A stretch of 34,546 nt of DNA, from the NCBI GenBank assembly GCA_937967805.1, contig CALBTC010000224.1:1-34546 (forward strand), written 5' to 3'. Every line of letters begins with the position of its first letter. Position 1 is the stretch's first letter. This DNA comes from an uncultured Anaerolineaceae bacterium (GTDB lineage Bacteria > Chloroflexota > Anaerolineae > Promineifilales > Promineifilaceae). The notes beneath the pieces were generated by a model. It was not told the origin of the DNA and ran no database searches. It worked only from the letters and a program-made list of their open reading frames with translations. Made by a program: the position numbers and the translations under genes. This document shows positions 1 through 34,546 of this stretch, in pieces.

Positions 1-22
1 CTCGGACCAGAGTCTTGGCCAT
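1..22 (-). CDS. Possible start of a gene running off the left edge
   Basis: On the minus strand an ATG at 22 opens a frame (MAKTLVR) that stays open to the window edge. AAGG lies five to six bases upstream. The neighbouring minus-strand gene ends at 179, so a downstream gene here would fit. Only seven codons are visible, so neither product nor reality can be judged. A competing start with a better ribosome binding site (AAAGGAG) is the ATG at 62, but that frame stops after ten codons at 30. Confidence 0.3.
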
Positions 23-96
23 GAGAACCTTATCTTGAATTACCGAATGCTCTCGTTTTCATTGTCCTATCTCCTTTCAATGCAATGTTGCATTCT

Positions 97-128
97 GGAT
101 TGGTTCAGCCCTGAAGATGGAACCAACC
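97..128. repeat. Imperfect palindrome, GGATTGGTTC / GAACCAACC
   Basis: The arms are 97-106 and 120-128, with seven consecutive pairs next to the loop. The 29 bases at 99-127 match 22 of 29 bases of the near-perfect palindrome at 32320-32348, so the two look like members of one dispersed repeat family. Both lie at or just beyond the 3' end of a minus-strand gene, here 50 bases after the nuclease stop codon. A smaller perfect hairpin, AATGCAA-TG-TTGCATT, sits next to it at 79-94. Confidence 0.55.
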
Positions 129-178
129 TACAGTTCTTTAGCCGTTCCTTTAACGAATCAAATCATTAGTTACCTCCT

Positions 179-3100
179 TTACGGTTTGAAGACGGTAATC
201 GCCGTACCGTTGCTGTCGCCGTCTGGATCGGTGTTGGCTGCAGCGTCATAAGTGAGGGTGGCGTGTGTAACACCGTCAACTGTAAGCGTGACGCTGCTAT
301 TCCGCTTGGGAATCCCCCCTTCGCTGACGCTGCACAGGCCGCTGCTGTTGGTAAAGCAGGAAGCCGTACCGGAAGCCCCGCTGCTCCAGGAGCCGCTGAC
401 GGTAGCATTGGCCACCGGACTGCCGCTGCCGTCCACCACCAGAACGGTGACAACGGCCGTCCACGTACTACCGTTGTTTTGGCTGCTGCCGTCCAGGTCA
501 CCAACGTGCATCGTGCTGCTGCCGCCGCCGCCGTTGTCCACGGTAACGGTCACCGGGCTGGCATTGGTTGTGTTGGCGGCGCTGTCGGTGGCACGGGCGT
601 CAATGGTGTGGCTGCCGTCGGATACGGCCGTTGTGTCCCACACCATCTCGTAAGTGCCGCTGCCGCTGTTGTACGTGGTCCCCTGCCATGTGCCGCCATC
701 AATGGCTACTTCCACCGTGAGCGTTCCGGCTGTATCTTCCGTGTCCGTTGCATCGACCTGAATGGTCACGCTGCCGGAGACAGTGCTGCCGTCTGCCGGA
801 TTGACGATGGCAGCGCTGGGGGGATTGTCCACGCCGCCCGTGCCGGAAAAGTCGTAAGCCACCAGCAGGAAGTCGTGATCCGAGGAGCGGAACATGCTGC
901 TGTCGTTCAGGTAGCTGCCCGGCCAGTCGGCATTCAGGTGGCGCGGCGAGACGGTGCGCGGCAGCGCGTTCAGCGCATCCGAAACCAGCGCGTGGTCTAA
1001 CGTTTGTGAAACCCCATTGAAGATGTAGCTGTAGCGGGCAATTGTGCCCTGGCCGCTGGACGGCGGTCCCTGCAAATCGCCCCAGACGTTGGTCAACACC
1101 CCATTCGTTTTGTCCAGTTCGTCCAGCGGCTGGGAGTTATAATAATCGTTCAGATCGCCCATCACGATGACGTAAGCGTTGGGGGCTCCGGCCAGAATGC
1201 CGTCCACCAGGCTGTCTACGTGCTGCGCTTGTTCGATGCGACGGTCGGTGCAGTCTACGGTAGAGCATGAAGAACTGCTCAGCTTGGATTTGAAGTGGTT
1301 GTTGATAACGTGAACCGTTTGCGTTGCACCACCTAGCGTGATTTGCGCTTCCAAATGAAGCGGCGGCCGGTTGAACAGGTAGTAAGGCGTGCTGCCATCG
1401 CACGTCACGTCTGGCGGATGGTCGCTGTTTTCGTAATCGATGCTCCAGTTAGTGGATGAGCAGCCTTGACGGTCGTTGACGGCAACGGCCGTTACCATGT
1501 CTGCCCGCGTCAAAAAGGCCACTTCAATGCTGCGGTCATCCGGCCCGGCCAGCGTATGAACGTTATAGGCAACGCCGCAGGTGGCAAAAATATCATCTGT
1601 CAGCTTTTGCAGCACGGTGTCATTTTCCACCTCTTGCAAACCGATAATCGTGGGCAGATTCAACCCGTCCACATTGCAAATCGCCGCCGCCCGCTTCAGC
1701 GACTTCAGATCATACTCCGCCTGCGTGGGCACATCGTCGCTCTTTTCCGGATCATCGCTGGTGTCAAAAAAGTTCCAGGCGTTGAGACTGGCCACCGTCA
1801 GCGTGTTGGCGTCGGCCGCCGGCGCAGGATTGTCAGCCGGATCGTACGAACTGTCGTCACCGGCGGTAAAGCCGATGCAGTGGGTATCATCATCCTGCTG
1901 CACCTTGTAGCTGTTGAAGTTGTAGTTGAGCGGCCCATAGATGGCGCTGCCGCCGCCTGGATTGTATGGTATGGTGTCAAACGTTTTGATAGCGCCAAAT
2001 CCATCCTGGCCACAGTTCGCCGCGGCCACACCGTCGCCATCCACCACAATGCGGTGCCCTTTGCCGCTGTCTTCCTGGTGCAGCCGGTCCTGCCCCGTGC
2101 CGCGCAGCACAATAAATTCATTGTACTGATTGTTGGGCGCGATTGTCGTGCTGTCTACCGTCACCTGCACCAACATCCCCTCGCGCGCCTCGTTGTAAGC
2201 TTCGGCGCTGGCATCGTCGGTGGGCGGATTGTATTCTTCAGCAGCGGGAAGGCCGTAGCCGCTTTGCACCGTGCTCACACTGCAGCCGCTGCGGCATTCC
2301 AGTTCGGTAAGGGTCTTGTCCCAGATGAAGGATGAAGGTCCCTGGTATTCCACCACGCGACCGCCGTCAATTTCCACCAGATCGCCAACGCTGATATTTT
2401 GGGCGGAGGAACCTGTGTAAACAAACAGGCCGTCTGAAGTGGCGGCGTCACAGTCTGTCTCGTGGGCCTGGATGAAAAAGCCCCACGGCTCAAAGGGGCC
2501 GCCAGTGCCGTTTTGGAAATCGGCCGTGACGATGCCGCGCACGTTATTTACCGATTGTCCATCATAAGGAGAGGTATCCCCATTGCCCTGAATCTCCCAC
2601 ACGGCCAGGTAGGTGCTGGTTTTACCGCAGCCCGGTTCGCTGGTGGGCGTGGGGGTGGGCGTGGGCATAGGATCGCCGCCGCCGGTGGTGACGCTGCCGG
2701 GGTTGGGGCTGGCCTGGTCGATCCAGTCGCCGGCCGAATCGGTATCGACATCAGCCGGATTCCGCTCCAGCGAGTGTCCGCCGCTGACGTCTGGCGCTGA
2801 TGGGTTAAAAGCCCAGGTTGAGCTGCCCCAAGAAACGGCGTCCACCAGCCCGTCGCTGCCGTCGAGCAGCAGCAGTTCGTCGCCGCTGTTGGAGAGGGCA
2901 ATGCTGCCGCCGGCCCAACTGCTGTACTGGAGCAGATCGGGCACGCCGGCGTCGGTGTCGTTGATTTCGTAATCGGGGTTGAAGCCGTAGCTGGCGGCAA
3001 AGGCGGTGGCCCGGTTGGCGATGACGATGACCTGGCCGGGGGCGATTGAGGCGCTGCCGGGGAACTGTTTCATCCCTTCACCACCACCTTGGGTCTCTTC

Positions 3101-3343
3101 GTCCCCGATTTTGTAGCTGCTAAGGTCAATCGTAGAACCCGACAAATTGTACAATTCAAACCACTCATTATCAGGTTCCGGGCCGCTTGGGTCGTAGAGT
3201 ACCTCGCTGATGACCAGTGTGGACGAGGCAGCACGCACATTGACACTGGTGAGTGAAATAATAAATATGGTGAGAAGTAAGAGGGAAAGCCAAAGGAAAA
3301 CGGCCGTTTCTCGTCTACTTTTAAAAGAGCGCAATTGTGACAT
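179..3343 (-). CDS. Secreted multidomain nuclease (lamin-tail, OB-fold, EEP)
   Basis: This 1054-residue secreted protein probably cleaves extracellular DNA. Residues 1-39 are a signal peptide. Residues 40-215 look like a lamin-tail domain (LVISEVLYDP, NEWFELYNLS). A Pro-Thr linker follows at 225-238, then an OB-fold of the YhcR/ExeM type (about 243-365). An endonuclease/exonuclease/phosphatase domain spans about 515-832, with N521, the metal-binding E571 in LQEVEN, H683, D730 and N732 in GDLND, and D822-H823 in SDHD. Two Ig-like beta domains close the protein (about 841-935 and 945-1054). ExeM/NucH-like nucleases share this core order. The start is supported by AGGAGG a few bases upstream. 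It lies downstream of the S8 protease gene on the same strand, 134 bases away, so both may be expressed as scavenging enzymes. Substrate preference cannot be read from sequence. Confidence 0.88.
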   Translation of the reverse strand: MSQLRSFKSRRETAVFLWLSLLLLTIFIISLTSVNVRAASSTLVISEVLYDPSGPEPDNEWFELYNLSGSTIDLSSYKIGDEETQGGGEGMKQFPGSASIAPGQVIVIANRATAFAASYGFNPDYEINDTDAGVPDLLQYSSWAGGSIALSNSGDELLLLDGSDGLVDAVSWGSSTWAFNPSAPDVSGGHSLERNPADVDTDSAGDWIDQASPNPGSVTTGGGDPMPTPTPTPTSEPGCGKTSTYLAVWEIQGNGDTSPYDGQSVNNVRGIVTADFQNGTGGPFEPWGFFIQAHETDCDAATSDGLFVYTGSSAQNISVGDLVEIDGGRVVEYQGPSSFIWDKTLTELECRSGCSVSTVQSGYGLPAAEEYNPPTDDASAEAYNEAREGMLVQVTVDSTTIAPNNQYNEFIVLRGTGQDRLHQEDSGKGHRIVVDGDGVAAANCGQDGFGAIKTFDTIPYNPGGGSAIYGPLNYNFNSYKVQQDDDTHCIGFTAGDDSSYDPADNPAPAADANTLTVASLNAWNFFDTSDDPEKSDDVPTQAEYDLKSLKRAAAICNVDGLNLPTIIGLQEVENDTVLQKLTDDIFATCGVAYNVHTLAGPDDRSIEVAFLTRADMVTAVAVNDRQGCSSTNWSIDYENSDHPPDVTCDGSTPYYLFNRPPLHLEAQITLGGATQTVHVINNHFKSKLSSSSCSTVDCTDRRIEQAQHVDSLVDGILAGAPNAYVIVMGDLNDYYNSQPLDELDKTNGVLTNVWGDLQGPPSSGQGTIARYSYIFNGVSQTLDHALVSDALNALPRTVSPRHLNADWPGSYLNDSSMFRSSDHDFLLVAYDFSGTGGVDNPPSAAIVNPADGSTVSGSVTIQVDATDTEDTAGTLTVEVAIDGGTWQGTTYNSGSGTYEMVWDTTAVSDGSHTIDARATDSAANTTNASPVTVTVDNGGGGSSTMHVGDLDGSSQNNGSTWTAVVTVLVVDGSGSPVANATVSGSWSSGASGTASCFTNSSGLCSVSEGGIPKRNSSVTLTVDGVTHATLTYDAAANTDPDGDSNGTAITVFKP

Positions 3344-3477
3344 CTATCTCCTCCTGAAGAGTTGGGGATTCGGTAATTGTGTAATAATGAAAGAAACGGC
3401 CATTCCTCGCGTGAGAAACGGCCGTTTCCAGACAATTGCATCACTTTGTCGTCAGACAAAGCCGTAGTACGTCGCGT
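3344..3477. other. Gap between nuclease and protease genes with two palindromes
   Basis: On the minus strand, downstream of the protease stop, there is first a hairpin CTTTGTC-GTCA-GACAAAG (3444-3461) and then the 14-base palindrome GAAACGGCCGTTTC (3415-3428), which contains the genome-wide ACGGCCGT motif. A half copy, GAAACGGCC, lies at 3393-3401. Neither hairpin is followed by a T-run, so a standard terminator is not supported. Confidence 0.5.
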
Positions 3478-5013
3478 CTACCAGCTAACGCTGACGCTGT
3501 TCGAGCACGTACTCGTGCCCTCCTCGCACACCTGGTACGTCGCTGAACCGCCGCCCTTACGACCAAGGTTGTCAGTGTACGCACCATCATTGGCTGTGGT
3601 AGCGATCAGGCTGCCATCACGGTAAACGTCAACGTTGGTTGACGTAGCCCCGCTCCAGGTCAGGTCGGCGTGCTGAACACCTTTTACTTTATAAGCCGTA
3701 ACGCTCAGCGTAAAGTCACCGCCACCCGGATCGCCGCCGCCACCGCCAGGAATGAGAACAGGGTTGAACAGGGTCGTATTGCTCACATCCAGGAGCGGTT
3801 CCTTGATGCCATCACCGGAGTCGTCTGTCCAGTCAAAGTTACCGGCGTTAATCACCTGGTCGTACAGGTTGAAAACGTCGGTGGCGTTGCTGGGGTTATT
3901 GGCACTGGCCAGCAGGGCTAGCGCACCAGCCGCATGCGGGCTGGCCATGGAGGTGCCGCTGATGGTGCCGTACTCACCCTGCTCGATGGGGAATGTGGAG
4001 AGAATGCAAACACCGGGCGCGGCAATCTGTACCGCATTACCCCAGTTGCTGAAGTCCGCCAACGTGTCATCCTGGTCGGTGCGGCAGGTAGGGCTGCCGT
4101 TGCCGCCGGGCGCGCCGTCAAAGTCGGCCAGGGCGCTGACGGTCAGCACGTTGTCGAATGCGGCAGGGCTGTAATTGTTGGCGTCATCATCACTGTTACC
4201 GGCAGCCACCGCATAGGCAACACCGGCCTCAATAGATCCCTGTATAGCATCGTATTCCGCCTGGTTAAAGCCACTACCGCCGAGGCTCATGTTGGCCACT
4301 TCAATAGTAGCCGCATTAGCCGTTACCCAGTCAATGCCGGCCACAATCCAGGAGGTATAGCCGCTGCCCTGTGAGTTCAGCACTTTCACAGCCCAAATAC
4401 GGGCGCCGGGAGCAACACCAACCACGCCAACGCCATCATCAATAGCAGCGATAGAACCAGCCACGTGGGTTCCATGATAATGGTCATCATCGCCGCCTGC
4501 GCTGCATGTGCTATTGAACGGGCCGCCGCCGCTGCAGTCCACGCCGCCAACCACGTTCAGGTCGTAATGTTCAAAATCAACGCCGGTATCAATCACCGCC
4601 ACGTCTACATCAACGCGATAATCATCAGTAGCGTCAATATCAAGGTTGGCGTTGCCGTCGGCAAAGATACGCTGGATGCCGGTGGGCGTGGTTTGCGCGT
4701 CAATGGAGCGCACCATGTCTTCTACCACGTAAGCAACACGGGGATCGTTTTGCAGGGCGTTCAAACGGCCGTCTGGTACATGCGCCGAAAAGCCTTTGAT
4801 CGCGTGGCTATAGACATAGCCTAATCCCAATCCATGCGCCTTGGCCATGTCGTTGGCTGCCGCAGACGCATTTACATTATCTTTCAGAACAACAATGTAT
4901 TGGCCGGGGACAGCACTGCCGTTTGCCAGAACAGCGGGGGCTGAATTGCCTAAGATCAGGACAAACAAGAGAATCAGGGGAACAGCGATAATCAAACGAG
5001 ATTTGTAGGTCAT
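3478..5013 (-). CDS. Secreted subtilisin-like serine protease (S8, I9 propeptide)
   Basis: This 511-residue extracellular peptidase has a signal peptide (1-30), an I9-type propeptide (about 38-104, beginning GQYIVVLKD) and an S8 catalytic domain of the proteinase K/aqualysin type. The triad is D142 in AVIDTGVD, H180 in HGTHVAG and S355 in GTSMASPHAAG; the oxyanion Asn is N273 in AAGN. A Gly-rich linker (about 424-433) leads to a C-terminal beta domain, probably fibronectin-like. The propeptide is normally removed by autocleavage after secretion. The start at 5013 has GGAAGG about 12 bases upstream. Its upstream region carries a two-block motif (5141-5180) shared with the gene next to the sigma factor at 15.7 kb, so it may be controlled by that sigma factor. 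That link is inference. Confidence 0.93.
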   Translation of the reverse strand: MTYKSRLIIAVPLILLFVLILGNSAPAVLANGSAVPGQYIVVLKDNVNASAAANDMAKAHGLGLGYVYSHAIKGFSAHVPDGRLNALQNDPRVAYVVEDMVRSIDAQTTPTGIQRIFADGNANLDIDATDDYRVDVDVAVIDTGVDFEHYDLNVVGGVDCSGGGPFNSTCSAGGDDDHYHGTHVAGSIAAIDDGVGVVGVAPGARIWAVKVLNSQGSGYTSWIVAGIDWVTANAATIEVANMSLGGSGFNQAEYDAIQGSIEAGVAYAVAAGNSDDDANNYSPAAFDNVLTVSALADFDGAPGGNGSPTCRTDQDDTLADFSNWGNAVQIAAPGVCILSTFPIEQGEYGTISGTSMASPHAAGALALLASANNPSNATDVFNLYDQVINAGNFDWTDDSGDGIKEPLLDVSNTTLFNPVLIPGGGGGDPGGGDFTLSVTAYKVKGVQHADLTWSGATSTNVDVYRDGSLIATTANDGAYTDNLGRKGGGSATYQVCEEGTSTCSNSVSVSW

Positions 5014-5140
5014 AGTACGTGTATTCCTTCCTTATTGGTTAATTTTTTGTCATGCCAGGGAAAATAATGGATTCTGTTTCAACTACTACATAGTGTCTCC
5101 CTCCATTTTTCTTGTAATGAACAAACAGTTGATAAGAAAG

Positions 5141-5180
5141 TCTTATTAAACTATTGCATTTAAGGGGACCAAAAAAGACA
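5141..5180 (-). promoter_or_regulatory. Candidate promoter, motif shared with 15773-15813
   Basis: On the plus strand AAACTATTGC (5148-5157) is followed after 11 bases by CCAAAAAAG (5169-5177). The same two blocks occur at 15779-15788 and 15799-15807 with a 10-base spacer. Read on the minus strand this gives CTTTTTTGG, then GCAATAGTTT, an upstream/downstream pair with roughly ECF-promoter spacing, pointing at the S8 protease start 130 bases away. That both sites are promoters for the sigma factor at 15857-16453 is inference. Confidence 0.5.
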
Positions 5181-5321
5181 GCAATATTCAGATTCGGCGC
5201 AAATCGGGTTTTCATTTCTCTTACTCAAACGGCACAGTACAAACGAGCCACGCCTGAACTTCGCGATTCTGAACAGCCGTTCAACCAGCTTTTAACTTAT
5301 GTTCAGACCAGAGTTAACAAA

Positions 5322-5341
5322 CGTCAATTCTAGAATTAACG
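5322..5341. promoter_or_regulatory. Candidate operator upstream of the iron uptake operon
   Basis: CGTCAATTCT/AGAATTAACG is a 20-base inverted repeat with one mismatch between its ten-base halves, centred on TCTAGA. It lies 165 bases before the first permease gene. Iron-uptake operons are usually repressed by Fur or DtxR/IdeR proteins binding a dyad. The sequence is not an obvious match to either textbook box, so the regulator cannot be named. Confidence 0.35.
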
Positions 5342-5506
5342 ATGTCTGTAGATTTACGGCAGAGCCTCTGTTATCAATGTTAGCGATCCGTCTTATTTTT
5401 TCAGGAAGTAGTCCTGCATAAGCAAGCCACAAGAAACCTTGCTTTCTATTTCAAAAATTTTTCTGTGATTGCTTCACAACTGGTTTGAGGCAGAGGCAAT
5501 ATTCAA

Positions 5507-6544
5507 ATGACACGAGCAGCGGCCGTTTCCAAAAATAAATCCCGCCTCATTGGCGCAACAGCCTTGTTGCCGGTGGGCTTGCTGGTTGCGGCTGTCTTGC
5601 TTGTTGTTGGTCTGGCCGTCAGCGTCACCATGGGCGCAGCTGAAATTGAGGTCCGCACGGTGTACGAAGCCATATTTCGCTATGACGCTGCGGTGTACGA
5701 GCATCTCATCATTCGCACCGTTCGCCTGCCGCGTGTGGTCGCCGGGCTCATTGTTGGAGTGGGGCTGGCTGTGGCCGGAGCCATTATGCAGGGGTTGACA
5801 GCCAACCCGCTGGCTTCACCGGGCATCTTAGGAATCAACGCCGGTGCAGCTTTTGCTGTGGTTTTTGGGGTTTATCTCCTTGGGGATCCACCCTTTCTGG
5901 TGTACGGTTTTTTGGCAATTGGCGGGGCCGCGGCTGCGGCCGTTATTGTTTATGTTCTGGGGTCGTTAGGACGCGGCGGGGCAACACCGGTAACGTTAAC
6001 GCTGGCCGGTGTCATCTTTGCCATGTTTACCACGGCATTTACCACTGCTCTGCTGGTGCAGAACCGCAATACCTTTGACCAGATTCGCTTTTGGACAGTC
6101 GGCTCTCTGACGGGACGGGATTGGGAATTACTGTTGTGGATGGGACCATTTGTGGCGATAGGTCTCTTGGGAGCCATGTTGTTGAGTCGCCAGATTACAA
6201 CGATCAGCCTGGGACATGATATTGCCAAAGGGCTGGGGCAAAATACGGCCGTTATCAAAGCCCTCGCGGCCATCACGGTCATTTTGTTGGCGGGTGGCTC
6301 GGTGGCTATTGCCGGACCGGTTGGTTTTGTCGGACTGGTAATTCCACACATGGTGCGGGCCGTGTGCGGCGTGGATTATCGCTGGATTATCCCTTATGCG
6401 GCCGTGGCCGGTGCCATGCTGGTCACACTCGCCGACAGTGTAGGCCGGGTCATCCAACGGCCGCAGGAGATTCCTGTTGGCGTGATGCTGGCTTTTGTCG
6501 GTGCACCCTTTTTCATCTACCTGGCCCGTTGGAGAGTGCGATAA
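5507..6544 (+). CDS. Iron-siderophore ABC transporter permease (FecCD family)
   Basis: This 345-residue inner-membrane protein is a BtuC/FecD/FhuB-type permease that moves ferric siderophore (or a similar chelate) across the membrane. It is almost entirely hydrophobic. The family signature is clear around residues 72-110 (RLPRVVAGL, then QGLTANPLASPGILGINAGA), as is the conserved C-terminal part GFVGLVIPH and IPVGVMLAFVGAPFF. The length is typical. GAGG stands ten bases before the ATG. It is the first gene of a five-gene operon, and its TAA overlaps the next ATG by one base (TAATG), which implies translational coupling. The ligand is assigned from the FhuF-like gene and the binding protein, and cobalamin or heme cannot be excluded. 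Confidence 0.92.
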   Translation: MTRAAAVSKNKSRLIGATALLPVGLLVAAVLLVVGLAVSVTMGAAEIEVRTVYEAIFRYDAAVYEHLIIRTVRLPRVVAGLIVGVGLAVAGAIMQGLTANPLASPGILGINAGAAFAVVFGVYLLGDPPFLVYGFLAIGGAAAAAVIVYVLGSLGRGGATPVTLTLAGVIFAMFTTAFTTALLVQNRNTFDQIRFWTVGSLTGRDWELLLWMGPFVAIGLLGAMLLSRQITTISLGHDIAKGLGQNTAVIKALAAITVILLAGGSVAIAGPVGFVGLVIPHMVRAVCGVDYRWIIPYAAVAGAMLVTLADSVGRVIQRPQEIPVGVMLAFVGAPFFIYLARWRVR

Positions 6545-7605
6545 TGTCGGCCAAAGAGTTCCCGCCCCCAGGCTGGATTACGCTGCGTTCTTATCGCTTG
6601 CCTGTGTCAGCCAGGCTGGACCGCCGTGCACCGGCCGTTTTGCTGGCGCTTCTGGCCGCCTTGCTGCTGGCGCTGGTTGTCAGCGTCAGTTATGGCGAGT
6701 ACAACATTGCACCGCTTGATGTCCTGCGGGCAGTCATCGGCATGGAAACGAGCGACGCCAACCACCTGCTGGTCGTACGCAGCTTTCGCCTGCCACGCAT
6801 TTTGCTGTCGCTGCTCATCGGGGCGGCGCTGGCAGCTTCCGGCGCTGTTATACAAGGCATCACCCGCAATGATCTAGCCGACCCCGGCCTGCTGGGAATT
6901 AACAGCGGCGCCGGCGTGCTGGTTGTGGGTTATCTCACGTTTGCGGCCGTGCCCAATCCAGCCTTGCTGCCCTGGTTGGCGTTTGCAGGAGCACTGGGCG
7001 CATCGGCCGTTATCTACACCCTGGCCTGGAAAGGCGGCAGTTCCTCCCTGCGCCTCATCTTAATTGGTGTGGGGCTGGCCTCATTGGGCAGCGCTCTCAT
7101 CAGCTACTTTCTGACCAGATTGACGCTGGATAACGCCCAGCAGGCCTACATCTGGCTAACGGGCAGCGTTTATGGCAGCACCTGGTCGGAGGTGCGCCTA
7201 ATGCTGCTGTGGCTGGCGATACTGCTACCGCTCACTTTCTTGTTGGCGCGACAGTTGAATGCCTTGAACCTGGGTGATGATCTGGCCATAAGCCTGGGCG
7301 CGCGTGTGGAGCAGCACCGCCTGATTTTCATTGGCCTGAGTGCGGGGCTGGCCGCCATTACGGTAACCGTCGCGGGGACGATTGGGTTTGTCGGTTTTGT
7401 CTCGCCGCACATAGCCCGCCGCCTGGTTGGCCCTTCTCATGAGGGGCTGCTGCTGTGCACGGTGCTCGTCGGCGGGCTGCTGCTGGTGCTGGCCGATCTG
7501 GCTTCACGTTGGGTGATTGCGCCTGGTCAACTGCCGCTGGGAGTGACAACGGCCGTTATCGGCGCGCCCTATTTTGCTTATCTGCTTTATAAACGAGGAC
7601 GGTAA
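6544..7605 (+). CDS. Second FecCD-family ABC permease
   Basis: This 353-residue partner permease probably forms a heterodimer with the product of the preceding gene. It has a cytosolic N-terminal tail of about 45 residues and then the same fold and signature ([56 protein letters not shown]). I place the start at the ATG overlapping the previous stop codon. An open frame extends upstream to 6364, but it lies inside the first permease gene and its translation is not membrane-like. It is followed four bases later by the ATPase gene. Confidence 0.92.
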
Positions 7606-7609
7606 CTGG

Positions 7610-8485
7610 ATGGAAGGAATGCAAACAAAGCGCCTGTCATTGGCCTATGATAGGGAAATGATTATCAAACAACTCAGCCTGTCCATCGTCACCGGTGAGA
7701 TCACAACGCTGGTGGGTCCAAACGGCTGTGGCAAATCGACACTGCTGCGCGGGCTGGCACGCCTGCTCCGGCCCCAAACAGGCGAAGTGCTGCTGGACGG
7801 CAAAGTTATTCACATGATGCCCACGAAGCAGCTGGCAAAACAGCTAGGCATTCTGCCCCAGGGCCCCTCTGCACCAGAAGGCCTGACGGTATATGAACTG
7901 GTAGCGCAGGGGCGCTATCCGCATCAAGGTTTTTTCCAGCAGTGGCGTGTGGAGGATGAAGCGGCGACCCGGGAAGCAATTGCGATTACCAATATGGTGG
8001 AATTTGCCGATCGGCCGTTGGACACGCTCTCTGGCGGGCAGCGGCAGCGAGCCTGGATTGCCATGACGCTGGCGCAAAACACGCCGATTCTGCTGTTGGA
8101 TGAGCCGACCACCTTTCTGGACATTGGCTACCAGTTGGAAGTGATGGAACTGATTGAGCGCCTGAACCGGGAGCGGCAGATGACCATTTTGCTGGTGCTG
8201 CATGACCTCAACCAGGCGGCGCGCTATAGCGACCGCATCATTGTGATGCGGGAAGGAATGATTTATGCCGATGGGTCGCCACAAATGATATTGACCCGGT
8301 CGCTGTTGGCCGAGGTTTTCCACGTGCAGGCCAATATTTTGCTCGATCCGATCAGTGGTGCACCGGTTTGTGTGCCGCAGGGCACAGTACAGGCCAGGCT
8401 AAACGAGAAAGCGCAACAAAACGGGCAGGTTAAAACAGCGCATCCATTCACGCAAGAAAGACAGTTTGATAAGGAGCAGGTGTGA
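7610..8485 (+). CDS. Iron-siderophore ABC transporter ATP-binding protein
   Basis: This 291-residue cytosolic ATPase (FepC/FecE family) powers the two permeases. All motifs are present: Walker [10 protein letters not shown], the Q-loop region LGILPQGP, the signature [10 protein letters not shown], Walker [13 protein letters not shown] and the switch histidine in LVLHDLNQ. Two near ATGs compete, at 7610 (MEGMQ) and 7619. I use 7610 because GAGG lies about 11 bases upstream, and the frame upstream of it overlaps the permease gene. The 3' end overlaps the next start by four bases (GTGA), so translation is coupled. Confidence 0.92.
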
Positions 8486-9324
8486 TAGAGACAGTTGGCA
8501 CCGGGACCAAACTCCCTTTGCAGGAAACAATCAGGCGAGCCAGAGCATTGCATGAAGTCATCAATGTGCAGCTGGGCAGGCCGAACGGAGCAGGGTGGAC
8601 TACAGCGGCTGATCTGGCTGCGCCCGCTTCCGCTGATCTGGAGGCGCTCATTGCCACAGCCCGGCAGCAGCTGTGCACAAAAACACCCAACGTGGTGGGC
8701 AGTGCTGTGCTGCAAACGGTGCAATGGCCGTTGATTGTCACGGCCGTTTCCTGTTACCTCCTGGACCAGCGCGTGCCTGACCTGGCGCTGACCAATGTTC
8801 GGCTGCGTTTTACTGCGGAATGGCGAGCTGTGGGGCTTGCTTTGGGCAGGGGGCGATTTACGGCCGTATCCGGTGACAGCGCCGCCAACCAGCCCGACGT
8901 AGCCATTGTGCCGGACCGGGATGCCCTGCGCACCATTTTGCTCACCAGTCTGGAAACGCAACTAGGGTTCCTTATCGCCCAGCTTTGCCAGCGCCTGGGC
9001 TGCCATGCCAAAGGATTGTGGCTGGCCGTAGCCGACCGGCTGGCCGGGACCGTGCTCTGGTTAATGCCGCTGATAGATACGGCCGTCAGCCCAGCGCAAA
9101 TCGAGCAAGAAGTTGCAGCGCTGATCCGGGTGCCCGGTTCGCCGCTGAATCATCGCAAGGTGGGCGTGTTTACCTTAACCTGCGCCGGACGCACACAGGC
9201 GTTTCTCAATCGGGCGACGTGCTGCTATTGGTACAAAATGGAAGATGGCGGTTACTGTGCTACGTGTCCAGGCCGTTCCAGAAAAGAGCGAAACAGATTG
9301 CTTTTGCAGCAAATGGTTGAATGA
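8482..9324 (+). CDS. FhuF-like [2Fe-2S] ferric siderophore reductase
   Basis: This 280-residue protein ends with the FhuF cysteine signature C-C-X10-C-X2-C ([16 protein letters not shown]), which in Escherichia coli FhuF binds an unusual [2Fe-2S] cluster and reduces siderophore-bound iron in the cytosol. The N-terminal 200 residues are typical of the poorly conserved FhuF/IucA-like part. The start is GTG at 8482, overlapping the ATPase stop codon, with AAGGAG five bases upstream. Its place inside the ABC operon supports iron release after import. Confidence 0.85.
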
Positions 9325-9360
9325 AAGTAGCTATAAAAACTAACTTTACAGGTCTTTCTG

Positions 9361-9433
9361 GCTGTGGCCGGCGTCTGGCGCATGTATGCGCAGCCGTGCC
9401 ACCAGGCGGCACGGTCTGGAGGCAGGCCACAGC
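9361..9433 (+). promoter_or_regulatory. Structured leader with three nested stems before the binding-protein gene
   Basis: An outer perfect nine-pair stem, GCTGTGGCC (9361-9369) with GGCCACAGC (9425-9433), encloses two hairpins: GCGCAT-GT-ATGCGC (9378-9391) and CCGTGCC-ACCAGGC-GGCACGG (9394-9414). A run of seven Ts follows at 9450-9456, then the ribosome binding site AAAGGAG. This three-way junction occupies half of the 149-base gap between the reductase and binding-protein genes. It could process or attenuate the operon mRNA, or be a cis-regulatory RNA. It does not match a riboswitch class I recognise. Confidence 0.5.
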
Positions 9434-9473
9434 ACTTGTATAGTTACAATTTTTTTGATCAAAGGAGAAAACA

Positions 9474-10637
9474 ATGAGAGATTTTCGAAGCAAAATAGGA
9501 GATACGAGTGGCCGCTCGCATCTCCTGGAAGTAAAACTTGCCCGTCAGACAAATTTTACAGAGAGAAAGTGTAACCCAACCGCCAGGTGGCTCAAAATCG
9601 CCGGGCTGCTGGTGATGCTGCTGTTGGTGGCGTGTGGTGGGGAAACGGCCGTCACTCCCACGCCGTTGCCCATTTCCGAACCAGACGCTCCGGCCGCTGA
9701 ACCAACCGGCGAGCCAGTAACAGAATCCGAAACAACAGGTGCCACCTTTCCCGTCACGATTGAACACAAGTTTGGCAGCACGACTATCCCTGACGAACCA
9801 CAGAGAGTCGTGACCATCGGCTTTAGCGAGCAAGACCCGGTGCTGGCGCTGGGGGTTGTGCCTGTCGCCATACGCGACTGGTTTGGCGACCAGCCTTACG
9901 GCGTGTGGCCGTGGGCACAAGATGAGCTGGGCAGCGCCACACCGGAACTGCTGCAAATGCCTTTTGGAGAACTGAACTATGAGCTGATCACTTCTCTAGA
10001 TCCTGACCTGTTGGTAGCTACCCATTCCGGAATTACAGAAGAAGAGTACAGTTTGCTGTCGCAAATTGCGCCTACACTGGCCCAACCTGCCGAATATCCT
10101 GATTTCGGCGTGCCCTGGCAGGTGCAAACGCAGCTAATCGGTCGGGCGCTGGGCAAAGAAGTGCTGGCTACTGAGCTGATTGCAACCGTGGAAGCACAGA
10201 TAACGGCCGCTAACGAAGCCAACAACAGCTTTGACGGCGCCACTGTAGCCTGGGTCACCCCGGCAGCCGAAGCGGGCCAGTTCTGGGTGGTGGGTGAAAA
10301 CACACCGCCGCTGCGCTTCCTCACAGGGCTGGGTCTAACTTATGATCCGGCGCTCTCCGAAGTAGTGGGCGACCTGGATTCGGCGCAAATCAGCAGCGAG
10401 CGATTGGACTTGCTGGATGTGGATGTGTTGATCGTACGAGCAGGCACAGCAGAGGAAATAGCAGCCATTGAAAACGATCCGCTCTTTTCACAGTTAGCGG
10501 TGGCGCGTGACGGCCGTATTATCTTCTTCGTTGGTGCCGATCCGGTGTACGGTGCGTTAAGCTTCAGCACGGTTTTGAGCTTACCCTTCGCTGTAGATGA
10601 ATTGGTGCCGCAAATAGCAACGGCCGTTAACCCATAG
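9474..10637 (+). CDS. Iron-siderophore ABC transporter substrate-binding lipoprotein
   Basis: This 387-residue periplasmic-type binding protein (FepB/FecB-like, two lobes) delivers ferric chelate to the permeases. A lipobox (LLVACGG, with the lipidated C54) follows the hydrophobic stretch at 41-53. A Pro/Thr/Glu-rich tether (about 58-90) then leads into the binding domain (EPQRVVTIGF, RDWFGDQPYG). The start ATG has an ideal AAAGGAG, but it leaves an unusually long 40-residue polar segment before the hydrophobic core; no better downstream start is visible. Bases 9498-9525 inside this segment form a strong hairpin (GGAGAT/ATCTCC with CGAG/CTCG inside). It is the last gene of the uptake operon. 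Confidence 0.9.
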   Translation: MRDFRSKIGDTSGRSHLLEVKLARQTNFTERKCNPTARWLKIAGLLVMLLLVACGGETAVTPTPLPISEPDAPAAEPTGEPVTESETTGATFPVTIEHKFGSTTIPDEPQRVVTIGFSEQDPVLALGVVPVAIRDWFGDQPYGVWPWAQDELGSATPELLQMPFGELNYELITSLDPDLLVATHSGITEEEYSLLSQIAPTLAQPAEYPDFGVPWQVQTQLIGRALGKEVLATELIATVEAQITAANEANNSFDGATVAWVTPAAEAGQFWVVGENTPPLRFLTGLGLTYDPALSEVVGDLDSAQISSERLDLLDVDVLIVRAGTAEEIAAIENDPLFSQLAVARDGRIIFFVGADPVYGALSFSTVLSLPFAVDELVPQIATAVNP

Positions 10638-10645
10638 GCGATCTT

Positions 10646-10689
10646 ATTGGACAGGATAGATGAGATAGTTTCTTTTTATCCTGTCCAAT
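10646..10689. terminator. Long hairpin between convergent genes
   Basis: ATTGGACAGGATA (10646-10658) pairs perfectly with TATCCTGTCCAAT (10677-10689) around an 18-base loop. It begins nine bases after the binding-protein stop codon, and the convergent S8 protease gene ends at 10752. The position suits a bidirectional terminator, but neither side has a T-run after the stem, so intrinsic termination is only probable. Confidence 0.5.
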
Positions 10690-10751
10690 CTACAGGCTGT
10701 TTCGATACGTCAATCGAGTGAGGTTAGGCCAAAGATAAAGCGTAAATTCTG

Positions 10752-12098
10752 CTAATCGCATCCTGCCAGCGGGTTAATTGACGTATTTGGCAAGGTATTG
10801 TTTGCCAAGTAGGCCATACTGTTTTGCACGTCTATCAATCCAGCGCCCAGCAGCCCGGCATAGTCAGGATTGGCATTATCGAGCGATACGGCCGTTCCGC
10901 CAATAAACTGCCCAACTTCCGCCAGCGTCAATGAAGAAGAATAACTGCGAATGAGGGCCGCCTGGCCAGCAACGAAGGGGGCAGCCATAGAGGTTCCGTT
11001 CCACCAGGCAAACGTGCCGCCGGGATAGGTGCTGTAAATTCGCTCACCGGGTGTGGCCAGATCGACCCACGCCCCGTAATTAGCGTACTCAGCTTTGACA
11101 CGTCCGGGGCCAACGGCCGTAACCGCCAGGGCGCAGGGAGCCGCAGCCGGATATTGTGGCGTGTCCTCGCTTAAGTTTCCTGCCGCCGCAACAACGACAA
11201 CGCCTTCGGCCGTCACCTGCCCTACGACGTCGAGCAAAAATTGCGATTGGCGGGTTGTGCCCAGGCTGAGATTCATCACGTCGGCCCCATTTTCCATGGC
11301 ATACAACATAGCCTCGGCAATGACAAATGAGTTCCCCTGTCCATCTGAATCCAGCACGCGCAAGGGCATAATTTGGGCCGCGGGAGCCACCAGATGAACG
11401 ATCCCGGCTACATGTGTGCCGTGGCCGGCTGCTTCATCTACGAAACCGTCACCATCATCGTCCAGATTGTTGAATTCGTCCTCAGGTAGGGGATCATCAT
11501 CTATAAAATCGTAGCCGTTGCCGGTGATGCTGTTACTCAAGAGCGGATGATCGCGGTCTATGCCCGTATCCAAAACGGCAACCACGACGCCTTCACCCTG
11601 GCTAAACGACTGGTTTAATTTGATCTGGTGAACGGCCGGCTGTTCGTAATAATGGGCGCTGTCTGACCCACTCAGTTCCCATTCGAAAAGCAAACGCGGG
11701 TCCGCTTCTAGCTGCTGTTCGTTCCCCTCAGGCCAGCCATAAATATCGCGCCCATTGGCTTCCGGCGCTGAAGCAATCAGGTTTAACTCCGCATACTGTA
11801 TCGCTGGATCAGATTTCATGGCAGTAACAATTTGGGCAGCATCGGCGGCTGACGCTGCCTGCAACAGGTAAATATCGGCCGTGTTTAAAAGCGGCCGTAC
11901 CGTACTGGTGCTGTAACTGTTGTTAATCGCATCAATATCGGCTGCGGGCATTATTTTGACGACGATCTGATCGCTATCATAATTAACAGGCGGCTCTTCA
12001 GCCCGCATAGGCATCGCGCCCGTGGCTGTTATTAGAAACACAAAAAATAGCCACCAAAACAGGCTGCGAATATAACGTGTCATTCGTTCCATTTTCAT
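10752..12098 (-). CDS. Second secreted subtilisin-like serine protease (S8)
   Basis: This 448-residue exported peptidase has a signal peptide (about 1-33), a propeptide-like region (about 40-165) that is not a clear I9 match, and an S8 catalytic domain. The triad is D177 in AVLDTGID, H226 in HGTHVAG and S370 in GTSMAAP, with oxyanion Asn N308 in AAGN. Just before the histidine, residues 212-222 carry an EF-hand-like acidic loop (LDDDGDGFVDE), which probably binds calcium. The C-terminus is short, without the beta domain of the protease at 3478. The start has GAGGAGG upstream. It is the last of four minus-strand genes beginning with the sigma factor, 116 bases after the TPR-CHAT gene, so it may belong to the same unit or have its own promoter. 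Confidence 0.9.
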   Translation of the reverse strand: MKMERMTRYIRSLFWWLFFVFLITATGAMPMRAEEPPVNYDSDQIVVKIMPAADIDAINNSYSTSTVRPLLNTADIYLLQAASAADAAQIVTAMKSDPAIQYAELNLIASAPEANGRDIYGWPEGNEQQLEADPRLLFEWELSGSDSAHYYEQPAVHQIKLNQSFSQGEGVVVAVLDTGIDRDHPLLSNSITGNGYDFIDDDPLPEDEFNNLDDDGDGFVDEAAGHGTHVAGIVHLVAPAAQIMPLRVLDSDGQGNSFVIAEAMLYAMENGADVMNLSLGTTRQSQFLLDVVGQVTAEGVVVVAAAGNLSEDTPQYPAAAPCALAVTAVGPGRVKAEYANYGAWVDLATPGERIYSTYPGGTFAWWNGTSMAAPFVAGQAALIRSYSSSLTLAEVGQFIGGTAVSLDNANPDYAGLLGAGLIDVQNSMAYLANNTLPNTSINPLAGCD

Positions 12099-12214
12099 TA
12101 TTCCTCCTCAATTTTCTTTCACGGTTGAGATCGTCAAAAAAATAATGGCCCTTAATGTGACGATACACTCTCTAGCTTACATTCCTGTTTGCCAGGCGTC
12201 GGGGCAACATCTGT

Positions 12215-15103
12215 TCATCTTTGTCCAATAAGCACGTAGGGTGCCCAGTAGTAAGGGTGAGGATATTGCGCTTTGAGCTTAAGTTGGGCCGCACGCAGCG
12301 CTGCCGCCAGGTTTGGCTGTATTTGCCGGGTTAATTCCTGGTACCAATCGGACATAATGACAGCGGCCGTATCATCTTGAACAACCCACAGGCTAACAAC
12401 CAGTGAGGCAGCGCCCGCACCGATGAAAGCACGGGCCAAACCGATGAGCTCATCGCCGGCCTGCACCTGGCTTTGTCCGGATTCACACGCACTCAGGGTA
12501 ACCAGGCAGTTGTTCAGGTCAATTTGCAGGATGTCGGCCGCAGTTAGCCAATCATCATGTAGTTTTAAAGCAGAAAACATGGGGTTGTCGGCGCGGAAAA
12601 AACCGTGACAGGCTAAATGAATGAGGCTGGCTTTTTTAGCCTCGGTACGGAAAGACGCTGTTGTTGCTTCCCCATTTGTTTTTACCGTGGCGTTCACAAA
12701 CTGTTGGCCAATCGCCTCAACCTCTGCGGTGACGGCGGGTATGTTTGGATCGGACACACCAACGATCAAGGCATGGTCGAAGTGTGGGCGTGGCTGCTGT
12801 TGGCACAGCGTGAACAGGGTGGCGCTGGGTGCATAAGAGAGTTCATAATGGTCGAGTAGATAGTGACGGCCGTCATACAAGGCATGAAAAGGAACCTGAT
12901 GCAGCAAGCCGTGGGGAATGATAAGCAACTTGATGGGTGAAGTGGTACTTTTTGGGGTGGGCAGAAGCGTGGCCAATGGCCGTATCAATTCCTCATATAA
13001 TGAGAGCAGCACTTGCTGGACGGACTTTTCCAGGCGGGCCATGTGGCGGCGAGCAAATTCAGCGCCGATGCGAAAGCGGTTCCACTCTAAAGAGAGCTGG
13101 TCAAGGAAAGGTCGAACGGCCGTTAACGTGCTCACTTTCCTTACCACGCGAATCTCATCCTCTTTGACGATAAAAACCATGATTTGATCGCCAATAACAT
13201 GGTAGGCTAGCAGCCATATATCTTGGGAAAGCTGCGCCTGTATGGTTTCAGGAGACAGAGCGGTTGTCTGGGCAACGTCGGTGTAGGCCAACCTTGCCTG
13301 CTGCTGGAGATGGTTGATTTTCTGTTCAAGCGTTTGTGCCTGGGCCAGTAGTTCCAGACGCGAAAGCCCCGGTCCATCTGTACCGGGGTGGGCCAAAAAA
13401 TTATTATAGACAGCGTTGAGATCGGCCCGTAAGGTGTGCAGTTGCGCGGTCAGTTGGGGATCATCCGGTATGGCAGGATCCGTATCAATGATGCCGGATA
13501 CCAGGTCTACCAGAGCTCGTGACTTAAATTGCTCGGCCAAAGCAAAGGCACGCCGATGGTCTGGAGCGTTATCATGGGAAAGGTAGAGCTGTAGCAAATC
13601 CTGGTAAGCGGCCAGTTTGTCGTGCATGAAGGAGATGCGCATCGCTTCGTGGGTAACGGTGCCGCGCAGTTGTTCAAGCGTGTTTACGGCCGTTTCCAAC
13701 CAGGATTGTGCCTCTTCCAGATGCCCTTGCCGCCAGCGTAAGTGCCCCAGTCGTTGTTGGATACGGTAATGTAAATGGGGCAGCAGAAGTTTTTGAGAAA
13801 GCTGCTGTGCCGCCATTAGATGTTGCTCCGCAACGGCCATATTTGGCAGCAAGTCCGCCAGGCGCAGATGAGCGTACAGTGCCTGCACCGGCCATTCTTC
13901 TTTAGCCACCCGGTCAAAGGCCTGCTGAGCTGCTGCCAGACCAGCTATTGGTTTGCCCTGAGCCGCAAACAGCGCCGCCTGTTCCAGCTTTACTTCACAC
14001 CACATAGGAACATTGTTTGCTTTGGTAAACAACGCCTCTGCTTGCGCCAGCGCTGCTGTGGCTTCATCATATCTGGTCAACATGGTGAGGGCTGCCCCCT
14101 GGCCCCACAAGGCATGAGCTTGATAGTGAACCATGCCCGCAGCCCGGCAAGCTCGCTCGGCTTCATGGTAGGCACTGATGGCTTCAGGGTACAAATTTAA
14201 GGCCAGATAAACATTGCCTCGTTGCAGCAGCAGCGTATATTCGTCAGCTAATATGTCCAGAGAGTGCAACAAGCGGTGGGCTTCAGCCAACGCCTTGAGA
14301 CTGTGCGCATATTGTCCGAGCAGCAGATGCGCATCACCAATGTTGATGAGCGATCGCGCGTAAAGCAGCGTGTGCCCGGCCTCTTGCAATGCGTTAGCGG
14401 CCATTTCAAAGTCAGTAAGCGCTTCATTGACACGCCCCAAATGCAGCAAAATAATGCCGCGATTATTATAAATATCGGCCAGGCGTTCGGTAATCCCCGC
14501 TTGTTGGAATCCCGCTTCCGCAGAAGTATAAGCCTGGAGCGCTTCTTCATACCGTCCCATCATACGATAGCAAATGCCCTGATTTTGGTAAGCAATCGCC
14601 TCAATCATCTGCGCTTCTGCCTGCGCTGCCTCGGGCAGGTCGGCGAGCTGGCCCAGACGATCGAGCAGCTCTTGAGAGACAGCAATGGCTTCCTGATGAT
14701 AGCCAAGTTCATTCAAAACGTGAATCCGGCCCAGATTTGTGCGTAAGGCAGGCAGTTCCGCCTTAAGCGCCATATAGTCATCATGGGCAGAACGGATGAG
14801 CTGCAATGCCTCATCGAGCTGCCCCATCACGGCATGGGTTTGGGCATTGACGTAGGTAGCCTTTGGCAATAATAGAGGCTCCTGTACGTGACCGGCTAAC
14901 TTACCACAAATATGGCTCAATCGGCGCGCCTGCATCGGATCGGTGCGTACGAGATGAGCGGCCGTATCCAGCAGTTGGGATAAACGCTCCCGATTTAGAA
15001 GATTGGCAGCCGACAGTAACGCGATCTGCTCCTCTGTTTTCGTTTCTTGTAGAAGCTGTTCGAGTATCGTGTTTGTAATCAGGCTATCAGCAGGTGATGG
15101 CAT
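12215..15103 (-). CDS. TPR-CHAT protein (caspase-like protease)
   Basis: This 962-residue cytosolic protein lacks a signal peptide or membrane segment. About residues 75-520 form tetratricopeptide repeats (for example AYQNQGICYRMMGRYEEAL and RGIILLHLGRVNEALTDFE). Residues of about 640-962 form a CHAT domain, a clan CD caspase/separase-like peptidase. The catalytic dyad is visible: H833 in LACHGF and C873 in LSACESG, followed by GDELIGLARAFIGAGA and the C-terminal motif YYWAPYVLIG. The start follows the stop of the 212-residue gene by three bases and has no own ribosome binding site, so the two are translationally coupled. In type III-E CRISPR systems a TPR-CHAT protease (Csx29) cleaves a protein that restrains a sigma factor. 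The gene order here suggests similar logic, but its substrate is unknown. Confidence 0.9.
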   Translation of the reverse strand: MPSPADSLITNTILEQLLQETKTEEQIALLSAANLLNRERLSQLLDTAAHLVRTDPMQARRLSHICGKLAGHVQEPLLLPKATYVNAQTHAVMGQLDEALQLIRSAHDDYMALKAELPALRTNLGRIHVLNELGYHQEAIAVSQELLDRLGQLADLPEAAQAEAQMIEAIAYQNQGICYRMMGRYEEALQAYTSAEAGFQQAGITERLADIYNNRGIILLHLGRVNEALTDFEMAANALQEAGHTLLYARSLINIGDAHLLLGQYAHSLKALAEAHRLLHSLDILADEYTLLLQRGNVYLALNLYPEAISAYHEAERACRAAGMVHYQAHALWGQGAALTMLTRYDEATAALAQAEALFTKANNVPMWCEVKLEQAALFAAQGKPIAGLAAAQQAFDRVAKEEWPVQALYAHLRLADLLPNMAVAEQHLMAAQQLSQKLLLPHLHYRIQQRLGHLRWRQGHLEEAQSWLETAVNTLEQLRGTVTHEAMRISFMHDKLAAYQDLLQLYLSHDNAPDHRRAFALAEQFKSRALVDLVSGIIDTDPAIPDDPQLTAQLHTLRADLNAVYNNFLAHPGTDGPGLSRLELLAQAQTLEQKINHLQQQARLAYTDVAQTTALSPETIQAQLSQDIWLLAYHVIGDQIMVFIVKEDEIRVVRKVSTLTAVRPFLDQLSLEWNRFRIGAEFARRHMARLEKSVQQVLLSLYEELIRPLATLLPTPKSTTSPIKLLIIPHGLLHQVPFHALYDGRHYLLDHYELSYAPSATLFTLCQQQPRPHFDHALIVGVSDPNIPAVTAEVEAIGQQFVNATVKTNGEATTASFRTEAKKASLIHLACHGFFRADNPMFSALKLHDDWLTAADILQIDLNNCLVTLSACESGQSQVQAGDELIGLARAFIGAGAASLVVSLWVVQDDTAAVIMSDWYQELTRQIQPNLAAALRAAQLKLKAQYPHPYYWAPYVLIGQR

Positions 15104-15106
15104 AAC

Positions 15107-15745
15107 TCAAAAACGTAGTTCCACGCCAGTTATGGCAATCTCATTTTGCTCACCGCTCACAATAATGTCGTATGTATCGGGCACCAACGAAGGGAAAGCG
15201 AATTTACCTAGATCATCGGTTGGGGCCATTTTCACCGTCTTTGAGTTGCTTTGCAGCTCCACCACATAAATTGTTTCATCTGCACCGTCTAGAGGAAAGA
15301 GTTGCCCGTTGACATGAACGCGCTTCTCCTGAGCATCCCATTGTAAATCGATGGCTATCTCGGCCAAGTCGGTGCTGTACACAAACTGTCGCTCTAATTT
15401 GGAGGCAGCAGGTGTGCGCACACCTGCCGCCGTAAGGTGCTGGTAGCTATCAAAGGTTAAGGTCGCCATCATCTGCTGAAAGAAGCCGGCGTGGGGTTCT
15501 GTCTTGGAGTGCCTTGTGAAGATGTTGTAAAGTGGCTCATCTAGACTTTCTGGAGGGGAGACCAGCACATAACTCTGGCTCAGGCGTTGAAACTCTTGTA
15601 ACCATTCAATTAACGTTCGTGTGCTGTCGTCGGTCATATCTAATTGACCTTCTAGCTCTTTGGCTTCTGCAGCTGATAAGCGACCCTCGACCCAATTTAA
15701 CAGATGTTCAAAATCGTGTTCATCTTTTTTCTTCATAACAGTCAT
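15107..15745 (-). CDS. Anti-sigma-like protein of unknown function
   Basis: This 212-residue protein is not matched to a named family with certainty. Residues 8-55 (EHLLNWVEGRLSAAEAKELE, then an acidic helix) resemble the helical start of cytosolic anti-sigma domains, but the HXXXCXXC zinc motif is absent. A middle linker follows (about 55-115). Residues 115-212 are rich in beta strands and resemble a carboxypeptidase-regulatory or SpaA-like fold (VNGQLFPLDGADE, GKFAFPSLVPDTYDIIV). There is no signal peptide and no transmembrane helix. It sits between the sigma factor (111 bases upstream) and the TPR-CHAT gene (three bases downstream). A role as sigma partner, CHAT substrate or both is inference. 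Confidence 0.75.
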   Translation of the reverse strand: MTVMKKKDEHDFEHLLNWVEGRLSAAEAKELEGQLDMTDDSTRTLIEWLQEFQRLSQSYVLVSPPESLDEPLYNIFTRHSKTEPHAGFFQQMMATLTFDSYQHLTAAGVRTPAASKLERQFVYSTDLAEIAIDLQWDAQEKRVHVNGQLFPLDGADETIYVVELQSNSKTVKMAPTDDLGKFAFPSLVPDTYDIIVSGEQNEIAITGVELRF

Positions 15746-15772
15746 CCCATTTCAATCCTTCTTGTACGAGTT

Positions 15773-15813
15773 CCTATAAAACTATTGCTGCAAATAGGCC
15801 AAAAAAGTACAGG
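15773..15813 (-). promoter_or_regulatory. Candidate promoter, motif shared with 5141-5180
   Basis: AAACTATTGC (15779-15788), a 10-base spacer and CCAAAAAAG (15799-15807) match the blocks in front of the S8 protease at 5013. Including the flank, TAT[A/T]AAACTATTGC matches 13 of 14 bases. On the minus strand the downstream block ends about 30 bases before the ATG of the 212-residue gene, a normal distance for a promoter. The nearest regulator is the sigma factor encoded just upstream. Confidence 0.5.
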
Positions 15814-15856
15814 CAGTTGGTCTAATTAGTACCTTATTCCCGGCGTGTTGGGGGTA

Positions 15857-16453
15857 TTACGGCCGTTTGCCCAAGATTTTTTTCAACCGTTTAAGACAAC
15901 GCGCTCGGATGGGACTAACGCTGCTCGTCGGCATATCCATTTTGGAGGCCACCTCTGCATAAGTTGGTTGTTCCGGACTGAAATAAAGTTGCAGCAAGAG
16001 TTTCTGGCACCTTTTGTCTAGCTGCGCAAATTTCCGGTCGAGCCATTCCAGCGTTTCCCAGCTTTCCATTGCTTCTTTGCTGGACAGATCGATCATGGCG
16101 GTCAGGCTTTGGCTAAGATCCTCGTCCTCCTTTGTGCTCTCCCGCCGGTATCGCGCCAATAACCGCCAGGAATGTCGTCGTGCCACAGTCGCCAGCCAGG
16201 GGGCCAGGTGTGTGCCTGTGTAAAATTGGTCCAGGCTCTCAAACATAATAGTGAACGTTATCTGGCCTATATCGGCCGCATCTTCTTGGGAAAGTCCATA
16301 ATTTAGTGGAATGGAAAAGACAAGCCGTTTGTATTTGTTTACTATCGCTTGCCAGGCACGAGCGTCGCCTCGGCGGCAAGCCTGGATAAGGTCATCGTCA
16401 GATTTGTCACTTATCTCTTTATTCGAAATTTTGCTACTATTTATTAAAGGCAT
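15857..16453 (-). CDS. RNA polymerase sigma factor, sigma-70/ECF type
   Basis: This protein of about 198 residues has region 2 (DDLIQACRRGDARAWQAIVN, then EDAADIGQITFTIMFESLDQ and WLATVARRHSWRLL) and region 4 (LDKRCQKLLLQLYF, PTYAEVASKMDMPTSSVSPI), joined by a short linker and without regions 1 or 3, as in ECF sigma factors. The helix-turn-helix of region 4 reads the -35 element. The start is uncertain: ATG at 16453 and TTG at 16492 are in frame and neither has a clear ribosome binding site. I use the ATG. It is followed by the anti-sigma-like and TPR-CHAT genes, so it is the presumed regulator of that group. Confidence 0.88.
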   Translation of the reverse strand: MPLINSSKISNKEISDKSDDDLIQACRRGDARAWQAIVNKYKRLVFSIPLNYGLSQEDAADIGQITFTIMFESLDQFYTGTHLAPWLATVARRHSWRLLARYRRESTKEDEDLSQSLTAMIDLSSKEAMESWETLEWLDRKFAQLDKRCQKLLLQLYFSPEQPTYAEVASKMDMPTSSVSPIRARCLKRLKKILGKRP

Positions 16454-16492
16454 AAGGTTAACACGATGACAAAATCCATCGATACCTACCAA

Positions 16493-16703
16493 ACAATACG
16501 GGTTATCGGTTTTCTAACTTCAGGTTGATTTGTGGACAAATGCAGCTATCAGTTTAGATAATTCAGTAAACTTCACAATAAATTATGACGTAAATCCCGC
16601 TCAACAACAAAAAAGGTGGATAATTAAAAAGTGTCTGGGTAAAAGAAAGCGTGTGGCCATCAATCTTTTCTGAAAAGCGTTGAATGCTGTGGAGTGACAA
16701 AAG
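16493..16703. other. Divergent intergenic region, sigma factor / tag
   Basis: This A+T-rich stretch must hold promoters for the minus-strand sigma factor gene and the plus-strand glycosylase gene. I see no copy of the AAACTATTGC / CCAAAAAAG pair here and no clear dyad, so the sigma gene itself does not obviously use the candidate promoter found downstream of it. Confidence 0.4.
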
Positions 16704-17294
16704 ATGACAATTGAGACAATCAACCGCTGCGCCTGGTGCGGCGATGATCCGTTATATGTTAGCTATCACGATGAAGAATGGGGCGTGCCGGAATACGATG
16801 ACCAGCGCCTTTTTGCCAAGCTCATTTTGGATGGGGCGCAGGCCGGTTTGAGCTGGATCATTATTTTGCGCAAGCGAGACAGCTACTGGCAGGCGTTTGA
16901 CAACTTCGATCCGGAGAAGATCGCCCGCTACGACGAAGACAAAATCGCGGAGCTATTGCAAAATCCGGGAATTGTGCGCAATCGCTTGAAAATAGAGTCG
17001 GCGGTGAAAAATGCGCGGGGTTACCTGGAGATCATGGAGAAGGAAGGTTCGTTTAGCCGCTTTTTGTGGGATTTTGTAGACGGCCGTCCCATCCAAAACA
17101 GTTGGCGCAGTATGGAGGAAGTTCCGACGGAAACGGCCGAATCCCGGGCTATGTCCAAAGCCCTCAAACAATACGGCTTCAGCTTTGTTGGTCCCACCAT
17201 CGTCTATGCCTTCGTACAGGCTGTAGGCATGGTAAATGACCATGTCGTAAGCTGTTTTCGCTACGAAGAATGTAAAAAGTTGGCAAATGGATAA
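16704..17294 (+). CDS. tag: DNA-3-methyladenine glycosylase I
   Basis: This 196-residue cytosolic base-excision repair enzyme removes 3-methyladenine from alkylated DNA. The family opening (RCAWCGDDPLYVSYHDEEWG) and central GAQAGLSWIIILRKRD are plain. The zinc ligands known from Escherichia coli Tag are matched in residue and spacing: C9 and H22 near the start, H180 and C184 near the end. The length is typical. GGAG lies nine bases before the ATG. It stands alone on the plus strand among minus-strand genes and converges with the next gene, leaving only 23 bases between stops and no visible terminator. Confidence 0.95.
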   Translation: MTIETINRCAWCGDDPLYVSYHDEEWGVPEYDDQRLFAKLILDGAQAGLSWIIILRKRDSYWQAFDNFDPEKIARYDEDKIAELLQNPGIVRNRLKIESAVKNARGYLEIMEKEGSFSRFLWDFVDGRPIQNSWRSMEEVPTETAESRAMSKALKQYGFSFVGPTIVYAFVQAVGMVNDHVVSCFRYEECKKLANG

Positions 17295-17317
17295 CCGTGT
17301 TTCTCCGCCAGACCGCT

Positions 17318-18361
17318 TTAGGTAAAGAGCCGATACAGAACATCACCCGCTTTTTCAGTAATGCTATCCGGCACCGATTCATCCACAAACAGATCGGTCA
17401 GTTGGGGTAAAATCTGGCGCAGCTGCTTCTCCGTTGAAGATGGGGAGCCGTCTGGCATGTAACGCAGCATCGAAATCGTTTTTTCCTCTGTAGCAAACTT
17501 GCGCTTATATTGCAGCAGCCCCTCCTGGTCCCAATCACTAAGGCCAAAATCCAGAAAGCTGAGCCCCCGACTCTGCCCGTAGCGAATACCCTCCCATACC
17601 ACCAGATCGTTGGGGCGCAGGGCAATGGCGTCGGGGTTCGAGGCATTAAATTTGTAGTAAAGTCCATCTTGCCACTCCAGAAACAGCACCCCACCAATAA
17701 CTTCCTCTTCATGAACAGCCAGGATCAGGGTGCCTTTGCCTGGCGCAATGAACTGCTGCCAAATATTCTCAAAAAAGCGGTACGGTTGGGCCAATAACTT
17801 GTACTTATACTTGCGCACGCCCAAATGGAGATCAAAGAAAGCACGCAAATCATCTTTCTCCTGGGAAATCCGCACTGTAACGTCGCTGCGCTGCGCCTTT
17901 TTGATGGCTCGTCGGGCAGAACCGTGCAGTCCTTGCCAGATGTCGTCCTCATCCCGCTGCAAATCCACGCAATGCCATTTGGCCCGGCCGGCCAGGGTAA
18001 ATCGTTTGTCTTCCAGCGGCACCTGGTTGTGCAGGCAGCGCAGGCTGATGCGTTGGCGGCTATCCAGAAGCCTGTCCACCAGGCAGCGCCACTCATCCAG
18101 GTTGGCCACCAACGGATCGCAAAAATCGGAAAATGGCAGGCTGGCCATGCGCGGGTCCATCATATCGTTGATGGTGCAGTAGGCGACGCCAGACCTGGGT
18201 TGGTTTGCCTCATCAAGGAGAATGTGGGCGTGAATGCCAAACCCGTAGGTTTCATGCAGCACCCGCATCCATTCAGGTGAGTGAAACACGGTGCTGCGGT
18301 GCTGCTCGGTTAGCTGCTGCCAGAGAGGGTTGTTCAAGGGATTAACGGTTGCTATGTTCAT
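17318..18361 (-). CDS. FemAB-like GNAT acyltransferase
   Basis: This 347-residue protein resembles FemAB-related GNAT proteins that occur in exopolysaccharide loci. The N-terminal half (HSPEWMRVLHETYGFG, PFSDFCDPLV) and C-terminal half (ARRAIKKAQRSDVTV, then FLEWQDGLYYKFNASNPDA, RPNDLVVWEGIRYG and LDFGLSDWDQEGLLQYKRKF) are the usual double GNAT fold. Such enzymes transfer aminoacyl or other acyl groups to cell-wall or glycan acceptors; the donor and acceptor here are unknown. It lies 12 bases downstream of a sulfotransferase gene and begins with ATG after a weak AAGGCGG. It is more distant from the two FemXAB proteins upstream than they are from each other. Confidence 0.8.
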   Translation of the reverse strand: MNIATVNPLNNPLWQQLTEQHRSTVFHSPEWMRVLHETYGFGIHAHILLDEANQPRSGVAYCTINDMMDPRMASLPFSDFCDPLVANLDEWRCLVDRLLDSRQRISLRCLHNQVPLEDKRFTLAGRAKWHCVDLQRDEDDIWQGLHGSARRAIKKAQRSDVTVRISQEKDDLRAFFDLHLGVRKYKYKLLAQPYRFFENIWQQFIAPGKGTLILAVHEEEVIGGVLFLEWQDGLYYKFNASNPDAIALRPNDLVVWEGIRYGQSRGLSFLDFGLSDWDQEGLLQYKRKFATEEKTISMLRYMPDGSPSSTEKQLRQILPQLTDLFVDESVPDSITEKAGDVLYRLFT

Positions 18362-18373
18362 TTTTGGCCGCCT

Positions 18374-19312
18374 TTATGTTGTATGTTGATTGTAATAGCC
18401 GTACCGCAGCCGCAAGGGCCACGTTAAAGCGGATACGGCCAGTTTTTGCCGCAGGTCCATGTTGGTGCGCCAGCGATTATCCAGGCGCAGCGTGACCGGC
18501 CCTTTTTGGAAGCGAACTTCATTACCGAAGACGGAGTGATTGGTTTGGTTAAGATCAACGACATGGCTGGCAAGTAACGGCAGCGCACGGCCGCTTTCGC
18601 CCACCATCTCCAGAATAGAGGCCAGCGACGCCTGCGGATTTTCTATGAAATCCTCGTAACGGAGCCGTAAAAATTGTTTTGCCTGCGGGCGCATGAAAAG
18701 TTCGGCCGTTAAATTTCTGGCGTTCCACTGCATGGCGCTGCTGATTGGCTTTTTACGGACCATATAGATGCCCGGTTGGAACTCTTTCTTTTTTGACCAT
18801 GAGTAGGCAACGGCGGGCGAGTCTCGCATGTAATGCAGCACATAAAGCTCAATTTCCGGGATAAAGCGGAGCAAATAACCGTAAGACGGGTTCTTGGAAG
18901 AATCGACAATGACGCGGCTGCCGGAGATGGCCTGGATGGCCTGGTACAGTTTGGTGAGCTCGTTGAGATACGGCCGTAATCTCTCTATCTCCTTTTTGCG
19001 CCAGCCGGGTAAATAGGTAAACGGCAAATGCGGAATGCGAAAGCTCTCCGTTAACCTGTACATTTCTTGCACATCGATAGCGTCTGGACCGCCATAGGCG
19101 GTTGTCAGCACCTGCCGCCAAAAGGCGCAATCATGAAACGGATTGCCGCAGCCGCACAAGTAGTTTTTTATCGCGCCCCGCAGCCAAATTTCGCGCAGTT
19201 CACCCAGGGCACAAAAGCCATCTATTTGGCCCAGAATATTGTGCAGAATGGTGCTGCCGCTGCGGCCGTTGCCCGCAATGAATAAAACCTTCACCTTTTC
19301 ATCGTTCATCAT
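18374..19312 (-). CDS. Sulfotransferase (PAPS-dependent)
   Basis: This protein of about 312 residues is likely to transfer sulfate from PAPS to a glycan. The 5'-phosphosulfate-binding loop FIAGNGRSGST is near residues 12-22. A CGCG...C..FW cysteine cluster common in this subgroup is near 53-66, VDSSKNP is near 136, and the 3'-phosphate-binding part RDSPAVAYSW near 163-172. No signal peptide is visible, so it should act in the cytosol. The frame opens at a TTG (19315), but ATG codons at 19312 and 19309 sit behind GAGG, so I use 19312. The leader (GAG-TTTG-ATGATG) is like that of the other sulfotransferase gene at 33329. It lies between FemXAB and FemAB-like genes. Confidence 0.85.
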   Translation of the reverse strand: MMNDEKVKVLFIAGNGRSGSTILHNILGQIDGFCALGELREIWLRGAIKNYLCGCGNPFHDCAFWRQVLTTAYGGPDAIDVQEMYRLTESFRIPHLPFTYLPGWRKKEIERLRPYLNELTKLYQAIQAISGSRVIVDSSKNPSYGYLLRFIPEIELYVLHYMRDSPAVAYSWSKKKEFQPGIYMVRKKPISSAMQWNARNLTAELFMRPQAKQFLRLRYEDFIENPQASLASILEMVGESGRALPLLASHVVDLNQTNHSVFGNEVRFQKGPVTLRLDNRWRTNMDLRQKLAVSALTWPLRLRYGYYNQHTT

Positions 19313-19321
19313 CAAACCTCA

Positions 19322-20437
19322 CTAGTGCGTTCGAATCCACTTCCGCATGCGTTTGAATACGCGCCGGTTTTGTACTTTGGGAAACATCTCCGTGTAAATC
19401 CAACGGAAAAACGGATTGTAAAGATAATCATAAGCTTCAGAAAAAATAACCGCCTGACCCCCAAACCCCAATTTAAACGAGGTGACCGTCTGCTTTATCG
19501 CCTCGGGGATGGGCTCGTTGTTGAGCAAGGCTGTGGCAGCGGCCAGCTTGATGCCTTCAAAATCATAAAATCGGTACCCATGTTCTTTGGCCCACTTTAT
19601 GGCCGCCCACTGTAGCGCTTCGTTGGGCCGCCGCTTGCCATGACGGCCGTTCCACACGCTCATCTTGTTGATCACCGTATCGCCAAACGGAACAGCAAAT
19701 TGGCCGGAAACCATCTCACCCTTATATTCAGCAACAAACAACTGCGCGTGGCCATACGGCCGTAAAATCCGCCACATCTCCTTAAAATATGCTTTTGGAT
19801 ACGGAGCAAAGCCCTTCCTTTTGCCAGTGGCCGTCAGAATTTGGTGATAAACATCAAGGTCTTGTTCTGTACCTTCACGAACCGTAATGCCTTTGCGGCC
19901 GCTCAGCCTGATGTTGTATCGCGTCTTGCGGCTCATTCCAGCCATAATGGTTTCAATGTCCGGGGACAGGTCCAGCACCAGCGTAGCTCGGGGAGCAACC
20001 TCCAGTGACGACGGTCGAAATCCTTTTTTCAGCAAGCATTGGGTCAACTCGTTGTCTCCCGTGCCAGGTTGGACAATTAGATGCTGAACGCGATGTTTGC
20101 GGGCAAGCCGCTGTAACTCGGTGATCATTAGCATTGTCAGCTCCGGGTCTTTAACCGAAAACAACGGCCCCTTGGCAACAAAACCAACCTTGCCAATAAC
20201 GGGCAGCGAACGTAACAAAATTTGCGCGCCAGCTATAATATGATTTTCCTGCATGGCCACCAGGCGCATGGGTTGCCACCCCATCATTTCCTTTAACTGT
20301 GCCCATAAGCCGGTCTGAACATGGTGGCCGCCTGGCGTTGCCGCCAGAAAGGCATCCCAGACATCGGCTTCTACTGCCTGTGAGATGCGCAGCCAGTACC
20401 CCTGGTCTGCACCTGGGGCTGATCTTATTGCTATCAT
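19322..20437 (-). CDS. FemXAB-family aminoacyltransferase, copy 1
   Basis: This 371-residue protein belongs to the FemX/FemA/FemB family, which adds amino acids from aminoacyl-tRNA to lipid II peptide bridges. Conserved parts include GLWAQLKEMMGWQP, VGFVAKGPLF, RKTRYNIRLSGRKGI, WNGRHGKRRPNEALQWAAI and SFKLGFGGQ. GGAG lies ten bases before the ATG. It is clearly a paralogue of the next gene upstream (20479), since the C-terminal segments align almost without gaps (SFKLGFGGQ versus YFKLGFGGQ, YLYNPFFRWIYT versus YLYNPAFRYVYT). Its place in a glycan locus leaves open whether it modifies peptidoglycan or the exopolysaccharide. Confidence 0.87.
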   Translation of the reverse strand: MIAIRSAPGADQGYWLRISQAVEADVWDAFLAATPGGHHVQTGLWAQLKEMMGWQPMRLVAMQENHIIAGAQILLRSLPVIGKVGFVAKGPLFSVKDPELTMLMITELQRLARKHRVQHLIVQPGTGDNELTQCLLKKGFRPSSLEVAPRATLVLDLSPDIETIMAGMSRKTRYNIRLSGRKGITVREGTEQDLDVYHQILTATGKRKGFAPYPKAYFKEMWRILRPYGHAQLFVAEYKGEMVSGQFAVPFGDTVINKMSVWNGRHGKRRPNEALQWAAIKWAKEHGYRFYDFEGIKLAAATALLNNEPIPEAIKQTVTSFKLGFGGQAVIFSEAYDYLYNPFFRWIYTEMFPKVQNRRVFKRMRKWIRTH

Positions 20438-20478
20438 CTTGATAAAACTCCAATCATCCCGGCTTACAAGGAGCGTTG

Positions 20479-21618
20479 TTAGCTCAATCGTAGTCGGGTG
20501 ATAAGTTTCTTGGTGATTGGCCAGCGGGCCAACTTGGGGAACAGTGACGTATAAACATAACGAAAAGCGGGATTGTAAAGGTAAACGGCCGCTTCAGGAA
20601 AAAGCAGAGGCTGACCACCAAACCCCAGCTTAAAATAACTGGCCGACTTTTTAACCGATTCCGGTATGGGTTGATCATTGGCCAATGCTTCGGCCGCTTC
20701 CCATTTCACCCCATCATGGTCAAACCAATGGTACCCTTGGGATTTGCCCCATTGCATCACCGCCCAGATCAAGCCTTCATTGGGTGACCGCTTGCGCTGT
20801 GCACCCGACCAGCCAAACCGCTTGCCCCATACAACTTTGCCAAAGCCCACCGCCAACATTGCCGAGACGGGTTCATCTTCGTATTCACTTATGAGCAGTA
20901 CGCCCTGGCCCGATGGGGCAAAAAGCCGCCACATGTGGGCATAATATTCTTCCGAGGCGGTGGAGAAACCCTGCCGCTCGCTGCTGGCGGCGTGAAGCTG
21001 CATAAAAATGCCCAAATCGGCTTCGCTGCCTTGTCGTACAACCATGCCTTTGCGCTCGCTGCGGCGCACGCTGGCGCGCGTGCTGCTGCGCATTTGCGCT
21101 AAAATCTCATCTTCGCTGGGCCGCAGATCAATCCGCATCGTGCTCCGCGGAGCTATTTTTACCTGCGTGGGCTGAAACTGGCTGGCGGGCAGGCGCTGGG
21201 CTACTGCTTCACGTTGCTCTGGCGGCTGCACGATCAGCAGCTGCAACCGCTGGGCACGGGCCACGGCTTGCAATTTTTCCAAAACCAATTGGACTAACCC
21301 CGGATCGTCGGACGACAAGAGTGGGCCGCGCGGCACGTAGGCTATTTTGCCCAGGGGGAATGGCAAGGCACGTAAAAGCAGTTGTGCACCGGCCACGATA
21401 CGGCCGTCTCGCTCTACCACCAAACGTCGCACCTGCCAGCCTGCTTTTTGCTTTAACTCGGCCCACCTGCTGCTCTGCAACAAATCGCCCGCTTCCGTCC
21501 GCGTTAAAAATGCGTCCCACGCCTCATCTTTCGTGGTAGATGAAAGCCGCGTTTGGTAAGCACCAGCGTGGCCTATAGAAGAATTTGACTGTTTGGGTAA
21601 TGTGATGATTTCTTCCAT
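20479..21618 (-). CDS. FemXAB-family aminoacyltransferase, copy 2
   Basis: This 379-residue FemXAB protein is the tandem paralogue of the gene at 19322. Conserved parts include SSRWAELKQKAGWQ, IAYVPRGPLL, STRASVRRSERKGMVV, NEGLIWAVMQWGKSQGY and FKLGFGGQP. The frame is open 24 codons further upstream to a TTG at 21690, but that leader has no ribosome binding site and runs through a hairpin (CCCGGAAAC at 21642-21650 with GTTTCCGGG at 21679-21687). The ATG at 21618 has GAGG five bases upstream, so I start there. It is probably cotranscribed with copy 1, 41 bases downstream. Confidence 0.87.
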   Translation of the reverse strand: MEEIITLPKQSNSSIGHAGAYQTRLSSTTKDEAWDAFLTRTEAGDLLQSSRWAELKQKAGWQVRRLVVERDGRIVAGAQLLLRALPFPLGKIAYVPRGPLLSSDDPGLVQLVLEKLQAVARAQRLQLLIVQPPEQREAVAQRLPASQFQPTQVKIAPRSTMRIDLRPSEDEILAQMRSSTRASVRRSERKGMVVRQGSEADLGIFMQLHAASSERQGFSTASEEYYAHMWRLFAPSGQGVLLISEYEDEPVSAMLAVGFGKVVWGKRFGWSGAQRKRSPNEGLIWAVMQWGKSQGYHWFDHDGVKWEAAEALANDQPIPESVKKSASYFKLGFGGQPLLFPEAAVYLYNPAFRYVYTSLFPKLARWPITKKLITRLRLS

Positions 21619-21697
21619 TTTTACCTCGTTTCCTGAATTTCCCCGGAAACTTTCAGGTAGGCACACCGCCTCGAATGTGTTTCCGGGCAAATGGTGA

Positions 21698-22900
21698 CTA
21701 ATCTACATTCTGTTGATCAATAAGCGCCACATAATTCGCCGCCACATTCTCCCAACTGTACTGCTCATTAAACCGGTCAGCGTTTTGGGACAACGCTTCA
21801 AGTCGGGCCTTGTCCTGGCCAAGTTCGAGAATGCAGCGCGTCAGGTCATCCACATCGTTTGGTGTGAAGAACTGCACCATCTGGTCATCAAAGTAGGTGG
21901 TGATGGTTGGCGTGCGGGCGGCAATGACCGGCGTGCCCACGGCGACGTACTCCATCAGCTTGGTTGGCAGCAGGCCATCGGTGAAGATGTTGCTGCGATT
22001 GGGCACAATGCCCACATCAGCTTTTTGCAGCAGCGACGGCAGTTCATTAGCGGGCAGCAGCGTGGGGCTGATTTCGACGTGCTCCGCCAGGTCGAGCTCT
22101 GCGGCAAGCTGCACCAGTTCATCCCGGTATTCGCCGCCGCCAAGCAGGGTGGCGTGTATGTTGGGTAGAGACGGCCGTACCCGTTCCACCGCCCGCAAAA
22201 TCAAATCAACCCCATACCGGTGAGCAAACGTGCCGTGGTAAATGAGGTGTAAGCCGTGGCCGTTTGTGGGGGGAGACGGCCGTTTCCCATTCCGCTTAAA
22301 AATGCGCGGGTCGGCCACGTTCATGACGACACTTACTTTTTCGGCGGGAACGCCACGCTCAATCAACGTCTGCCGCCAGCTTTCTGTCACCGTAATAACA
22401 TGGTCGGCAAACCAGCACGAGATCCGCTCCTGCCAGAAAACCAGCCGCACCGGCCAGCTTTGCATCCTGCTGTCGAACCTGGAGGCAAAAAATTCCGGCA
22501 TCAAATCATGCAAATCCAAAACCAACCGTGCGCCGGTCAGCTTGGGCACCAGCCCGGCAAAAACCAGAAAATCGGGCAAATTGTGAATCTGAACCGTGCC
22601 ATACTGCCGGCGCAGGTGCAAAACAGTCACCCGCACCGCCGCCAGAATCAAAAACGCCAAATATTCCAAAAGCTGCACCAACAGGCCAACCCCTTTGTGC
22701 CGCCGCACCGGCAGCCGGTAAATCTGCACGCCGTCTTCTACGGCCCTAGGGGCTTCACCCTGTTCTCGCAGACAAATCACGTCTACGGCATACCCGGCAT
22801 CGATCAGTGCCAGCGCCTCCCGCTGCACGCGCGTTTCGCCCACGGGGTAGTAGGCATGCACAATCATGCAGTGTCGTTTTTGCCTGTTTTTGGTACTCAT
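21698..22900 (-). CDS. Glycosyltransferase family 4-like
   Basis: This 400-residue GT-B glycosyltransferase has an N-terminal acceptor domain (MIVHAYYPVGETRVQREALA, VLDLHDLMPEFF) and a C-terminal nucleotide-sugar domain (HLIYHGTFAHRYGVDLILRA, ATLLGGGEY, then LPTKLMEYVAVGTPVIAA, with the E of the EX7E-type motif). It probably adds a sugar to the growing exopolysaccharide repeat unit on the cytosolic face. The frame is open to 22963, but those 21 extra codons translate an intergenic CACAGAG repeat. The ATG at 22900 has AAGGAGG six bases upstream and is the better start. Confidence 0.88.
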   Translation of the reverse strand: MSTKNRQKRHCMIVHAYYPVGETRVQREALALIDAGYAVDVICLREQGEAPRAVEDGVQIYRLPVRRHKGVGLLVQLLEYLAFLILAAVRVTVLHLRRQYGTVQIHNLPDFLVFAGLVPKLTGARLVLDLHDLMPEFFASRFDSRMQSWPVRLVFWQERISCWFADHVITVTESWRQTLIERGVPAEKVSVVMNVADPRIFKRNGKRPSPPTNGHGLHLIYHGTFAHRYGVDLILRAVERVRPSLPNIHATLLGGGEYRDELVQLAAELDLAEHVEISPTLLPANELPSLLQKADVGIVPNRSNIFTDGLLPTKLMEYVAVGTPVIAARTPTITTYFDDQMVQFFTPNDVDDLTRCILELGQDKARLEALSQNADRFNEQYSWENVAANYVALIDQQNVD

Positions 22901-22933
22901 AACCTGCCTCCTTAAAACAAAAAGCGGAACACA

Positions 22934-23012
22934 GAGCCGCACAGAGAAGTCACAGAGTGACACAGAGGAAAGGGAGTAAAATAATCTGCGAAATCTGCGA
23001 AATCTGTGGCTA
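22934..23012. repeat. Intergenic CACAGAG / AATCTGCG repeat, site 1
   Basis: The gap between two glycan genes contains repeated CACAGAG words (22937, 22947, 22960, 22971 region) followed by two direct AAATCTGCG copies and one AAATCTGTG. The same two-part build recurs at 24361-24430, 26764-26875 and 33349-33400. It also explains a false N-terminal extension of the glycosyltransferase gene. Confidence 0.6.
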
Positions 23013-23018
23013 TTTCTT

Positions 23019-24338
23019 TTACCAGCAGATGCCGTTGTACTGGCCGTTTAACCGGTCGGTATTCTCGCCAATTCGTATCAGGTCGATGACAATTTGCTCC
23101 GGCTGCACCTGGTCCAGCGCCTGCCGGAATTCGGGCGCGCCGTTGCCTATCACCACCACATCACAATCAGCCAGCACCTCCTCAATGGAATCGCACATCA
23201 GCGAGGCGATGTGGGGAATTTCTTTCTCGATGTAAGCGCGATTAGCCCCTTGCAGATTGGCCAGCGACACGTTCCGGTCGTAGACGCGCAGGTTGTACCC
23301 CTTGCCAATCAGCCGCTCCACCAGCTCCACCATCGGGCTTTCGCGCAGATCGTCGGTGCCCGCCTTGAAGCTGAAGCCCAGCACCCCAACCCGCTTTTGC
23401 CGGGTGCGCCGGATGAGCTGATATGCTTTGTCGATTTGCTGCCGGTTGCTGCGCAAAACGGAGTGCAGCACCGGCGGTTCCTGGTCTAGCTGGCGGGCAT
23501 GGTACAGCAGCGCCCGCAAATCCTTGGGCAGGCAGGAACCGCCAAAGGCAAAGCCAGGCTTCAAATAGTAGGGAGAAATGTTGAGCTTGGTGTCCTGGCA
23601 AAAAATATCCATCACCTGGTGGCTGTCGATGTTTTGCTGCTTGCAAATGTTGCCAATCTCGTTGGCAAAGGTGACCTTGAGCGCATGGAAGGCGTTGCAG
23701 GCGTATTTGACCATCTCGGCGACCTTGATAGGTACGGTAAGCAGCGGCGCATCGATCATAGTGTACAGGTCGCTGGCGGCGGCGGCAGCACGCTCGTCAT
23801 CGCTGCCAATCACGGTAAACGGCGGATCGTAAAAATCGTTGATGGAACTGCCCTCGCGCAAGAACTCCGGGTTGAAGCAGACGCCAAAGTCACGCCCGGC
23901 CTGTTTGCCCGACGCTGCTTCAAGTATGGGAATGACCAGATCTTCGGTGCTGCCGGGCAGCATGGTGCTGCGGGCGATAACGACGTGGTAGGCAGTTTTG
24001 TCCGCCAGCGCCGCGCCAATTTGCCGGCAAACGCGCTGCACGTAGCCCAGGTTCAGGCTGCCGTTGGGGTGACTCGGGGTACCCACGCAAATGATGGAGA
24101 GGTCGGTGTCGAAAACGGCCGTACGCCCATCCACCGTCGCGCAAATCTGCCCGGCCTCTACCCCTTTCTGCATCAATTCCGGCAAACCAGCCTCGATGAT
24201 AGGGCTGCGCCCCGCGTTGATCATCTCTACCTTTGTGGGATTCACGTCCACGCCGATGACCCGGTGCCCGTTATCTGCCAGCGTCGCGGCGGAAACCGCC
24301 CCGACGTAGCCTAAGCCAAAAATGCTGATGTTTGCCAT
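23019..24338 (-). CDS. AlgD-like nucleotide-sugar 6-dehydrogenase
   Basis: This 439-residue enzyme oxidises an NDP-hexose (GDP-mannose or UDP-glucose) to its uronic acid with two NAD+. It has an N-terminal Rossmann motif (IFGLGYVGAVSAATLADNGH), the central helix, and the catalytic cysteine in GGSCLPKDLRAL. A second Rossmann-like part (RVGVLGFSFKAGTDDLRESP) follows. The start, with SPIIEAGLPEL and FNPEFLREGSSINDFYDPP, is closer in my reading to GDP-mannose dehydrogenase AlgD than to UDP-glucose dehydrogenase, so the product may be GDP-mannuronate. AAAGGAG precedes the ATG by ten bases. It supplies the acidic sugar for this locus. Confidence 0.9.
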   Translation of the reverse strand: MANISIFGLGYVGAVSAATLADNGHRVIGVDVNPTKVEMINAGRSPIIEAGLPELMQKGVEAGQICATVDGRTAVFDTDLSIICVGTPSHPNGSLNLGYVQRVCRQIGAALADKTAYHVVIARSTMLPGSTEDLVIPILEAASGKQAGRDFGVCFNPEFLREGSSINDFYDPPFTVIGSDDERAAAAASDLYTMIDAPLLTVPIKVAEMVKYACNAFHALKVTFANEIGNICKQQNIDSHQVMDIFCQDTKLNISPYYLKPGFAFGGSCLPKDLRALLYHARQLDQEPPVLHSVLRSNRQQIDKAYQLIRRTRQKRVGVLGFSFKAGTDDLRESPMVELVERLIGKGYNLRVYDRNVSLANLQGANRAYIEKEIPHIASLMCDSIEEVLADCDVVVIGNGAPEFRQALDQVQPEQIVIDLIRIGENTDRLNGQYNGICW

Positions 24339-24361
24339 GTTACATTTCTCCTTTGAGAATG

Positions 24362-24430
24362 GGACACAGATTTACGCAGATAAACACAGATTAATATTTT
24401 ATCTGTATCCATCTGTGTTTATCTGTGTCC
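24362..24430. repeat. Long dyad of ACACAGAT words, site 2
   Basis: GGACACAGAT (24362-24371) and AAACACAGAT (24382-24391) pair with ATCTGTGTTT (24411-24420) and ATCTGTGTCC (24421-24430). This is a 20-pair stem with a ten-base bulge (TTACGCAGAT, itself another word of the repeat). It lies 24 bases before the dehydrogenase start, in a 134-base gap that otherwise looks empty. It could terminate or attenuate transcription. The words relate it to the CGCAGAG/AATCTGCG family. Confidence 0.6.
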
Positions 24431-24472
24431 TTTTCTGTGATGCGTCCAGTCCTTAAGTTTTCTGGCTAATGG

Positions 24473-25495
24473 TTAGCTTAACGATTGTTGAATCAATTTT
24501 GTGAGCAGCGTGATTTTGTTGTGCCACTCTTGCTGCTGCTCGGCCTGTAGCTGCTTGATGCCGGTTTGGTAACGGCCGTATTCCTCCATCATCTCCTGTA
24601 CGCCCTGGCCAATGCCTGTCGTGGTGTTATCAACATGCACCGTGCCCTTGTTGAAGTAGGTGCGCAGCAGCGGCCAGTCCGAGGTGATGATCGGTTTGCC
24701 CAGCGACAGCGCCTCGCAGGCGCCACGCTGCATCGTGTGGTTGCGCGTCGTCAGGCACATCACCGCCTGACTGCCGTCCAGCATGGCGTAATATTCTTCG
24801 TTAGGCAGAAAGCCGGTGAAGTGAACGTTCGGCGGCACCGGGCCGGGGATGGGCTGATCGTCACTGCGCTTTTTGCCGGTGACGTAAAAATGCACCTCTT
24901 CCAGCCCGGCGGCGGCGGCCAGTACTTCGGCCAGCGGTTCGTCGGCGGCAAAGGTATTGACGACTACCACGTTAAAGTCGCCGTTGAAGGCATATGCTCC
25001 GGACTTAGGAAACGTGGTGGGAATGTCGCGCAGGACAAAGGCGTGGCCGCCCCAACGGTTAATTTGCGCCTGAAAATGCTCATTGGTAACGATGGTGGTC
25101 ACCGCCTGGCGGGCCAAAAAGCGGTACAGCCATTGCGGGCGCGTCCAGTACGGTGCCTGCATCGCGTCGCTGTGGGCGTCTACGACAAAACGGCCGTTCA
25201 TCACCAGGCAGTACAAATAGACAAAAAAGACGGCAAAGCTGGGCGGACTCTGCACAAACACGATCTTGGGCCGCTGCCGGAACAGCAGCCAGAGCGTTTT
25301 GATTGCCTGGTAACTGTATTTGTAGGGTGCCGCCAGCAGGCCGCGCCGCTTGGTGGCGTGGACAAAGTGCAGCGCGTCAATGCCCAGCTTGCGGGCAAAA
25401 ACCTGGCTGCGCGGGCCGTGGCTGGGCGGTCCCCAAACCAAAAATAGGGCCTGTTCGCTAAGGGGTGCAAATTGTTCAACTGTTTGAGCTAGCAT
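24473..25495 (-). CDS. Glycosyltransferase (GT-B fold)
   Basis: This 340-residue protein resembles family 4-like glycosyltransferases. The N-terminal domain has VWGPPSHGPRSQVFARKLG, PKIVFVQSPPSFAVFF and FVVDAHSDAMQ; the C-terminal domain has VHFYVTGKK, NVHFTGFLPNEEYYAML, then TMQRGACEALSLGKPIITSD, where the conserved Glu sits. It probably works in the cytosol on lipid-linked repeat units. It starts two bases after the stop of the upstream glycosyltransferase gene and has no clear ribosome binding site, so translation is likely coupled. Confidence 0.82.
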   Translation of the reverse strand: MLAQTVEQFAPLSEQALFLVWGPPSHGPRSQVFARKLGIDALHFVHATKRRGLLAAPYKYSYQAIKTLWLLFRQRPKIVFVQSPPSFAVFFVYLYCLVMNGRFVVDAHSDAMQAPYWTRPQWLYRFLARQAVTTIVTNEHFQAQINRWGGHAFVLRDIPTTFPKSGAYAFNGDFNVVVVNTFAADEPLAEVLAAAAGLEEVHFYVTGKKRSDDQPIPGPVPPNVHFTGFLPNEEYYAMLDGSQAVMCLTTRNHTMQRGACEALSLGKPIITSDWPLLRTYFNKGTVHVDNTTTGIGQGVQEMMEEYGRYQTGIKQLQAEQQQEWHNKITLLTKLIQQSLS

Positions 25496-25497
25496 AA

Positions 25498-26739
25498 TTA
25501 ATCCATAAATTGTGTCAGTAAACGTTCTACATTTTTCTCGACTGAAAATGATTCGATAACGGTTTGGCGGCCGCGTTGGCCTAGCTGGCGACGGCCGTTC
25601 CCATCCTCCAACAATTTTGCCAAAGCCTGGGCCAATGCCGTGTCATCGGCCGGCGGCACCAACAGGCCGTTCACGCCATCCGCAACCACCTCGGGAATGC
25701 CGGAGTGGCGCGTGGACACGACGGGCAGTTCCATGGCCATCGCCTCCAAAATCACGTTGGGGATACCGTCCCGGTCGCCATCCTGGCCAGTGACGCAGGG
25801 CAGCACGAAAATGTCCGCCTCTTTGTACTTGTTGATGACGTCCTGGTGCGGCAGCGCCCCGCATAGTTCCACCGTTTCACCCAAGCCAAGCTGCTGAATC
25901 TGGCGAGTGAGCGCCTGCCGGTCCGGCCCTTCGCCCACGATGCGACATTGAAAGTCGTATCCCTGGTCTTTCAAAAGGCGGCAGGCACGGAGCAGATGAG
26001 CAAACCCTTTCTTTTCTTTGAGCTGACCGACAGCGAGTAACAGTGGCGGTTTGAAGGCTCGTCTCTGCTCCGGCGGCTGGTATTGATCAATGTCTAAACC
26101 GTGATAAATGCAGTGCAGCTTCTTCCCCACACCGTTGCCGTTCAGGCTGGCCAGGTGCGTTTCGTTGTACCGGGTGCAGGTGGCCACAAATTTCGCTTCG
26201 GCCATTTTCTCCGGCAGCAAAACCGGATCGACGTAAATGTCGTTGGCGTGGGCGGTGACACTGTACGGCCGATTCAACAGGCGGCTCATGACGATGGCCG
26301 CCGTGGCCGCCCGGTCCACAAAGTGGGCATGGAGATGGTGCCCCGGCTGACGGCGCAGCAAAAAGGCGGCGTACACGCCGGTGCCAACGTGCAGGATCGT
26401 TTTAAGACGCGCCTTAAAGTCAGGATGCGGCCGGGTGAGCAGGTAGAAAAGGATGCGCCAGGTGGTGAACGACCGTAACACCCCAGCCCACAAAAAAGCA
26501 GCGACCAGTTTAACCGGCGAAACGGGCAGCAAATAAAGCACGTCCTTTGCCAGCGTCTCCTGCTCCGGCGAAAGCGGCCGTTTCGGACGACGGATCGACA
26601 CCACCTGCACCGGCACGCCCCGCTGCCGCAGCAGCCTGATCTCACGATCGATGAAGGTCGTCGTGAGCAGCGGATAGGTACCAATGAGGTAGGTCAGTTT
26701 GAAGTTGCGTGTGCTGCTTTTACCCAATTCTGCACGCAT
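25498..26739 (-). CDS. Glycosyltransferase family 4
   Basis: This 413-residue GT4 enzyme has TYLIGTYPLLTTTFIDREI at the start, HLHAHFVDRAATAAI and YSVTAHANDIYV in the acceptor domain, and the classical donor-domain signature: LLAVGQLKEKKGFAHLLRA, RIVGEGPDR, VELCGALPHQDV, then PNVILEAMAMELPVVSTRHS with both Glu residues of EX7E. These enzymes use an NDP-sugar with retention of configuration. ATG at 26739 follows AAAGGAG by ten bases; a TTG one codon earlier is also possible. It is coupled to the next glycosyltransferase gene, two bases downstream. Confidence 0.9.
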   Translation of the reverse strand: MRAELGKSSTRNFKLTYLIGTYPLLTTTFIDREIRLLRQRGVPVQVVSIRRPKRPLSPEQETLAKDVLYLLPVSPVKLVAAFLWAGVLRSFTTWRILFYLLTRPHPDFKARLKTILHVGTGVYAAFLLRRQPGHHLHAHFVDRAATAAIVMSRLLNRPYSVTAHANDIYVDPVLLPEKMAEAKFVATCTRYNETHLASLNGNGVGKKLHCIYHGLDIDQYQPPEQRRAFKPPLLLAVGQLKEKKGFAHLLRACRLLKDQGYDFQCRIVGEGPDRQALTRQIQQLGLGETVELCGALPHQDVINKYKEADIFVLPCVTGQDGDRDGIPNVILEAMAMELPVVSTRHSGIPEVVADGVNGLLVPPADDTALAQALAKLLEDGNGRRQLGQRGRQTVIESFSVEKNVERLLTQFMD

Positions 26740-26763
26740 CAATGTTGTACTCCTTTAGAAACA

Positions 26764-26875
26764 AACCGCGGAGAGCGTGGAGGGCGCAGAGTAAAGAAAG
26801 AGAATCTGCGTAATGGTTCGGCTGCGCTCAACATCGTTGAGCAGCTCACCGCCAGCCTGTGCAATCTGCGGATGA
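26764..26875. repeat. Intergenic CGCAGAG / AATCTGCG repeat, site 3
   Basis: CCGCGGAGAGCGTGGAGGGC then GCAGAG, a purine stretch and AATCTGCG fill 26766-26808, and CAATCTGCGGAT recurs at 26862-26873. The second part lies inside the 3' end of the beta-helix gene, so its last residues (SSADCT) are encoded by repeat sequence. A small hairpin (GCTCAAC, ATC, GTTGAGC at 26826-26842) stands between the parts. Confidence 0.5.
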
Positions 26876-28468
26876 TATATTTTCGGATGTTTCCTCCGTC
26901 TTGCTCACGGGCAAAGCGGCCTGGCTTGTGCCCGCACTGGCTGCCATTTTAAAAATCAGCGGCAGGTATTGGCGTTCGTCAAGGGTGATGGTGCCAAATT
27001 CAAAAGCCCCCATGTCGGCAACAACGCCGCGGTAGTTGCCGAGAATATCGTCTACTGGGGCAAAGGCGGGGTCTGCCTGGCCGATGGCGGGACTGGTGCT
27101 GGGGAGACGGCCGTATAAATCCACCAGCCGCTCAAACTCCTGCCGCACAGTGGTATTGCCACTGGTAAACTGCGTACCTTCCCAACGGGGTAAAATAACC
27201 CCCGACTGGTCCGTGTTTAGTTCAGGATCGGCTACCACGCGCCGGTCATCATCCGTTGGACTGATCGGATCGCCTGGTGGAATAGCGACACCCCCGTTCC
27301 AGTACAGGTTGTTGTCCAAGATCAGGTTATTGGTGATGCCGGCATCGCCACTGGCAAACTCATTGTCATCCCCGGAACTGCTGGCCCCCATCGTGCCTGT
27401 GGGGTCAGCCCAAATGTTGTTGTAAAAGGCGATGTTCTGGTTCAGCGGATTGGCCCCGGTGATGTTGATCCAGAGAGCATACGCTTCGGTTGGTAAATCG
27501 CCCACGATACTGTTGTTAGCAAAGGTCACATCCTTCGCCCCGCGCACGCCAAAGGCAGCGTTGGCCACGTTGTCAGAATTGCCGATCATTAGATTATTCA
27601 CCACCCACACCATTTCTGCCTCGTGGTACGATTTGCCATCATTGCCGATTTGCACAAATGTTTCTTCCTCACCTTCCCAATTGAGAAAAATGTTGCGCTG
27701 GATGGTGATTCGTTCGGCACCTTCCAGCCCATCGGCACCTTCGTTGCTGTCTTTCACGACGATGAAATGTTTGGTGTTGCTGTTATCAGTACGGCCGCTG
27801 CCGGCAAAGTCATTAAAAAAGATGTTGTCTTGAATGACAACGTCGGTGACGCTGTTCACATCCATATGCTGGTCCGAATCGCCCTGGTTATAAAAAATGT
27901 TATTTTCCACCGTCACAAACCGGGATCCATTATGGATTTTGAACAGATCGTTGTTGTAAGAATCGTGGAAAATGTTGTTACGGAAGGTTACATATTCTGA
28001 CCAGATGACATCATCACGGCGATCCATGATCACCACGTAATCCGTCGCACCAGGACCGGTATGGCGCAGCCGAAAGCCTTCAAAAATCATGTTGCGCACG
28101 CCGTCCAGTTCAATGACCAGCCCATTATTTTCCATAATGGCAAGATAAGGATTGGCTGCTTTAAAAGTCGTTGTCGTTGAAAATCGTCTTTCTAAACTGT
28201 TCCGGCCATTGTATGTGCCATCTTTGAACCAGACCGTGCAGTCGCTGTCCGGCACGTTTGCCGCGGCATATTCCATCGTGGCCCACGGTTCGTCAAAAGT
28301 GCCTGAATTGCCGTTGCTGCCATCGGGGGCAACCCAATATTCACACCCACCAGCGGGGGCAGCCGGTTGAATCCCATGTGTACCAGACCAAAAGACAAGG
28401 AGCAGCACCACCGCCAACAAGAGGCCCAGCCCGATGCTGTTATGCTTCGGTAAAAATTTGTTCACCAT
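26846..28468 (-). CDS. Secreted right-handed parallel beta-helix protein
   Basis: This 540-residue exported protein has a signal peptide or anchor (about 1-33), then YWVAPDGSNGNSGTFDEPWA, the usual opening of pectate-lyase-like and chondroitinase B-like beta-helix proteins. Repeating short strands (NMIFEGFRLRH, YVTFRNNIFH, FVTVENNIFYN, VVIQDNIFFN, ITIQRNIFLN, VTFANNSIVG, NIAFYNNIW) at about 22-residue steps build the helix. It may cleave or bind the polysaccharide made by this locus; no catalytic residues can be assigned. Near the C-terminus the motif YLPLIFK resembles a tail I associate with secreted Chloroflexota proteins. AGGAG precedes the ATG, and the gene start overlaps the end of the sulfurylase fusion gene by 29 bases. 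Confidence 0.83.
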   Translation of the reverse strand: MVNKFLPKHNSIGLGLLLAVVLLLVFWSGTHGIQPAAPAGGCEYWVAPDGSNGNSGTFDEPWATMEYAAANVPDSDCTVWFKDGTYNGRNSLERRFSTTTTFKAANPYLAIMENNGLVIELDGVRNMIFEGFRLRHTGPGATDYVVIMDRRDDVIWSEYVTFRNNIFHDSYNNDLFKIHNGSRFVTVENNIFYNQGDSDQHMDVNSVTDVVIQDNIFFNDFAGSGRTDNSNTKHFIVVKDSNEGADGLEGAERITIQRNIFLNWEGEEETFVQIGNDGKSYHEAEMVWVVNNLMIGNSDNVANAAFGVRGAKDVTFANNSIVGDLPTEAYALWINITGANPLNQNIAFYNNIWADPTGTMGASSSGDDNEFASGDAGITNNLILDNNLYWNGGVAIPPGDPISPTDDDRRVVADPELNTDQSGVILPRWEGTQFTSGNTTVRQEFERLVDLYGRLPSTSPAIGQADPAFAPVDDILGNYRGVVADMGAFEFGTITLDERQYLPLIFKMAASAGTSQAALPVSKTEETSENISSADCTGWR

Positions 28469-30701
28469 TCTTGACTGCTCCTAACAGAATATTGGCAATT
28501 TCGGGACGCATAAACCAGCCAGGTGGCTTTTGGCCACCCTGAATCATGCGCCTGGCTTCTGATCCGCTAATCGTTAACTTGTCATTGGCAACAGAGGCGT
28601 GGCTGCCATTCGGCATATGCACGTACTGTCGCTGCGACTGTGAGTAAAAAACTTCGCCAAATTTGACCGGCTTGATACCCAGTTCCGGGAATCGGTCAAA
28701 GATGCGATGGGACGCGTCAGGGGCGTAAAAGTTGCCCCCGCCGGTGTGATCGCGGCGTACCACAAAATGGCTGCACCCAAAATTTTGGCGACACAAGGCG
28801 GTAAACAGCGCCTCGCGCGGCCCGGCATAGCGGGAATAGGTGGAGAAGGTAGCAAACACGACGCGGTTGCGCGGATAAAAGCGTTCCAGCATTTTCTCGT
28901 AGCTTTGGATGATGTATGGCGGGTTAAAATCACCCGGCTTTTTCTGGCCGATGACCGGATGTACCAGCAGCCCATCGCAGTTTTCCTGTTCCATCGCCTG
29001 CATTTGAATGTATTCGTGGCCGCGATGGATGACGTTGCGTGTGTGGAAGCCCAGCACCCGTGACCAGCCGCGCTCGTCAAACAGGCGGCGCAGCTGTTTG
29101 GGCGTCAACTCGTACGCTTTGGTAGCCGAGTCGCGCCGCCGAATCAGGTCGATTTTGCCGCCCAGCAGAACGGGTTTCATTTGCCGGCTCAGGCGCACGC
29201 CGGGGTGGTCGCTGTTTGTGGTGCCGTAGAGGCTTACGGCCGTTTCCGCCGCATCAAATTCATACATCTCCTCCAAATACAGGAGGGCCATCACCTCACC
29301 CCGGTCATCAGTCAGTGCCACCGGGTTGCCAATGGTGAGCTTTGCGGCCGTCTCCCGGCTCACGTCCAGCACAATGGGGATGGGCCAGACGGTGCCGCTG
29401 GCCAGCCGCATTTCGGCCAAAACCGCATGAAAGTCTGCCTGACCCATAAACCCTTCCAGCGGGCTGTAAGTGCCAAAAGCAATCTGCTCCACCTCCATCT
29501 GCTTGTTCACGTCCAGCCCCACTTGAGGCATGGCCGCCAGCGCCGCTTCCTCCGGCGGCTGCTTGCACACCCGGCTCACCAGCCGGCCGCCATGCGGGGC
29601 AACTAGCGAAGATGAAATGTTGAAATCCAGCAGGTAATCCGACGCTTCCAGCGCTTTGATGAAGCCGTTTTGATGCCGTCTCAGCTGGTAGCCGTCCACC
29701 GTCAGCTCGGCGTGTTCGATCAGCTTGTTGAGCATGTTGATGCATTCCATGGGGTGTTTGCCGACGGCCGTTTCCGCCGAAAGCGTCAAGCCCACTGCCC
29801 CATCGACAATGGTGGTGATGACGTCATGCACTTCGGCGCGGGTGGGTTTGCGTTTTTCCACCATCGTTTCCAACAGGTTGGTGGCCACAAAAACGCCGGT
29901 GTCGTACCGTTTGGCCTTGTCGATGAGCACTTTTTGCGTGAACGGAATCTTCTCGATAGGAATCTCTTTGCTCAGGTCGCCACGGTCGATGAGGATGAAG
30001 TCTGACTTTTGAATGATTTCGTCGGCTTGCTCCAGGGCATCGACGCACTCAATTTTGGAGATGATTTTCATTTTGTTTTGGGCAGCGCGGCGGGCTTCAT
30101 CTACGGCCGTTCCTGACCGCACAAACGACACCGCCAGATACTCAATCCCCTCCTGCAAACCGAGGGCAATGGATTGAAAATCCTTTTCTGACAGGGCAGG
30201 CAAATCGAACCGCTTCTCCAGCACCGGATCAATCACCACCGCCTTGTTCTTGCCAATGTAGCCACCGGTGATCGCTTTGGTTGTCACTACTCCATCCGCT
30301 GCCTGGGACACATCGGTGACACGCAGGATAAGCGTGTCAAAATCTACGTGGATCAGATCCCCTTCTTCCAGTTGTTCAAACACCGACGGTGGTCGCAGGC
30401 ACAGCTCGCGCCTGTTACCCACGATTGGGTCTGCCCGCAAAATGATCTCGTCGTTCTCGTCAAACTGAATGACGTCCTGCTCTAAATCGCCGGTGCGCAC
30501 CTGCGATCCTTCGGTGTCGATGATGAAGGGGATGCCCACATTCTTTGCCATCTTGATGAAACGTTCCAGGTCTTGCAGGCTGGAGTGGGACATATTGATG
30601 CGCACAAAATCCACGCCTTTATCGGCAATTTTGCGCAGGTCGCCCTCCGTGGAGGTTGACGGTCCTAAGGTGGTGATGATTTTTACGGTTCGTTCGGTCA
30701 T
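28440..30701 (-). CDS. sat: Pyruvate kinase-ATP sulfurylase fusion protein
   Basis: This 753-residue fusion has a pyruvate kinase A/B-domain core at about 1-345, lacking the usual C-terminal allosteric domain. Key residues are R34, N36 and S38 (VRINMSH), D62-T63, K216 and E218 (ISKIE), D242 (RGDL), T274 and PTRAE. The loop DTKGPEIRT reads DTEGSQVRT here. Residues from about 365 to 750 are an ATP sulfurylase with its PUA-like domain, then FHTRNVIHRGH (551-562), YAGPREA (625-631) and RRDHTGGG (649-656). ATP sulfurylase makes APS and pyrophosphate from ATP and sulfate. The kinase half could regenerate ATP from phosphoenolpyruvate or act as a sensor. With two sulfotransferases nearby it probably feeds PAPS synthesis for glycan sulfation; no APS kinase is visible in the window. 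AAGGAG precedes the ATG. Confidence 0.9.
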   Translation of the reverse strand: MTERTVKIITTLGPSTSTEGDLRKIADKGVDFVRINMSHSSLQDLERFIKMAKNVGIPFIIDTEGSQVRTGDLEQDVIQFDENDEIILRADPIVGNRRELCLRPPSVFEQLEEGDLIHVDFDTLILRVTDVSQAADGVVTTKAITGGYIGKNKAVVIDPVLEKRFDLPALSEKDFQSIALGLQEGIEYLAVSFVRSGTAVDEARRAAQNKMKIISKIECVDALEQADEIIQKSDFILIDRGDLSKEIPIEKIPFTQKVLIDKAKRYDTGVFVATNLLETMVEKRKPTRAEVHDVITTIVDGAVGLTLSAETAVGKHPMECINMLNKLIEHAELTVDGYQLRRHQNGFIKALEASDYLLDFNISSSLVAPHGGRLVSRVCKQPPEEAALAAMPQVGLDVNKQMEVEQIAFGTYSPLEGFMGQADFHAVLAEMRLASGTVWPIPIVLDVSRETAAKLTIGNPVALTDDRGEVMALLYLEEMYEFDAAETAVSLYGTTNSDHPGVRLSRQMKPVLLGGKIDLIRRRDSATKAYELTPKQLRRLFDERGWSRVLGFHTRNVIHRGHEYIQMQAMEQENCDGLLVHPVIGQKKPGDFNPPYIIQSYEKMLERFYPRNRVVFATFSTYSRYAGPREALFTALCRQNFGCSHFVVRRDHTGGGNFYAPDASHRIFDRFPELGIKPVKFGEVFYSQSQRQYVHMPNGSHASVANDKLTISGSEARRMIQGGQKPPGWFMRPEIANILLGAVKNGEQIFTEA

Positions 30702-30724
30702 AGATTTTTGCTCCTTGCGTACAG

Positions 30725-30780
30725 ACCCTAAGGGTTTGCACCTGGATCATTCAACTTTTGAGAAACCAAACCCTTAGGGT
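30725..30780. repeat. Perfect 14-base inverted repeat around the WD40 stop codon
   Basis: ACCCTAAGGGTTTG (30725-30738) and CAAACCCTTAGGGT (30767-30780) are exact reverse complements around a 28-base loop. Each arm is itself nearly palindromic (ACCCTAAGGGT). The right arm contains the TAA of the WD40 gene, and the left arm is 24 bases before the fusion gene start. No T-run follows, so it may be an attenuator, an mRNA-processing site or a repeat element rather than a plain terminator. Confidence 0.6.
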
Positions 30781-32300
30781 TCAACTTCCCAGATGCGGAC
30801 GGTGTTGTCGTCGGAACTGGTGGCCAGAAAGTAACTGTCACCTGACCAATCCACCCCGCGCACATAATCGGTATGTCCGACCAGCGTGCGCCACGGCTGC
30901 CCACTGCCGGCATCCCAAATGATTATTGTGAAGTCGTCCGATCCGGATGCCAGAAAACGGCCGTCCGCCGACCAGCTCACACCGCGCACCAAATCTGTGT
31001 GTCCGCGGAATGTAAACAACAGCTTGCCGTCGGCGGCATTCCAAACACGCACCGTCTTGTCCGCAGACCCAGAGGCCAGGAAACGACCGTCAGGCGACCA
31101 GTCCACGCTGCGCACAGCGGCCGTATGCCCTCTGAAGGTATGCACCAGCTTCCCAGCCGCATCCCAGATACGCACCGTGCCATCATTAGAAGCAGAGGCG
31201 ACGAAGCGGCCATCCGGTGACCAAACCACACTGCGCACCGCCGCGTTGTGCCCCTTGATCGTGTGCAACAACTCGCCGCTGGCCGCATCCCAAACCAGGA
31301 CGGGGCTGTTTTTGTCAAAAATGAAGAATTGACCCTCGTTGACACCGGCGGCCAGGAAACGGCCGTCCGGTGACCAACTCACGCTCGTGATAGGCTGGCC
31401 CGTGCCGGCCAGCGTGTGCATTAGCTCGCCGCTGGCCGCATCCCACAGGCGCACCGTGCCGTCGTCGGCGCTGGAGGCAATCTGGCGGCCATCGGGGGAC
31501 CAACGGCCGTCGGTCACGTCATCGGTATGGCCCACCAGCGTTTGCACCAGTTCCCCAGCGGCCGTCCAGATGCGCAGCCGGTCATCGCCCAGGCTGCCCA
31601 AAAGGAAACGGCCGTCTGGTGACCAGGCCACCGTGCGCACGTTTTCAAAATAATGCTGGCCGATTGTGTGCAGCAGTTGGCCATCGGCTATGGACCACAG
31701 GCGCACGGTGTCATCGTCGGCGGTGGTGGCCAACTGTTGGCCGTTCGGCGACCAGGCGAAGCTGGTGATTGTGTCCGAGTGGCCGGTTAAGGTTTGTTGA
31801 ATAATCCCTGTAGCTACGTCCTGAATGGCAATGGTCTGTTCATCTTCAGCAGTGGTGGCCAGTAAACGGCCGTCTGGCGACTGGCTCTCAACGGCTGGCA
31901 TCATCTGCTCTGACGTCACTTCCTCCGATTGCAAAAGCTGCTCTTTGGCGACATTCCAAACGTGCATCTGGCTGTCGGCCGTGAGGGAAGTTAGCTGTTG
32001 GCCATTGGCCGACCAGGTGATCTGGCTGACGGGAGCGGTATGACGCAGGAAGTGACCGTCATCCAGCGAGTCCAACGGGTACAGCCAGACACCAATGTTG
32101 GCGGCCACGGCCAGCGTCTGCCCATCTGGGGCAAAGGCAGCCCCCGTGGGCAGCCCGCGCCCAATAAGCATCGTTTCCGACTCACCCACTACTGCCGGTG
32201 GAAAAGGGATTGACAATGCCTGCGTTGGGGTACTGCTGGTGCTTGTAATGAGGATGAGGCCGAGAACGGCCGTTACCACCAGCCACCGAATGTTCAACAA
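30774..32300 (-). CDS. Secreted WD40-repeat protein
   Basis: This 508-residue protein has a signal peptide or N-terminal anchor (about 1-29), then about 11 WD40 blades. Each ends in a variant of VRIWDAASG and most carry SPDGRFLASGS. WD40 propellers are binding scaffolds; no enzymatic domain is present. One blade has an insertion (GQFFIFDKNSPVLVWD). The start is TTG at 32300, with AGGAG seven bases upstream; a downstream ATG (codon 44) would remove the export signal. Five ACGGCCGT motifs in this gene all encode D-G-R, four of them at the same point of a blade. It lies between a sulfotransferase gene and the sulfurylase fusion gene. Its partner is unknown. Confidence 0.87.
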   Translation of the reverse strand: MLNIRWLVVTAVLGLILITSTSSTPTQALSIPFPPAVVGESETMLIGRGLPTGAAFAPDGQTLAVAANIGVWLYPLDSLDDGHFLRHTAPVSQITWSANGQQLTSLTADSQMHVWNVAKEQLLQSEEVTSEQMMPAVESQSPDGRLLATTAEDEQTIAIQDVATGIIQQTLTGHSDTITSFAWSPNGQQLATTADDDTVRLWSIADGQLLHTIGQHYFENVRTVAWSPDGRFLLGSLGDDRLRIWTAAGELVQTLVGHTDDVTDGRWSPDGRQIASSADDGTVRLWDAASGELMHTLAGTGQPITSVSWSPDGRFLAAGVNEGQFFIFDKNSPVLVWDAASGELLHTIKGHNAAVRSVVWSPDGRFVASASNDGTVRIWDAAGKLVHTFRGHTAAVRSVDWSPDGRFLASGSADKTVRVWNAADGKLLFTFRGHTDLVRGVSWSADGRFLASGSDDFTIIIWDAGSGQPWRTLVGHTDYVRGVDWSGDSYFLATSSDDNTVRIWEVEP

Positions 32301-32315
32301 CTCACTTCTCCTAAA

Positions 32316-33329
32316 TCAGATTGGTTCAATCTCGGAGATTGAACCAATCTCATAGTAATCATCGACGATGCGATGTTCACGCAAGGGTCTGCCCTTTAGT
32401 TCGCTGATCTTGTCCCACACCAGCCAGCGGGCCATGCGCGCCAAACCCGGCGGCAGGGCTGCCAGATACGCCAGCCGATCCTTAACCGATAGGCGGGTCG
32501 GCTCCAGCTTGTAATCAAATTCAGCCATCGTCCGCCGGCAAAAGGTTTGGATGAAGGCAATCTCCCACGAGGAAATCACCTCGCGGAAGCGCCCAATCGA
32601 GCGCGTGGAGATGACGCCTGGCTGCACCTTGCCAAAGGCGGTGTTCGCTCCTTTTTTGTGGTAGCGTGGCGCGCCGGACATCGTCAGCATCTCCTCTGTG
32701 TACGGTTCGCCGATAAAGTCACACACCTGGCGCAGCGTTTCTGTTGGGTGTTGAGCCAGCGTCTCGTAGCGCACGATGAGGACGCGGTTGGGATAGCGCG
32801 CTGCCGCCTGCCGGGCAATGCGCGCCGAAGCCAGCCATTTCACCGTGTCTACGCCGATCCGGCGGCTGGTAGCATTCAGCCGCTTCAGCACCGAGGCGTA
32901 CCGGTCACGCGGGTCGCGAATGATGTGGACCAGCCTGGCCTGGGGAAATTCGCTAAAAATCTGGTCGGCATATTCTTCGTTATGCAGCGATTTGTCGCCC
33001 CAGCGCGTTTTGCCATCCCGTTCGGCGTGGTGTTGGTGGATGAGGGCGAAGAGACGGCCGTAACTGGCCTCACCTTCGCCAAACTCACGACGAATGCGTT
33101 CCGGGTCCGGCTTCAGGTTGACGATTCGTTTGTAGGAGAGCATTGCTTTCAGACAGCGTTCAAAGTTCTCCGGCCGGCTCAGATCGCCAAACTGTCCGTA
33201 AAAGTAGCGCCACATGTCGCTGCGGCGCACCATCGACAGGTTCGGGTGCGTGGCCAGCAGGGCATACATCAACGTGGTGCCGCTGCGATTGGTGCCGCTG
33301 ACAAAAACCGGTTTTGGTTCACTCATCAT
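32316..33329 (-). CDS. Sulfotransferase (PAPS-dependent)
   Basis: This protein of about 337 residues has the 5'-phosphosulfate loop FVSGTNRSGTTLM near residues 9-21, the catalytic-region TRWGDKSLHN near 110, and the 3'-phosphate-binding motif IIRDPRDRYASVLKR near 136-150. It is of a different subgroup from the sulfotransferase at 18374. It probably sulfates the glycan of this locus. The frame opens with TTG at 33332; ATG at 33329 and 33326 follow GGGAG and are better. The last 11 codons (from EIGSISEIEPI to the stop) lie within the palindrome at 32318-32350, so the C-terminus seems to have been rewritten by a repeat element. Confidence 0.87.
   Translation of the reverse strand: MMSEPKPVFVSGTNRSGTTLMYALLATHPNLSMVRRSDMWRYFYGQFGDLSRPENFERCLKAMLSYKRIVNLKPDPERIRREFGEGEASYGRLFALIHQHHAERDGKTRWGDKSLHNEEYADQIFSEFPQARLVHIIRDPRDRYASVLKRLNATSRRIGVDTVKWLASARIARQAAARYPNRVLIVRYETLAQHPTETLRQVCDFIGEPYTEEMLTMSGAPRYHKKGANTAFGKVQPGVISTRSIGRFREVISSWEIAFIQTFCRRTMAEFDYKLEPTRLSVKDRLAYLAALPPGLARMARWLVWDKISELKGRPLREHRIVDDYYEIGSISEIEPI
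32318..32350. repeat. Perfect 33-base palindrome at the end of a sulfotransferase gene
   Basis: AGATTGGTTCAATCTC (32318-32333) and GAGATTGAACCAATCT (32335-32350) are exact reverse complements around a single G. The stop codon of the sulfotransferase gene (32316-32318) touches its left end. A diverged relative with 22 of 29 matching bases is at 99-127. As RNA it could form a very stable hairpin just before the WD40 gene start. Confidence 0.75.
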
Positions 33330-33348
33330 CAAACTCCCTTAAAAAAAT

Positions 33349-33400
33349 TTAACGCAGAGGCGCGGAGGCGCAGAGAAAAGAAAATTGCGAAATCTGCGGA
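33349..33400. repeat. Intergenic CGCAGAG / AATCTGCG repeat, site 4
   Basis: AACGCAGAGGCGCGGAGGCG then CAGAG, an A-rich stretch and AAATCTGCGG make up most of the 75-base gap between a glycosyltransferase and a sulfotransferase gene. This is the cleanest copy of the family also present at 22934, 24362 and 26764. Similar CGCAGAGG words recur between genes in many environmental bacterial genomes, as far as I recall. Confidence 0.6.
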
Positions 33401-33404
33401 TATT

Positions 33405-34546
33405 TCATGGTTTTATTAAATCCCGGTACAGGTCGATGTATTGGTCAGCGACGGCGCTGAGGCTGTAGCGGCACTCAACGGTTTGGCGTGCCCGGCAGCC
33501 CAGCCGCTGGCGCAGGTTCGCGTTGGTCAGCAGGATGGCCAGGTTGTCGGCCAAAGAATCGGGATCATCGACCGTGAAGCGCAGGCCGTTTTGATTGTGG
33601 TCAATCACGTCCACATTGCCGGGAATGGACGATACAACCACCGGCAGGCCACAGCTCATCGCCTCCAGCAAGGCATTGGAAAGACCTTCGGCACGAGAGG
33701 GCAACACAAACAGATCGGCTTCTTGCAAATGGGCCAACACAGCGTCGGTTTGGCCATGAAACTGCACCTGGTCGGTGATGCCCAACTGTTCGGTTAGGGC
33801 CAGGAGTTCCGCTTTGAGCGGGCCGTCGCCCAGCAAATGCAGGCAAACGTCGTGGTGCTTGGCCAACCGGCGCATGGCGTGCAGCAGCGTGTCGATCCCT
33901 TTTTGTGGATGCAGCCGCCCGACAAAGATGAGACGGGCGGGTGTGTGCAGAGCATAGCTGGTTTTGGCGGGGATGGCGTCGGTTTCTACTCCGTTGGGCA
34001 GTTCGATAATGTGGGAATTGGGGATGTGAACGGCCGTTAACTCATCCACCACCTTTTCATTTAGCGCCACAAACCGGTCACATTTCAGTGCCGTGGGCAG
34101 CATGAAGCGGGCCAGCGCCAACTGCCGCTCTTCGCGCATCTTGTTGATGTCGCTGGCGTGGCCGCTGTTGGCCAGCTTGCTGATTACCTTTTTGTTTAGC
34201 AAGCGACCGGCGAGTACGGCCGTAAACGTATGGTAATTCAGGCCGTGCACGTGAATCACGTCATAATTAGCCCGCCGCCGCCACAAATGCCACAGCAGCG
34301 TGAGGATGTACAGGTAACCGCCAAATTTGCGCAGCCCCTTGATGCCCAGGAACTCCCACAAGGTGAAGTTGCGCTGCACCGGAATGCCGTCCAGCACTTC
34401 CTGGGCCGGCGAGCCGCGGAACCACCAGCCGGTGACCAGTTCTACCGCCACCTGCTTTTCCAGCAGCTTGCGCGCCAGTTTGTGCGCCTGTCGCTCGGTG
34501 CCGCCAATCCAGGGATAAAAAAGCCGGACTACCATCATCACCCGCG
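33405..34546 (-). CDS. Glycosyltransferase family 4 (partial at right edge)
   Basis: At least 380 residues of a GT4 enzyme: MVVRLFYPWIGGTERQAHKL at the N-terminus, YDVIHVHGLNYHTF, then RLIFVGRLHPQKGIDTLLHA, LHLLGDGPLK, VQFHGQTD, and PSRAEGLSNALLEAMSCGLP with the EX7E glutamates. The frame is open to the window edge. A GTG at 34541 and ATGs at 34538 and 34535 could start it, but the preceding Arg codon and the usual family opening (basic residues before MMVV) suggest that the true start lies outside the window. It is the most upstream glycan gene visible on this strand. Confidence 0.88.
   Translation of the reverse strand, partial: RVMMVVRLFYPWIGGTERQAHKLARKLLEKQVAVELVTGWWFRGSPAQEVLDGIPVQRNFTLWEFLGIKGLRKFGGYLYILTLLWHLWRRRANYDVIHVHGLNYHTFTAVLAGRLLNKKVISKLANSGHASDINKMREERQLALARFMLPTALKCDRFVALNEKVVDELTAVHIPNSHIIELPNGVETDAIPAKTSYALHTPARLIFVGRLHPQKGIDTLLHAMRRLAKHHDVCLHLLGDGPLKAELLALTEQLGITDQVQFHGQTDAVLAHLQEADLFVLPSRAEGLSNALLEAMSCGLPVVVSSIPGNVDVIDHNQNGLRFTVDDPDSLADNLAILLTNANLRQRLGCRARQTVECRYSLSAVADQYIDLYRDLIKP

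Follow-up and report, generated by a model that had tools for sequence, protein, structure and literature searches.

A single gene of an uncultured Anaerolineaceae bacterium joins a pyruvate-kinase-like (PK-like) domain to a complete ATP sulfurylase (Sat) in one frame of 753 aa (28440..30701, minus strand; ATG start, no internal stops); the whole 34,546-nucleotide stretch of DNA analyzed here is referred to as the window. This fusion is real, and, judged from sequence comparisons, it may well be one step in supplying a 3'-phosphoadenylyl donor, most likely PAPS, to surface-glycan sulfotransferases. No description of a PK/ATP-sulfurylase fusion was found in full-text searches on the fusion and on neighboring topics. 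The initial remark that no characterized fusion of this kind is known holds for those searches, in which the clade is seemingly undescribed despite its many protein database entries.

The frame claimed in the first-pass annotation, a pyruvate kinase core without its C-terminal domain followed by a complete ATP sulfurylase, is present at exactly these coordinates. Residues 4–321 form a pyruvate-kinase-like barrel with a B domain (29739..30692; Pfam PF00224, E 1.6e-67, 228 bits versus a cut-off of 30). A linker, residues 322–367 (29601..29738, the gap between Pfam domains), lies at the place of the PK C-terminal domain, which is missing by Pfam, and pLDDT is low in the linker region at residues 362–373. 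The Sat half comprises a PUA_2 domain (residues 368–521, 29139..29600; PF14306) and a catalytic domain of an HTRN variant (residues 529–740, 28482..29117; PF01747, E 1.8e-73), all on the minus strand. All three domains score well over their Pfam cut-offs, and the Sat half passes the curated cut-off as a whole-domain ATP sulfurylase match. The match to the full-length pyruvate kinase equivalog (TIGR01064) scores 283.6 bits, below the cut-off of 306.4, and stops at residue 342. Pfam detects no APS kinase (APSK) domain in the window protein, which is therefore not a PAPS synthase in one chain.

The three-domain order, for which a database search had been suggested, recurs in 119 of the 119 other matches listed (120 listed of 2403, one being the query itself), at 65–86% identity over 96–100% of the query. 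A 94% identical copy (L003) resides in an Anaerolineaceae MAG, in a locus largely syntenic with the window; against this copy, dN/dS is 0.052 for the PK half, 0.077 for the Sat half and 0.038 for a 24-codon linker. An assembly or sequencing artefact, named beforehand as a possible refutation, is ruled out by the recurrence among the listed matches, the 94% identical copy and the low dN/dS. The fusion clade is rare (1/286 and 2/301 genomes within phyla) and scattered across many phyla. A search for a plasmid copy of the window gene gave no match, and none of 24 pattern matches for viral relatives was confirmed. The counts below refer to 69 relatives, namely 78 genome loci minus nine in which the fusion frame is absent or shorter than 680 aa (L025, L028, L036, L050, L056, L060, L073, L075, L077); their best-segment identity to the window protein is 36–94%, and four pairs among them are more than 90% alike. 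Neighboring ORFs were defined by simply taking the longest frame, and host-genome searches covered 50 of the 78 loci.

The PK half possesses the barrel domain and catalytic residues of pyruvate kinase (PF00224, residue alignment), including all eight residues listed at first pass (R34, N36, S38, D62, K216, E218, D242, T274). K216, E218, R240 and D242 are kept in 69/69 aligned relatives; with gaps set aside, R34/N36/S38/H39 are kept in 67/67 and D62/R69/K153 in 68/68, and position 274 is Thr in 63/69 and Ser in 6. The concern that relatives might all have dead kinase sites and no sulfotransferase link is not borne out, the sites being kept in nearly all 69. Like E. coli PykF and rabbit M1, the half has the barrel, the B domain, the catalytic Arg/Lys/Glu/Asp/Thr and the nucleotide-site residues; unlike them, it lacks the C-terminal domain and carries Asp for Ala before RGD (Asp in 69/69 clade members, Ala in 20/20 canonical PK rows) and, next to the catalytic Thr on its C-terminal side, Asn in place of Gln. 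With rabbit PK numbering assigned by motif, neither the Glu117 nor the Lys117 signature is present: position 117 is Gln in 68/68 clade rows and K16/R3/A1 in the 20 canonical rows. Residues Thr/Glu/Gln/Thr at 113/114/117/120 differ from both signatures, K+-dependent and K+-independent, given in the available excerpt of PMC8835810, and Archaea have other residues at position 117 according to an excerpt of PMC4374775. Because D239, Q67 and N275 are unseen in the 20 canonical rows, PEP may not be the donor of the PK half.

In a quick-search tree of 42 of the 69 loci and 14 of the 20 canonical PKs, the PK-like clade stands apart from the canonical enzymes (SH-aLRT 100), and stand-alone PKs branch among the fusions, for which reason the PK half seems, on this sequence evidence, to outlive Sat. 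These solo forms are also explicable by repeated fusion instead of Sat loss. The PK half is further found beside decayed Sat (P0197, L045, L078), in direct PK-APSK fusions without Sat (P0168, P0169) and in PK+APSK operons without ATP sulfurylase; in L077, a PK-like gene lies two genes from an APSK gene. Three genomes with a PK+APSK pair (G152, G887, G888) gave no match to Sat or CysD, their assemblies being possibly incomplete.

The Sat half retains HxxH and the Arg-Asn pair of the ATP-sulfurylase nucleotide/PPi loop, with R555, H559 and H562 kept in 69/69 relatives and N556 in 68/69. Four clade changes (Q553H, M623S, H634T, A653T) distinguish it from 23 canonical rows, among which three pairs are repeats (L116/L121, L117/L123, L118/L122); the window protein carries H553, S623, T634 and T653. 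Two of these changes affect sulfate contacts: the contact Gln of QxRN is His in 69/69 fusions and Gln in 23/23 canonical rows, and the contact Ala of GRDHA is Thr in 62/69 fusions and Ala in 23/23 canonical rows; the exceptions at position 653 are too few to be related to the type of APS kinase. An excerpt of PMC3779200 describes this Gln and Ala as binding the APS sulfate, Ala through its main-chain NH. The clade-specific substitutions in both active sites of the fusion went unmentioned in the first-pass annotation. Private to the window copy, and likewise unmentioned there, are G649R and V655G, both in the GRDHTGVG loop.

APS kinase is the steadiest partner, being fused to the fusion protein or encoded within two genes of it in 53/69 loci and missing at that distance in 16/69. 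It is also the commonest Pfam family among directly adjacent genes (APS_kinase 34/133), followed by Sulfotransfer_1 (19) and Sulfotransfer_3 (15), where one gene may match both sulfotransferase families. By HMM, 13 of the 69 relatives are four-domain PK-PUA-Sat-APSK proteins; six of these were checked by Pfam, one of the six being cut by a contig end. The partner kinases are themselves altered. In the column of CysC Arg497, the second sulfate-binding Arg, 50 of 55 associated APS kinases have I/V/L and 5 have Arg, as against Arg in 12/12 canonical ones (one row repeats another; L114 = L001), the column being matched by distance from a conserved Phe; an excerpt of PMC4373884 assigns to this Arg the binding of APS sulfate and adenine N1. 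Further partner changes are Ile to Asn and Thr to Ile. APS kinases elsewhere in the host genomes keep Arg in 14/14 rows, of which eight repeat rows of the 55+12 comparison and two are divergent (G015 1178k, G049 C108); a script motif found these 14 in 17 host-genome stretches, L176 and L177 being read separately and L190 left out.

No APS kinase was found by HMM among the 25 called ORFs of the window, and in G002, the genome of the 94% relative, the fusion has none closer than 10 kb. Elsewhere, G002 has two canonical APS kinases, a gene that resembles APSK but belongs to another subfamily, and a single weak match; the APSK-like genes G002 C130 and G001 C3:88k were rejected as the missing partner, their motifs marking a different subfamily. 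In L002 and L063, the fusion lies near a protein whose Sat part lacks HxxH and GRDH and whose APS-kinase part is canonical and Arg-keeping, which looks as though APS were now supplied by the fusion there.

Both sulfotransferase genes claimed for the locus were confirmed (PF13469), one two genes from the fusion (32316..33332, minus strand; also PF00685) and one more distant (18374..19315, minus strand). Of the two, only the former falls in the part aligning with L003, where its homologue is likewise two genes from the fusion. The window further encodes, all on the minus strand, a UDP-glucose/nucleotide-sugar dehydrogenase (23019..24338, TIGR03026 over cut-off), three GT4 glycosyltransferases (33405..34541, 25498..26742 and 21698..22963) and a glycosyltransferase-like protein with weak matches (24473..25495). 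The proposed sulfotransferase link proved strong: a sulfotransferase lies within two genes of the fusion in 44/69 loci, and a PF00685 match lies within 5 kb in 34/50 genomes, with 0.44 matches expected at random placement, a null of little force given the clustering of glycan genes. The distance analysis covered 61 of 78 APS-kinase rows (17 weak ones omitted) and all 68 sulfotransferase rows, with distances measured from the PK match; an APS kinase in the same chain was scored as near. Sulfotransferase HMM matches were partly checked with Pfam; the L077 sulfotransferase-like gene scores below its Pfam cut-off. A sulfotransferase is missing from the examined stretch in 19/69 loci, several of these stretches being short. 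CysQ-like genes occur in 12/69 loci, counted by HMM because ORF cluster 9 mixes CysQ-like genes and sulfotransferases. FemXAB genes, for which co-occurrence had been suggested, are found in 2/69 loci only and are thereby ruled out as a conserved partner of the module. Among 38 multi-TM neighbors, scanned in part, one TauE protein was identified, in L077.

For PAPS supply, the ATP-sulfurylase half would adenylylate sulfate to yield APS and PPi, an APS kinase encoded outside the window would convert APS to PAPS with release of ADP, and the PK-like half would transfer the PEP phosphate to this ADP, restoring ATP; the donor would be consumed by the neighboring sulfotransferases. Removal of ADP would keep APS kinase from being caught as a dead-end enzyme-ADP-APS complex. 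In the available excerpt of PMC9885120, human PAPSS1 made practically no PAPS in vitro and ADP built up unless PK/PEP was added. APS kinase is the gene most often traveling with the PK half, even without ATP sulfurylase. The original suggestion that the kinase may be active and that local ATP regeneration pulls the Sat step stands as regards the kinase site, which is kept; a direct pull is ruled out by chemistry, since ATP sulfurylase releases pyrophosphate and ADP comes from APS kinase, so that PK cannot directly recharge the Sat product. Several observations speak against PAPS supply: APS kinase is absent from the window and from the 10 kb around the G002 fusion; the whole clade shows altered sulfate contacts in its Sat half, as do most of the partner APS kinases; G152, G887 and G888 have the PK+APSK pair with no Sat or CysD match; the PK half carries the noncanonical D239, Q67 and N275; 16/69 loci lack a near APSK and 19/69 a sulfotransferase; and neither sulfate transporters nor pyrophosphatases appear in the list of the 25 most frequent adjacent-gene families, rarer families falling outside that list.

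The altered sulfate contacts could also mean that the module's product is a PAPS-like donor carrying another group, a reading we consider possible but doubtful. The remodeled Sat half would then adenylylate an oxyanion other than sulfate, phosphorylation of the 3' position would fall to the Ile-type APS kinase, sulfotransferase-fold enzymes would move the group to glycans, and the PK-like half would recycle ADP or produce an activated small acid. The coordinated clade-wide changes in Sat and APSK argue for it, although a substitution by itself is no proof of a new substrate. The Arg-keeping host APS kinases favor it as well, and in G034 the fusion coexists with a CysD match over cut-off and a canonical APSK; yet the fusion is paired with an Arg-keeping APS kinase in L002/L063, and Arg-type enzymes accompany the PK-like gene in L054, L057, L058, L068 and L077. 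The PK+APSK operons of G152, G887 and G888 count in its favor except insofar as these genomes are incomplete, whereas the neighboring transferases match sulfotransferase families and CysQ-like genes suit any 3'-phosphoadenylyl donor. A precedent comes from Campylobacter, whose pathway to the capsular phosphoramidate includes an APS-kinase homologue with a CDP-amidate as its substrate. Slightly less probable still is the fuller proposal that the PK-like/HTRN-sulfurylase/Ile-type APSK set constitutes a hitherto unknown PEP-powered pathway to a non-sulfate PAPS analogue, with which sulfotransferase-fold enzymes decorate surface glycans of CPR, DPANN, Omnitrophota, Anaerolineae and others.

That the PK-like half is instead a regulatory or structural domain, sensing PEP as a measure of energy state and switching or oligomerizing ATP sulfurylase without phosphotransfer, appears improbable. 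Fungal ATP sulfurylases do carry an APS-kinase-like regulatory domain, and the swaps in the PK active site and the missing C-terminal domain would suit such a role. PEP sensing alone is nevertheless the less likely reading because the catalytic Lys, Glu, Asp and Arg are kept throughout the 69 relatives, and the PK half also occurs without Sat, stand-alone or APSK-fused, and beside decayed Sat. We give very little credence to a glycolytic pyruvate kinase joined to the sulfurylase by chance and uncoupled from it. No other PK beyond fragments was found in 30/50 host genomes, many of them below 1.5 Mb, but 20/50 have a separate canonical-type PK (two below 400 aa), and the rarity of the fusion within phyla, the separate clade with its own signature, and the rank of APS kinases and sulfotransferases as top adjacent genes all count against it.

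Under PAPS-type donor supply, the module resembles bifunctional PAPS synthase (NF004040, human PAPSS1, Aquifex 2gks) in its Sat with PUA_2, HxxH and SGxxxR motifs and in the C-terminal APS kinase added by the 13 four-domain relatives; it differs in the N-terminal PK-like domain, in HTRN for QTRN plus the three other clade-wide Sat changes and, for the window copy, in having no APS kinase. Some algae have pyrophosphatase-ATP sulfurylase-APS kinase fusions, in which a helper enzyme is likewise joined to ATP sulfurylase to drive sulfate activation; the algal helper removes PPi, whereas the PK half would recharge ADP. The proposed chemistry, in which PEP recharges the APS-kinase ADP and relieves inhibition, is that of the laboratory PAPS cascade with PK/PEP excerpted from PMC9885120, a man-made mix of separate enzymes, whereas here the parts share one protein or operon. 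If the PK half does recharge ADP, the fusion would be a natural one-protein/operon version of the ATP regeneration that biochemists add for PAPS. It could then account for how small-genome CPR and DPANN cells pay for sulfated surfaces, and sulfation chemistry would gain a one-piece catalyst. Should the acceptor be something other than sulfate, a novel type of glycan decoration would be implied. Either way, simple database names mislead metabolic reconstructions of uncultured phyla: among the matches listed, named members are labeled 'pyruvate kinase', 'ATP sulfurylase' or 'sulfate adenylyltransferase'.

The 753-residue fusion encoded on the minus strand at 28440–30701, in which a pyruvate kinase (PK)-like barrel (the PK half) is followed by PUA_2 and ATP sulfurylase domains (the Sat half), is a real, conserved enzyme architecture. 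Although the first-pass annotation had allowed for a sequencing or assembly artefact, this is ruled out by the database search (2403 matches), since among the 120 listed, which include the query itself, the other 119 all carry the three domains. The closest copy, from a marine Anaerolineaceae MAG (locus L003), is 94% identical, with dN/dS values of 0.052 for the PK half and 0.077 for the Sat half. The two loci align over 17.3–34.5 kb of the window at 80–89% identity, apart from a gap at ~18.3–20.5 kb that contains the second sulfotransferase of the window. A WD40-repeat-rich protein (508 aa; 30774–32300) lies between the fusion and a sulfotransferase, with a homolog at the same position in L003; a 540-aa protein without a Pfam match (26846–28468) has a called start overlapping the fusion end by 29 bases, and its L003 homolog shows a similar overlap. 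Two substitutions in the GRDHTGVG loop, G649R and V655G, are private to the window copy when compared with 69 relatives (Gly649 in 69/69, Val655 in 63/69; codons CGC and GGG versus GGC and GTA in L003). They may represent an error or misreading, or a real change, in which case the window copy may be impaired. Searches of open-access PMC full text, directed at the fusion itself and at related subjects, found no description of such an architecture.

Relatives were surveyed using the best 80 of 172 confirmed, which include 78 genome loci, 69 of them with a fusion frame of at least 680 aa. Across these 69 fusions, R34, N36, S38, H39, D62, R69, K153, K216, E218, R240 and D242 of the PK half are kept, and the catalytic residue at position 274 is Thr in 63 and Ser in 6. 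The residue preceding RGD is Asp in 69/69 fusions and in 0/20 canonical PK rows, which have Ala; the residue following the catalytic Thr is Asn in 69/69, versus Gln or His in canonical rows; and Ser or Ala replaces Pro at another fixed clade position. The K+ dependence of PKs is reported to track positions 113/114/117/120 (PMC8835810; PMC4284704); position 117 is Gln in 68/68 fusions, and the usual clade combination T/E/Q/T fits neither potassium signature described in PMC8835810. Taken together, the kept catalytic and nucleotide-binding residues and the fixed clade differences suggest that the PK half is a functional phosphotransferase representing a new subtype.

The gene that most consistently accompanies the fusion is that for APS kinase. 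Among the 133 genes directly adjoining it at the 69 loci, APS_kinase was the commonest Pfam family (34), followed by Sulfotransfer_1 (19) and Sulfotransfer_3 (15), one gene being able to match both. An APS kinase is fused or at most two genes away at 53/69 loci, and four-domain PK-PUA-Sat-APS kinase proteins occur in 13 relatives, six of them confirmed with Pfam. Each of the 50 host genomes analyzed has an APS kinase match somewhere (weak in G012), and in 40/50 it is fused or within 5 kb, against 0.43 hits expected under random placement; the corresponding values for Sulfotransfer_1 within 5 kb are 34/50 and 0.44. The sulfotransferase destination proposed in the first-pass annotation agrees with a sulfotransferase at most two genes away at 44/69 loci, whereas the co-occurrence with FemXAB genes that it proposed testing is not borne out, FemAB-like genes being present at just 2/69. 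CysQ-like genes were found at 12/69.

The PK half partners APS kinase, not Sat alone. The PK-like domain is joined directly to APS kinase in the relatives P0168 and P0169, and a stand-alone PK-like gene forms a tight two-gene operon with APS kinase in genomes G152, G887 and G888, with differing flanking genes in G887. At locus L077, the PK-like gene stops at the linker, with a TauE transporter gene on one side and a sulfotransferase-like gene on the other. The transporter is adjoined by a further fusion (L077:2789–3547), which joins an APS kinase to a cytidylyltransferase-like (nucleotidyltransferase) domain of family PF01467 and possibly stands in for ATP sulfurylase. Because solo PK-like forms fall among the fusions in a quick tree, Sat was probably lost and the PK half retained, although repeated fusion events may instead explain this pattern. 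Sat has decayed beside an intact PK half in P0197, L045 and L078; in the latter two, from Desulfuromonadales, the sulfate-loop Arg of Sat is Trp (GWDH). The converse, Sat without PK, occurs in L073 and P0258.

APS kinase yields ADP and is reported to become trapped with it in a dead-end enzyme–ADP–APS complex; in the published PAPSS1 cascade, practically no PAPS was formed without PK/PEP and far more with it (PMC9885120). PK/LDH coupling is also employed in ATP sulfurylase and APS kinase assays (PMC10322725). By analogy with the laboratory cascade, the linkage of a PK half to APS kinase would amount to a natural, PEP-fed counterpart, and we regard this half as a putative PEP-driven helper domain of a PAPS-type donor pathway. 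The first-pass proposal that ATP regeneration by PK pulls the Sat reaction is thereby amended: the Sat product is PPi, and PK would therefore act one step later.

Whether the transferred group is sulfate can be doubted. Compared with 23 canonical rows, the fusions share the Sat changes Q553H and H634T (both 69/69), M623S (64/69) and A653T (62/69). In ATP sulfurylase, the APS sulfate is bound by a Gln side chain and an Ala main chain, within a site described as virtually identical throughout (PMC3779200), and Q553H and A653T fall on these sulfate-contacting positions. The equivalent of CysC Arg497, which touches the APS sulfate and adenine N1 (PMC4373884), is I/V/L in 50/55 fusion-associated APS kinases, all 55 of which retain the other sulfate-binding Arg; the Arg497 equivalent is kept in 14/14 rows from elsewhere in host genomes, eight of which duplicate rows of the associated/canonical comparison set. 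Searches of G152, G887 and G888 for Sat and CysD found neither. The altered residues and the missing Sat and CysD matches would suit a group other than sulfate; however, Arg-type APS kinases are paired with a PK-like gene at five loci, and the neighboring transferases match sulfotransferase families. Fusions at L002 and L063 also lie near proteins (L002:2828–4519; L063:7364–8965) in which the Sat catalytic motifs are gone and the APS kinase part is canonical and Arg-bearing. On balance, sulfate is the likelier group, and the remodeled pockets make its identity a directly testable question. A separate APS kinase-like subfamily with LxSDxxR in place of DGDxxR (L176:6353–6907; L177:761–1309) occurs next to phosphotransferase-like frames in G002 (Chloroflexota) and G001 (NC10).

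Among the best 80 of 172 relatives, hosts comprise NC10, Anaerolineae, many CPR lineages, Woesearchaeota and other DPANN, Omnitrophota, Elusimicrobia, Deltaproteobacteria, Nitrospina, Alphaproteobacteria, Planctomycetes, Verrucomicrobia and Bacteroidetes. The quick tree, built from 69 rows that include 14 canonical host-genome PKs besides the window copy, the solo forms and PK-like halves from 42 of the 69 fusion loci, separates the PK-like halves from the canonical PKs (SH-aLRT 100), and different phyla often adjoin within it. Inside phyla the fusion gene is rare: it was found in 1/286 genomes of the G008 phylum and 2/301 of the G002 phylum, all previously identified carriers, with 59/301 of the latter matching through the Sat half only. 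One class of 240 genomes contained the PK-like variant in four (three fused, one solo). The fusion gene appears to travel together with glycan loci.

Elsewhere in the window, two FecCD permeases, an ABC ATPase, a FhuF-like protein and a periplasmic binding protein (5507–10637) constitute a predicted iron-chelate uptake set. Further genes encode a 1054-aa LTD/endonuclease-phosphatase/Ig-domain protein with an adjoining subtilase (179–5013), a second subtilase (10752–12098), and a 962-aa TPR-CHAT protein with an adjoining 212-aa gene and a sigma-70-like factor (12215–16492).
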